Notes: a model not told the origin generated them from the sequence alone. Positions 1-48,842 are shown, numbered from the stretch's first letter. The stretch is DNA of 48,842 nucleotides from Draconibacterium orientale (GCA_020721645.1 DYMH01000006.1:1-48842); one strand, 5' to 3'. A program made the numbers and translations.

Positions 1-7
1 TCCATAA

Positions 8-202
8 TCAGTGTTTTCTGCAAAAATAAATATTATTTATGTAATTAAGTCTAAGGATATTTTCTTTGTTTGGAGGTATAAAATAGTATAAATCAATCTG
101 AATGCCGAGTTGTGCCAAATGTTTTACCAAATTGTATGAATGCTTTTGCATTCCTCCAATACTCAAAGGAAAGATACCGTCAGTTAGGAAAGAGAGTTTC
201 AT
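8..202 (-). pseudogene. Glycosyltransferase family 4, N-terminal part, cut by stop near window edge
   Basis: The 64-residue reading frame starts MKLSFLTDGIFPLSIGG, the typical start of a GT-B (family 4) sugar transferase with the glycine-rich acceptor loop (GGMQKHSYNLVKHLA). Such enzymes are usually 350-400 residues, so only the beginning is present before a TGA at the very edge of the window. Moving the frame at the T5 run just before the stop gives ...IYFAENTDYG, which reads like a natural continuation, so a one-base frameshift or a sequencing error is possible. It follows the rmlB-like 5' remnant E1 by about 40 bp. It could instead be another truncated 5' copy like those elsewhere in the locus. 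The rest of the gene lies outside the window, so this cannot be settled. Confidence 0.55.
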
Positions 203-241
203 TATTTGTATTTAGAGAATTGAACATTTATGCCTATATAA

Positions 242-327
242 AATATCTCTTAACCAAACTATTACAGATGTTTTATGATAGCCGAGCCGATGAATCCGGC
301 ACCGCCGGTGATGAGGATTTTTTTCAT
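242..327 (-). repeat. E1: truncated 5' end of an rmlB-like epimerase gene
   Basis: Reading from an ATG at 327 gives MKKILITGGAGFIGSAIIKHL and then a stop. This is the Rossmann dinucleotide-binding start (GGAGFIGS) of an extended short-chain dehydrogenase. The GSA-I/V-IKH continuation is closest to RmlB (dTDP-glucose 4,6-dehydratase). Similarity to the other copies (E2-E4) runs on in DNA to about ...TTTGGTTAAGAGATAT, roughly 87 nt after the start codon, and then ends. Nothing downstream encodes the rest of an epimerase. The 194 bp between it and the AbiEii stop (328-521) shows no convincing gene. Confidence 0.75.
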
Positions 328-521
328 GTGTTTATATTTTATTTTGGCTACATGGAAGTCCACATTTAGCGGGCTTTGCAGCGTATTTTTACTTTTATCG
401 AATAATCATGCCGTTACTCATTTTTTTTATTATTTTTTGTGTTCGTGAGGGCTTCGCCGTTTTGTGATTTGCCAAAATCATGGACGTTTCATATTGTTTT
501 TGGTTACAAAATTTGAAATAA

Positions 522-1238
522 TTATTGGTTATAATCAACTTGGGCGTTTTCGATAAGGATATTTGTTTTTGACAGGGAGTTATCTGTGCCGATAATAAAA
601 TCATTTGCAATGGTTTTGATGCAATTTTGCAGATAATTAAAATCTTGTGTTTCGGTAAACCATGACACGCGCTCAAAAAGTTCAGTCGGGAAGTTGTTTA
701 TTCTTTGTTCGACATCAATTTCGTTAATCATTGCTTTTTCTTTGGCCGAAAAGAAAATGTCGGACCAATTGAACTTGTAGTTTAACGAAATATGTATGAT
801 ATCAAAAATATCCTTGGGTTCATCCCGGTTGAGGATTGCAGTTAATTTATTTGAAAGAATATTTAACGGTGTATCTATTTTTCCGAAATAGACTTCATTT
901 AAATTGCCGGCATGGTAATTAACGTCATTTACAAATTCGAGTTTTAAAAAAGTGTCGTTTTCTCGGATATAAAAGCGAGAATATCCTTCATAAATCAAGG
1001 TATTTTGTTTTTCTACCGGAAAGTTTTTGTATAATTTCTCCGAAAAATGTTCTATCAGTTGCTTATAATCGTTTCTGTTATTGACAAAAAAATCAAGGTC
1101 TTCACTGTATCGGTGATTGAGATAATATCGACCCAAAGCCGTTTCGCCGGTGAGGTAAAAGGGCATGTCGGCGGTTTTCCAAAATTTCAAAAACTTATCT
1201 TGCAGCAGGTATAATTTCTTGTAATCGTGTTTTAACAT
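522..1238 (-). CDS. AbiEii-type nucleotidyltransferase, putative toxin
   Basis: This 238-residue protein carries the nucleotidyltransferase signature LTGETALGRYYLNHR followed by SEDLDFF, in which the two acidic residues would bind the metal. The layout matches the AbiEii/AbiGii toxin family (PF08843). Members of that family transfer nucleotides to tRNA or other targets and act as toxin or abortive-infection effectors. The start overlaps the upstream partner gene (1195-1497) by 44 bp, which suggests translational coupling of the pair. It is more distant in sequence from the other AbiEii copies in this window (21.3-26.0 kb) than those are from each other, so it probably arrived independently. 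The cassette lies between rmlB-like 5' remnants E2 and E1. The cellular target cannot be read from the sequence. Confidence 0.75.
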   Translation of the reverse strand: MLKHDYKKLYLLQDKFLKFWKTADMPFYLTGETALGRYYLNHRYSEDLDFFVNNRNDYKQLIEHFSEKLYKNFPVEKQNTLIYEGYSRFYIRENDTFLKLEFVNDVNYHAGNLNEVYFGKIDTPLNILSNKLTAILNRDEPKDIFDIIHISLNYKFNWSDIFFSAKEKAMINEIDVEQRINNFPTELFERVSWFTETQDFNYLQNCIKTIANDFIIGTDNSLSKTNILIENAQVDYNQ

Positions 1239-1497
1239 AAGAATATTTTTCCTTTAATGAATCTGTTCTTAATTTGCTTAGGAGAGTATCATTCAAAAGA
1301 TTTTTTATGGTTTCTGTATCAAATATTTTAAGTATTGTAAACCAAGGGAGAGATTCCAACATCTTTCGGAAAAGTGCTTTGAGGTCGTAATGCCCGGCAT
1401 GGTCTGTTTCTCCTTTAATTAGTTTATCAATTTCTTCGGGTGTGATGTCGTAATCCCACATCAGGAGGCGGTAGATCTCTTCTTTTTGCTTATCCAT
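1195..1497 (-). CDS. Putative antitoxin partner of AbiEii (unknown small protein)
   Basis: This is a small, largely helical protein of about 100 residues starting MDKQKEEIYRLLMWDYDI. I chose the ATG at 1497 because the track's earlier start (1518) adds only seven unlikely residues. It does not show the FWDxD pattern of the DUF6922-like partners seen further right, and I do not recognise a named family. Its position directly upstream of the AbiEii gene, with a 44-bp overlap, is the usual antitoxin-toxin layout, so the antitoxin role is inferred from context alone. The gene begins about 85 bp downstream of the degenerate E2b piece. Confidence 0.6.
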   Translation of the reverse strand: MDKQKEEIYRLLMWDYDITPEEIDKLIKGETDHAGHYDLKALFRKMLESLPWFTILKIFDTETIKNLLNDTLLSKLRTDSLKEKYSYVKTRLQEIIPAAR

Positions 1498-1578
1498 CGT
1501 ATTTCTGTTTATATGCAAATATACCTATTTTTGGAAATAGAATAATGCAAAAATGGCAATAATAATTGATGGATCATT

Positions 1579-1724
1579 AATATTTCGTAACTAAACTCTT
1601 ATAAATGTTTTATAACTTCCGGCGAATAGTCTATTGCAAATGTCTCGTAACCAAACTATTGAAGATGTTTAATCACTGCCGAACCGATAAATCCGGCTCA
1701 GGCGGTGATGAGAATTTTTTGCAT
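1579..1724 (-). repeat. E2: truncated rmlB-like 5' end plus a second degenerate copy
   Basis: From the ATG at 1724 the frame reads MQKILITA-stop-AGFIGSAVIKHLQ-stop. This is the same epimerase start as E1, E3 and E4, but with a nonsense codon inside the glycine-rich loop, so it cannot make a working protein. The ATG lies only 4 bp after the stop of the AlbA_2 gene. About 60 bp further on (1579-1627) a second, weaker match to the final part of the same repeat (ATAAACATTT...AGTTACGAAATATT on the coding strand, approximate) suggests a further, more decayed copy (E2b). Both pieces stop being similar at nearly the same place. Confidence 0.7.
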
Positions 1725-1728
1725 ACTG

Positions 1729-2877
1729 TTATATAAAAAGTGTTACTTTAAATTCTTCGCCGAATTCTTCAAATAAGACTGTTTTATGTCTTGACAGGGC
1801 TTCGGAGTAAACCATGGGTAATCCTCTTCCCAACTTGTCGATAAAATTGAGGTTTTCCATAAATTTTACGATGACCGGATTTACGGCATAAGATACGCCG
1901 TATTTCAGTTTATCGGGCGAAACGGTATTGGGCAATTTTCCGGGGCTGATGACTTCCAATCGGTTTTGAAAAAGGAATACTCTTATTTTTGAGCCGAAAA
2001 TTGAGTAATTTCTGTGGCAACTGGCATTTACAATAAGTTCTCTGAAAACTTTGTCAGGATATAGGTTTTCTTTGTTCACACGCTTGTTTCCGATAATGTC
2101 GGACGATTGCATTATGTTGTTCTTGATGATTGCTGTTGTCGTGTTTATTTGATAATCAAGATTCCCTTCAATGTTTTGCTTATCTATCAGTTCCGAATTT
2201 ATTTCGTTGCCCGCAAAATGGGCAAATGAAACGGATGAATTCAGCAAAAATTTTTGTGGATTGATTCCGAATATCAGCAGTCCGGCGACTGTTAAATTGC
2301 CTTCTGCTGATAAAATATCTGTATTTTGCAGTAAAACAGTTTTTTCATCTTCCGTCAGAATGTCGAAATTTAGATTGTAAGCGGAGAAATATGACGAAAG
2401 TTTTTGAAAGTTAAGATTTTTAACCGTGCTGTGGTCAACGGCTGTGGCATCGAAATGATAAACCCCGCTTTGTTGAAACAATCGCATGAGTTCATTGATG
2501 CTTGCCGTGCGGTTGGTTGAGCCGACACGGATATAAAATTTTGAATCATTTGCCTGATACGGTTTGTCTTTTCCTTTTGGTATTTCAACGATACCGATGG
2601 TTTTATTTTCGATTTCGATTTTTTGATATTTTATTTCTGCGGGGGGATTCACGTTGTTTCGGGCAATATTCATGCACCATTCTTCGTAGTTTTTTGACCC
2701 GGGAAGTCCCGAAATATCTCCGTTATCCTCAACGCCGATAAGTATTACGCCACCCGAAAGATTTGAAAATGCCACAATTTCTTTTGCCAAGGATTCGGGT
2801 TTTACATCGGCACTTTTAAATTCCAAAGATGAATTTTCGGATTGTTTGATCAGATCGTAGATTTGGTTTGTGTTCAC
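1729..2877 (-). CDS. AlbA_2/Schlafen-type ATP-binding protein (RecG-like C-terminus)
   Basis: This 382-residue protein has an N-terminal AlbA_2 (Schlafen AlbA-like) domain at about residues 10-130, with ENSSLEFK, the SNLSGGVILIGVEDNG motif and FYIRVGS. Its C-terminal region resembles the 'ATP-dependent DNA helicase RecG-related' family: RELIVNASCHRNY, RLEVISPGKLPN and IDKLGRGLPM, an HATPase-like fold. Members are predicted transcription regulators or nucleic-acid-binding proteins, often found in mobile or defence regions. The exact role is unknown. The start is GTG at 2877, and no ATG alternative is visible. It is flanked by rmlB-like 5' remnants E3 (upstream) and E2 (beginning 4 bp after its stop), so it forms a single-gene cassette in the same array as its neighbours. 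Confidence 0.75.
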   Translation of the reverse strand: MNTNQIYDLIKQSENSSLEFKSADVKPESLAKEIVAFSNLSGGVILIGVEDNGDISGLPGSKNYEEWCMNIARNNVNPPAEIKYQKIEIENKTIGIVEIPKGKDKPYQANDSKFYIRVGSTNRTASINELMRLFQQSGVYHFDATAVDHSTVKNLNFQKLSSYFSAYNLNFDILTEDEKTVLLQNTDILSAEGNLTVAGLLIFGINPQKFLLNSSVSFAHFAGNEINSELIDKQNIEGNLDYQINTTTAIIKNNIMQSSDIIGNKRVNKENLYPDKVFRELIVNASCHRNYSIFGSKIRVFLFQNRLEVISPGKLPNTVSPDKLKYGVSYAVNPVIVKFMENLNFIDKLGRGLPMVYSEALSRHKTVLFEEFGEEFKVTLFI

Positions 2878-2934
2878 TTCTGTTTTTTGTTATTATTCGG
2901 TAAAATTATAAAAATAAACAATATCAATTGCACA

Positions 2935-3019
2935 ATATTTCGTAACCAAACTCTTGCAGATGTTTAATCACTGCCGAACCGATAAAGCCGGCTCCGCCGG
3001 TGATGATAACTTTTTGCAT
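2935..3019 (-). repeat. E3: truncated 5' end of an rmlB-like epimerase gene
   Basis: This is the best preserved of the four copies. The ATG at 3019 opens MQKVIITGGAGFIGSAVIKH, continues LQEFGYEILCN and stops. The intact GGAGFIGS loop and the GSAVIKHLQEFGYE continuation match the first 29 or so residues of RmlB-type dehydratases. The start codon lies 5 bp after the stop of the DUF4143 ATPase gene, which is ordinary operon spacing. The AlbA_2 gene starts about 60 bp beyond the point where the similarity ends. It could express a 31-residue peptide but lacks every catalytic residue of the enzyme. Confidence 0.8.
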
Positions 3020-3024
3020 GCGTA

Positions 3025-4314
3025 TTAATAATTTTTGTTTATTTGAATCAAAAAATCACTCAGTTTCCATGCCTGAATGTGTTTTATACCGCCTTTTTCA
3101 TTAAAAATAAAATCATCCAAACTTACAATTATTTTCGGATAATTATCATGTATTGCCTCCAATGAGGAGTATTCTCTGTTTATTGTTATCTCTTCGGACA
3201 TTAGGTAAGCAACTTGAACGTATATTGTTTGGGTGTTTTTAACTGCAACAAAATCAACTTCTTTATTGCGAAGATATCCGACGTAAACATTAAAGCCGGC
3301 TTGGAGTAGTTGCAGGTAAACGATATTTTCCAATTTATAGCCTATGCCATAAGCAAAGCCGGAATACAAATAATTGTGATACGCCAAATCGTTGATATAA
3401 TATTTGTATGTTCCGGCAAGGGTTTCTTTTCCGTAAATATTATATTTTTCGACTTGATAAATAAGAAAACTGCTTTTCAAATAATTGATATAATTTGCAA
3501 GGGTTTCGTAATTTGTTCGCCTGTTTTTACTTTTAAAATAGTTTACAATATTATTGATTGATAACGGATTAGATGCATTGTTGATAAGAAAAGAAAAAAT
3601 ATCTTCCAATAATTTTGCATCTTTAATTTGGTAGCGTTGAATAATATCGCGAAGGAGTATCGTATCTTTAACCGCTGAAATGTAATGCCTTTTGGTTTCT
3701 TCGTTAGGCAGGTTAAACAATTCGGGCAAGCCTCCCGTGTTCAAATATTGTAAAAAACTTTGCTTCGAATTTTCAAGTTTTAAGAAAGAAATGTATTCGT
3801 TGTATGAAAAAGGGAAAATTTGAAATTGCACATATCGACCCGATAAATATGTAGATAACTCTCCGGACAACAGTTCAGAATTCGATCCGGTTATGAAAAT
3901 TTCAAACTCGCGTGTGTAATCCTGCGAATATGAATTGATTGTTTTTTCCCACGAAGTAACAGTCTGTATTTCATCAAAAAAAAGGTAAATTTTCCCTTCG
4001 GGTTTGATTTCGGAAATATACATTTCGACTAACTGCGATAAATCCGTATGCGATTGAATGAAGTCAAAATCTGTAAATTCTTTGTTGATGTATAAAATAT
4101 TATGAGGAGCTGTACCTTTGCCAATCAGGCTTAGGATAATTTGCCTCATCAAATAGCTTTTACCGGTTCTGCGCTGTCCGACAAGCACTTTAATGAGTTT
4201 GTTTGATATAAAATCGCCAATTTTAAGCAAATATTCTTTCCTGAGAAATCCTGCGTCCGGATTTCTTTTATTCCACAGATTGTATTTTTGAAGAATCGCA
4301 ATTTTATCAGACAC
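3025..4314 (-). CDS. AAA_14/DUF4143 ATP-binding protein
   Basis: This 429-residue protein has a Walker A loop (VGQRRTGKSYLMRQ, about residue 45), a Walker B segment (IYLFFDEIQTV), the FITGSNSELLSGEL sensor-like motif and, towards the C-terminus, a DUF4143 region with KEVDFVAV, which resembles a restriction-endonuclease-like fold. Bacteroidota and other prokaryotes carry many paralogues of this family. They are suspected toxin/defence-like or regulatory ATPases, with no established reaction. The start is GTG at 4314. It stands alone between rmlB-like 5' remnants E4 and E3. A second full-length member is at 9123-10412 and the 3' end of a third at 4485-4870, all in the same kind of position. Confidence 0.8.
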   Translation of the reverse strand: MSDKIAILQKYNLWNKRNPDAGFLRKEYLLKIGDFISNKLIKVLVGQRRTGKSYLMRQIILSLIGKGTAPHNILYINKEFTDFDFIQSHTDLSQLVEMYISEIKPEGKIYLFFDEIQTVTSWEKTINSYSQDYTREFEIFITGSNSELLSGELSTYLSGRYVQFQIFPFSYNEYISFLKLENSKQSFLQYLNTGGLPELFNLPNEETKRHYISAVKDTILLRDIIQRYQIKDAKLLEDIFSFLINNASNPLSINNIVNYFKSKNRRTNYETLANYINYLKSSFLIYQVEKYNIYGKETLAGTYKYYINDLAYHNYLYSGFAYGIGYKLENIVYLQLLQAGFNVYVGYLRNKEVDFVAVKNTQTIYVQVAYLMSEEITINREYSSLEAIHDNYPKIIVSLDDFIFNEKGGIKHIQAWKLSDFLIQINKNY

Positions 4315-4420
4315 AGCTTACAATTTTGTCAAAATTACAATATTTTCAGTTGTAACCAAAAATATTGCGTGTATTTTTTTACCATCTGACTTTTATGACA
4401 CCATCTTAATGTATTGTCTT

Positions 4421-4481
4421 GTGTTTAATCACTGCCGAGCCGATAAACCCTGCACCGCCGGTGATGGGGATTTTTTTTCAT
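4421..4481 (-). repeat. E4: truncated, frameshifted rmlB-like 5' end
   Basis: The ATG at 4481 is followed by eight A residues. Removing one restores MKKIPITGGAGFIGSAVIKH, the same epimerase start as E1-E3. As written the frame is broken directly after the start. Similarity ends after KH, slightly earlier than in the other copies. The ATG is 3 bp downstream of the stop codon of the DUF4143 3' remnant, again the tight spacing seen at E2 and E3. Confidence 0.65.
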
Positions 4482-4484
4482 GTT

Positions 4485-4870
4485 CTATAATCTGAGAATA
4501 TACGGTTGGATATAGGATTGATTATCATGAGATTCAATCAGATTTTTATTGATGATGTAACTTTTTTCGATTTCCTTATCCTTAGAAAACTCAGTTATTG
4601 CTCTTATTTTGTTGTGATTTTTGAAGTCTTTATATTTCACTTCTACGGGAATTAACCTATTATTATTATAGTTTGAAATTATAAAATCAATTTCAACAGC
4701 GTCTTTTGTTTTTTAATAAAATATTTGATTTTGCTTACGGTTTTGTAATAATTGCAGATAGACGAAATTTTCGAAAATTTGTCCGTTATCAACTCTTATC
4801 GAGATGTCGTTGAAACTGTTGTAGATAATGTTTCGCAAGTTTTTATAAGTTTTCAATTCGGATATTAAAA
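4485..4870 (-). pseudogene. DUF4143 ATPase, C-terminal remnant
   Basis: No long ORF is listed here, but the minus strand reads (from about 4870) DYFLISELKTYKNLRNI, then DNGQIFENFVYLQLLQNRK, a stop in a disrupted stretch near 4715, then DAVEIDFIISNYNNN and PVEVKYKDFKNH, ending ...YIQPYILRL-stop at 4485. ENFVYLQLL, VEIDF and PVEVKY are the typical C-terminal (DUF4143 / nuclease-fold) landmarks of the ATPase family at 3025 and 9123. The ATPase half and the upstream boundary are missing. This is a decayed cassette gene that still sits directly against remnant E4. Confidence 0.7.
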
Positions 4871-4905
4871 AATAGTCGTAAATTAGCAGAAAAATTAAGA
4901 TATTT

Positions 4906-5205
4906 ATGCAAACACAATTGACATTGAATATTGATAATCAAGCAGCCGAACTTGCAAATTATTATGCAAAAGAAAAAGGTGTATCCATAAACGAACTTTT
5001 TGAGAATTACATTCGTTTAATTGTTCTGAACGAGCAACTGTACAAATTGGGAACAGCCGAAATAAGCTCAATTTTTCTAAAATACAAACAAAATTTTGGA
5101 CTTAAAAAAACAAATTGGAAAGAACTTGATGAACATTTAAATCCCATAAGACATGGTTTGCCTGTTGATTTTAAATTTGACAGAGATATAGCAAATGAAA
5201 GATAA
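4906..5205 (+). CDS. Putative antitoxin of a PIN toxin (RHH-like, DUF6364-type)
   Basis: This 99-residue protein has an N-terminal TQLTLNIDNQAAELANYYAK followed by KGVSINELFENYIRLI, the strand-helix-helix pattern of ribbon-helix-helix antitoxins of the DUF6364 type. It overlaps the PIN gene downstream by 11 bp, which points to translational coupling. The family role is to bind and neutralise the partner RNase and to repress the operon; the specific assignment is inferred. Together with the next gene it is the only plus-strand coding pair in the first 32 kb. It lies downstream of a DUF4143 remnant on the opposite strand. Confidence 0.7.
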   Translation: MQTQLTLNIDNQAAELANYYAKEKGVSINELFENYIRLIVLNEQLYKLGTAEISSIFLKYKQNFGLKKTNWKELDEHLNPIRHGLPVDFKFDRDIANER

Positions 5206-5602
5206 TGTATTTATTGATACAAATATTTTGGTTTATTTCGCAACTGATAAAACCGAAAAACGAGATATAATATTAACTAAACTTGCTGAATGTGAGTATA
5301 GTTACATTTCAATTCAGGTTTTAAACGAATTCAATAATAGTTGTTTCAAAAAATCTTTATTGAAACCAGATGAAATTGAATTTGCATTAAACGAATATAC
5401 AAAAATGTTCAATGTTGTTATACTGAATATCGCAACGATTATTGATGCATTGCGATTAAAACAAAAATACGGCTATTCGTATTACGACAGTTTGATAATC
5501 TCAACAGCATTGCAAAATGATTGTAAAATACTTTATTCGGAAGATATGCAACATACACAGAAAATTGATGATAAATTGACAATTCTAAATCCATTCAAAT
5601 AA
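5195..5602 (+). CDS. PIN-domain RNase toxin (VapC-like)
   Basis: This 135-residue protein is full length for a VapC-type PIN domain. Visible acidic residues are D8 in FIDTNILVYF, a glutamate in QVLNEFNN, an aspartate in YGYSYYDSLIIS and the terminal SEDMQH motif. These match the metal-binding set of PIN ribonucleases, which cleave RNA in the cytoplasm. The sequence is clearly related to the PIN protein at 20041-20457 (shared DTNILVY, SVQV/SIQV-NEF, YDS/WDSLIIS-ALQN, EDMQH). Its upstream antitoxin gene overlaps by 11 bp, as in the other pair, although the two antitoxins look different. That suggests partner exchange or strong divergence. Confidence 0.85.
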   Translation: MKDNVFIDTNILVYFATDKTEKRDIILTKLAECEYSYISIQVLNEFNNSCFKKSLLKPDEIEFALNEYTKMFNVVILNIATIIDALRLKQKYGYSYYDSLIISTALQNDCKILYSEDMQHTQKIDDKLTILNPFK

Positions 5603-5819
5603 AAAGGACTGTGACACATTTAGCCAATAATTACCGGCTTTTGTGCCAACTTGATACTTTGGTACCTCTAACGAACCTAAGTGCAAAATTGATGCGAAAG
5701 TGCTTTGAATGTGGCAACTACGGCTACAATTTTTCGATAAACACATCGATAGGATTGTGTTAAGAGCCTACTGTTTTTTTTGCAAATAAAATTCTCGCTG
5801 TTTCATAATTCGATAATTT
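5603..5819. other. Intergenic spacer after the PIN gene; no gene recognised
   Basis: This region of about 217 bp is less AT-rich than its surroundings. I see no continuous reading frame, and the mixed composition (GGTACC, GGACTGTGACAC) could be the end of a lost insertion sequence. No terminal repeat or transposase piece could be identified, so this is only a description. Confidence 0.3.
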
Positions 5820-6173
5820 TTACAAAATTGTTAAAAATATCGAGATATTATTTACAGAAATGTAAAAATTATCGGTTTGTTCGCAAGATACTTTGTTTGC
5901 GGAAAAGCTGATAACGAACGAGGTTGTAAGAGTAGGATGAGATGAAATGACGTAAGGAAACTGCCCAATATCGTTAAAATACTGTTTTGCAGGAGGTAAA
6001 GTTATTTTTCGTAATATTTTTTGTAATCGTTCATACTTAGAGAGTATTGATTTAAAGCGTATTTTAGAAATTATTTCGGGAGTTATAATTCTGAAATCGG
6101 AATAATTTTCACTATTTAATTGGATATTCTTATTTTCCGAAGCTTTTGGGCTGAAAGAATGCCGGTATAACAA
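5820..6173 (-). CDS. Doubtful small ORF after the glycosyltransferase
   Basis: This 117-codon frame overlaps the end of the glycosyltransferase at 6130 by 44 bp. The translation (MLYRHSFSPKASENKNIQ...) has no recognisable family, no signal peptide and no membrane segment. The second half (VISSHPTLTTSFVISFSANK) reads like translated non-coding DNA. It could be a remnant of a deleted gene. I keep it only because the 5603-6129 stretch has no better candidate. Confidence 0.2.
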   Translation of the reverse strand: MLYRHSFSPKASENKNIQLNSENYSDFRIITPEIISKIRFKSILSKYERLQKILRKITLPPAKQYFNDIGQFPYVISSHPTLTTSFVISFSANKVSCEQTDNFYISVNNISIFLTIL

Positions 6174-7038
6174 CTTTAATTAAATGATAGTCGGAAGAGT
6201 ATTTTTTCAGATATTTTTTAATAATTGTGCTCACCGAAAACATTGATGCAACAAGCATTGCTTGTAAAAACTTTTTACGTTTAAGCAGAAACAAAACTAA
6301 GTTTCGTCTTGTATAGATATATCTCCAATCAATTATTTTTTTCTCAGAAACTGATGCCCCAAAATGAATTATTGATTTAACAGATACATAGCGAAGGCTT
6401 TTCCCTGACTTTTTCAATTTGTATGCTAAGTCTTGTTCTTCAACATACATAAAATAATCTTCATCGAAACCTGAAACAGCATAAAAATCATCAGCATTTA
6501 TTAAAAAGCACACGCCATTTATTACTTCTACTGTAATTGATTCTATATTCTCGCTGAAAATGGACAGTTGTGCATATTTGTTTTTGAAATTGAGTATATT
6601 GGCAAAAGTAGGTAATGGCATTATTGTATTTTGAACTGTTCCGTCAGGTTTCAATACAGTTGGTCCGACAAGTGCTGTTTTGTTATACTTTAACAGATCG
6701 TTTTTTAATGATTCTAAATAATCGAAGTTTATAATTTGAGTATCTGTATTGATAACATGAATAAATTTTGGGGAATATATACGGGCATGAGCCGCACCGA
6801 AGTTTACGCCGGCACCGAATCCATTGTTTACGGTATTCCGGATAATATCAATGTCAAATCCTTCCGAAAGTTTCAGTAATTGATTGTATTGAACATCTGC
6901 GGAGTAATTGTCTGCAACAACGATACGGTTTTGGGCAGTTTTAAGTTTTAATAAATCGCGGACAATGTTAGCACAATATCCCGGCTCGTTGTAATGTACA
7001 ACAATGGTTACGATTTCATATTTTTGTTTAGAGTTCAA
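6130..7038 (-). CDS. Glycosyltransferase family 2 (rhamnosyltransferase-like)
   Basis: This 302-residue inverting GT-A enzyme has a nucleotide-binding start (IVTIVVHYNEPG), VVADNYSADVQ, the NNGFGAGVNFGAAHA segment, the metal-binding NTDTQ (DXD-type) motif, and the acceptor-side motif GFDEDYFMYVEEQDLAYK typical of WbbL/rhamnosyltransferase-type enzymes. It acts at the inner face of the cytoplasmic membrane on a lipid-linked glycan. The start is a TTG at 7038, because an in-frame stop lies just upstream and there is no ATG nearby. It overlaps the preceding gene by 11 bp, so it is in an operon with 7028-7948 and 7938-8867. Donor and acceptor sugars cannot be read from the sequence. Confidence 0.85.
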   Translation of the reverse strand: MNSKQKYEIVTIVVHYNEPGYCANIVRDLLKLKTAQNRIVVADNYSADVQYNQLLKLSEGFDIDIIRNTVNNGFGAGVNFGAAHARIYSPKFIHVINTDTQIINFDYLESLKNDLLKYNKTALVGPTVLKPDGTVQNTIMPLPTFANILNFKNKYAQLSIFSENIESITVEVINGVCFLINADDFYAVSGFDEDYFMYVEEQDLAYKLKKSGKSLRYVSVKSIIHFGASVSEKKIIDWRYIYTRRNLVLFLLKRKKFLQAMLVASMFSVSTIIKKYLKKYSSDYHLIKVVIPAFFQPKSFGK

Positions 7039-7948
7039 AATGCCTAAAATTTTTTGATTTCAGAAAGCCGACAAAGCGTTGGAATTTTACCCTTCGCTTA
7101 TCGGAAAAGATTGAAATAATTGCGGTAAAAAGCAGACCAAAGAAAAACAATGCATTGTATAAAACCAAATCTTTTTTTTGCTTAAATTTTCCAAAGAAAT
7201 AGCGCATGCCGAAAGAATTGTCTAAATCTAAATACATTCTAACGACCAAGTTTGCCGTACCTGTTCCGCCTTTGGATTGATTGTGAATAACCGTAGCTGT
7301 CGGAGTTTGGATAATACGTTTGCTTTCTGTTACAATAGATTTGCATAAATCGACATCAGATACATAAATAAAATAGGTTTCGTCGAGTTTTCTATTGTTT
7401 TCAAACAAAATCGCGGCACCGGCAGGTTGTTCAACGGGCTGATTTTCATTGAAATCCATTCCGAAACATGTGTATTTTCGATAAGATTCAAATTTGTTCC
7501 AATACTTTTTCGGTACGAAACTTTCGACAAACAAAGCAAAAGGTTTTGGAAATGTGCGTGTATAATTTTGAATCGAACCGTCCGGATTTAACAGAACGGG
7601 TGCAACTGCTCCGATTTGTTCGGAACTTTCGAAGGCGGAAACGAGATTTTGTATCGTGTTTTCGGTTATCGCGGCATCGGGGTTAAGTAAAAAAATGTAT
7701 TTTCCATTTGCAATTTCAATGCCTTGATTATTTGCTTTTGTGAAACCCTGATTTTTGTTGTTCAAAATCAATTTCAACTTTTCTATATGTTTGTTCAAAA
7801 GTTCCTGTGTGCCGTCTTTGGAATTGTTGTCCACAATAATGTGCTCGCAGTGTTGTCCGTATTTTGCAACAGATTCTATGTTTTTTTCTATCAAATCGGC
7901 ACAGTTGTATGTTACTGTGATTACGGAAACGGATATATTAGTGTTCAT
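7028..7948 (-). CDS. Glycosyltransferase family 2 (WbbL-like)
   Basis: This 306-residue enzyme starts ISVSVITVTYNCADLIEKNI and carries HIIVDNNSKDGTQEL, the NQGFTKANNQGIEIANG block, LNPDAAI as the DXD region, and DETYFIYVSDVDLCKS as the catalytic-base region. A hydrophobic C-terminal stretch (ALFFFGLLFTAIISIF) suggests membrane association. It is a polysaccharide chain-building transferase. It overlaps both neighbours by 11 bp (7028-7038 and 7938-7948), so three GT2 genes form a tightly coupled block. Its resemblance to the next gene downstream suggests that consecutive sugars of the repeat unit are added by related enzymes. Confidence 0.87.
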   Translation of the reverse strand: MNTNISVSVITVTYNCADLIEKNIESVAKYGQHCEHIIVDNNSKDGTQELLNKHIEKLKLILNNKNQGFTKANNQGIEIANGKYIFLLNPDAAITENTIQNLVSAFESSEQIGAVAPVLLNPDGSIQNYTRTFPKPFALFVESFVPKKYWNKFESYRKYTCFGMDFNENQPVEQPAGAAILFENNRKLDETYFIYVSDVDLCKSIVTESKRIIQTPTATVIHNQSKGGTGTANLVVRMYLDLDNSFGMRYFFGKFKQKKDLVLYNALFFFGLLFTAIISIFSDKRRVKFQRFVGFLKSKNFRHFEL

Positions 7949-8867
7949 TCCAAATTTCTTCTAATTTTTTTGTTGTCGTATTTTGATTTTTTAAAAAGGG
8001 ATTTACTGCTTTTTTCAGTATCAATTTTAAATATACTGAAAAAAAACTAATGCCGGTGCTTGACAGTCCTTTATTCATTTCCATAAAAAAATTTGCCGAC
8101 TTTGCTTTTATCATAAACAAACCGAGTGCGTAAAAATAGTTTTTCTTTTGTTCGTTATAAATTGCGGATTTTTGCAATAATGTGTAGATATTGACTAATG
8201 CTTTAACCATTGCATTGTCCATTTTTGCTTGGTTTACTGTCATGCTTGTTTTCCGTACTCTAACCATCGACAATGTTTCCGGAATATGGGCAAATCGAGA
8301 ACCGGATAAAGCCATTCGAAGCCATAAATCCCAATCTTCCAACTCACGGTATGTAGGGTTAAAATTACCGACAGCATTCACTTTTTCACGCCTCACCATT
8401 ACGGAATTGACGTGCAGAAAGTTCCCAAACCACAGATTTTGCAATACATCACCTTCGAAAACAGGAAACTCTGCAGGAAATGTATTTTGAATATCATTTT
8501 CAATAAAATTGATTGATTTTGAGTAACATACATCAATTTCAGGATGCGAATCCAAATAAGCGGATTGTATTTGAAGTTTATCGGGCAAAATTATATCATC
8601 TGAATCCAAAAAAACCAAATATTCTCCGGAACTGTTTTCTATTCCGGTGTTTCGGGCACCGGCTAAGCCTTTGTTTTTTTGATAGATGTATTTTATTGAC
8701 GAATATTTTTCGAGATAGGGTATTACGATTTCTTTTGTGTTGTCGGTTGATTCATCGTCTATTATAATAATTTCATATTCAGACATTGTTGATTTCAAAA
8801 CAGAATCTATTGCATCCGGTAGGTAGTGAGCAGTGTTGAAGGTGGGTATTATGATTGAGTTTTTCAT
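7938..8867 (-). CDS. Glycosyltransferase family 2 (GT2-B), intact copy
   Basis: This 309-residue family-2 transferase reads MKNSIIIPTFNTAHYLPDAI, IIIIDDESTDNTKEI, NKGLAGARNTGIENSSGEYL, the DXD motif FLDSDD, and RELEDWDLWLRMAL as the region around the catalytic base. It is full length. The important context is upstream. A DUF4143 ATPase gene (9123-10412) lies 255 bp before it, and beyond that ATPase is a truncated duplicate of this gene's first 32 or so codons (10496-10627). The intact gene therefore looks like a rebuilt copy downstream of an inserted cassette. It overlaps the next GT2 by 11 bp. Confidence 0.87.
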   Translation of the reverse strand: MKNSIIIPTFNTAHYLPDAIDSVLKSTMSEYEIIIIDDESTDNTKEIVIPYLEKYSSIKYIYQKNKGLAGARNTGIENSSGEYLVFLDSDDIILPDKLQIQSAYLDSHPEIDVCYSKSINFIENDIQNTFPAEFPVFEGDVLQNLWFGNFLHVNSVMVRREKVNAVGNFNPTYRELEDWDLWLRMALSGSRFAHIPETLSMVRVRKTSMTVNQAKMDNAMVKALVNIYTLLQKSAIYNEQKKNYFYALGLFMIKAKSANFFMEMNKGLSSTGISFFSVYLKLILKKAVNPFLKNQNTTTKKLEEIWNEH

Positions 8868-9122
8868 TTTTTTTAATCAGCTTCTAAAAAAGATATTTTT
8901 CGTAATTTTTAAATTATAATATTCAATTTTACTTTCATCAATTAAAAAAATGTCGATTTAACAAAACTTACAGCAAAACTTCGCCGATACAGCGTAGCTT
9001 TCACGAAATAAGCATAAGAACCTATCTCTCGCACGATTATACTCTGAAACATTTGTATTTTTTTCAATAGTCGTTATAATTTTTATTTGCAATGAAACGA
9101 TTCATGACTTTAACGCTTGTTA
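8868..9122. promoter_or_regulatory. AT-rich leader of GT2-B, new upstream region
   Basis: This 255-bp spacer lies between the DUF4143 ATPase stop and the GT2-B start, unusually long for this otherwise overlapping operon. No ORF is convincing. It presumably came in with the ATPase cassette and now has to supply expression of GT2-B and the genes after it. I could not single out a clear promoter box. Confidence 0.3.
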
Positions 9123-10412
9123 TTATATTAATATCTTATCAAGTATAAATTTATAAGCCGGAATTATTGATATTTCGATGTCGTTAATTTTTTCGTATGC
9201 TTGCTCATCGTAGGTAACAATGACTGCTTTTTTTGTTTGTAAATACTCACATGCAGTTACCAAACCTTTTATTTCTCGTTGCTTAGTATCGGAGTTTTGA
9301 ATAGAATAGCTCACTTGTACAGGCAAAAATTTGTTTTTTTCTTGGATAATAAAATCACATTCCACTATGTTTTTAAAATAGCTGATTTCTTTGTTTTGCT
9401 TTAGTATTTCTAAGGCTATTAAATTCTCTAAAAGTTTTCCTTTGTTTTCGGAGAACGAATAATCTAAGGCTGTTAAAATTCCGTTATCTACTGAATATGC
9501 TTTTTTTTCGCTTTTTACTTGTTTTATTTCGGAAAAATCAAATTTATTGATTACAAGTGCTGTAAAAGTTGATTGAATAAAGTCTAAATATTCGTACAAA
9601 ACATTGTTACTTATTTTATAACCTATTGATTTAATGTCGTTATGAATTTTGTTAACTGAAATAGGCTTAGTAACTTGCTTTAATATTTTTTTGATAAAAA
9701 ATTTTAAAATAGCGGGGTGCGAAATATTATATCTTTCAATTAAATCTTTATATATTATTGTATTAAAATAATCTTGTAATTTTCGGGTTTTAAGCTCATT
9801 ATCTAATTTGCAAATTTCGGGAAAACCTCCGTAGAAAAGAAACTTGTCAAAAAGTGATAATATTTCAATTTTTTGTTTTGTACCGTAATATTCTGCTTTT
9901 GTATCGTGAAAAGATAGAAACTCACTAAAACTGAGAGGGTAAAGTGTATAACTGATAGTTCTGCCTCGCAATTCGGTTGCAATTTCGGTACTTAATAACT
10001 TTGAATTAGAGCCGGTTATAAAAATATTGGTCGTTACGGTATCGAAAATACGTCTGACAAATTTTTCCCAACCGGGAACATTTTGAATTTCATCGAAAAA
10101 AAAATAACAATTATCAAGTTTATTTTGCGGAAATAATTCCATAAATGCTTGTAAAATCAAGTCTAAATCGGATTGTTTTAAATTTAAGCGTTCGTCTTCA
10201 AAATTTATGTAAAGAATTTGATTTTTAGGGATTTCATTTTTTAAAAGTTTTTTAATTGTTTGATAAAGTAAAAATGTTTTCCCGCTCCTTCTCACACCTA
10301 TTACAGTAACAATAATACCGGTATTTATCGGCAAATCTAATTGCCTGTTATAACTATTTTTCAAGTTATCGGTCTGAAAATTAATGATTATATTTTTTAT
10401 AATATCTTTCAT
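9123..10412 (-). CDS. AAA_14/DUF4143 ATP-binding protein
   Basis: This 429-residue protein has Walker A VIGVRRSGKTFLLYQ (about residue 40), Walker B CYFFFDEIQNVPGWEKF, FITGSNSKLLSTEIATELRG, YPLSFSEFLSF and a C-terminal DUF4143 / nuclease-fold part (ENLIALEIL, VECDFII, PVQVSYS). It has the same layout and length as 3025-4314 but is clearly diverged, so it is not a recent duplicate. The function is unproven; the family is common in mobile and defence-rich regions. It is the only gene between the truncated GT2-B 5' end (10496-10627) and the intact GT2-B, so it is the cassette inserted in that operon. Confidence 0.82.
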   Translation of the reverse strand: MKDIIKNIIINFQTDNLKNSYNRQLDLPINTGIIVTVIGVRRSGKTFLLYQTIKKLLKNEIPKNQILYINFEDERLNLKQSDLDLILQAFMELFPQNKLDNCYFFFDEIQNVPGWEKFVRRIFDTVTTNIFITGSNSKLLSTEIATELRGRTISYTLYPLSFSEFLSFHDTKAEYYGTKQKIEILSLFDKFLFYGGFPEICKLDNELKTRKLQDYFNTIIYKDLIERYNISHPAILKFFIKKILKQVTKPISVNKIHNDIKSIGYKISNNVLYEYLDFIQSTFTALVINKFDFSEIKQVKSEKKAYSVDNGILTALDYSFSENKGKLLENLIALEILKQNKEISYFKNIVECDFIIQEKNKFLPVQVSYSIQNSDTKQREIKGLVTACEYLQTKKAVIVTYDEQAYEKINDIEISIIPAYKFILDKILI

Positions 10413-10425
10413 GGCGTAAAGCTAC

Positions 10426-10454
10426 AAAAGTTTCGCCAATTTAACGAAAGTTTT
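10426..10454. promoter_or_regulatory. Imperfect inverted repeat upstream of the DUF4143 gene
   Basis: AAAAGTTTCG (10426-10435) and CGAAAGTTTT (10445-10454) form arms that match at nine of ten positions around a 9-bp spacer, 13 bp upstream of the ATPase ATG. A further CAAAAGTTT/AAACTTTTG pair (10425-10433 and 10479-10487) overlaps it. The position fits an operator or an autoregulatory site of the cassette gene, but AT-rich DNA produces such pairs by chance. Confidence 0.3.
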
Positions 10455-10495
10455 AGCAAAAATTTCGTTGTACTGACTAAACTTTTGCGGGTAAA

Positions 10496-10627
10496 TTATA
10501 AAAGACTGATATACAATTCTTCATTCCGGGTTTCATAATCTGTAAATGACTTTTTTAAAACATAATCAAGAGCATCGGGCAGATAATGGGACGTGTTGTA
10601 AGAGGGGATTATGATTGAGATTTTCAT
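10496..10627 (-). pseudogene. GT2-B': truncated 5' end of GT2-B
   Basis: From the ATG at 10627 the frame reads MKISIIIPSYNTSHYLPDAL, then DYVLKKSFTDYE, and then leaves the family and stops after 43 codons. The first 32 residues align with intact GT2-B at 8867 (MK-SIIIP-NT-HYLPDA-D-VLK---YE), so this is a second, non-identical copy of the gene start. It lies 5 bp after the stop of the GT2 gene at 10633, which is normal operon spacing. That suggests the truncated copy occupies the original gene position and the intact one was displaced downstream by the ATPase cassette. Confidence 0.8.
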
Positions 10628-10632
10628 CTGTA

Positions 10633-11580
10633 TTATTTTACAATATTTTCCCACAAACGTGTTATTCCAAAACCTTTTTTAAAGGTAAAACCAAACTTGT
10701 TAAAAAGGTAAAACAAAAATATCGTAAAACCGGAAATTTCTTTCTCATTTTTCTTAAAAATACGGTAATATTCTTTAACCGGTTTAAATGTTTTAAGTTT
10801 ATAGAAAAATAAAATGGCGTGCATTGTATTATAAAAAAATGTTTGCAGATGTTCGGTTGAATTTAGCTTTCTCACATCGGAGACATATAGAAAAAGACCG
10901 TTAATCATTTTATCCAATGCTTCTTTTTTGTATTTAATTTCATTTGGGGTTAAGCGATAGAAACAATCCGGCTTGGTATCATTAAATACGTCAAATGACG
11001 GTTTGTATTTTAATAATATTTTTGTATGAAATTCAGGATCTTGCAGGCGTTGGTATCTTTCGTCAAATCGTATATTATTATTTTTCAGAAACGAGGATCG
11101 CCAGATTGGGCAAGTTATAGCCCAAGATAAGTCATATTTTAAAAACATTTCTAAATATTCGTTGTTTTGGCAATATTTATTTACTAACGTACCAGTATCG
11201 CCGGGCGTTTTGCGGAATATTTCCATTTTGAACACGGCAAAATCCAATTGCGAATTGGTTTCCATGTATGCTACTCTTTCATCAACGCACTTCGGAGCAA
11301 GCAAATCATCGGAATCTAAAAAAATAACATATTCCCCATTTGCCTCTGAAATTCCGATATTTCGGCACGCAGAAGCTCCCTTGGGTTGTGTTTCTCTATA
11401 CTTTATACTCACTCGACTGTCGTGTTTTATAAAATTCCCTGCAATTTTTGCTGATTCATCGGTCGAGCCGTCGTCAATAATTATTATTTCGATATTTTTA
11501 TATGTCTGATTTAAACACGACTCTATTGTCTCGGAAATGTATTTTTCGGAATTGAACAGAGGGATAATGATTGAAACCAT
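10633..11580 (-). CDS. Glycosyltransferase family 2
   Basis: This 315-residue GT-A enzyme shows MVSIIIPLFNSEKYISETIE, EIIIIDDGSTDES, GASACRNIGISEANGEYV and the DXD motif FLDSDD. The region RLQDPEFHTKILLK likely holds the catalytic base. It lies 7 bp downstream of the GT4 gene at 11588, in the same operon. The truncated GT2-B' start lies 5 bp beyond its stop. It is a polysaccharide-assembly transferase; the sugar specificity is not readable. Confidence 0.86.
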   Translation of the reverse strand: MVSIIIPLFNSEKYISETIESCLNQTYKNIEIIIIDDGSTDESAKIAGNFIKHDSRVSIKYRETQPKGASACRNIGISEANGEYVIFLDSDDLLAPKCVDERVAYMETNSQLDFAVFKMEIFRKTPGDTGTLVNKYCQNNEYLEMFLKYDLSWAITCPIWRSSFLKNNNIRFDERYQRLQDPEFHTKILLKYKPSFDVFNDTKPDCFYRLTPNEIKYKKEALDKMINGLFLYVSDVRKLNSTEHLQTFFYNTMHAILFFYKLKTFKPVKEYYRIFKKNEKEISGFTIFLFYLFNKFGFTFKKGFGITRLWENIVK

Positions 11581-11587
11581 ATTTTTA

Positions 11588-12745
11588 TTAAGATTTGTAA
11601 AGGTTTGTATATAAATCTAAATAGGCTTTTCTCATTTTATCAATCCCGAAGTTATCAATAGCTTTTACACGAGCTGCTACTGATATATTTTGCCTTAACC
11701 GGTCATCTGTACATAATCTTTTAATTGCATTTTCCAATGCAACATTGTCTTTCTCATCTACTAATAAGCCGGTAATATCATTTTCGACTGCATCCGGAAT
11801 TCCGGCATGGTTAGTAGAAACTACTGCACATCCTGCAGCCATTGCTTCGATAATTGTGTTGGGATAACCTTCCATATCTCCATTTATACCAACTCTGCTG
11901 TTTAAGATAAATATATTTGCTTGTTTTATCGCATCAATAACTTGATTGTGAGGTTGTTTTCCCCAAAAAACTATGTATTTCTCCAAATTCAACTCCTTCA
12001 CAAGATTCTCTGAAATTTCTCTTTCATCACCGTCCCCGATAATATCCAGTCTGATATTTTTAAGATTACCGGAGATTACTAAATTTCCGAAGACTCTTAT
12101 TAAATCAGGAACTCCCTTCTTATTCGCGATCCTTCCTGCATGCAGTAATCTGATTATGGTTTCATCTTTTGCTATATTATTGTCAAAAAGGGTAATATTT
12201 GTTCCGTAAGGTATTAAAACATTTTTAGTAAGGTCTAAGCCGTAATTTGTTAATCTGGCTGTCATGTCCTTAGATACTGTAATTGTAGCAGATATGCTGT
12301 GAAACAGTTTTCTAAGGTGTTTGCAGTATTCCGTTTCTTTCAATAACTGCGAGGCATCATACCCGTGGAAATGACAGATAAGAGGAATTGTGAACTTTTT
12401 AGCAATATTTAAAAACTTTAATGCATTATTACCATAGTTACAATGTATTATATCTATACTTTCATTAAGTATGATTTTTTCAATTTGATTTCTGGAAGAG
12501 GCAGGGAAACTATATTTTCCGGTTCTTTGTATATTGCGTTTTATATAACTGAAAATACGATCAATAAAAGATACTGGAATCGTATTTATTTTAAAAACTT
12601 CAAACTTACTAAAATCATAAACACCTTCATTTTGTGTTTTTTCACACAATATAACAGGTTCAAATTTGTCGGTTTTATATATTTGATTGAATATAAAAGT
12701 TTCGGATATCGCAAATGCTGTTTCTGTGTAAAATAATACTTTCAT
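11588..12745 (-). CDS. Glycosyltransferase family 4
   Basis: This is a 385-residue GT-B retaining transferase. The N-terminal domain starts MKVLFYTETAFAISETFIFN, with FHGYDASQLL and SISATITVSKDMTARL. The C-terminal donor-binding domain has LLHAGRIANKKGVPDLI, DIIGDGDEREI, VFWGKQPHNQVID and EGYPNTIIEAMAAGCAVVST, the EX7E region that contacts the nucleotide sugar. I chose the ATG at 12745 over the track's TTG at 12754. It overlaps the upstream stop by one base (TAATG), strong evidence of coupling. It elongates the polysaccharide at the cytoplasmic membrane. Confidence 0.88.
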   Translation of the reverse strand: MKVLFYTETAFAISETFIFNQIYKTDKFEPVILCEKTQNEGVYDFSKFEVFKINTIPVSFIDRIFSYIKRNIQRTGKYSFPASSRNQIEKIILNESIDIIHCNYGNNALKFLNIAKKFTIPLICHFHGYDASQLLKETEYCKHLRKLFHSISATITVSKDMTARLTNYGLDLTKNVLIPYGTNITLFDNNIAKDETIIRLLHAGRIANKKGVPDLIRVFGNLVISGNLKNIRLDIIGDGDEREISENLVKELNLEKYIVFWGKQPHNQVIDAIKQANIFILNSRVGINGDMEGYPNTIIEAMAAGCAVVSTNHAGIPDAVENDITGLLVDEKDNVALENAIKRLCTDDRLRQNISVAARVKAIDNFGIDKMRKAYLDLYTNLYKS

Positions 12746-14079
12746 TATAGGCAATTATTAAAATCTTTAAAATTCATTACACCTGTATTTATGTTAATAG
12801 TAACGAGTTTTGTTTTTGAAATCGGAAATGTGTCAATTTCATTTACTGTATTCTCTCTCTGTATTTCAATAATTTTGTTAATATTTATATCGGGGAGATA
12901 TATTTTATCAAAGCCTTTTAATAAAGGGGTTGCCGGATATTTTTTTCTAATTTTACAATATAACGGAATCAGCTTTGTATTATCAAAATCTAATTGCATT
13001 GATAAAGCGACAACTTCGCAAAACTCAAGCGAATGTGCATTGAAATTATGAAACATTAAGTATTGGTATGCCTTATTTTTTTGTATGTATGTTAATCCTT
13101 TTTTTATTATTCCCTTTATTTTGGTGATCATTTTTTCATCACTCAAATTTGGTTGTTTCAAACTTAATATACAATATTTTGTTAGATCATTTAAGTTGAT
13201 TAAATGGTAATGATAATTGGTACCGGACAATTTAACTTCTCTTTCGGTATAACCATCGTTGTGAAAAATAAATGGACTTTTGTATTTTTCTTTTAGTCGT
13301 ATTTTGTATAAATACTTTTCAAATATCCAATTAATGTGTTTATATTTCCTTTTTCTTTCATTCATAAACAACAGAATGCGAAATAAAGGGTCAATATATT
13401 TAAAATAAAAATTCACCTTTTGGTTGATAAAGAAATGAAGACATTCAACTCCTTCTTCAAAATCAAATTTTAATTTTCTTATTAATTCTTCGTAACCAGA
13501 GCAATCTTTAAGTACTAAATAGGTGTTAAGAGTGTGGAGATGGGTGTTGAAAATTAACATGTTATTCTCAGATTCGCCTATTATACTTTGTGTAAAATGA
13601 TAATCATGATAAGGCAGGAACGATCTTTCTTGTGAATCATGAAAAAACCATTTTCCCATTGTAAGATCTTCCTTAAAACTAAAATGGTAAATAATGAGTT
13701 TTTGAATAAGGTCATCGCTGAAAAAGACACCTTCCTTTCTAAGTGCCACAATAAGCTGAATTAATGTTGCAGTAAACCTTAAATGAGTTTCATTTTTCCC
13801 CCAACTATCGTGTATAAAATAATCATCATTTTCCGATAGTCTTTTTTGAATTGATAAAGTTAATTTTTTTAAGAAATACTTTATGTCAGAATTATATACA
13901 GATTGAAAAAAAAGCAAGGCGTGAAACAGACCGTATGCATCCATTTCCATGAGCTTGCCCGTTCGCCTATCTATAAGAAACTCATTATCGAAAAATAATT
14001 CGAAATTATCCGGGAAATTAAGTTCGGTAAATGAGCCGGGTATATTGAATTTGAAGTTTTTGTAGTCTTGTAAATTCAT
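12745..14079 (-). CDS. Unknown 444-residue protein in the polysaccharide operon
   Basis: No family was recognised with certainty. The protein is soluble-looking, without a signal peptide, and rich in helices and in aromatic and histidine residues (FFHDSQERSFLPYHDYHFTQ, FIFHNDGYTEREVKLSG, YLMFHNFNAHSLEFCEV). The repeated helical pattern and the HDY/HNDG motifs recall (alpha/alpha)-toroid enzymes such as heparinase/alginate-lyase-like or epimerase-like proteins, but this is only an impression. It overlaps GT2 (14076) by 4 bp (ATGA) and GT4 (12745) by one base, so it is made together with glycosyltransferases and probably modifies or handles the same glycan. Confidence 0.6.
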   Translation of the reverse strand: MNLQDYKNFKFNIPGSFTELNFPDNFELFFDNEFLIDRRTGKLMEMDAYGLFHALLFFQSVYNSDIKYFLKKLTLSIQKRLSENDDYFIHDSWGKNETHLRFTATLIQLIVALRKEGVFFSDDLIQKLIIYHFSFKEDLTMGKWFFHDSQERSFLPYHDYHFTQSIIGESENNMLIFNTHLHTLNTYLVLKDCSGYEELIRKLKFDFEEGVECLHFFINQKVNFYFKYIDPLFRILLFMNERKRKYKHINWIFEKYLYKIRLKEKYKSPFIFHNDGYTEREVKLSGTNYHYHLINLNDLTKYCILSLKQPNLSDEKMITKIKGIIKKGLTYIQKNKAYQYLMFHNFNAHSLEFCEVVALSMQLDFDNTKLIPLYCKIRKKYPATPLLKGFDKIYLPDININKIIEIQRENTVNEIDTFPISKTKLVTININTGVMNFKDFNNCL

Positions 14080-14867
14080 TTAATATTAAAAAAGTTCCGA
14101 TAAAACTTACTTTTAAGAAACTTGCTGTATCGCTGGATAAGCCTTGAATTCCTGTATATTAAAAGCTCTGAAAGATTTTTTTTATAAGTCAAATAAAAAT
14201 CAAGTTCCTCAGGGAAGTACTTTGATATTATTTTTTGTCTTTCATTTTCTTTATTAAGTAATTGTGTTTGGCTTACACCATTCAAATCAAAATAGACACA
14301 GTTTATATCAAGGTATTCATATGTGCATTTTTCGATTATGATTTTTTTTATAAAGAAATCATAATCAGATAGTATCTTGTAGTTTTCGTCGTAAAGGGTG
14401 TTTTTAAGTAAATCTGATTTTAAATACGTTGATGGGTGCCCGATATTACTTGTCAGAAAGAATGTTAATGAAAGTTTAGCCGGAAATTTCCAATTCTTAG
14501 CATGTGTGCGTACATTACAATACATTAAATCCTTATTTTGATAAGTTTCGAAAATTGCCCTCAGGACTCCTTCATCAACCAACCAATCCCCCGAGTTCAA
14601 AAACTGACAATACTCCCCCTTTGCAACCTTAATGCCTTTGTTCATGGCGTTATAAATGCCTTTATCCGGTTCGGAAACCCAATAGATGATTTTATCGGCG
14701 TATTGTTTTATGATTTCTACACTGCCGTCAGTACTTCCGCCATCTATGATGATATATTCATAATCCGTAAAAGTTTGAGAAATAACACTTTCGATGGTCT
14801 TTGTCAGACCTTCAGCATTGTTGAGGTTTACTGTAATTATGGAGAGTTTGGGCGTATTAGAGTTCAT
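14076..14867 (-). CDS. Glycosyltransferase family 2 (GT2-A), intact copy
   Basis: This 263-residue enzyme reads NTPKLSIITVNLNNAEGLTK, YEYIIIDGGSTDGSVEII, WVSEPDKGIYNAMNKGIKVA, LNSGDWL (DXD-like) and LSDYDFFIKKI. It is of the WcaA/WfgD-like type with the EPDKGIYNAMNKG block. It is the only complete member of a set of about seven gene starts in the window that share PKLSIITVNLNNA. The other six are truncated 5' copies at 15296, 21108, 22205, 23195, 24220 and 25330. The region just upstream carries a decayed AbiEii/DUF6922 cassette and then one truncated copy. It overlaps the downstream 444-residue gene by 4 bp. Confidence 0.88.
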   Translation of the reverse strand: MNSNTPKLSIITVNLNNAEGLTKTIESVISQTFTDYEYIIIDGGSTDGSVEIIKQYADKIIYWVSEPDKGIYNAMNKGIKVAKGEYCQFLNSGDWLVDEGVLRAIFETYQNKDLMYCNVRTHAKNWKFPAKLSLTFFLTSNIGHPSTYLKSDLLKNTLYDENYKILSDYDFFIKKIIIEKCTYEYLDINCVYFDLNGVSQTQLLNKENERQKIISKYFPEELDFYLTYKKNLSELLIYRNSRLIQRYSKFLKSKFYRNFFNIK

Positions 14868-14912
14868 TGAGAAATTGCTTGTTTTTATCTATACCTTTTT
14901 TTCCGATAACAT

Positions 14913-15014
14913 TTACTTGTTGTCGAGTGTTGAAAAGCATTCGATGCAGCTAAAACTCTGCAAGTTTTTTAGAAGTTCCAGTGTACTTGCTTCGATTGTA
15001 TTTTTGTATAGCAT
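14913..15014 (-). pseudogene. AbiEii toxin, N-terminal remnant
   Basis: The minus strand from the ATG at 15014 reads MLYKNTIEASTLELLKNLQ, matching the beginning of intact AbiEii genes (MLYYKTIEQDTLDILKKIQ at 21922), and ends at a stop after 33 residues. The nucleotidyltransferase motif VGGTALAL and everything after it are absent. Intact GT2-A begins 45 bp further on. The remnant overlaps the DUF6922-like gene by 46 bp exactly as in the intact pairs, so this is a cassette that lost its toxin. Confidence 0.75.
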
Positions 15015-15274
15015 TTAAATTCATTTTTAGGGATATTCAAAAATATGCTTGCAAAGTTTAATGTTTTTTTATCTAAAAATCCGGCTTTAACGATTTCTTG
15101 TTTAATCGTTTCTACGCCATAAAATTGTATAACAATCTGTAAATCTTGCAAATTGCCTCGCGTAAAAACACGTTCGATAATTGTTGTTTTGTTCTTCTGA
15201 AAATCTAAACTTTTTCTGTCTATATCCCAAAAAAGGTGTTCGGATAAATTGTTTATATCAAATTCTATGTTCAT
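14969..15274 (-). CDS. DUF6922-like antitoxin, toxin partner deleted
   Basis: This 101-residue protein shows HLFWDIDRKSLDFQKNKTTI, IIERVFTRGNLQDL and YGVETIKQEIVKAGFLDKKT, the DUF6922 pattern that accompanies AbiEii toxins. It is intact and strongly similar to 21877-22182. It is followed by only the first 33 codons of the toxin. A truncated GT2 5' end (15296-15393) lies just upstream and shares with the 22.2 kb locus the same TTTACAGG...AATAAAATC spacer before this ATG. The antitoxin role is inferred from context. Confidence 0.75.
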   Translation of the reverse strand: MNIEFDINNLSEHLFWDIDRKSLDFQKNKTTIIERVFTRGNLQDLQIVIQFYGVETIKQEIVKAGFLDKKTLNFASIFLNIPKNEFKCYTKIQSKQVHWNF

Positions 15275-15295
15275 AAAACAGATTTTATTTTTAAA

Positions 15296-15393
15296 ATACC
15301 TGTAAAATATTGACTAACAACGCTTTCAATGGTTTTCTGCAAGCCGGCAGCGTTGTTGAAGTTTACTGTGATTATGGAGAGTTTGATGAGCAT
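15296..15393 (-). repeat. Truncated GT2-A 5' end (copy h)
   Basis: The ATG at 15393 opens MLIKLSIITVNFNNAAGLQK, continues TIESVVSQYFTG and then runs into the DUF6922 leader. It aligns with the first 34 or so codons of intact GT2-A (LSIITVNLNNAEGLTKTIESVISQTFTD). The similarity ends directly after the SQ-FT codons, as in copies d and f. The wecE stop is 76 bp upstream. Confidence 0.75.
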
Positions 15394-15469
15394 GAAGAAA
15401 AATTGATTTAGATATTCGGATTACTACTTGTGGAATAATTCTTTTTAAGGGATTTTTCAATACCTTAAT

Positions 15470-16600
15470 TCATTTTTGTAAACAATTTATAATAGAATCA
15501 ATTTCATTTATGGTCAGTTCGTAATACATGGGCAGCCGTAATAGAGAGTTTGTAAATTTGTCGGAATTCGGCAGTAACCTGCCGTCGTGTTTTAGTGTGT
15601 AATAAGTGCTTGAATGTAGCGAAATATAATGAAATACGGCTAAAATATCGTGTTTTTTTAATTTGTCAATGCTTTTAGTTCTTTCATCTAATGAAGAAAA
15701 CCTGATATAAAACATGTGTCCGTTGTTGACTGCATATATTGGAATTTGTGGCATAATTATTTTTAATTTATCGGCAATAGGAAGAATACATTTATAATAA
15801 TACTCCCAAAGATTTTTTCTTTTCTTTTGAATTATCTCAATATTCTCTAATTGTGCCCAAAGGAAAGCCGCAGTAATTTCAGAAGGTAAAAAACTTGATC
15901 CGATATCAACCCAACCATATTTATTTATTTCGCCTCTAAAAAACTGTGCACGGTTAGTTCCTTTTTCCCAAATAATTTCGGCTCTTTCTAAAAAACGTTC
16001 ATCGTTAATGGCAAGCATTCCGCCTTCGCCCGAAATTATATTTTTAGTTTCGTGAAAAGAAAAAGCTGCCAAATGACCAATGCTACCTAAGGCTTTTTTA
16101 ATACCATTTTCCCCTATATAAAAACTATCAATTGCTTGTGCTGCATCTTCAATTACCAAAAGATTATGGCGCACTGCAATTTCCATAATTTTATCCATAT
16201 CGCAAGCAACCCCTGCGTAGTGAACAGGAACGATGGCTTTAGTTTTAGGCGTAATCAACACTTCTATTTTACCGGCATCGATATTTGGATTATCAGAATA
16301 AGAATCTGCAAAAATAATTTTAGCACCTTGTCTTACAAATGCTAATGCAGTAGAAACAAATGTATAACTTGGTATTATTACTTCATCGCCTGTTTTAATA
16401 TCAGCAAGTATAGCTGCCATTTCCAATGCATCTGTGCAAGATGTTGTGAGTAAAGCCTTTTTAAAACCGTATTTCTGTTCAAGAAAATCTTGAGACATTT
16501 TGGTAAAGATTCCATTTCCTGAAATTTTACCTGATTGCACAGCTTTTTCAATGTATTTTAATTCACTGCCGATTAAGAATGGTTTATTAAAGGGTATCAT
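15470..16600 (-). CDS. wecE: dTDP-4-amino-4,6-dideoxygalactose transaminase
   Basis: This 376-residue PLP-dependent aminotransferase of the DegT/DnrJ/EryC1 family converts dTDP-4-keto-6-deoxyglucose to dTDP-4-amino-4,6-dideoxygalactose with glutamate. It tracks E. coli WecE/RffA closely: MIPFNKPFLIGSELKYIEKA, CTDALEMAAILADIKTGDEV, IIPSYTFVSTA, VPVHYAGVACDMD, VIEDAAQAIDS, the Schiff-base lysine in FSFHETKNIISGEGG, and EKGTNRAQFFRGEINKY. It overlaps the upstream acetyltransferase gene by 4 bp (ATGA). Its substrate requires RmlA and RmlB, which are not intact in this window, although four rmlB-like 5' remnants are present at 0.2-4.5 kb. Confidence 0.9.
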   Translation of the reverse strand: MIPFNKPFLIGSELKYIEKAVQSGKISGNGIFTKMSQDFLEQKYGFKKALLTTSCTDALEMAAILADIKTGDEVIIPSYTFVSTALAFVRQGAKIIFADSYSDNPNIDAGKIEVLITPKTKAIVPVHYAGVACDMDKIMEIAVRHNLLVIEDAAQAIDSFYIGENGIKKALGSIGHLAAFSFHETKNIISGEGGMLAINDERFLERAEIIWEKGTNRAQFFRGEINKYGWVDIGSSFLPSEITAAFLWAQLENIEIIQKKRKNLWEYYYKCILPIADKLKIIMPQIPIYAVNNGHMFYIRFSSLDERTKSIDKLKKHDILAVFHYISLHSSTYYTLKHDGRLLPNSDKFTNSLLRLPMYYELTINEIDSIINCLQK

Positions 16601-17325
16601 TTATTATTTCTAAAGTGATAAATATATTTAGTCTCTTCTATCTTATTGAATCCCATCTTTAAATGAAAGTTGAAAGAGTCGGAATTTTTAAAAGAAAATG
16701 GACTTTTTATTGTGTTAATATCGGTTTCATTTGAAAAAAAACCAAAAGCTTGATTCCATAATTTCCGACCAATCCCCAATCTCTTGTAATTTGGGTTTAC
16801 GCCGGTTAAGGTAAAATAGCCAACTTTATTTTCTTTATCTACTTTTATTAAATGTATTCCAATTGTTGTGTCTTTTTCTTTAATTAAAAACAAACCATCT
16901 GAAAAAGTTTTATTCAATCCGTTATCAATCCATTTTCTATAAAGCATTTTGGTTTTTTCCGGACCGATTAGTTGTTCGTTGTAAAATCTTGAAACGACAG
17001 AAGTTTTTTCAGCAATGTCATAACATTCAATAATTTCGTTCTGAGTGAGTGTATTTTTAAAATTATATTCTTTATTAATGTTTGTAATTTTATCAAAAGG
17101 CATTGACATCGTTATCATTATGTCTACTAAATCCAAATTAGCAAGTCGGATTGTTTCATGAGAAAGCATATTTTTATTGCTGTAAATATAAACAAGATCG
17201 AAATTTTGCTTCGCTTCAACTATAAAACTACGTGTATCGAAATGAGTTTGATTTTCTAATAAAACTCGCCCGATTCTCTTCCCGAAAAAATCCGAATCCC
17301 AATCTAATCTATTAATTTGCTTCAT
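16597..17325 (-). CDS. GNAT acetyltransferase, WecD/RffC-like
   Basis: This 242-residue protein has a WecD-like N-terminus (INRLDWDSDFFGKRIG) and a C-terminal GNAT acetyl-CoA-binding core (GYFTLTGVNPNYKRLGIGRK, with R-x-x-G-I-G-R/K as the pyrophosphate loop). The family member WecD N-acetylates dTDP-4-amino-4,6-dideoxygalactose to the Fuc4NAc donor. Adjacency to and a 4-bp overlap with wecE support that role strongly, although sequence similarity to E. coli WecD looks modest beyond the two landmarks. The product would be a dTDP-Fuc4NAc-type building block for the polysaccharide. It is cytoplasmic. Confidence 0.75.
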   Translation of the reverse strand: MKQINRLDWDSDFFGKRIGRVLLENQTHFDTRSFIVEAKQNFDLVYIYSNKNMLSHETIRLANLDLVDIMITMSMPFDKITNINKEYNFKNTLTQNEIIECYDIAEKTSVVSRFYNEQLIGPEKTKMLYRKWIDNGLNKTFSDGLFLIKEKDTTIGIHLIKVDKENKVGYFTLTGVNPNYKRLGIGRKLWNQAFGFFSNETDINTIKSPFSFKNSDSFNFHLKMGFNKIEETKYIYHFRNNK

Positions 17326-17402
17326 AAAACAAAATCGGTTTTAATATAGACTACACAGTTTACTGCTATAGGTTTGGGATAATTAATAACTCCAAGTATT
17401 TA

Positions 17403-18704
17403 TTAAAAAATTTCATTGAAAACTTTATTTGCATATTCAAATGAAGAAAAATCGACAACTTGTTTTACAGAATTGTCTGAGTATTTGTTGTATGCTTCTT
17501 TCGATAATTCAAAAATCAATTTTATCCCAAATGCCAAATCATGCGAATCTTTTAATTTTGCTTTATATCCATTATAATTATTAATAACCATATTGTTTAC
17601 AATCCCCATATCAAAACCAACGACGGGTGTTCCGCATGCCAAGGCTTCCGTTACCATCATCGGTCCGGAATCTTCTATTGAAGTATTTATAAAAACATCA
17701 GACGCTTGATATAATAGTGATAACAAACGGTAGTCTTTAATGTAGTTGATATGTTTTTTTTGAAAGGGTATATCGTTAAAAGAATTTGAAATTTTTGTTG
17801 AAACTATTAATACTTCTATTGTATCTCTTTGCTCATCAGTAATGTTTTTATTAAGAATATTTAATGCGTCTATTAAATATTCAAAACCCTTTCTTTTTTC
17901 AATAGCATTTTGGCACCCCATTAGCATATAGAACTTATTTTTGTCTAAATTAAAAATATCTTTAGCATAAGTCCTATTTCTGTTATGCATAATCTTTGTA
18001 TCAATTAAGCTGTTTATATTAAATATTGTAGTTTGATTTTTATAGATTTTAGATAAAGAGGCTTGTTGTATAGTCCAACCCGAACCGGTTAAAATCTTAA
18101 AATTGCCTAATTTTGCATTTTTGTATTTAGTTTCAAAATTGATTTGTGCCAGCTTTTTTTTGTCTTTATTTATTATAGCAGGACAATTTTCATCGCAACC
18201 GGTAATGTATCCTTTACAATCCCATGCATAATGACAACCGCCGGTAAAATGATTCATGTCCACCGTAATGTTATATACAGCAGCCTTTGAAAATTGTTGA
18301 ATATACAATAAATCAGTAGAATTCATAAAGCCATATGTTATTCCGCTAAAAATATATTCAGGTATAAATCCAATTTGTTTTATAACTTGATCAACAGAGA
18401 TATTGACACTTGTTTCGTCTTTACTAAAAAAATAAAAATTAGAATCGAACGAAATATTATTTTTTTTTGGCGGCTGGAAGTAATTTTTTAGTTTAATCCA
18501 AATACGAATAAGTAAACTTCTTTTTATATTATTAATTGGCTGATATTGAATGACAATATTATCATGTTGTGTTTTGTGTTTAACTAACATTGCTACTATA
18601 TGACCCTTATCCACAAATAATTGTGCAACCTTAAAAATATATTCAGCAGCTCCGTTTGTGTCGCTTGTAGAAAGTAATAATATTCGTTTCTTTATATCTC
18701 CCAT
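17403..18704 (-). CDS. Glycosyltransferase family 4 with Cys-rich insert
   Basis: This 433-residue GT-B enzyme starts KKRILLLSTSDTNGAAEYIF. The middle contains TVDMNHFTGGCHYAWDCKGY and TGCDENCPAI, a cysteine-rich motif typical of WcaC-like family 4 transferases. The donor domain has LMGCQNAIEKRKGFEYLIDA, DVFINTSIEDSGPMMVTEAL and ACGTPVVGFDMG. It overlaps the wzt stop region by 13 bp, so it is coupled to the exporter ATPase. It acts on the lipid-linked glycan in the cytoplasm; the sugar is unknown. Confidence 0.85.
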   Translation of the reverse strand: MGDIKKRILLLSTSDTNGAAEYIFKVAQLFVDKGHIVAMLVKHKTQHDNIVIQYQPINNIKRSLLIRIWIKLKNYFQPPKKNNISFDSNFYFFSKDETSVNISVDQVIKQIGFIPEYIFSGITYGFMNSTDLLYIQQFSKAAVYNITVDMNHFTGGCHYAWDCKGYITGCDENCPAIINKDKKKLAQINFETKYKNAKLGNFKILTGSGWTIQQASLSKIYKNQTTIFNINSLIDTKIMHNRNRTYAKDIFNLDKNKFYMLMGCQNAIEKRKGFEYLIDALNILNKNITDEQRDTIEVLIVSTKISNSFNDIPFQKKHINYIKDYRLLSLLYQASDVFINTSIEDSGPMMVTEALACGTPVVGFDMGIVNNMVINNYNGYKAKLKDSHDLAFGIKLIFELSKEAYNKYSDNSVKQVVDFSSFEYANKVFNEIF

Positions 18705-19939
18705 TCTACGGGTATTTTAAAATAACCATTTTCTCTATCGCCTTCCTTAAATTCTTCTTGTGTTAAATTAATAATGTTTAGATTTATTTTGTCGCTCGGT
18801 AAATCTAATATTTTAATTTTAGGAATATCTAATGCCAAACCGATTTTATATAAATTTGCAATTAATAGATTACCTGGTATTTTAATAGTCCAAGTTTTAA
18901 TTCCTATAAAATCCAACTGTCTTCTGTTTATAAATATTAAATTATCGTACTTATCTTGTATTGAAAAATTCAAACGTGCGTTTTCTTGATAATAGTCGTT
19001 TCTAAGGGTTATGTTTACAAAAATCTCTTGCTCTGCGAAATATTCAATCACAACATTCTTATCTTTATCTTTCAGTTCAACTTTAATTATTTGTGTCGCT
19101 TTACTCTCATCTTGTTTGTAGAATATAGTTGAAATATTTTGGTCAGTTGAGTTTGTATTTAAATATTTAGTTAAAGTTTCGTCTATTCCCCCTTCAAAAA
19201 TCAGTTTTCCGTTTTGCAAAACCACGCCCTTGTTACACAACGCCTTTATACTCCCCATATTATGACTCACAAACAACACAGTCCTCCCCCCTTCCCTCGA
19301 AACATCCTGCATTTTTCCGATGGCTTTTTTCTGAAATTCGGCGTCGCCCACTGCAAGCACTTCGTCCACCACCAAGATTTCGGGTTCTAAATGGGCAGCA
19401 ACGGCAAAGGCGAGGCGAACGTACATTCCGCTGCTGTAACGTTTTACGGGTGTGTCCACGTATTTGGCTACGCCGGCAAAGTCGATAATTTCGTCGAATT
19501 TGGATTTTATTTCTCGTTTAGTCATGCCGAGGATTGCCCCGTTAAGGAAAATATTTTCTCTACCTGTCAATTCGGGGTGAAAGCCGGTGCCTACTTCGAG
19601 CAAACTTGCAATACGACCGTTTACTTTTATGCTGCCGGTGGTTGGTCCGGTAACGCGGGAGAGTATTTTGAGCAAAGTTGATTTTCCTGCTCCGTTTTTG
19701 CCAATGATTCCGAGTATTTCGCCTTTTTTTACCTCTAAGTTAATGTCTTTGAGAGCCCAAACCAAGTCGCCGTCCACAGTATCGAGGCGGTTTGTTTGCC
19801 CGATTTTAAGTGTCGGATCTTCCTTGCCGCGAATTTTTGCAAACCATCGGTTGAGGTCGTGGCTGAGTGTTCCGGTACCTATTTGCCCGAGGCGGTACTG
19901 TTTGGAAAGGTTTTCTATTTTAATGGCAAGGTCGGACAA
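18692..19939 (-). CDS. wzt: O-antigen/polysaccharide ABC exporter ATPase Wzt
   Basis: This 415-residue protein has an N-terminal nucleotide-binding domain (to about residue 250) with Walker A IIGKNGAGKSTLLKIL, signature YSSGMYVRLAFAVA, Walker B ILVVDEVLAVGD and an H-loop at FVSHNMGS. A C-terminal beta-rich Wzt domain (about 270-415, KVELKDKDKNVVIEYFAEQE...) binds the chain terminus. With Wzm it exports finished polysaccharide across the inner membrane; no wzm is visible in the window. The start is TTG at 19939: an in-frame TAA lies 12 nt upstream and all four copies of this gene start keep the TTG. Three truncated 5' copies lie at 20770, 23661 and 26754. The first 195 or so nt with leader are almost identical to W2, while the next 70 nt are not. 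Confidence 0.92.
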   Translation of the reverse strand: MSDLAIKIENLSKQYRLGQIGTGTLSHDLNRWFAKIRGKEDPTLKIGQTNRLDTVDGDLVWALKDINLEVKKGEILGIIGKNGAGKSTLLKILSRVTGPTTGSIKVNGRIASLLEVGTGFHPELTGRENIFLNGAILGMTKREIKSKFDEIIDFAGVAKYVDTPVKRYSSGMYVRLAFAVAAHLEPEILVVDEVLAVGDAEFQKKAIGKMQDVSREGGRTVLFVSHNMGSIKALCNKGVVLQNGKLIFEGGIDETLTKYLNTNSTDQNISTIFYKQDESKATQIIKVELKDKDKNVVIEYFAEQEIFVNITLRNDYYQENARLNFSIQDKYDNLIFINRRQLDFIGIKTWTIKIPGNLLIANLYKIGLALDIPKIKILDLPSDKINLNIINLTQEEFKEGDRENGYFKIPVEWEI

Positions 19940-19973
19940 AATAATTATGAATTATGAGTTATGGATGGTGGGG

Positions 19974-19981
19974 CAAAAATA
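19974..19981 (-). promoter_or_regulatory. Bacteroidota-type -7 box of wzt (TATTTTTG)
   Basis: On the minus strand TATTTTTG fits the Bacteroidota -7 consensus TAnnTTTG, 34 bp before the TTG start. The same octamer is kept in all four copies of the wzt 5' region (19974-19981, 21010-21017, 23841-23848, 26941-26948), which supports function. No clear -33 TTTG was seen. Between box and start codon lies a run of 7-bp GAATTAT-like units whose number differs between copies. Confidence 0.6.
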
Positions 19982-20040
19982 GTAAAAATTTTGTTTATTG
20001 TCGTTTCTGCGATGAAGTCTTATGGTAAAATTGTGTCTGT

Positions 20041-20457
20041 TTAATGGATGAACGGATTTATTATTTGTAATCTGTTCTCAATAATTTGTTGATGTTGCAT
20101 GTCTTCTGTGTATAGGATTGAGCAATTATTTTGTAATGCAGCAGAAATAATTAAACTATCCCAATAAGAAAAACCGTATTTTTCTTTTATTTTTAAACAC
20201 AGTTTTATGTCAGAATAATTTAACGGAGTAACGTTAAATAATTTAGATATTTCAATGATATTGTTCTTAATATTTTTGTGTTCAATTTTATTTTTAAACA
20301 GAACTGAATAAAATTCGTTGATAACTTGTACACTTACAAAAAATGTGTTTCCTAAGTTAAGAGAAAACAGCTCTTTAATCTTTTTTTGTTTGTCATTATT
20401 CTGTAGAATGTATCCATAAACAAGAATATTTGTATCAATAAAAATATTATCTTTCAT
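20041..20457 (-). CDS. PIN-domain RNase toxin (VapC-like)
   Basis: This 138-residue PIN domain has FIDTNILVYGYI, QVINEFYSV, YGFSYWDSLIISAALQ and YTEDMQH, supplying the expected acidic metal ligands. It is related to the PIN protein at 5195-5602. It overlaps its antitoxin by 11 bp. The pair is the whole content of the cassette between the truncated wzt copy W2 and intact wzt. The promoter in the W2 copy could drive it. The predicted activity is sequence- or structure-specific RNA cleavage; the target is unknown. Confidence 0.85.
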   Translation of the reverse strand: MKDNIFIDTNILVYGYILQNNDKQKKIKELFSLNLGNTFFVSVQVINEFYSVLFKNKIEHKNIKNNIIEISKLFNVTPLNYSDIKLCLKIKEKYGFSYWDSLIISAALQNNCSILYTEDMQHQQIIENRLQIINPFIH

Positions 20458-20701
20458 AAAGTTCGTCCCGAGAATAAGTTATAAAATTGATACATTGAAT
20501 GGGATTGTTGATAAAATTAGGTATTTTTTTTAATGGTTTTTCGTTTTTGGATTTTTCGGACACGGAAGTAATTTTAATGTCATATTTAAAAATAATGAAT
20601 TCCAATAAATTAGTAAATTCCTTTTCAGCATCCTTATCTAATTTGGAAAAGAAAAGTTGCGGATTTTCTTTCAGCATGTTGATATCAATAGTTTTATTCA
20701 T
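20447..20701 (-). CDS. Putative antitoxin of the PIN toxin
   Basis: This 84-residue basic/acidic protein (MNKTIDINMLKENPQLFFSK...) lies directly upstream of and overlaps the PIN gene by 11 bp. I recognise no named DNA-binding fold. The KNEKPLKKIPNF linker and short C-terminal tail fit an antitoxin that wraps its toxin. It differs from the antitoxin at 4906, although the toxins are related. The role is inferred from gene order. Confidence 0.6.
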   Translation of the reverse strand: MNKTIDINMLKENPQLFFSKLDKDAEKEFTNLLEFIIFKYDIKITSVSEKSKNEKPLKKIPNFINNPIQCINFITYSRDELYER

Positions 20702-20769
20702 GGTCGGTTTTTTAATGCAAATTTACGACGAAAATTTAAATAAAAAACATCATAATAATTTTTCCCTTT

Positions 20770-20975
20770 TTAAAAACGGTGTCTTTGAGAGTTCGTACAT
20801 ATTCGCCGTCCCCGGTATCGAGACGGTTGGTTTGTCCGATTTTAAGTGTCGGGTCTTCCTTGCCGCGAATTTTTGCAAACCATCGGTTGAGGTCGTGGCT
20901 GAGTGTTCCGGTACCTATTTGCCCGAGGCGGTACTGTTTGGAAAGGTTTTCTATTTTAATGGCAAGGTCGGACAA
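20770..20975 (-). pseudogene. W2: truncated 5' copy of wzt with promoter
   Basis: The TTG at 20975 opens the wzt frame (SDLAIKIENLSKQYRLGQIG) and follows it to about residue 64 (LKD), then diverges to a stop. From 20839 to about 21033, including the leader and the TATTTTTG box, I see a single base difference from the intact copy at 19801-19996. From 20770 to 20838 the two differ at many positions. This abrupt change in identity suggests recombination or gene conversion. The Walker A motif lies beyond the break, so no ATPase could be made. The antitoxin-PIN cassette follows. Confidence 0.85.
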
Positions 20976-21107
20976 AATAATTATGAATTATGAGTTATGG
21001 ATGGTGGGGCAAAAATAGTAAAAATTTTGTTTTGAGCGAGGGTTTTATAAGAAACTGTTTTCTTTTCATTAAACAGAGAATATTCTCCTTTTGTCTGCAA
21101 AATTGTG

Positions 21108-21296
21108 TTTGTCGGGTTCTGAAACCCACTAAGCAAGTTGGTCGGCATGTTTTTCGATGATTTCGCAGCTGCCATCGGTGCTGCTGCCGTCGATGATGAT
21201 GTACTCGAAAGTGGTAAAAGTTTGCGATACAACGCTTTCTATGGTCTTTTGCAAGCCGGCGGCGTTGTTGAGGTTTATTGTTGAGAGTTTCGGCAT
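21108..21296 (-). pseudogene. Truncated GT2-A 5' end (copy g), longest copy
   Basis: The ATG at 21296, 5 bp after the AbiEii stop, opens MPKLSTINLNNAAGLQKTIE, then EYIIIDGSSTDGSCEIIEKH, an in-frame stop, and WVSEPDK before similarity to GT2-A ends. A two-codon deletion in SIITV and the nonsense codon make it non-functional. At about 63 codons it is twice as long as the other truncated copies. The promoter and start of W2 follow within 100 bp. Confidence 0.8.
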
Positions 21297-21301
21297 TAAA
21301 T

Positions 21302-21922
21302 TCATTTATTTTTAATAAAATCTGTAAGCGTATTTTCAATAAATATTTTTACTTCGTTCCAATCTGTCGGAATAAGCATATCCGGTTGTTCGTCTTCATC
21401 TGCATCTTTAAAATATGTGAGACTTCTTAAAACTAAAAAAATAGAACCTTCGGGATATTTTTGCATATAAAAATCTAATATTTCTTTTAGATTATATCGT
21501 TTCAATAAAAAGTATAAATCTATAAAATCTTTTTTTGTTCCTCTGCCTGTAATTGCGGCAATTTTCATTGCAGCAATATCTTTTATACCGGCGAGTAATA
21601 AATTATCTTCAGTAATTGCATTTTCTAACCATGTATAATGGTAATTAACAAAATCTACTTTAATATTATTAACAGAAAAGATATTAATATTTGTTGAATT
21701 TTTAAGAACAGTTATTTTTCCTACCTTTTCTAATTCTTTGGAAAAGGTAATAAAATCATTTTCAATCAGTCCAAAAAAATCTAAATCTATTGATTTTCTG
21801 TGTCCTATTTGTAGAGCCAATGCTGTTCCGCCTACAAGTCTTAATTTAGAAAACTCTGTAATGCTCTGTATTTTTTTTAATATATCCAGTGTGTCCTGTT
21901 CAATTGTTTTGTAGTATAGCAT
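21302..21922 (-). CDS. AbiEii-type nucleotidyltransferase toxin
   Basis: This 206-residue protein has the nucleotidyltransferase core LRLVGGTALALQIGHRKSID and DLDFFG, then VDFVNYHYTWLEN, IKDIAAMKIAAITGRGTKKD and FIDLYFLLKRY, all typical of AbiEii (PF08843). It looks complete. It overlaps its DUF6922-like partner by 46 bp. The stop is followed after 5 bp by truncated GT2 copy g. It is a probable toxin/abortive-infection effector; the substrate is unknown. Confidence 0.82.
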   Translation of the reverse strand: MLYYKTIEQDTLDILKKIQSITEFSKLRLVGGTALALQIGHRKSIDLDFFGLIENDFITFSKELEKVGKITVLKNSTNINIFSVNNIKVDFVNYHYTWLENAITEDNLLLAGIKDIAAMKIAAITGRGTKKDFIDLYFLLKRYNLKEILDFYMQKYPEGSIFLVLRSLTYFKDADEDEQPDMLIPTDWNEVKIFIENTLTDFIKNK

Positions 21923-22182
21923 AAGAATTTTTCTTTTGGTATTTTAGATAATAATGAAATAAAAGTTATGGATTTTTCATCCAAATCTCTGGCATTCATG
22001 GCGATTTTCGCTATTTCATCTATTCCGTAGTAATTGTATATAATATCCCAATCGTTTATTAAGCCGTAATCAAGAACATTTGTAATAATCGTTTTCTTAC
22101 TTCTTTCAAAGTCGAGATTATTTCTATTTACGTCCCAAAACAGATGTTTTGAAAAATTGTTTATATCAAATTCTTTGCTCAT
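21877..22182 (-). CDS. DUF6922-like antitoxin partner of AbiEii
   Basis: I chose the ATG at 22182 (MSKEFDINNFSKHLFWDVNR), because the track's extra 18 residues are read-through from GT2 copy f. It has the DUF6922 pattern: FWDVNRNNLDFERSKKTIIT, NVLDYGLINDWDI, YYGIDEIAKIAMNARDLDEK. It is about 101 residues and overlaps the toxin by 46 bp. It is the closest relative in the window of 14969-15274, including a shared short leader. The antitoxin role is inferred. Confidence 0.75.
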   Translation of the reverse strand: MSKEFDINNFSKHLFWDVNRNNLDFERSKKTIITNVLDYGLINDWDIIYNYYGIDEIAKIAMNARDLDEKSITFISLLSKIPKEKFLCYTTKQLNRTHWIY

Positions 22183-22204
22183 AAAATTGATTTTATTTGT
22201 AATT

Positions 22205-22300
22205 TCCTGTAAAAATTTGTATAGCAATGATTTCAATGGTTTTTATCAGTCCTTCGGCATTGTTAAGGTTTACGGTGATTATTGAGAGTTTTGGGGTATG
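22205..22300 (-). repeat. Truncated GT2-A 5' end (copy f)
   Basis: The minus-strand frame HTPKLSIITVNLNNAEGLIK then TIEIIAIQIFTG corresponds to the first 34 or so codons of GT2-A, but there is no proper ATG (ATT/CAT at the start position). Similarity stops at the same place as in copy h. Both then continue with a related TTTACAGG-AATAAAATC leader into a DUF6922-like gene. The upstream AbiEii stop is about 10 bp away. Confidence 0.7.
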
Positions 22301-22310
22301 AATAAGTAAA

Positions 22311-22922
22311 TTAAAAATTTAGTGCAGTTTCGGTTAAGAAGTTTTTGATTTCGTTTTCAGTGGGTTTTTCTTTCAAAAATTCAACAGGTTCCGAATGGTC
22401 CATATCTTCAAAATAACAAAGTTGCGCTCGGAAAAGTTTTTCGGAAAACAAGTCGCCGTAAATAGCACTAGCTTTTTCAGATATTTGATTTACAGTATGA
22501 TAACTTTTAAGTATGTAGTATAAATCAACATAATCTTTCCATTTCGATCTTCTGCCTAATGCGTAAGATTTCATGGCTGCCAATGTTAATAAGTCGGGCA
22601 ATTTGAACACGTCTTCGTATTTGCAGGGCGTATCTATGTGGAATGGGTATTGGAAAAAAGTAAGTTTTACTTTGTTCAGTATCAGGTTTAATTGTTCGGA
22701 TACACGACGTGTAACTGTGTGGTTGTATCCGGACTCTGAAATTTTTGAGATAATCTTCGGGATTTTGAGGTCTGTTTTTTTGAACATGTCAAAATCAATG
22801 GATTGTCGGTGTCCGATATGCAAGGCAATTGCCGTGCCGCCGACTAAGTAAAATTCGCGTTTAAAGCCGGACATCAGCGGAAGTAATTGTACTTGTTTTT
22901 GATTAAATATCTCGCTATGCAT
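22311..22922 (-). CDS. AbiEii-type nucleotidyltransferase toxin
   Basis: This 203-residue protein has FYLVGGTAIALHIGHRQSID and FDMFKK as the nucleotidyltransferase core, FFQYPFHID, LLTLAAMKSYALGRRSKWKD and YVDLYYILKSYH. It is a full AbiEii domain of a subtype different from 21302, and close to the frameshifted copy at 25409-26010 (shared YLNEKP/FLKEKP...FLTETALNF end). It overlaps its partner by 8 bp. It forms one unit with the partner, a GT4 3' fragment and wzt copy W3. That unit is duplicated at 25.4-26.9 kb. Confidence 0.82.
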   Translation of the reverse strand: MHSEIFNQKQVQLLPLMSGFKREFYLVGGTAIALHIGHRQSIDFDMFKKTDLKIPKIISKISESGYNHTVTRRVSEQLNLILNKVKLTFFQYPFHIDTPCKYEDVFKLPDLLTLAAMKSYALGRRSKWKDYVDLYYILKSYHTVNQISEKASAIYGDLFSEKLFRAQLCYFEDMDHSEPVEFLKEKPTENEIKNFLTETALNF

Positions 22923-23187
22923 GGTTTTTAAAATAGAGTGAAAAAAGGTGATGTATTTCGGGATAAAAATTTCCTATTTTTCTATCCTGCATTGAAAAAA
23001 ATACCGATGCTACGGTTTTTAATCCTAAGATGTGAAATAATTTTCTTATTGTTGCCATTTCGCCGTAATTCAAAATAAATTCCACCAAAACTTCGTGGCT
23101 GATATTTTGTTTTTCCGCTTCGGGAGTATACCAAAATAAATCGGCGTTTTCGGCAATAAATTGTTTTATTTCGGGGGTGTTTTGCAT
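22915..23187 (-). CDS. DUF6922-like antitoxin partner of AbiEii
   Basis: I chose the ATG at 23187 (MQNTPEIKQFIAENADLFWY), because the track's first 27 residues are read-through that includes a scrap of GT2 (VPKLAIII). It is 90 residues long, with DLFWYTPEAEKQNISHEVLV and FILNYGEMATIRKLFHILG. The first 45 codons are almost identical in DNA to the copy at 26275, but the second half (LKTVASVFFSMQDRKIGN) is quite different. That indicates a recombinant gene. The role is inferred from position. Confidence 0.7.
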   Translation of the reverse strand: MQNTPEIKQFIAENADLFWYTPEAEKQNISHEVLVEFILNYGEMATIRKLFHILGLKTVASVFFSMQDRKIGNFYPEIHHLFSLYFKNHA

Positions 23188-23194
23188 TGATTTT

Positions 23195-23220
23195 ATTATT
23201 ATTGCGAGCTTGGGTACTCG
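23195..23220 (-). repeat. Scrap of GT2-A 5' end (copy e)
   Basis: On the minus strand CCCAAGCTCGCAATAATAAT encodes PKLAIII just before the DUF6922-like start, matching the PKLSIIT beginning of GT2-A. Only about 25 nt remain, so on its own this would be weak. Its place at the head of a cassette, where every other cassette in this stretch has a longer copy, is the reason to list it. Confidence 0.4.
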
Positions 23221-23260
23221 AAAGTATCCCGCAAAAATACGAAATTTTATGTTTTTTTTC

Positions 23261-23652
23261 TTAATCAAAACTCTTTATTTGGATTAAAATATCGCGAAAT
23301 GTTTCTCCGAATTTGATGTTGTTGGTTTTATAATCTGAAATTTCGGATTTTGGTTTGTAGTTTTCGAGAATTTTCGCAAGTTGGACGGTATTTTCGGGTT
23401 CAAAGAAAACCACATTTCGGATGATTTGTTCGCGATGCACCCGAATGTCCGATAAAATAAGCGATTGATTCATCGCTTTTACATCTTCAACCACCGTACT
23501 CCAACCTTCAAAAAGAGACGGTTGAATGATGGCTTGCGAATGTTTCATGAGTGCCAATTGGTCGATTCTGTCAATAAATCCGAGAAAACGAACATTGTCT
23601 TGAATATTATTTTGTAAAACATAGTTTTGCAATTCGTTGAAAAATTCAGGGT
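23261..23652 (-). pseudogene. GT4 glycosyltransferase C-terminal fragment (copy a)
   Basis: The minus strand reads DYRNPEFFNELQNYVLQNN, VRFLGFIDRIDQLALMKHSQ, AIIQPSLFEGWSTVVEDVKA and SLILSDIRVHREQI, the donor-binding third of a GT-B family 4 enzyme including the EGW-VVEDA-type sugar-nucleotide motif. The N-terminal two thirds are missing. It is joined directly and out of frame to the truncated wzt copy W3. No intact parent gene is in the window; the GT4 start at 8-202 might belong to the same gene, but that cannot be tested here. Confidence 0.78.
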
Positions 23653-23660
23653 TTCTGTAA

Positions 23661-23813
23661 TCGGATTATTTGCCCGATCTTAAGTGTCGGGTCTTCCTTG
23701 CTGCGAATTTTTGCAAACCATCGGTTGAGGTCGTGGCTGAGTGTTCCGGTATCTATTTGCCCGAGGCGGTACTGCTTGGAAAGATTCTCAATTTTAATGG
23801 CAAGGTCGGACAA
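23661..23813 (-). pseudogene. W3: truncated 5' copy of wzt with promoter
   Basis: The TTG at 23813 starts the wzt frame, which runs for about 51 codons to PTLKIGQ and then passes into the GT4 fragment out of frame. The TATTTTTG box (23841-23848) and leader are kept, with one 7-bp unit fewer than W1. It shares several base changes with W4 that W1 and W2 lack, so W3 and W4 come from one parental wzt-GT4 junction. Confidence 0.82.
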
Positions 23814-23894
23814 AATAATTATGAATTATGAATGGTGGGGCAAAAATAGTAAAAATTTTGTTTTGCAGGGATTTTATTTTTGTTTTTACATCTT

Positions 23895-24175
23895 CCCATT
23901 ATTAATGCGAATCAAGAGTCGCATTATTAAAAGTTGAATATGTTTCATAGTGTGAAGTATGAATTGCCGGCGGAGTGATTTCTTTTATTTATATCGGAGT
24001 CTCCTCCGGCTAATTTCTTGATATTTATCGAATTTGTAATTTAGTATACCGGAAAAAACAATTGTTTCTAAAACTAATTCCATCCGCCGTTAGCTTGTTC
24101 AGCTTTGCAATACACCGGCATAAATGCCGGAGATAGTCAATACAATGATTTTAACTCTTGATTCGCATTATTAAT
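23895..24175. mobile_element. Possible MITE-like element
   Basis: Imperfect terminal inverted repeats with the core AATGCGAATCAAGAGT occur at about 23903-23918 and, inverted, at about 24154-24171, about 250 bp apart. The interior has no ORF but contains hairpins: CCGGCATAAATGCCGG (24115-24130) and CCGGCGGAG...CTCCTCCGG (23967-24009). This is the architecture of a small non-autonomous element. No target-site duplication was established and no second copy is in the window. It lies between truncated GT2 copy d and wzt copy W3. Confidence 0.4.
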
Positions 24176-24219
24176 CTTTCATTATCATGCGTATTGGTTC
24201 GGAAAACGAAAAGATTTGT

Positions 24220-24302
24220 GCAAGCACGCTGTCGATTGTCTTTTTAAGACCCTTGGCATTGTTAAGGTTTACGGTGATTATTGAGAGTTTGGGGTGGTGC
24301 AT
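24220..24302 (-). repeat. Truncated GT2-A 5' end (copy d)
   Basis: The ATG at 24302 opens MHHPKLSIITVNLNNAKGLK, continues KTIDSVLAQIF and then leaves the family. The endpoint is at the same codons (S-V-L-A/S-Q-x-F) as in copies f and h. The upstream AbiEii stop is 29 bp away, a somewhat wider gap than at the other copies. The possible MITE follows. Confidence 0.75.
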
Positions 24303-24331
24303 TGTTTTATTTGATTCGGAAAATGAGTTCT

Positions 24332-24955
24332 TTATAGTTTATTTTTAAGAACACTATCGCTTATTGTTTTTTTTATCTTATTCCACGTCAATTGAGGGTC
24401 TTTTATCATGACCGGCCAGTCGGCTAAATCAACATCATCAAACCACACCAAACTTTTCAACACGTTAATATCGTTGGTTTGATTGTATTTTGTTTTGTAA
24501 AAACGGATCATTTCCGGTAATTGTATTTGCTGTAAAATATAAAAAATATCAATAAAATCCTTAACTCTTTGTCCGTTAGTGCAAACCGCATTCAATTTCA
24601 TAGCCGATATATCTTGTATCGATAACATTTTTATTTTTTCCGAAACATGCAAATCCGCTATATGTGGATATCGGTGTGCCAAAATATCAACCTGTACATT
24701 GTTTATACTGCCTTTTAATGTATTTGCCGCACTATAAAAGATTTTGAAATTAAAATCGTTTGAAATTTTTTCGAAAATATCTTGAGCATCAAAATTGAAA
24801 TTACAAAACAAATCGATATCAACAGATCTTCTGTGGCCCAGCCGGAGTGCTAATGCAGTTCCGCCTACCAGGTAAAATCCTTCAAGATATGGTTTCTCTT
24901 GTAATTTGATAATTAGGTCAAATGTTAATTGATCGACTGTTTTTTTGAATAGCAT
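24332..24955 (-). CDS. AbiEii-type nucleotidyltransferase toxin
   Basis: This complete 207-residue protein has FYLVGGTALALRLGHRRSVD then IDLFCNF, VDILAHRYPHI, IQDISAMKLNAVCTNGQRVK and FIDIFYILQQI. It is the same AbiEii subtype as 21302 (shared N-terminus ML-KT-xQ-T-D). It overlaps its partner gene by 31 bp. It is followed by truncated GT2 copy d. It is a probable toxin; nucleotide and target are unknown. Confidence 0.82.
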   Translation of the reverse strand: MLFKKTVDQLTFDLIIKLQEKPYLEGFYLVGGTALALRLGHRRSVDIDLFCNFNFDAQDIFEKISNDFNFKIFYSAANTLKGSINNVQVDILAHRYPHIADLHVSEKIKMLSIQDISAMKLNAVCTNGQRVKDFIDIFYILQQIQLPEMIRFYKTKYNQTNDINVLKSLVWFDDVDLADWPVMIKDPQLTWNKIKKTISDSVLKNKL

Positions 24956-25209
24956 TTGAATTGTTTTTTTGGAATTTTGAAATATAAGGAAAAAAAATTT
25001 AAAGTTTTGTCATCTAAAAAATTCAAACAACAAATCGTATTCATAATCGTTTCTTTTCCGTAAAAATTCATAATCAGCGAAAGTTCATCTGAATTCCCGA
25101 AATTTATCACACGCTCTATAATTAATCGTTGATTTTTTTGGGCATCCATTTTCGAAATATCGATATCCCAAAAATATACAGGGTTTATATGTTGCAATAT
25201 ATTTTCCAT
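24925..25209 (-). CDS. DUF6922-like antitoxin partner of AbiEii
   Basis: This 94-residue protein has YFWDIDISKMDAQKNQRLII, ERVINFGNSDELSL and FYGKETIMNTICCLNFLDDK, a clear DUF6922 pattern. It overlaps the toxin start by 31 bp. Truncated GT2 copy c lies upstream, separated by about 120 bp that holds no gene. The antitoxin role is inferred from gene order and the repeated pairing in this window. Confidence 0.75.
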   Translation of the reverse strand: MENILQHINPVYFWDIDISKMDAQKNQRLIIERVINFGNSDELSLIMNFYGKETIMNTICCLNFLDDKTLNFFSLYFKIPKKQFKCYSKKQSIN

Positions 25210-25329
25210 TTCCGAATTTTCTTTTTAGCCTTTTACAAAATTAATGCTTTTTGGTGTAATATGAATTTCAGAGCGTTTCTATTTTGCAGAGAATTGTTGT
25301 ATTCCTTTTTCGGAAAAGACTAACACCGC

Positions 25330-25401
25330 GAGCATCGCATTTTTTTGCAATCCTTTGGCATTGTTGAGGCTTACGGTGATTATGGAGAGTTTGGTGGGCA
25401 T
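25330..25401 (-). repeat. Truncated GT2-A 5' end (copy c)
   Basis: The ATG at 25401, 7 bp after the end of the frameshifted AbiEii gene, opens MPTKLSIITVSLNNAKGLQK and then loses similarity a few codons earlier than the other copies. It ends in an unrelated frame with a stop. It lies in the usual place at the head of a DUF6922/AbiEii cassette. Confidence 0.7.
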
Positions 25402-25408
25402 AAGTAAA

Positions 25409-26010
25409 TTAAAAATTTAGTGCTGTTTCAGTTAGAAACGTTTTGATTTTTTCATCTGATGGCTTTTCGTTTAAGTAAATAACGGGTTCGGAATTGTCTA
25501 TATCTTCGTAAAACGATAATTGTTCTAAAAGCAATTTAGCATTAAAAAAATTTCCGAAAACGATATCTGTATTGTCGATTATTTGATTTAAAGAGAAATG
25601 ATTTTTCAAAATAAAATATAAATCGACATAATCTTTCCATTTTGCTCGTCCGCCGAGAGCATAAGTCATCATGCTTGCTAAATTGAGCAAAGAAGGTAGT
25701 TTTATGATATTATTAAAATCAGTATCGGCCTCAATTTTGTGCGGAAATTGGAAAAAGGTCAATTTGACAGAATTAACAATTAGATGCATTTGGTCAAAAG
25801 CTTCATATATTACACGATAGGTATTATTATAGTATTTTTTATTTGAGTTCTTTTAATTTCGTCATACGAGAACAAATCAAAATCAATTGATGAACGATGT
25901 CCCAGATACAGTGCAATTTCTGTTCCACCGACAAGATAATATTTATTTGAAAATTGGTTGATTAACGGGAGTAATGCTTTTTGTTCTTCAGACAGGATAA
26001 ATATTTGCAT
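25409..26010 (-). pseudogene. AbiEii toxin, frameshifted
   Basis: The ATG at 26010 gives MQIFILSEEQKALLPLINQF and YYLVGGTEIALYLGHRSSID, the AbiEii core, then breaks at an A6 run near 25843. Shifting by one base continues KKYYNNTYRVIYEAFDQMHL into the listed ORF at 25789 (VKLTFFQFPHKI...FLTETALNF). A single-base slip thus splits an otherwise complete 200-residue toxin closely related to 22311-22922. A sequencing error in the homopolymer is an alternative. Confidence 0.75.
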
Positions 26011-26275
26011 GGCGTTTAAAATATAAATTGAAGAAATGAACGGTACTTTTATGGTAATTGACTCTTGAATTACTGACCTGTTTAAAAAATATTTTGGCAA
26101 CAGCATCTATTCCAAGAATTAGAAAAAGTTTTTTTAGTGATAATATTGTTCCGTAATTCAAAATAAATTCCACCAAAACTTCGTGGCTGATATTTTGTTT
26201 TTCCGCTTCGGGAGTATACCAAAATAAGTCCGAATTTTCGGCAATGAATTGTTTTATTTCAGGGGTGTTTTGCAC
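25988..26275 (-). CDS. DUF6922-like antitoxin partner of frameshifted AbiEii
   Basis: This 95-residue protein has a GTG start at 26275 (QNTPEIKQFIAENSDLFWYT). Its first half is almost identical to 22915-23187, and its second half (ILSLKKLFLILGIDAVAKIF) is different. It overlaps the toxin start by 23 bp. It may still be expressed although its toxin is broken. Confidence 0.68.
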   Translation of the reverse strand: MQNTPEIKQFIAENSDLFWYTPEAEKQNISHEVLVEFILNYGTILSLKKLFLILGIDAVAKIFFKQVSNSRVNYHKSTVHFFNLYFKRHANIYPV

Positions 26276-26365
26276 GGATCCGAATATTTTGCATGGCTTA
26301 TCGGCAAATTATTGTTATGCTTTATGCAAAGATATGAAATTTTCCTTTTACCCCTTATCAAAACC

Positions 26366-26745
26366 CTATATTTGTTCTAAAATATTGCGAAATGTTTCGC
26401 CGAATTTGGTGATGTTGGTTTTATAATCCGAAATTTCGGATTTGGGTTTGTAGTTTTCTAAAATTTGTGCAAGCTGTTTGGCATTTTCAGGCTCAAAGAA
26501 ATCGACATTTCGGTTAATTTGTTCGCGATGCACCCGAATGTCCGATAAAATAAGCGATTGATTCATTGCTTTTGCATCTTCTACAACAGTACTCCAACCT
26601 ACAAAAAGAGACGGCTGAATAATTGCTTGCGAATGTTTCATGAGTGCCAATTGGTCGATTCTGTCAATAAATCTGAGAAAACGAATATTGTCTTGAATAT
26701 TATTTTGTAAAACATAGTTTTGCAATTCGTTGAAAAATTCAGGGT
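26366..26745 (-). pseudogene. GT4 glycosyltransferase C-terminal fragment (copy b)
   Basis: This is the same fragment as at 23261-23652 (NNIQDNIRFLRFIDRIDQLA, MKHSQAIIQPSLFVGWSTVV, SLILSDIRVHREQI) with scattered substitutions, including the functional EGW to VGW change. The wzt-GT4 junction is identical to that of copy a, so the whole unit was copied after the fusion formed. Confidence 0.78.
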
Positions 26746-26753
26746 TTCTGTAA

Positions 26754-26906
26754 TCGGATTATTTGCCCGATCTTAAGTGTCGGGTCTTCCTTGCTGCGAA
26801 TTTTTGCAAACCATCGGTTGAGGTCGTGGCTGAGTGTTCCGGTATCTATTTGCCCGAGGCGGTACTGCTTGGAAAGATTCTCTATTTTAATGGCAATGTC
26901 GGACAA
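26754..26906 (-). pseudogene. W4: truncated 5' copy of wzt with promoter
   Basis: The TTG at 26906 begins the wzt frame (SDIAIKIENLSKQYRLGQID) and passes out of frame into the GT4 fragment after about 51 codons. The TATTTTTG box is at 26941-26948. The leader has three GAATTAT-type units. It is the copy closest to recO. The 240 bp between its promoter and the recO stop (27193) shows no gene. Confidence 0.82.
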
Positions 26907-27192
26907 AATAATTATGAATTATGAATTATGAATAGTGGGGCAAAAATAGTAAATTTTATTTGGTTTGAAAGGATAATAAAAATTCACTATGCGTTCTTTT
27001 TATTGTCGTTGAGATTATTTCTGCTGATTATCAAATTAATATCGTTAATGCAAAATCAATTTACATTTTTTTATTGGGAGCTATATCGTTTTCAATACTG
27101 TTTTCGGTTGCAAATATTTTTTTAAGTGCGTATTCAGTATAATGCGTGAAATAGCAGAGTGCTTTATATTTCTTAGCGACTGCATGCGTGTT

Positions 27193-27918
27193 TCATGTAA
27201 AAACACTTCTCAAAACTTCGAGCGATTTTAATTTCCCGCTTTTTTCGAGATGTAGATTATAGTATTCGATAAAAAAATCGAGGATTTCGTTGCGTTCGTA
27301 TGTCGATATTGAGAGTAAATGCGTGGAGTTGAGTAAGATATTGAAAAGCGAGTGAAGCAAGCGACTTTTTTCGGCATTTAAAAAATGAAGGTGTTGTGGT
27401 ATTCCGACAATAAATTTTCCTGAAATCATATCGAAAATTTGCCGTGAATCGGAATAGTTGTTTTCGGGAAAAAAACCTAAATGTCGGCAAAATTGAAGCA
27501 AAAAAATAATATGAAAATTAGCATACGATTCTTCCAACAAATCAAATATTTGTATCGACTTTTCGATAAAATTGAAACAGCGTGCATCGGCTTCGTTTTC
27601 TTTGAGTGCCCGGTCTATGATTTCGGCAAGAAAAAAGGCGATTGTTGTTTTTTGAATCGAATTGGGTAAGGAGTGTAAAGGCAGTGATACTGTGTATTCC
27701 TTTGCTTTTTGTAAACCAACTTCGGGCTTGTAATATGCTGTTAAATCGACAAGAAAGAGAGGTTGTAAAAGATTCGATTTCGATTTATTTTTCTTTGACC
27801 CGATTCCATAGATAAGATACGCTTGTTTCCCGAATTTTTCGGTGTATATGCGAACAATCATTGAATTATCGGCATATTTTTGTCGATACAGAACGATGCC
27901 TTTTGTTTGATGTAGCAT
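27193..27918 (-). CDS. recO: DNA repair protein RecO
   Basis: This 241-residue protein has the OB-fold start MLHQTKGIVLYRQKYADNSM, VRIYTEKFGKQAYLIYGIGS, and a helical C-terminal domain with FFLAEIIDRALKENE and LLQFCRHLGFFPENN. RecO binds ssDNA and RecR and loads RecA in the RecFOR pathway. It follows porZ by 2 bp. It marks the border between housekeeping genes and the polysaccharide locus. Confidence 0.88.
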   Translation of the reverse strand: MLHQTKGIVLYRQKYADNSMIVRIYTEKFGKQAYLIYGIGSKKNKSKSNLLQPLFLVDLTAYYKPEVGLQKAKEYTVSLPLHSLPNSIQKTTIAFFLAEIIDRALKENEADARCFNFIEKSIQIFDLLEESYANFHIIFLLQFCRHLGFFPENNYSDSRQIFDMISGKFIVGIPQHLHFLNAEKSRLLHSLFNILLNSTHLLSISTYERNEILDFFIEYYNLHLEKSGKLKSLEVLRSVFT

Positions 27919-27920
27919 TT

Positions 27921-30248
27921 TTAATTCACAAAAAGTATTTTTGTAACCATGGCTTTTGTTCCATCGTTATTAGCACAAAATACGAGATATACGCCTGTAT
28001 TTACGCGGTTTCCTGTAAATGTGTTGCCGTTCCAAATTGCCTGTCCGCCGAGTGCCGTGGTTTCAAAGACTAAGTTTCCGGCAATATCCGTAATTTTCAC
28101 ATTGGCATCAGCCAAAAGACCTGTTATGGTGATAATTCCTGAATAGTCCGGGCGAACGGGATTGGGAAATGCGTAAATATTTCCGAAATTCTCGCCGCCT
28201 TCGGTCGCTTCGGCACGGAATGCTACCATGCCCTTATCAGTTCCAAAATAGACTTCTCCGCTTTCGGGGTCAATTTTAATATCAACGATTGAGTTTGAAG
28301 GCAGCAGGCTGTTGTCTTGGCTGAAATGATATATTTCGTTGCGTCCGTCCGGAGAAACAAGAAAAACACCGGAATTTGAAGTGCCTATCCATTTTCTGTT
28401 TGCCCCGTCAACGGCTATACATGTAACATTTTCGGTAAACAGAAGATATTGTTCGGTTGTATCGTTTCCAACGGCAGTGAGTTGAATCCGGTCGGCATAA
28501 AAATCGGTTTCCGAAAAAACATTTTCCGGATTGTGATACACAACAACACCTTGGTCTGTTCCTACCCATATATCTTCATCTTTATCTTCGGCAATGCAAT
28601 TAACAACTTGGGCGATGGAATTATCATTAGAAATTTTAGGATAAAAAAGGGAATATTCGTCATCGTCCGGATTTTCGGGTGTTGCTTTGCTGTTGAAAGC
28701 AAATATGCCGCCGCCTCTTTGTATCTGAACCCAAATATTTCCGCTCGAAGTGATGAGAATTTGTCCCGTGGGTTTAAGTGTGAGTATTCCTCCAAAATTA
28801 TACGACAGCCAATTTCCTTTGTTCGACAGTACAGAAATCGGATTGTTTACCGTGGCATTAGAAATCCATAAATTTTTATCTTTATCGTATTTAATGGAAG
28901 CAATGCGGATTGTTCCCGGATATGCTCCCATATATTGCAGCGAACTGTTGGTTTGTGTATAATGATTGATTAATTTGTTATTCTCGTACTCGAATAAACC
29001 GTCGCCCCATGCTCCCATAAAAAATTTATCGGAGTCGAATGGATTGGGATAAATAGAATAAACATCGTGCCAACATTCGGACGGAATAATTGACAGCGTA
29101 TTTATTTTATCATAAATAGAAATTTCCGGTTTTCTGACAAGCGGTACCAAAGCCGAGCTATATCCCCCGGGAGTTGAATAAATTTTCCCGTTTGCAACGG
29201 CTATTTGTCCGATATAGTTTGACAGCGGACCATCGGGTGAAAGATTGTCGAATGTTGTGCCCGAAAAATTGTAAGTAACCAATCCGAAACGTGTATCTCC
29301 GATTCTTAAAAGATTTTCGTTTTCTAAGTATGAATCATTAAGGGAAATCGAATTTACCAAAGTATCATCGAAAGCATATTGATGAATATCGGTTTTCAAA
29401 ATTTCATTTCCAAAGATTTTTATTGAGTTTTTATCGGTAACTATCAATTTCCCGAATTGTTCGGATATTGAAAGTATTGTGTACTGTTGTGTATCGAAAA
29501 GATTCCAATTTTCTCCTTGTATTTTCAAAATCTGTGTGTTTCCGTTTGAGGTTTTCTGCGAAAGATAGATTTTTTGGTCATCTGCAAAAACTGCTGTTAC
29601 CGGATTGTTGTAATTCGGAAATAATGTCATCTGTTGCCAATTGCGATAATCGGCAAGATTTGTATTTGTTTTTTCGGCTTTCAGCAATCCGATGTCGGTT
29701 GCGGCATAAAAATAGGTATTGTCCTGTGCAAAATCATAGACATTTACCAGTGTCGCATTGGAACCTATGTACCACGTATCGGAAAATTCCATATTTTCTG
29801 TATCGAAAACCACAATGCCGAATCCGCAGGATAAGTATGCAAAATTATTGAAAAATGTTATCTTGTTGATTTCTTTATTCCCATTGATTTGTTTTCGTTT
29901 GATGTCGGGAAAGTTATAAATTTTGTTATCTTTTATAATATCAATATTGGAATTTTTATAGGTTATAAACAAACAATTGGTTGAGTTGTTGTATCGGGCT
30001 GATTTTATTTCACTTTCTGTAAGACCTTGAATTTTGCCTAATTTTTCAATTTCGGAGGTCGATTTATCGAAAGTAAAAATTCCTAAGTCGCAGGCACAGT
30101 AGATAAGATTTCCGTTATCTGCCAATGAATGCACATTGTTGTACGAAAAATGGTCTCGCCATTGCCCAATTGCAAGTTGTGCTTTACTTTGCAATGATAA
30201 TATCAAGAGGGATAATATTGATATTGATAAAAGAATCACTCGATTCAT
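27921..30248 (-). CDS. porZ: Type IX secretion system protein PorZ
   Basis: This 775-residue secreted protein has a signal peptide (MNRVILLSISILSLLILSLQ...A), two beta-propeller-like parts with repeated two-component-propeller motifs (KDKNLWISNATVN, KDEDIWVGTDQGVVVYH, NRKWIGTSNSGVFLV, SGEVYFGTDKGMVAF) and a C-terminal beta-sandwich sorting-type domain (ITDIAGNLVFET, GNRVNTGVYLVFC, KILFVN). The length and layout match PorZ, the surface component of the T9SS attachment complex that delivers anionic LPS to PorU. It therefore implies a T9SS in this organism and a functional link to surface glycan. It is in an operon with recO. Confidence 0.83.
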   Translation of the reverse strand: MNRVILLSISILSLLILSLQSKAQLAIGQWRDHFSYNNVHSLADNGNLIYCACDLGIFTFDKSTSEIEKLGKIQGLTESEIKSARYNNSTNCLFITYKNSNIDIIKDNKIYNFPDIKRKQINGNKEINKITFFNNFAYLSCGFGIVVFDTENMEFSDTWYIGSNATLVNVYDFAQDNTYFYAATDIGLLKAEKTNTNLADYRNWQQMTLFPNYNNPVTAVFADDQKIYLSQKTSNGNTQILKIQGENWNLFDTQQYTILSISEQFGKLIVTDKNSIKIFGNEILKTDIHQYAFDDTLVNSISLNDSYLENENLLRIGDTRFGLVTYNFSGTTFDNLSPDGPLSNYIGQIAVANGKIYSTPGGYSSALVPLVRKPEISIYDKINTLSIIPSECWHDVYSIYPNPFDSDKFFMGAWGDGLFEYENNKLINHYTQTNSSLQYMGAYPGTIRIASIKYDKDKNLWISNATVNNPISVLSNKGNWLSYNFGGILTLKPTGQILITSSGNIWVQIQRGGGIFAFNSKATPENPDDDEYSLFYPKISNDNSIAQVVNCIAEDKDEDIWVGTDQGVVVYHNPENVFSETDFYADRIQLTAVGNDTTEQYLLFTENVTCIAVDGANRKWIGTSNSGVFLVSPDGRNEIYHFSQDNSLLPSNSIVDIKIDPESGEVYFGTDKGMVAFRAEATEGGENFGNIYAFPNPVRPDYSGIITITGLLADANVKITDIAGNLVFETTALGGQAIWNGNTFTGNRVNTGVYLVFCANNDGTKAMVTKILFVN

Positions 30249-30315
30249 AATTTGTATTTTTTTAGCGGGATAAATGAAATATAAAAAGAAACGGGAAAAA
30301 AACGGAGTTCGTATT

Positions 30316-30894
30316 TTATTTGATATTTTTTAGAAAATCGACTAATTTACCTACCGCAATACCGCGATGACTGATAGCATTTTTAAGTTCCGATGACATT
30401 TGTGCGTAGGAAACCGTGTATCCTTCGGGAATAAAGACCGGGTCGTATCCAAATCCAGATTGTCCGTTGCGATTTTCGGCAATTGTTCCGTTTACAATAC
30501 CTTCAAAAAAATATTCTTTCCCATTTAATATCAATGAGATAACTGTCTTGAAACGTGCTTTTCTGTTTGTTTGTCCTTGCATTTTGGACATTACTTTGAG
30601 CAAATTGTCCTCAAACGAAACATTTTTTCCGGCATACCGAGCCGAATAAACTCCGGGTTCGCCGTTCAATGCTTCAATTTCCAAACCTGTATCATCGGCA
30701 AAACAATCGTATCCGTAATTGTTTTTCAGGTAATGAGATTTTTGCGAGGCATTGCCTTCAATTGTGGGGCAGGTTTCCGGAATTTCTTCGCGACAATTAA
30801 TGTCTTCGGTACTGAGTATTTCAAAGTTGCTGCCAAGTATTTCTCGAACTTCACGCAGCTTGTGTAAATTATTTGTTGCAAAGACTAATTTCAT
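30316..30894 (-). CDS. rdgB: Non-canonical purine NTP pyrophosphatase (RdgB/HAM1)
   Basis: This protein of about 192 residues starts MKLVFATNNLHKLREVREIL (ATG at 30894; the track's longer form uses a TTG). It has DCFADDTGLEIEALNGEPGV, YSARYAGKN, SGFGYDPVFIPEG and SHRGIAV, the complete ITPase signature. It hydrolyses ITP, dITP and XTP to monophosphates and so keeps modified purines out of DNA and RNA. It is cytoplasmic. Confidence 0.9.
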   Translation of the reverse strand: MKLVFATNNLHKLREVREILGSNFEILSTEDINCREEIPETCPTIEGNASQKSHYLKNNYGYDCFADDTGLEIEALNGEPGVYSARYAGKNVSFEDNLLKVMSKMQGQTNRKARFKTVISLILNGKEYFFEGIVNGTIAENRNGQSGFGYDPVFIPEGYTVSYAQMSSELKNAISHRGIAVGKLVDFLKNIK

Positions 30895-31047
30895 CGTTTT
30901 TTTTAGCAAATGTACTTTTTCAATGTTTGATAAAAAATAATTTTCACTTTTTTTAAAAAAAATGGCAATGGTTGGGTGTTATTTTTTATCGAACGGTATA
31001 AAAATCAATTAAATTTGAGAGTAAAATCTTGTCTGTTTTCACATTGT

Positions 31048-32190
31048 TTATTCAGTCTTTTGTCCGGGATTTTGTAAGAGAAAATAAAGAAAAAAAGGAA
31101 TGCAGAGAATGAAATACGAAATGTCGGCTTTATTTCCAAAATATGCCGATTGAAATCCATAAAAATAAATTTCCCAAATAAAATATACCGAAATGGTAAA
31201 AAACAGAGATATGCCGCTGTAAAAATAGACATCTTGGGTGTTCCGAATAAAAAAATATAAGCCCAAACTAGCAAAAATACAAAAGACAGAAAGCCATGCC
31301 GGCATAAGATACGATGATTGAATGACGAAAGGATTCAATAATAAAAAATCCGAAAAGTGATTCACGATGAAGGGCAAAAAAGTGAGAGCGAAAGTCGTAA
31401 TTACAATAAGTGCTAATGTTAATATTTTGTGAAATTTGATTTTTTTATTTTTAATTAAGTAAAGCATAAGAATTGAATAGGGTATAACAAATACATTTCG
31501 TGTCGAAAGTAAAAGCCCGATAATAAGCCCGTTTATAAAAAGATGCTTAAAATTATTGTCAGTATTGGATTTTAAAAAATAAAAAATTGAAAACAAAACA
31601 AGGCTGCTGTTAGTGAAAATATTACTTCGCGTAACAACTTCCCATAAGTAAAATGCAGAAATAAGCAGCAAGAACAGCATTAAAGTACGGGTTCTTACAA
31701 ACTCTTTTGAATAATATAAGATGAAATAGAAAACAAGCAAACCTATTAATGAAAAATATCCTAAATCACCGACAAAATAGAAAGGCAATGCCAAAATAAA
31801 ATAAAACGGCATGGGACCCGGGTGATTTCCCATGTGAGATTTGGCAAAATAGGCATATTTCCTCTCAAAAAAATTATCCCAAAACGATGAAATAACACTC
31901 CACCTGTCCACATTCAATTGTTCTTGAGGAAGAAAATGAAAAACAAGAACAGAAAAACCAATAAAACCCAGAAGCATTATCGGATTAGAAATTTTTAAGA
32001 GCCGTTCATTTTTGAAATTGAATATTAGAGTTTGTTTTCGCCAAATCAGATAATAAATGCCCAAAATCCCAAGAGCTAAAAAGACGAAAAACGGTGTTAG
32101 GCGAATACCATATTTTATCAAAAAAAGAAAATTAATAAACAGGATAAAAAAAAATGAAATTTGAGTTTTACTTATGTTAAATAATTTCAT
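31048..32190 (-). CDS. Multi-spanning membrane protein, GT-C/GT39-like
   Basis: This 380-residue protein has about 9-10 hydrophobic segments. A conserved-looking loop, DRWSVISSFWDNFFERKYAY followed by FAKSHMGNHPGPMPFYFILA, resembles the first periplasmic loop of GT-C type (PMT/GT39-like) glycosyltransferases, in which an early acidic residue is catalytic. It would use a polyprenyl-linked sugar in the cytoplasmic membrane. It is not adjacent to the polysaccharide locus and is divergent to the gene at 32396. Family assignment is tentative. Confidence 0.55.
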   Translation of the reverse strand: MKLFNISKTQISFFFILFINFLFLIKYGIRLTPFFVFLALGILGIYYLIWRKQTLIFNFKNERLLKISNPIMLLGFIGFSVLVFHFLPQEQLNVDRWSVISSFWDNFFERKYAYFAKSHMGNHPGPMPFYFILALPFYFVGDLGYFSLIGLLVFYFILYYSKEFVRTRTLMLFLLLISAFYLWEVVTRSNIFTNSSLVLFSIFYFLKSNTDNNFKHLFINGLIIGLLLSTRNVFVIPYSILMLYLIKNKKIKFHKILTLALIVITTFALTFLPFIVNHFSDFLLLNPFVIQSSYLMPAWLSVFCIFASLGLYFFIRNTQDVYFYSGISLFFTISVYFIWEIYFYGFQSAYFGNKADISYFILCIPFFLYFLLQNPGQKTE

Positions 32191-32395
32191 GTTACAATTA
32201 TTTTAGAAATGAAGAATCACAAAATCGGTCGAAAACTCAAAATTATGAATAATATTTACATTTTAAGATATAAGTTTTCTATAAATTCATTTATATCTAC
32301 ATAAGGAATGCAGACGATAAATATTTGAAACCACAAATTACATATCAATCCCGGTACAAAATTTGAATTATATATGAAATAAAATAATCTCTATC

Positions 32396-32866
32396 ATGTC
32401 AGTAAAAATTATACAACTCAAAAATTTCTTCTTTTTAATCTCATTTTTTCTTGTTTTTGCCCAAAACAAAGCCTTTTCGCAATCAATTATTATCCCCGAG
32501 AAAGTACAATGGCGTGCCGATCGTACCGAAGTATCGCTTAAAACCGGTTTTGATGTAGGTATCGATGCCCCAAAATCATTGACATTGGAATTGATATTCA
32601 GTAACGAGCTGTTAAAAGAAATTCCAAAAGATAAATTATCGTTTGAGTTTCGCTGGTTTCATTATTATTCCACACGAAAAGATTTTATGGATTCATACAC
32701 AATACCTTATGACAAGGATAAGCCTGAAACCGGCAATTTTTTTTCCATTTCATCGACACGTAAAAACATTACTCGAGGTTGGTGGGAAGTGCAGGTTATT
32801 TCCAAACTCGATGAAAAAGAAGTTCAATACAAGGAACTAAAAAAATTTCAAATATATATTAAGTAA
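32396..32866 (+). CDS. Secreted protein of unknown function
   Basis: This 156-residue protein has a signal peptide (FFFLISFFLVFAQNKAFSQS). The mature part (VQWRADRTEVSLKTGFDVGI, FRWFHYYSTRKDFM, TRGWWEVQVISKLDEKEVQY) looks like an all-beta domain. No family was recognised. It is plus-strand and monocistronic, with a 205-bp AT-rich upstream region. The terminator-like hairpin at 33064-33090 lies about 200 bp downstream. It is likely periplasmic or on the cell surface. Confidence 0.65.
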   Translation: MSVKIIQLKNFFFLISFFLVFAQNKAFSQSIIIPEKVQWRADRTEVSLKTGFDVGIDAPKSLTLELIFSNELLKEIPKDKLSFEFRWFHYYSTRKDFMDSYTIPYDKDKPETGNFFSISSTRKNITRGWWEVQVISKLDEKEVQYKELKKFQIYIK

Positions 32867-33063
32867 TGGTTAATTATTAATTGTTAATGAAATAATGATT
32901 TGATTTTGATAAGAATACGGACATTATAATATACAAATAAATCTGTCCGATTACTTAAATAGACATTATCAAACTCAAAATAAATAAGTTACAATTTTAG
33001 TTTTAATCAGTTTAGTAAAACAAATAATTGAGTAATGAGGTCATAATTTGAAAGATTGAAAAA

Positions 33064-33090
33064 AAAAATCCGGGTTTTACTCGGATTTTT
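33064..33090. terminator. Terminator-like hairpin
   Basis: AAAAATCCG ... CGGATTTTT forms a 9-bp stem with a 9-nt loop flanked by A and T runs, usable on both strands. It lies between the two plus-strand genes, 198 bp after the first and 46 bp before the second. Confidence 0.5.
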
Positions 33091-33135
33091 AATTTATATT
33101 TAGCAGATTTGTAAAGCGATAGAAAAAAGACAAAA

Positions 33136-34263
33136 ATGGAAAATATAAGTTATGTTGATGAAGTTGTGAATACTTCCGGATTGCTCAATAATGCTGTGGA
33201 ACATGCCGAACTACTGCTTAGTTACGCAACCGAACACGGTTTGGAAATAGACCGAGAGTGGGTTTCGTCTATCATCGAATCCAAACGGTTGAAAGAAAAT
33301 AAACATTGGACTGTTGATTCGGAAATAAAATTTTGGATGGCTTATAAATCGCTTTCAAAAACCGTGCAGCCGGTTTCGGTCGAAAGTTTATTAGCAACCG
33401 AACGTGAAATTGTTGTTCATCCCAATTTTTTTCAACGCCTCCTGAAAATAAAATCACGCCTGTCGTTTTCCCGGCGTTCGGTTCGTTATTATATTTTGAC
33501 AGCTGCCGCATTTATGACAGCATTGCTTTTTATTCAAATATTTTCGCTCAAAGGCACAACTTTGCTGAACAATATCCAAATAAATTCTGCCCGAATTGAT
33601 GAAATTACCCTTCGCGACGGCGAACTTCGATTGCTTTTAAATGCTGATGCAACCAACCAGAGTGCAACACAGGAACGCTATCGCCTGGAAAGCGAAAAAA
33701 GCCAGCTCGACCAAGAAATAAGAGGAAGTATCGAACTTTTGGAACCTTGGGTTAAAACGCTTCGACGTTTTGCTTTTTTAAGTCCCAAAGTCGATAATGC
33801 AACGGAAAAATCCACTCAGGTTAAGGCATCTTCCGCAATTACGGACTCCGGACCGCCGCCAATTCCTTCGGGCGAAAATATTGCCGAAATGGATATGAAC
33901 ACCCAAATCGGAATTATTCAGGAAGCTCAAAATTTCACTCAAATCATTCAACTCTACCTTTTGCCTTTACTTTATGGACTTATCGGCGGTTTTGTTTTTG
34001 TGCTGAGAAGTTTAACCAATGATATTAAAAATTTGGTTTTTTCGCATTATTCCGATATCAAATATTCGCTTCGAATAATACTTGGAGCATTGGCAGGTTT
34101 AATTGTTGGATTGCTTTGGGGTGATATCGAAAATCAACAAATCAGTTTTCTCAAATCCTTATCAAATTCCGGTTTTGCGTTTATTGCCGGTTACGGTGTC
34201 GAATATTTATTCGATGGAATCGACAGATTGGTGGGGTCAATCGGTAAAAAGAAAAGTGAATAA
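33136..34263 (+). CDS. Inner-membrane protein of unknown function with coiled-coil
   Basis: This 375-residue protein has a soluble N-terminal region (1-115), a membrane helix at about 118-140 (YYILTAAAFMTALLFIQIFS), a charged, probably coiled-coil periplasmic segment at about 150-215 (RYRLESEKSQLDQEIRGSIE), a proline-rich linker (SGPPPIPSG), and at least two further helices (LLPLLYGLIGGFVFVL, IILGALAGLIVGLLW). No named family was recognised. It is monocistronic and ends in a strong terminator. Confidence 0.7.
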   Translation: MENISYVDEVVNTSGLLNNAVEHAELLLSYATEHGLEIDREWVSSIIESKRLKENKHWTVDSEIKFWMAYKSLSKTVQPVSVESLLATEREIVVHPNFFQRLLKIKSRLSFSRRSVRYYILTAAAFMTALLFIQIFSLKGTTLLNNIQINSARIDEITLRDGELRLLLNADATNQSATQERYRLESEKSQLDQEIRGSIELLEPWVKTLRRFAFLSPKVDNATEKSTQVKASSAITDSGPPPIPSGENIAEMDMNTQIGIIQEAQNFTQIIQLYLLPLLYGLIGGFVFVLRSLTNDIKNLVFSHYSDIKYSLRIILGALAGLIVGLLWGDIENQQISFLKSLSNSGFAFIAGYGVEYLFDGIDRLVGSIGKKKSE

Positions 34264-34293
34264 AAAAAAGCAGTCATTCGACTGCTTTTTTTT
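34262..34293. terminator. Bidirectional terminator between convergent genes
   Basis: AAAAAAAAGCAGTC, loop ATTC, GACTGCTTTTTTTT is a perfect 14-bp inverted repeat with T runs on both strands. It sits exactly between the stops of the plus-strand membrane protein (34263) and the minus-strand queA (34292). It should end transcription from both sides. Confidence 0.9.
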
Positions 34294-35341
34294 ATAATAT
34301 CAGCATGGCATCGCCATAAGTACCAAAACGATATTTCTCTTTGATAGCCACATCATAAGCTTTCATCAAAAAATCAAAACCTGCAAAAGCGGCAGCTGTC
34401 ATTAAAGGTGTGGAAAGCGGAATGTGGAAATTGGTAATAATGCGTGTGGGCACTTTAAAATCGTAGGGCGGAAAGATAAATTTATTAGTCCAACCTTCAT
34501 ATTCAGTCAAAAGACCCTGTGGTGAAACACAACTTTCAAGCGTCCTCAAAACGGTGGTTCCCACGGCACAGATATGTTTTTTTGCTTCTTTTGCGGCGTT
34601 TACAATATTAACTGTTTTTCCGATGATTTGAATTTGTTCGGAATCCATTTTATGTTTAGTTAAATCTTCCACATCAACGCTTCTGAAATTCCCAAGCCCC
34701 ACGTGAAGTGTAACTTCGGCTATTTTAACCCCTTTAATTTCGAGGCGTTTAATCAGATGTTTACTGAAATGTAAACCGGCAGTGGGAGCGGCAACAGCAC
34801 CTTCAACTTTGGCAAAAATGGTTTGATACCGTTCTTTGTCATCGGCTACAACTTCTCTATTTATAAACTTGGGCAAAGGCGTTTCACCTAACGAATCCAA
34901 AGTATTTTTAAATTCATCGTAATCGCCGTCGAATAAAAATCGGAGAGTTCTGCCTCTCGATGTTGTATTATCAATCACTTCGGCAACAAGGGTTTCGTTT
35001 TCGCCAAAAAATAGTTTATTTCCGATTCTGATTTTACGTGCCGGGTCCACCAATACGTCCCACAGGCGTTGTTCTCGGTTCAATTCGCGAAGTAAAAAAA
35101 CTTCAATTTGTGCCCCTGTTTTTTCTTTATAACCAAACAGGCGGGCTGGGAAAACTTTTGTATTGTTGAAAACAAAAACATCGTTTTCGCCAAAATAGTC
35201 GATAACATCTTTAAAGATTCGATGTTCAATTTTTTGTGTTTTTCGGTCGATAACCAGCAAACGGGATTCGTCTCTGTTTGGCACCGGATATTTTGCAATC
35301 AACTCTTTGGGAAGTTGATAATCGAATTTTGAAAGCTTCAT
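34292..35341 (-). CDS. queA: tRNA preQ1(34) S-adenosylmethionine ribosyltransferase-isomerase
   Basis: This 349-residue protein starts [20 protein letters not shown], with [58 protein letters not shown] and [13 protein letters not shown], the complete QueA signature. It transfers ribose from SAM to preQ1 in the tRNA wobble position, giving epoxyqueuosine. It is the last gene of the ftsX-DUF3098-uppP-truB-queA block and ends at the bidirectional terminator. Confidence 0.95.
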
Positions 35342-35411
35342 GAAGTCGATTTATAATTTAGAGAAATGTATCAAAATGTAACGTATTTTGAAATTAAAAT
35401 AGTGTGCTAAG

Positions 35412-36110
35412 TTACATCTTTTTTACAAATTCGGGAAGAGTAATTGCATCTGAGAGTAAAAAAAATCCGATTCTCGTGCGGATTAAACCCGATAAATGAG
35501 CCCCACTGTTGAGTTGCTTGCCAAAATCATAAGCCAAACTTCGGATATAAGTTCCCTTGCTGCATACAATTCGTACTTTTGCGGTGTTTTCTGAAAATGA
35601 AATCAGTTCGGCTTCTTTGATGTCGATAATGGCTGTTTTCATTTTTAGGGGTTTTCCTATACGTGCACTCTCATATGCACGCTTTCCGTCAATTTTTTTC
35701 GCCGAAAATACGGGCGGGGTTTGCGCTTGTACTCCGATAATTTTTTTGAGATTTTCTTCAATCAATTCTTTTGTGATGTGCTTTGTTTCGTAACGACAAT
35801 CAATGGGGGTTTCTAAATCGAACGAAGGTGTGGTGGCTCCGAAAGTAATATCTGCAATGTATTCTTTTTCTTGTGCCGAATAGTTATCAATTTTTTTTGT
35901 TTTTCGTCCGGTGCACAGTATAATTAATCCGGTTGCAAGAGGGTCAAGGGTTCCGGCGTGTCCTACTTTCAGTTTTTTTAATTTTAAATGCTGTGTCAGC
36001 ATTTTTCTTATTTTATTCACTACATCGAACGAAGTCCATTCTATTTCTTTATTGATGAGAATTATTTCGCCGTCTTCGTAATTTTTGAGGTTCTCTTGTT
36101 TTTCGTCCAT
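35412..36110 (-). CDS. truB: tRNA pseudouridine(55) synthase
   Basis: This protein of about 232 residues starts at the ATG at 36110 (MDEKQENLKNYEDGEIILIN); the track's longer form begins with GTG inside uppP. It contains the catalytic motif KVGHAGTLDPLATGLIILC (aspartate nucleophile), TPPVFSAKKIDGKRAYESAR and SKGTYIRSLAYDFG. It isomerises U55 in the T-loop of tRNAs. It is shorter than E. coli TruB, lacking the PUA tail, as is common in Bacteroidota. Confidence 0.93.
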   Translation of the reverse strand: MDEKQENLKNYEDGEIILINKEIEWTSFDVVNKIRKMLTQHLKLKKLKVGHAGTLDPLATGLIILCTGRKTKKIDNYSAQEKEYIADITFGATTPSFDLETPIDCRYETKHITKELIEENLKKIIGVQAQTPPVFSAKKIDGKRAYESARIGKPLKMKTAIIDIKEAELISFSENTAKVRIVCSKGTYIRSLAYDFGKQLNSGAHLSGLIRTRIGFFLLSDAITLPEFVKKM

Positions 36111-36129
36111 TTTTTGTCTTTTCAGTTTT

Positions 36130-36909
36130 CTATACAACACTCAAATCAATACCCAAAGCCAAGAGTATCAGGATAATAGAGCCAACAATTATGCGATAAT
36201 AACCGAAGAGTCGAAAACCGTTTTTTGAAAGAAAACGAATAAAGGTTTTTATTGCGAAAGCTGCGACTATGAATGCGATGATGTTTCCAAAGAGTAAAAT
36301 TCCGATTTTATCGTTGGTTATGCTGTGATAATTTTTCAGAAGTTTGTATGCTGCGGCTGCCGCCATTGTGGGAACTGCAAGAAAAAACGAAAACTCGGCG
36401 GCGTTTTTTCGATTTAATTTTTGAGCCATACCGCCTATGATGGTTGCCGCCGAACGAGATACGCCGGGTATCATGGCTATGACTTGAAAGAAACCGATAA
36501 CCAATGCTTTTCGCGGACTGATTTCTTGATTTTCATCAATTTTAACAAACCATTTATCGACAAAAATCAATATAATTCCGCCTACAACCAATGAAATGGC
36601 AACTACGGTAACATTTTCGAGCAAGGCATCGATATAATCGCCTAATAAAAAACCGATTATGGCTGCGGGTATGAATGCCACAAAGAGTTTGAAATAAAAA
36701 TTCACCGACTGTACAAAGCGTTTCCAATACAAAACAACCACCGAAAGAATAGCTCCAAATTGAATATTAACAATGAAGGCTTTCACAAAGTCGTCATCGG
36801 CTATACCAAGAATTTTTTCGGTAATTATCATGTGTCCGGTCGAAGATATGGGCAAAAATTCGGTTATTCCTTCGACAATGGCAATAATAAAGGCTTGAAG
36901 AAAACTCAT
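36130..36909 (-). CDS. uppP: Undecaprenyl-diphosphatase
   Basis: This 259-residue, multi-spanning BacA/UppP family protein has [20 protein letters not shown] near the N-terminus and [15 protein letters not shown], the two catalytic motifs with E, S, H and R residues. It dephosphorylates undecaprenyl diphosphate and so recycles the lipid carrier needed for peptidoglycan and for the surface polysaccharide of this locus. It overlaps the DUF3098 gene by 4 bp (ATGA). Confidence 0.94.
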
Positions 36910-37160
36910 GCTTGTGGCTCTTGGTTTTTTGGTTTTTTCATAATTGCATAGATTTCAAAAATAAAACCTGCTAAAATGATAATGGGTGCCAAGGTGATGC
37001 GACGAAAACTGAACATTTCTTCGCTGAAAACATTCGGGTCTTTTGTTTCGCCGCCCGAAAGCAATAGCAGTCCGATAATGACTACCGCAAAACCGATTGC
37101 CATTAAAATGTAATTTTCTTTGGATAAGGCAAAACCAAATTTTTGAGAATCTTGACTCAT
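36906..37160 (-). CDS. DUF3098 small membrane protein
   Basis: This 84-residue protein has two membrane helices ([21 protein letters not shown] and [18 protein letters not shown]) separated by [19 protein letters not shown]. This matches DUF3098, which in Bacteroidota sits between ftsX and uppP. The function is unknown; the context suggests an envelope or cell-division role. It overlaps uppP by 4 bp. A 287-bp AT-rich gap with no recognisable gene separates it from ftsX. Confidence 0.85.
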
Positions 37161-37447
37161 AAGTATCGTATTTTTAATTAGCTTGTTAAAAAATTATAAT
37201 GAGGGATATAAAAAAATAGTGTTTCTTATTATTTAAGCTCTGTTATTAATCAATAGTTCTGTAAAATTTGAAAATTATTTATTTTCAATGATTTATCTAA
37301 TAAATATCAGTTTTTGTATTCTGTTGATTATTACGTGCAAATGGTTTTTGGCGAAGTATTGATTCATTGAATTTTAATAAATGATTATCTTTTTGAAATT
37401 AAAAACAATCAGCATATCAGCACATCAAAAAAATAAACTAATTAAAG

Positions 37448-38314
37448 TCAAAGTATTGATTCCGGAACTGTTTCAGGTAAATATTTTTTAACGGCAAAAT
37501 AAGCCGAAATGCCGGACATACCAACAGCAAAGATAAAAATAAATATGAGAATCAACCAAATTCCGTTGAGTGATAAAAAACCCTGAGAGTTGGGTTGAAA
37601 TATCAAAAGCAAAATTACTAAAACGAGTGAAGTGATAGATGCTGAGATAGTTCCTGTTGTTATTCCGGAGATGAGCAATTTTTCCCTTTCCGATTTAATA
37701 TTGTGTTGTTCGTTGAAAACCGGAAGCCCCAACAGCCCGTTTTCGATAACCGATAATTTTATGGTGTGGTTGATATAGATGGCTATAATCAAAATAAATA
37801 TAAAAAATAAGCCTGATGTGATAAGATTGAATCTTGTGAGGTTAAAGTCGATGGCTTTTACCAAAGACTGTTCCCAAAAAAATTCACGAATAATCGGAAA
37901 ACGTTCCAAATCGGTTCTTATTGCGGAAATGCTGTCGGCAGAAGAGAAGCTGCTTTTAACTCGCACTTCAAATGAATTTGGAAGTGGATTGTTGCCCAAA
38001 AAATCGATAAAATCTTCGCCAAGTTCGCTTTCCATTTCGGCGGCGGCTTTTTCTTTACTCACAAATTTCAGTGAATCTGTGTAATATGTTGATTGTAAGA
38101 AATTTTGCAATTCCGTAATTTCCGATGATTTGGCGTTATTATCTAAAAAAAGTGTAAACCCAACGTTTTTTTTTGCCGAATCTGTAATTTTTTTTGCATT
38201 CAGCAGTGTAGTCAAAACAAAACCAAATAGTATCATTATCAATGAGATACTTAGAATTGATTTTGTCGAAATCAAATATTTTGAGCGATTTATTTGCGGG
38301 TTAGGGGTTTCCAT
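37448..38314 (-). CDS. ftsX: Cell division protein FtsX
   Basis: This protein of about 288 residues starts at the ATG at 38314 (METPNPQINRSKYLISTKSI). It has one N-terminal helix (ILSISLIMILFGFVLTTLL), a periplasmic domain with VGFTLFLDNNAKSSEI, FVSKEKAAAEMESELGEDFI and NPLPNSFEVRVK, and three C-terminal helices. The order is that of the FtsX permease, partner of the FtsE ATPase, which activates peptidoglycan hydrolases at the septum. No ftsE is next to it here. Confidence 0.9.
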   Translation of the reverse strand: METPNPQINRSKYLISTKSILSISLIMILFGFVLTTLLNAKKITDSAKKNVGFTLFLDNNAKSSEITELQNFLQSTYYTDSLKFVSKEKAAAEMESELGEDFIDFLGNNPLPNSFEVRVKSSFSSADSISAIRTDLERFPIIREFFWEQSLVKAIDFNLTRFNLITSGLFFIFILIIAIYINHTIKLSVIENGLLGLPVFNEQHNIKSEREKLLISGITTGTISASITSLVLVILLLIFQPNSQGFLSLNGIWLILIFIFIFAVGMSGISAYFAVKKYLPETVPESIL

Positions 38315-38373
38315 TTCAAGTATTTTACAGATAGTCAAAAATAGTGTATTTTTGTTATTTATTGCATACTTTT

Positions 38374-39921
38374 TTAAAAATCGTAGTAAAAATTGCTTAA
38401 TTGAGTTCTAAAGCCTACGAATAGGTATTTTTCATTTCGGTTGTTAAAAGTCCTGATGTCCAGACCGGTAAAAATAACAAAAAAGGTTCGCGGATTGCGT
38501 ATCCAGTCAATGGTTATAATTTTGTGTGAAATCTGATTTTCGGAACCCGAAGAGAATGGATTTTGTGTCGCTAAATAAATATCCGAAGTCATATCGTCTT
38601 CATTAACAATGGCTTTTGTGTATTTAAGATTGATATCGAATTTGTAGAAGCGATAGTTTATTTCTGTAAAAATTTCGCCGAACGAGCCGCCCAGCGGGTG
38701 TGCCAGTTCTTGATTGTAGTGCGACCAACTCATAAATTTATTCCTGTCGGCATACGTTCCGGCTGAGGCTTTGTTGTATTCAAACTGAAAATAGAGTTTT
38801 TGTTTTCGAATTTGATTTAAAAACATATCAAATATTTTTATTCCGCCTTGATAAGCATATTTGGATTTTTCGGGATTGTTTAGTGCAAACTGTCCATAAA
38901 GTTGTATCTGTCGTGTAATTTTTACTTTTGCATTCAGTCCCACAAGCAGATTGTTGTTTGAATAGAATCCGTATTTTGCTGTGTGCACTCCGATTATCGG
39001 AATGAAATAGTCCGGTGGAATTTTATTGATATACTTTGCTGTATCGCTTGTTTGAAAAATCATGCCTTCGAAAAATCCAAGTTCAAAAATATTTTTAAAC
39101 GAATAGCTCACAAAATTAAAAGCCGCATGTTTGGTGATATGCCTGTCGTAATACACGTTTTCAAAATCTTCCAATTGGGCGAATACCGAAACATATTTTA
39201 AACCTTTGTAATTTGTTGTAAATTTGATATTTGGGTAGTTGAAAGCGTTGTCTGAAAGCAGAACCGAACGATAACCTTCGCCAACAAAATTTTTGTCGTT
39301 TCCAATTTGAACATTAAACCAAGCAACGGGAGAGTATGACAAATATGCAACTGACGATGCAAAATCGAAGCCTGTTGTTTTATATGATTTTGGTGCCCCC
39401 TGGCCGGGTACAATTAATCTTTCGTTAACTTTTTGGGTGATGTATGGACGAAAAAAAGCTTGATTTTCTCGAAATGCTGTGTAAAATCCTAATTTAGAAC
39501 CTACAAATCCTTTTATTTCGAGTCCGCGAGTGTTGATTGAAAATAATTTTGAGCTGTCTTCGCTTTTATCATATTCAATATAAAAAAGAGGGTTGATATA
39601 AATTGAATAATCGGATTTTTCGATACCGATAAAATTTTCATAAAATAGTTTGCGATAAATTGCATTTTTTTGCCACCATTTTGCGTACATCACATCTCTT
39701 TGGTAGGTGAATAGGAGCGAGTCCATGTCGGTGTCGCGGTTGGTTTCCGAAATACGCAAAGGCTTGAAGCCTGTATTTATAGGATAATTTGAAGTATTTA
39801 TTGATGCTTCAATGGTTTGACTCATTTCGTGCCCAAGCGGCAGATTGATTTCTTGGGCAGAAATATCTGTAAATAGAAGAATCGCAGAAAAAAAAATGAT
39901 GAGCCGGAATATTATTTTCAT
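38374..39921 (-). CDS. Outer-membrane beta-barrel protein, Wzi/RemB-like
   Basis: This 515-residue protein has a signal peptide (LIIFFSAILLFTDISAQE). The mature part shows KWWQKNAIYRKLFYENF, DYSIYINPLFYIEYDKS, NTRGLEIKGFVGSKLGFYTA and IGNDKNFVGEGYRSVLLSDN, and ends YLFVGFRTQLSNFYYDF with a terminal aromatic, a barrel hallmark. The GNDKNFVGEGYRSLLLSD-type motif is characteristic of the capsule-assembly Wzi-like and gliding-associated RemB proteins of Bacteroidota. It may anchor or organise surface polysaccharide; this is inferred. It stands between rsgA and ftsX without operon overlap. Confidence 0.7.
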   Translation of the reverse strand: MKIIFRLIIFFSAILLFTDISAQEINLPLGHEMSQTIEASINTSNYPINTGFKPLRISETNRDTDMDSLLFTYQRDVMYAKWWQKNAIYRKLFYENFIGIEKSDYSIYINPLFYIEYDKSEDSSKLFSINTRGLEIKGFVGSKLGFYTAFRENQAFFRPYITQKVNERLIVPGQGAPKSYKTTGFDFASSVAYLSYSPVAWFNVQIGNDKNFVGEGYRSVLLSDNAFNYPNIKFTTNYKGLKYVSVFAQLEDFENVYYDRHITKHAAFNFVSYSFKNIFELGFFEGMIFQTSDTAKYINKIPPDYFIPIIGVHTAKYGFYSNNNLLVGLNAKVKITRQIQLYGQFALNNPEKSKYAYQGGIKIFDMFLNQIRKQKLYFQFEYNKASAGTYADRNKFMSWSHYNQELAHPLGGSFGEIFTEINYRFYKFDINLKYTKAIVNEDDMTSDIYLATQNPFSSGSENQISHKIITIDWIRNPRTFFVIFTGLDIRTFNNRNEKYLFVGFRTQLSNFYYDF

Positions 39922-39951
39922 AAACTGTTATACTGAAATGGAATTTGATGA

Positions 39952-40893
39952 TTAAAAATCTTTATATAAATCTTCGCGGTATTTTCCGTCTTTTTCGTCC
40001 AAAATGCTCAAATAACTTCGATAGCGGCTCTCGCCTACAATTCCCTTCCGAACAGCATCTTTAACGGCACAACCAGGCTCGTTAACATGTGTGCAATTGT
40101 AGAAACGACACTGTTTTTGTAAACGAAACATTTCCGGAAACCAAGCTGTGATTTCTTCTTTTTTAAAATCATCGATTCCAAAAGATTTAATTCCCGGAGT
40201 GTCAATAATGCGAAAATCGCTGAATATAAACATTTCGGCAAAAGTTGTGGTATGTGTTCCCGTGCCGTGTGAATCGGAAATTTGAGAAGTTTTTTGCATG
40301 TAATCAGGTTGAAACGCATTCAATAAACTTGACTTTCCGACACCGGAATTTCCCGAAAAAACAACAGTTTTACCTCTTAAAAATTGTCTAACATTTTCGA
40401 GATTTATTTTCTCTTTTATCGAAATTTCAAAACACGTGTAACCAATGTTCTCATACAGATTGAATAGTGATAATGCTTCATTTTTCGTTTTTTCGTTGTA
40501 AAGGTCTATCTTATTGAATACAATGGTTGCCGGTATATTGTAAGCTTCGCAGGAAACTAAAAAACGGTCGATAAATTCGGGATATGTTTTTGGATTTGTT
40601 AATGTTACCAAAAGCACAGCTTCGTCTATATTTGATGCGATAATTTGTCTTTGGTGTGAAAGATTAACCGAGCGGCGAATGATATAATTTTTTCGGTCGT
40701 GTATCCTTTTAATGACCCCGAGTTTTTCACTTTCCGAAATCTCAAAATCGACAATATCTCCTACTGCAACCGGATTTGTCGTTTTAATTGCCGAAATACG
40801 AAATTTTCCTTTTATCACGCATTGAAAAAGCTCTTTTTCAGATAATACCGTATATCGACTTCCTGTAGATTTAATAATTGTTCCTGTTTTCAA
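39952..40893 (-). CDS. rsgA: Ribosome small-subunit-dependent GTPase A
   Basis: This 313-residue, circularly permuted GTPase has VFNKIDLY (G4) before FSGNSGVGKSSLLNAF (G1), then GTGTHTTTFAEMF and IDTPGIKSFGI (G3), followed by the zinc knuckle CRFYNCTHVNEPGC. It aids 30S maturation and release. The start is TTG at 40893 (KTGTIIKSTGSRYTVLSEKE); an in-frame TAA lies upstream and no ATG fits. A nine-A run precedes the start. Confidence 0.93.
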   Translation of the reverse strand: MKTGTIIKSTGSRYTVLSEKELFQCVIKGKFRISAIKTTNPVAVGDIVDFEISESEKLGVIKRIHDRKNYIIRRSVNLSHQRQIIASNIDEAVLLVTLTNPKTYPEFIDRFLVSCEAYNIPATIVFNKIDLYNEKTKNEALSLFNLYENIGYTCFEISIKEKINLENVRQFLRGKTVVFSGNSGVGKSSLLNAFQPDYMQKTSQISDSHGTGTHTTTFAEMFIFSDFRIIDTPGIKSFGIDDFKKEEITAWFPEMFRLQKQCRFYNCTHVNEPGCAVKDAVRKGIVGESRYRSYLSILDEKDGKYREDLYKDF

Positions 40894-41076
40894 AATATTT
40901 TTTTTTGTAAATTAATTCATTTTGTGGTATTTTTTTACGGAAAATAAACATACTTTTATTCAAATGTATAGTGGAAAATGAAGTTGAAATAAATAAATGC
41001 GAATTTAACTAATTTGATACCATATCTAAATTATTCGCAATGTAAACTTTGAATTAAGATGTTATAATTCAGAATA

Positions 41077-41847
41077 TTAAAAATCAACTAAAAGTCCTAT
41101 CGGGCAATGGTCTGAATGTTTAACATTCGGTAAAATATTTGCGTCAATAATCTTGTACGAAAATTCTTTGTTTGTAATATGGTAATCAATTCTCCAACCT
41201 TTATTTTTATTTCTTGCTACGGCTCTGTAACTCCACCATGAGTATTGTTCTTTTTTCGCCGGATACAATTCTCTAAAGGTATCACAAAATCCAGAATCGA
41301 TAAACGATTGAAACCATTCTCTTTCTTCGGGCAGAAAACCTGAGCTGTTCAATTGTTTTTCGGGATTATGAATATCAATCCATAACCGACAAATATTGTA
41401 ATCACCCGAAATTATCAGGTTTTTTCGTGTTTTTTTTAGCTCATTCATATAATCAGAAAAATCGGCAAGCCATTGCATTTTAAATGCCTGACGCACATCG
41501 CCCATCGACCCCGAGGGGTGATAAACACTGATTATTGAAATATCACCGTAATCAATCCTGAGTAATCGCCCTTCATCATCGTATTTCTTATTATTTATTC
41601 CCAAAACAATATTGTCGGGTTCTATTTTTGTTAATATCCCCACGCCGCTGTACCCATTTTTTTTTGCAGAAAACCAGTACGAATAATATCCAAGATTTTT
41701 AAAAACCGAGCTGTCAATTTGTTCAGGCTGTGCTTTTATTTCCTGAATACAAACAATATCCGGATTTTCTTCTTTTAGCCATTCTGCAAAGCCTTTACTC
41801 AATGCCGAACGAATACCGTTCACATTGTATGAGATAATTTTTTTCAT
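41077..41847 (-). CDS. xth: Exodeoxyribonuclease III
   Basis: This 256-residue EEP-family nuclease has ISYNVNGIRSALSKGF, PDIVCIQEIKAQ (metal-binding Glu), SVYHPSGS, LIISGDYNI, YSWWSYRAVARNKNKGWRID and HSDHCPIGL (catalytic His). It cleaves abasic sites and removes 3' blocks in base-excision repair. It lies downstream of murF-alr with 26 bp between. Confidence 0.93.
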   Translation of the reverse strand: MKKIISYNVNGIRSALSKGFAEWLKEENPDIVCIQEIKAQPEQIDSSVFKNLGYYSYWFSAKKNGYSGVGILTKIEPDNIVLGINNKKYDDEGRLLRIDYGDISIISVYHPSGSMGDVRQAFKMQWLADFSDYMNELKKTRKNLIISGDYNICRLWIDIHNPEKQLNSSGFLPEEREWFQSFIDSGFCDTFRELYPAKKEQYSWWSYRAVARNKNKGWRIDYHITNKEFSYKIIDANILPNVKHSDHCPIGLLVDF

Positions 41848-41873
41848 AAATATTTCTATTTATTATGTTGAGA

Positions 41874-44336
41874 TTAATGAAAATAGATTCTTTTTACCCG
41901 TTCGGAAATACCTGTGATGATTTCATAAGGAATTGTTTTTAAAATTTTTGCAAGTTCGTTGGCAGGAAAAGAATCACCAAAGACAATTACATCATAGCCT
42001 TCTTGTGCTTCAATTCCTGTAATATCGAGCATACACATGTCCATGCACACATTTCCAATTATCGGAGCGAATTGGGAATTTACAAGCATTTTCCCCTTCC
42101 CGTTACTCAGTTCTCGACGAAATCCATCGGCATAGCCCACCGGTACCACGGCGATTACAATGTCCGATTCGGTTTTCCCCATTCTGCTGTACCCAACTGT
42201 TTCACCTGCCTTCACTCTTTTAATTTGCGATATTTTAGTTTTCAATGTTCCAACATTCAATAATTTGGCTTGATTGTTCGGACTGAAACCGTACAGTCCG
42301 ATTCCAAGGCGAATCATCTCATAAGCAGCCCCGTTGAAACGTTCGATTCCTGATGAGTTTAGAATGTGTCTGATAATTTTATACCCGATTTGTTCCGTAA
42401 TTTGCCTGCTGATAAATTCAAACAGATTGATTTGCGATGCAGTGAAAGTGTCATGAACCGCTTCATCGGTAGCAACTAAATGCGAAAATATTGATTTAAC
42501 TTTGATACTACGATTTTTCTTTAATTCAATTATTAAATCATCAATTTCAATGTCTGTAAAACCAAGACGTTTCATTCCGGTATCAATCTTTACATGTATC
42601 GGATAGTCGGTAATACCTCGTTTTTGGGTTACTTCCGAAAAATAATTCAAGATGCGGAAACTGTAAATTTCGGGTTCCAGATTAAAATCTATCATGTTCG
42701 CGAAATTGTCGATTTCCGGATTCATCACCATGATTGGCAGCGAAATGCCGGCTTTCCTCAAAGAAATACCTTCATCGACATACGCTACACCCAGATAATC
42801 AACACGTTGATGTTGGAGCAAATTAGCAATTTCGTAGGTTCCGCTGCCATACGAAAATGCTTTCACCATTACCATAATTTTCGTTTTTTCGGGAAGTAAT
42901 GAACGGTAGTAGTTTAAATTATGAATAAGTGCCGACATATTGATTTCTAAAACCGTTCGATGTGTTTTTTCTTGTAAAAATTCGGAAATTGTTTCAAATT
43001 CAAAGAATCGTGAACCTTTCAGCAATATTGCTTCGTTATTAAAATCAGAGGAATGAACGCTGTTGAGAAATGTTTGTGTAGATAAATAAAATGAAGATTC
43101 TCCTATGAAATTAAATTGATTTCGTTGTTTCATCAGCGATTCACCGATACCGATAATCCTGTGAATATTGTATTTCCGAAAAATTGATGCAATAGCAGAA
43201 TACAGTGATTTGGAAGAATAACCGCTTTGCAAAATATCCGAAATTATCACTGTTTTTTTTCGATGTTGGTTTTGATTAGCCAATAAATCCAATGCTATCG
43301 AAAGCGAAGTGATGTCCGAATTGTACGAATCATTAATAATCGTACATTGATTACTCCCTTTTTTAATTTCCAGACGCATCTCAATATGAAATAATTCCGA
43401 AAATTTATCTAAATTAAAAGTATTAATATTACGAGTTAAAATTATATAAGACAAGCAATTCATCGTGTTTTCAAATGAAGCTCGGTCTTTAAATGGTATC
43501 GTAATGTTAAATATTTTCGACTGATAACTGAAAAAAATGCGTGTTCCGTGTTCCGTCTTTTCTGATTTTTCTACCAATAAATCGGCTTGTTTTTTTTCAG
43601 ACCATGTAAACCTTCGTATTTTTGAGAATCTACTGTCTTTATCTAATATCATATCTAAATCTTCATTATCTTTACAGTAAATTATTGATTCAGAATTGAT
43701 AAATAATTGTAGTTTCTCCAAAATTTTCAAATTTAAGTCCCTAAAATTTTCTTGATGTGCATTTCCGATACTCGTAAAAATTCCTATTTCGGGCTGTATT
43801 ATTTTTTCTAATAACTCCATTTCGCCCGGCATCGAAATTCCGGCTTCAATCAATGCCTCATCTGCCGAATTATCGAGCAAAGCTATTGATAATGGAACTC
43901 CAACTTGTGAATTAAAACTCTTCGGACTGCGAATGATTTTTGAATTATCCTGTAGAAGTTGAAACAACCATTCCTTAACGATTGTTTTTCCGTTACTTCC
44001 TGTAATACCTACAACTCTTTTTTTAAATTTTTTGCGAAAATATACAGCCAGGTCTTGCAGTGCTCTTGTCGTATTTTCGACGGTAATGTAATTGATATTT
44101 TCGACACTTTCGCCTTCCGGAATTTTACATACAATAAAATTTCGTACCCCTTTTTTTATCATATCCGGAATAAAATCGTGTGCATCGTGTCGTAACCCTT
44201 TTAATGCAAAAAAGAGTGTTGTATCTGAAAAAACAGCAGAACGGCTGTCAGTGAGAATACCGGCAATTTCTTGTTGAGGATTTCCAAATAATTTTCCACA
44301 GACAGCTTTTTCTACTTCCGACAGAAATATATTCAT
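41874..44336 (-). CDS. MurF-alanine racemase fusion
   Basis: This 820-residue bifunctional protein starts at the ATG at 44336 (MNIFLSEVEKAVCGKLFGNP); the track's extra 39 residues lie inside the upstream gene. Residues 1-450 or so are MurF-like: VVGITGSNGKTIVKEWLFQL (P-loop), INDSYNSDITSLSIAL, and the EAGISMPGEMELLE region. Residues 455-820 are a PLP alanine racemase: MVKAFSYGSGTYEIANLLQ (PLP lysine), HVKIDTGMKRLGF, VGYSRMGKT, and VGYADGFRRELSNGKG. It links D-Ala supply with addition of D-Ala-D-Ala to UDP-MurNAc-tripeptide. The fusion is usual in Bacteroidota. Confidence 0.92.
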   Translation of the reverse strand: MNIFLSEVEKAVCGKLFGNPQQEIAGILTDSRSAVFSDTTLFFALKGLRHDAHDFIPDMIKKGVRNFIVCKIPEGESVENINYITVENTTRALQDLAVYFRKKFKKRVVGITGSNGKTIVKEWLFQLLQDNSKIIRSPKSFNSQVGVPLSIALLDNSADEALIEAGISMPGEMELLEKIIQPEIGIFTSIGNAHQENFRDLNLKILEKLQLFINSESIIYCKDNEDLDMILDKDSRFSKIRRFTWSEKKQADLLVEKSEKTEHGTRIFFSYQSKIFNITIPFKDRASFENTMNCLSYIILTRNINTFNLDKFSELFHIEMRLEIKKGSNQCTIINDSYNSDITSLSIALDLLANQNQHRKKTVIISDILQSGYSSKSLYSAIASIFRKYNIHRIIGIGESLMKQRNQFNFIGESSFYLSTQTFLNSVHSSDFNNEAILLKGSRFFEFETISEFLQEKTHRTVLEINMSALIHNLNYYRSLLPEKTKIMVMVKAFSYGSGTYEIANLLQHQRVDYLGVAYVDEGISLRKAGISLPIMVMNPEIDNFANMIDFNLEPEIYSFRILNYFSEVTQKRGITDYPIHVKIDTGMKRLGFTDIEIDDLIIELKKNRSIKVKSIFSHLVATDEAVHDTFTASQINLFEFISRQITEQIGYKIIRHILNSSGIERFNGAAYEMIRLGIGLYGFSPNNQAKLLNVGTLKTKISQIKRVKAGETVGYSRMGKTESDIVIAVVPVGYADGFRRELSNGKGKMLVNSQFAPIIGNVCMDMCMLDITGIEAQEGYDVIVFGDSFPANELAKILKTIPYEIITGISERVKRIYFH

Positions 44337-44349
44337 TTTTTTGAGAAAA

Positions 44350-45837
44350 TTATTTATTATTTTCGGGTGACCATTCACGGTATTTAATCTGTTTTGGAAA
44401 TGCTTCCGGCTTGAAAACAGATGATTTGTCGAACAATCGCAGGCACTCTTCAATTCCTTCTGTTACACCTGGGTGCGGATGCACAGTTTTATTCACTTCA
44501 TACAGTCCATTCTCTTCCCCGATTAAGTGGGCAACCGATACGATAAAAGCTGATGCCTGCGGGCTGGCAGCTCTCATGCCAAGAATTCGATTTTTTCCGT
44601 CGTTGCTGACAATTAATTTTACAAAACCTCTCGTGTTACGCATAGCAATGGTACGACTCACCATTTCGTTGGAATAATAGGATATGCGATACGGTATTTT
44701 TCGCTCTTGAAGTTGTTTCTCATTCAGTCCCACTGCGGCAACTTCGGGTTTAAAAAACATAAGAGTGGACATGTTTTCGTAGCTTATCGGATTGTTCACC
44801 GTGCCGTATATTGAATCCACAATGTAGCGACCTTGAAGTTGGGCTACGTTGTATAATTGTCCATGCCCAGTAATATCTCCTGCTGCGTAGATATTGCATT
44901 TTCCGATGTTTTTTATTTCGCAAAATTCGTTCATTCCTAGAGCCCCTCTTTTATCCACAGGAAAACCTATTTTTCCCAAGTTCAATTTATCGGTATTCGG
45001 AATTCGACCGATTGCTATCAATGCGACATCAACTTCCAAAACTTTACTTTCACCGCTGTCATAATCTAAAACAATTTCAAGAAAATTCTTACGTTTCCGC
45101 AGTGAACGTAAACTTGCTTCATGGTGAATAATAACTCCGTTTGCCTCAAGATTTTCAGAAACAAAATTGCTCAAATCGTCATCTTCAAAAGGAACAACAC
45201 GCTTTGCCCTGTCGAGTAAATGAACTTCTGTTTGGCGAAAATTAGAAAATATTGTTGCAAATTCGCAACCAATTATCCCGGACCCGATAATCATTATTCG
45301 TTTTGGAAATTTCTCCAAATCAAGTATCGTATCCGAATCGACAATCATTTTCCCATCGGTTTCAAAATCTGGGTGTTGGCGTGGACGAGAGCCGGTTGCT
45401 ATGATAAAAAAATCTGCACTTAACTTTGTGTCGCCTTCTTCCGATTTAACAAATACGGTATTTCGGTCAATAAAAGTAGCAAATCCACGAACTAAACTTA
45501 AAGAACCTTTCTTCGATTTTTCGGGAGAAAATGTTTCTATTTGCGAAAGCATCTGATATTGTCGTTCTTTGGCTGCCTGAACAACGGTATCTTTTACACA
45601 ATCGTAATCAACTGTCAAACCAGATGCTCGATAGCCTCTGTCGATACGTGCAGCTACCGAATAATCGCCCGAAAGTTCCCACATGGTTTTCGAAGTCAAA
45701 GCTCCGTTCATGATGCCTGCACCGCCAAGTTCGCCTGCCTCAATGATGCAAACTTTTTTTTCATAATCCAAGGCCCGTATTGCTGCCGAAAAGCCGCCCG
45801 GTCCGCTGCCTATGACTATTATATCAAAATCGTGCAT
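44350..45837 (-). CDS. Dihydrolipoyl-dehydrogenase-like flavoprotein without redox cysteines
   Basis: This 495-residue FAD/NAD(P)-dependent oxidoreductase has IIVIGSGPGGFSAAIRALDY (FAD), RIMIIGSGIIGCEFATIFSN (NAD), NIYAAGDITGHGQLYNVAQL and the dimer-interface end TVHPHPGVTEGIEECL. The segment that carries the CxxxxC disulfide in lipoamide dehydrogenases reads GELGGAGIMNGALTSKTMW, so both cysteines are gone. It therefore cannot be a classical disulfide reductase and may act as an NAD(P)H oxidoreductase or transhydrogenase-like enzyme. It follows the YdiJ-like dehydrogenase by 50 bp and is probably co-transcribed with it. Confidence 0.85.
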   Translation of the reverse strand: MHDFDIIVIGSGPGGFSAAIRALDYEKKVCIIEAGELGGAGIMNGALTSKTMWELSGDYSVAARIDRGYRASGLTVDYDCVKDTVVQAAKERQYQMLSQIETFSPEKSKKGSLSLVRGFATFIDRNTVFVKSEEGDTKLSADFFIIATGSRPRQHPDFETDGKMIVDSDTILDLEKFPKRIMIIGSGIIGCEFATIFSNFRQTEVHLLDRAKRVVPFEDDDLSNFVSENLEANGVIIHHEASLRSLRKRKNFLEIVLDYDSGESKVLEVDVALIAIGRIPNTDKLNLGKIGFPVDKRGALGMNEFCEIKNIGKCNIYAAGDITGHGQLYNVAQLQGRYIVDSIYGTVNNPISYENMSTLMFFKPEVAAVGLNEKQLQERKIPYRISYYSNEMVSRTIAMRNTRGFVKLIVSNDGKNRILGMRAASPQASAFIVSVAHLIGEENGLYEVNKTVHPHPGVTEGIEECLRLFDKSSVFKPEAFPKQIKYREWSPENNK

Positions 45838-45887
45838 GAATGCTGTTTTTATGCAAAGATATAATTTTTGAAGAATTATTCCGAATC

Positions 45888-48833
45888 TTAAATATTTAAA
45901 GCCTGATATAATATTTCTACCGGGTGTAGTGCTTTCCTGTCAGTGCCGTGTTCTATTTGATGGCGGCAACTTGTTCCGGAAGCCGCTATAATATCACTTT
46001 TGTTCAAATTTCTGATATATGGAAATAGTACGGTTTCTCCAATCTGCATCGACAATTCGTAGTGATTTTTTTCATATCCGAAAGCTCCTGCCATGCCGCA
46101 ACAACCGGAAGGAATTTCCGTACATCGGTAATTTTCCGGAAACGATAAAATAAATTGTGTCGGATTTCCTTTCGATAAGGCTTTTTGATAACAATGTCCG
46201 TGAAAATATAAGTCTTTATTTTCTTTGTGAAATTTATTTTTGCTGATGTTTCCGTTCTTCATTTCTTGCTCTAAAAATTCTTCTATGGTATAACTTTGTT
46301 TGGAAAGATTCAGTGCACTATTCAATAATTTTTTTTCATGGGGGTTATTCGGATTAAAGAAATCGATATATTCATCACGAAGAGTTAAAATTGTAGAGGG
46401 TTCAATACCCACAATCGCTGTTTCATTATCATTCTGCGATTCAAAAAAAATTATATTCGCTTCGGCGATTTGTTTTGCCTTTTTTACAAATCCTTTTGAA
46501 AGATATGTTCTTCCGCTTTCTTTAATCGGTATAATCCGAACCTGATAATCGAGCTTTTCGAGTAACAATAGTGCTGTTATGCCTATTTCTGAATCCGTCG
46601 TATTAGTAAATTCATCGGCAAATAACCAAACATTTCGACACGTGGAGATTTCTTTTGGTTTATTTTTTTTGTGATATTTCTCTACATTTATTTTCGAGAT
46701 TTTTGGTAATTTTCTTCTATCTGTAAAACCAAATTGGCGTGCTAAGAGTTTGCTGATAATTTTATTTTGAATAATAAAATTCGAGATTGCAGGCATTCGC
46801 GACATGATTCTGAATATTTGTCCAAAATTTGCAATAAAATGGCTTCTGAGTGGTGCACGATAGTGTTTGTAATATCCTTGCAAAAATTCCGCTTTTAATT
46901 TCGTAATATCTACATTCGACGGACATTCTGATTTGCAGGCTTTACATGAAAGGCAAGTATCCAGAACATTGAAGAGTTCCTTATTTTTGTACGGCTCATT
47001 GTCTTGCGAAAGTATTTCGCGAAGTAAATTGGCTCTGCCTCGTGTCGAGTGTGTTTCGAGTCCCGTTGCTTTGTACGATGGGCACATTGTTCCGCCCGAA
47101 TTTATCGGTTTCAGACAATCGCCTGAGCCATTGCATTTTTCGCTTGCAGACAGAATGCTTCCCGTTTTTGCGAAACTGAAAATTGATTTATAATTCGGAA
47201 TTTCGCGGTCGGCTTCGTATCGCAGAAAGCTGTTCATGGGTGGAGTATCTGTAATTTTTCCCGGATTAAAGATGTTTTCGGGGTCCCATGTTTTTTTTAT
47301 CTCTTTAAAAACAGAGTAAATTAATTCGCCGTACATCAAGAGTATAAATTCTCCGCGAAGTCGCCCGTCTCCATGTTCTCCGCTCAACGAACCCTTATAT
47401 TTTTTTACCAGCATGGCTGTTTCAAAAGCAAAATCATGAAATATCTGCACTTCTTTTGATTTCTTTAAATCAAGTATCGGACGCAAATGCAATTCGCCCG
47501 AACCGATATGGGCGTGATAAACGCAATTCAAGTGATATTTATCGAGTAAGATATTAAATTCAGTGATATAATCTTTTAATTTTGAAGGATTTATTGCGGT
47601 GTCTTCCACCAAACTGACCGGTGAACCCGCATCGGGAAAGTTGGATAATAAGCCTAAACCCGCTTTACGAAAATTCCAGACTTTCTCGATCTCCGAACCA
47701 TATACAACTGAATAATGATAGGGCAGGCGAGATTTTTTTAGCTCATTTTCGGTTTTATGTATCAAAAAGTCTAATTCTTCGGGTGATTCTGCCAAAAACT
47801 CAATAATCAACAAAGCTTCCGGATTGCCTTTTATAAAGAATCGGTTTTCGTTTTGCTCTTTATTTTTGAGTGCGGCATCTAATATTTTTTTATCGCTTAG
47901 TTCTATGGCGGTTGGGTGATTTTTCAGTGCAATAAGATTTGCATCGAAAACGTCATCGAGTTTAGTAAAATGAGGAATTAAAAGTGCTTTGTGTTTTGGA
48001 GGAAGAGGCAAAAGATTTAGGCTGATTTCGTATATAAATGCCAAAGTTCCTTCTGAACCTGCAATAAATTGTGCGAAATTAAATTGCCTCTCGCAGCCGG
48101 TGAAAACAGAAGTATTGAGTAAAATGTCGAGTGCATAACCTGTATTTCGGCGTTTAATGTCCCTGTCGGGGTATTCTTTTTCTATGGATTCTGAAATTTC
48201 CTTTTGGGTCAATATTTTTTTTATCGAACGATAGATTTTGCCTTCAAGTGAATTGAGTTTACATTTTGTTTCAAATTCCTCAGCCGACAGCTTACCAAAT
48301 TCCGCAACGCTGCCGTCTGCTAAAAAAACTTTTACAGATTCAATATGGTCGCGTACACTGCCATAGACAAGCGAATGGAGTCCACAGGCATTGTTTCCTA
48401 CCATTCCGCCCAAGGTACAGCGATTGGCGGTTGATGTTTCGGGGGCAAAAAATAATCCAAACGGCTTGAGATATTGATTCAAATCGCTCAAAATCAAACC
48501 GGGCTGAATTGTTACTTGTCGTTTAACTTCATTTATGTGCAAAATTTTATTTAGATGTTTAGAAATATCAACAACAATACCCGGACCGGTAACCTGCCCG
48601 GCAAGCGATGTGCCTGCTCCTCGAGGTATTAATGAAATGTTTTCGCGAATCGCAAATTCTATTAATACACGTAAATCATCATTTGTTTGGGGAACAGCAA
48701 CAGTTGCCGGAAGTTCTTTGTAAGCGGAGGCATCGGTTGAGTAAAGTACCCGATGTGTTTCATCGGTAAATAATTCGCCTTCGAGCAAATTTCCAAGTGT
48801 GATAAATTTGTCGTGCAAAAATAAATTTAGCAT
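45888..48833 (-). CDS. FAD-linked/Fe-S dehydrogenase, YdiJ/GlcD-GlpC-like
   Basis: This 981-residue fusion has an N-terminal PCMH-type FAD domain (about 30-270: SLIPRGAGTSLAGQVTGPG, TLGGMVGNNACGLHSLVYGS), an FAD-oxidase C-terminal domain with HIGSGELHLRPIL and SGEHGDGRLRGEF (about 290-560), a 4Fe-4S part with CNGSGDC and CLSCKACKSECPSNVD (about 590-660), and a CCG domain pair ending HGHCYQKALSKG, GCCGMAGAFGYEK and ASGTSCRHQIEHG. This is the order in E. coli YdiJ (D-2-hydroxyglutarate dehydrogenase) and in D-lactate/glycolate dehydrogenases. It oxidises a D-2-hydroxyacid at the membrane; the exact substrate is not decided. The gene is complete. Confidence 0.87.
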   Translation of the reverse strand: MLNLFLHDKFITLGNLLEGELFTDETHRVLYSTDASAYKELPATVAVPQTNDDLRVLIEFAIRENISLIPRGAGTSLAGQVTGPGIVVDISKHLNKILHINEVKRQVTIQPGLILSDLNQYLKPFGLFFAPETSTANRCTLGGMVGNNACGLHSLVYGSVRDHIESVKVFLADGSVAEFGKLSAEEFETKCKLNSLEGKIYRSIKKILTQKEISESIEKEYPDRDIKRRNTGYALDILLNTSVFTGCERQFNFAQFIAGSEGTLAFIYEISLNLLPLPPKHKALLIPHFTKLDDVFDANLIALKNHPTAIELSDKKILDAALKNKEQNENRFFIKGNPEALLIIEFLAESPEELDFLIHKTENELKKSRLPYHYSVVYGSEIEKVWNFRKAGLGLLSNFPDAGSPVSLVEDTAINPSKLKDYITEFNILLDKYHLNCVYHAHIGSGELHLRPILDLKKSKEVQIFHDFAFETAMLVKKYKGSLSGEHGDGRLRGEFILLMYGELIYSVFKEIKKTWDPENIFNPGKITDTPPMNSFLRYEADREIPNYKSIFSFAKTGSILSASEKCNGSGDCLKPINSGGTMCPSYKATGLETHSTRGRANLLREILSQDNEPYKNKELFNVLDTCLSCKACKSECPSNVDITKLKAEFLQGYYKHYRAPLRSHFIANFGQIFRIMSRMPAISNFIIQNKIISKLLARQFGFTDRRKLPKISKINVEKYHKKNKPKEISTCRNVWLFADEFTNTTDSEIGITALLLLEKLDYQVRIIPIKESGRTYLSKGFVKKAKQIAEANIIFFESQNDNETAIVGIEPSTILTLRDEYIDFFNPNNPHEKKLLNSALNLSKQSYTIEEFLEQEMKNGNISKNKFHKENKDLYFHGHCYQKALSKGNPTQFILSFPENYRCTEIPSGCCGMAGAFGYEKNHYELSMQIGETVLFPYIRNLNKSDIIAASGTSCRHQIEHGTDRKALHPVEILYQALNI

Positions 48834-48842
48834 GTCCTATTT

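What the first reader, a model, noticed from the sequence alone, without database searches (positions are those of the whole stretch)
7938..10627. GT2-B is displaced by a DUF4143 ATPase: old start upstream, rebuilt gene downstream
The truncated start (10496-10627) follows the previous GT2 gene by 5 bp, the normal operon spacing. The intact gene now lies 1.8 kb further on, with a 255-bp leader. The first 32 residues correspond but are not identical, so the intact 5' end probably came with the cassette and was not copied locally. This is the cleanest single-insertion example in the window.
Basis: partly seen in the sequence, partly recalled or inferred. Interest (0 to 1): 0.7.

Follow-up and report, generated by a model that had tools for sequence, protein, structure and literature searches.

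The report
Defence-gene cassette flanked by gene-end copies
A single candidate anti-phage gene sits at the start of a sugar-transferase gene, with a stump of that gene left on its far side, and the same gene-end scar recurs around such genes in related bacteria, which suggests they spread by recombining into the ends of ordinary genes without any recombinase of their own.

Summary
On the minus strand, a 32-codon GT2-B start (ATG at 10627) follows GT2-A by 5 bp. A 1.66-kb insert follows, carrying one AAA_14/DUF4143 ATPase (PADLOC 'PDC-S01', an untested defence candidate), and then the intact GT2-B. The two starts match at 21/32 residues and 73% of bases.

It is one case of a wider pattern. Direct repeats flank 25 of 86 DUF4143 loci, mainly from this family's genomes, against 3 of 100 same-size control genes (p=5e-7). 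The repeats are often gene ends (hutI, hisH, rfbB, glycosyltransferases). hutI occurs with and without the cassette in sister species.

Plain local copying does not fit. Three loci show a near-identical core (59-188 nt) that turns abruptly into diverged homologous sequence next to the cassette. Across 22 copy pairs, 55% of differences are at third codon positions.

Best model: small cassettes arrive joined to a gene end from another genome, and host homologous recombination places them at the same gene end. Closest known: insertion with long target duplication (restriction-modification genes) and homology-facilitated illegitimate recombination.

The parts
10633..11580 (-). GT2-A, intact family-2 glycosyltransferase (315 aa) upstream of the fragment
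   Evidence: Pfam PF00535 7.6e-35
10496..10627 (-). GT2-B 5' fragment (old start): 32 homologous codons to ~10532, then 11 unrelated codons and a stop
   Evidence: repeat D11
10413..10531 (-). left arm of the cassette, carrying the ATPase promoter region; the element CGAAAC-TTTTGTA just before the ATG is shared with the relatives L032 and L033
   Evidence: L032-L033 0/300 shuffles; focal-L032 1/300; focal-L033 6/300
9123..10412 (-). AAA_14 + DUF4143 ATPase, 429 aa, PADLOC PDC-S01 (candidate phage defence); Walker A GVRRSGKT; nuclease motif E-D-QxS instead of E-D-ExK
8868..9122 (-). right arm / 255-nt leader between the ATPase stop and the intact GT2-B
7938..8867 (-). intact GT2-B (309 aa); its first ~96 nt are the second copy of the gene start
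8771..8875 (-). right copy of the flanking direct repeat (partner 10531-10635), 72% identity
   Evidence: D11
19744..19996 (-). in-window comparison case: right copy of the Wzt 5' end (57-nt leader + 65 codons)
   Evidence: D1 95%; 188/188 identical then 13/65 mismatches
20780..21032 (-). in-window comparison case: left copy (fragment) of the Wzt 5' end, with the PIN-type gene 20041-20457 between the copies
2961..3016 (-). one of four sugar-epimerase (rfbB-like) 5'-end copies (others 269-324, 1666-1721, 4422-4477) separated by a DUF4143 ATPase (3025-4314), a Schlafen/AlbA_2 gene (1729-2877) and an AbiEii-type gene (522-1238)
   Evidence: D8

Best explanation
A small self-contained cassette (own promoter plus one ATPase gene, mostly 1.3-1.8 kb) moves between genomes joined to an end of the gene it sits next to. 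Host homologous recombination between that carried gene end and the same gene in a new host places the cassette at that gene's end. Because the exchange on one side and the joint on the other overlap within the same target segment, the gene keeps a working copy on one side of the cassette and a stump is left on the other. Shown: the flanking gene-end repeats, their enrichment, sister genomes without the cassette at hutI, and the mosaic structure of the repeats at three loci. Inferred: DNA uptake plus host recombination as the route, and selection for cassettes that leave the neighbour gene intact. In the focal case the fragment is the recipient's old GT2-B start and the intact start probably came with the cassette. 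No mobility function is inferred for the ATPase, because toxin-like genes without it show the same scars in this window.
For: (1) Flanking direct repeats (score >=35) at 25/86 DUF4143 loci vs 3/100 control genes vs 4/800 mispaired flanks, Fisher p=5e-7. (2) Where a gene can be recognised, repeats are 5' ends of the downstream gene or 3' ends of the neighbour; at >=80% identity they are 32-156 nt long (median 62) around cassettes of 1.29-1.96 kb with one ATPase ORF. (3) hutI-ftcD intervals without the cassette in G003, G004, G008, G010 and G000; occupied in G009 and G012; in G005 and G011 a hutI 3' fragment also lies beyond the ATPase. G011's distal fragment runs into intergenic DNA that matches G010's. 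(4) Mosaic repeats, mismatches in core vs margin: window Wzt 0/188 vs 13/65, L114-2 1/134 vs 8/21, G012 0/59 vs 5/15 (each permutation p=0.003); the Wzt and L114-2 margins hold synonymous differences. (5) Third-position share 55% over 293 differences in 22 pairs, vs 33% neutral (1e-14) and vs 46% for a neutral-fragment mixture (7e-4). (6) Relatives of the same ATPase lie beside other genes: L032 (83% id) and L033 (72%), the latter with its own GT 5'-end stump.
Against: No donor genome carrying the inferred foreign gene end was identified. The mosaic is significant at three loci only (L114-1 p=0.073; focal p=0.32). Several repeat-flanked loci have non-coding repeats for which the model says little. 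ComEC was not detected by Pfam in the fragmented genome, although DprA was. The mixture null used a rough assumption about relative rates. Most loci are from draft assemblies.
Confidence: 0.5

Rival explanations
1. Plain insertion with long target duplication, as described for restriction-modification genes: the insertion copies ~60-150 bp of the target locally, the gene keeps a full copy, and the stump then decays.
For: Near-identical cores much closer than other species' genes (G012 hutI 59/59 where other members of its genus share 79-84% over the gene); the leader is included in the Wzt repeat; G011 and G005 fragments show decay-like changes; repeats of order 100 bp are the described signature (PMC3874152).
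Against: Abrupt change from identity to diverged homologous sequence beside the cassette at three loci, and the third-position excess over a neutral-fragment mixture.
Confidence: 0.27
2. Homology-facilitated illegitimate recombination as single events: one end of incoming DNA (cassette plus neighbour gene) pairs by homology inside the gene, the other end joins illegitimately inside the first or last codons, with no special cassette.
For: Explains the focal anatomy: native spacing at the stump, donor-like intact start, divergence along all 32 codons. Duplications of 109-950 bp arose at a homologous anchor in an E. coli test (PMC3240628).
Against: The joints lie close to the ATPase gene in most cases (right arm often 0-40 nt), and diverged homology continues on the stump side.
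Confidence: 0.15
3. The stump belongs to a different GT2 gene that was once intact between GT2-A and GT2-B; the ATPase replaced its 3' part, and GT2-B was always downstream.
For: GT2 starts are conserved across the family; no relative with GT2-A and GT2-B adjacent was found; identity is only 73%.
Against: The stump is closer to GT2-B (21/32 residues, HYLPDA block shared) than to GT2-A or to the 50%-identical GT2-B relative in L189; stumps elsewhere match their adjacent gene.
Confidence: 0.07

Closest known systems
Insertion with long target duplication of restriction-modification genes (Nobusato et al. 2000; summarised in PMC3874152, PMC1643837)
   Same: A short addictive or defence gene set inserted in the chromosome with direct repeats of the order of 100 bp and no known element carrying it
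   Different: Here single-gene DUF4143 ATPases and toxin-like genes; repeats are often gene ends and at three loci are mosaics with a foreign margin rather than pure target copies
Homology-facilitated illegitimate recombination (e.g. PMC3240628)
   Same: Foreign DNA anchored by homology on one side; partial gene duplications reported as a by-product
   Different: Known as a rare laboratory event; here repeated use of compact cassettes with recurring targets (hutI, hisH)
Serial displacement of T6SS effector genes with orphan immunity arrays (PMC5361080)
   Same: New module inserted at a conserved gene, old end displaced and kept, arrays build up
   Different: Orphan ends there are whole immunity genes with a proposed use; here the stumps are dead gene ends and the cargo is unrelated to the target gene
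PDC-S01 phage-defence candidate (PADLOC; PMC12988326)
   Same: The two window ATPases match PDC-S01 models (2.5e-109 and 7.6e-139) and have the described ATPase plus PD-(D/E)XK-type C-terminal half
   Different: Defence activity is untested; how these genes move was not stated in the passages read

Membership tests
Insertion with long target duplication | Insert flanked by direct repeats of order 100 bp | tested here: met
   32-156 nt, median 62, at >=80% identity; focal 105 nt at 72%
[quoted passage not shown]
   hutI-ftcD in G003, G004, G008, G010, G000; not found for focal GT2-A/GT2-B
Insertion with long target duplication | Both repeat copies derive from the target site itself | tested here: not met
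   Mosaic repeats at three of five loci tested; third-position excess
Homology-facilitated illegitimate recombination | One homologous junction and one illegitimate junction | tested here: inconclusive
   Homologous margin on the stump side at three loci; the other joint looks sharp at some and diverged-homologous at L114-1
Transposon or site-specific integrative element | Encodes a transposase or recombinase | tested here: not met
   The cassette holds one AAA_14/DUF4143 ORF; cassette sizes at other loci leave no room for a second large gene
PDC-S01 ATPase family | Match to PADLOC PDC-S01 models over the full length | tested here: met
   PDLC04787 2.5e-109 over residues 19-425
PDC-S01 ATPase family | Anti-phage activity | not testable with these tools
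   Described as a candidate; validation pending for most PDCs (PMC12988326)
PD-(D/E)XK nuclease | E-D-(E/Q)xK catalytic motif | tested here: not met
   Focal protein has E329, D353, Q366-x-S368; QxS/A/T/C occurs in 27 of 86 family members, ExK in 56

The most novel reading that the evidence does not exclude
A class of recombinase-free mobile cassettes that use ends of ordinary host genes as portable addresses: each cassette carries a short piece of its target gene, which directs host recombination to the same gene in new species, renews the duplication at each move, and lets cassettes stack at one gene (rfbB, GT2, hutI).
Probability: 0.3. Interest if true: 0.8.

Novelty: new variant of a known kind. 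Interest (0 to 1): 0.6.

Why it matters
How single-gene defence and toxin-like genes move without mobile elements is an open question; the long-repeat scar has been described mainly for restriction-modification genes. This gives a testable scar (gene-end repeats with a foreign margin), an orthologous locus with and without the insert across sister species (hutI), and ties a very common but untested defence candidate (PDC-S01, DUF4143) to frequent movement into gene ends. It also warns annotators that short GT or epimerase starts near such genes are stumps, not genes.

Tried and rejected
GT2-B relatives in the same family (none at 1e-40) and in 393 genomes of the order (one, 50% identity) gave no strain with adjacent GT2-A/GT2-B. 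The one genome-contig scan gave three ATPase relatives. AbiEii loci from relatives: 4/20 with repeats but 19/300 in mispaired controls, so no clear enrichment. Phylum-wide sample: 4/28 vs 3/500, two clear gene-end cases, L204 and L219. Focal leader similarity to L032 vanished when the coding start was left out (75/500 shuffles). No PDB relative of the ATPase by sequence. The rfbB pairs were one base out of frame; corrected. A neutral local-duplication model for all loci was considered and judged insufficient because of the mosaic margins.

Full report
Observation. Every element in the finding is in the sequence. Reading the minus strand, GT2-A (10633-11580) is followed after 5 nt by an ATG (10627) that opens 32 codons resembling the start of GT2-B, then unrelated sequence and a stop at 10496. 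Next come ~118 nt upstream of an ATPase gene (9123-10412), a 255-nt leader, and intact GT2-B (7938-8867). The two starts share 21/32 residues and differ at 26/96 bases.

The inserted gene. It has AAA_14 and DUF4143 domains and matches PADLOC PDC-S01 (2.5e-109), a single-gene phage-defence candidate that is very common and not yet validated; a 2026 survey describes it as an ATPase fused to a PD-(D/E)XK-superfamily domain (PMC12988326). Across 86 relatives the Walker A glycines and lysine are invariant, but the C-terminal motif splits into ExK (56) and QxS/A/T/C (27); the focal protein is QxS. A text search for DUF4143 returned one paper.

Is it general? For 86 DUF4143 loci (mostly from 21 genomes of the window's family) I compared 1.5 kb upstream with 0.7 kb downstream. 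A flanking direct repeat scoring at least 35 occurs at 25/86, against 3/100 genes of similar size from the same genomes and 4/800 mispaired flanks (Fisher p=5e-7). Recognisable repeats are gene ends: 5' ends of the downstream gene (hisH in L008 and L062, glycosyltransferases in L033 and L114, window GT2-B and rfbB) or 3' ends of the neighbour (hutI in L052, L097, L100; L020; L102; L107). Others are non-coding. At >=80% identity repeats are 32-156 nt (median 62), cassettes 1.29-1.96 kb, and the right end often lies 0-40 nt after the ATPase stop. In a phylum sample 4/28 pass, two of them clear gene ends in other families (L204, L219).

Empty and occupied sites. In G003, G004, G008, G010 and G000 hutI is followed directly by ftcD. 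In G012 the order is hutI, ATPase, hutI 3' fragment, ftcD; G009 is similar with extra DNA. In G005 and G011 a homologous ATPase (374 aa) in the opposite orientation lies between hutI and a hutI 3' fragment. The G011 fragment runs into intergenic DNA matching G010, whose hutI is 94% identical, so the distal piece is the native end.

Copied locally or brought in? G012's two copies are identical over 59 nt while hutI of other members of its genus share 79-84%, which argues for local duplication. But three loci show an abrupt change inside the repeat: window Wzt 0/188 then 13/65 mismatches, L114-2 1/134 then 8/21, G012 0/59 with 5/15 at the edge (each permutation p=0.003). In L114-2 and Wzt the margin includes synonymous changes (e.g. 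Ser TCA/AGC, Leu CTG/TTA in L114-2). A purely local copy would not have such a margin. Summed over 22 copy pairs, 162 of 293 differences (55%) are at third positions; interspecies hutI gives 71%, neutral decay 33%, a crude mixture 46% (p=7e-4). The simplest reading is that cassettes arrive with a foreign copy of the gene end next to them, recombine into the resident gene, and the overlap between the two joints duplicates a stretch of resident sequence.

The focal case. There is no near-identical core (29/105, p=0.32). Third-position differences are 15/26: above neutral (p=0.009), compatible with coding divergence (p=0.11) and with a mixture (p=0.15). The stump keeps GT2-like residues and has no stop in its homologous part. 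Local duplication followed by long decay, and a stump of another GT2 gene, remain open. The nearest ATPase relatives (L032 83%, L033 72%) sit beside other glycosyltransferase genes; L033 has a 5' stump of its own neighbour and a further copy upstream of a zeta-toxin-like gene.

Rest of the window. The same scar surrounds other genes: four rfbB-like starts separated by AbiEii-type, Schlafen/AlbA_2 and DUF4143 genes; several GT2 starts with AbiEii-type genes; Wzt starts around a PIN-type gene. The phenomenon is thus not specific to DUF4143, though enrichment was not shown for AbiEii loci elsewhere.

Limits. Genomes are mostly draft assemblies; no donor was identified; the route of DNA entry is inferred (DprA found, ComEC not detected). 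Two genomes may share one ancestral insertion, so loci are not all independent. Gene names such as hutI, ftcD, hisH, rfbB and Wzt are my readings of the translations, not database assignments.

Noticed in passing
window 242-4830 (-): Four or five copies of an epimerase (rfbB-like) 5' end, none leading into an intact gene, separated by AbiEii-type, Schlafen/AlbA_2 and DUF4143 genes; a decayed DUF4143 C-terminal piece lies at 4632-4790. The nearest intact match in the family is in G020 (78% over 32 residues).
   Followed up: partly
window 14749-15384 and 21196-25408 (-): Repeated GT2 5' ends (PKLSIITVNLNNAEGL) next to AbiEii-type genes and small partner ORFs; the junction from GT2 stump to partner ORF looks shared between 15284 and 22191, as if the stump travels with the cassette.
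   Followed up: partly
window 22996-23632 and 26084-26725 (-): A ~3.1-kb spaced duplication holding glycosyltransferase 3' ends (87%) and partner ORFs.
   Followed up: no
window 4906-5602 (+): A two-gene unit whose PIN-like second gene starts almost like the PIN-type gene at 20041-20457 on the other strand (inverted repeat I1, 42 nt, 90%).
   Followed up: no
L169, L170, L171, L172: The last 20-25 codons of hutI are a recurrent insertion place for different DUF4143 ATPases, in either orientation, in four species of one genus.
   Followed up: yes
L032 1-43, L033 2074-2151, window 10413-10530: A conserved element (CGAAACTTTTTGTA.TTTTGC) just before the ATPase start in relatives 72-83% identical, probably promoter or operator.
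   Followed up: partly
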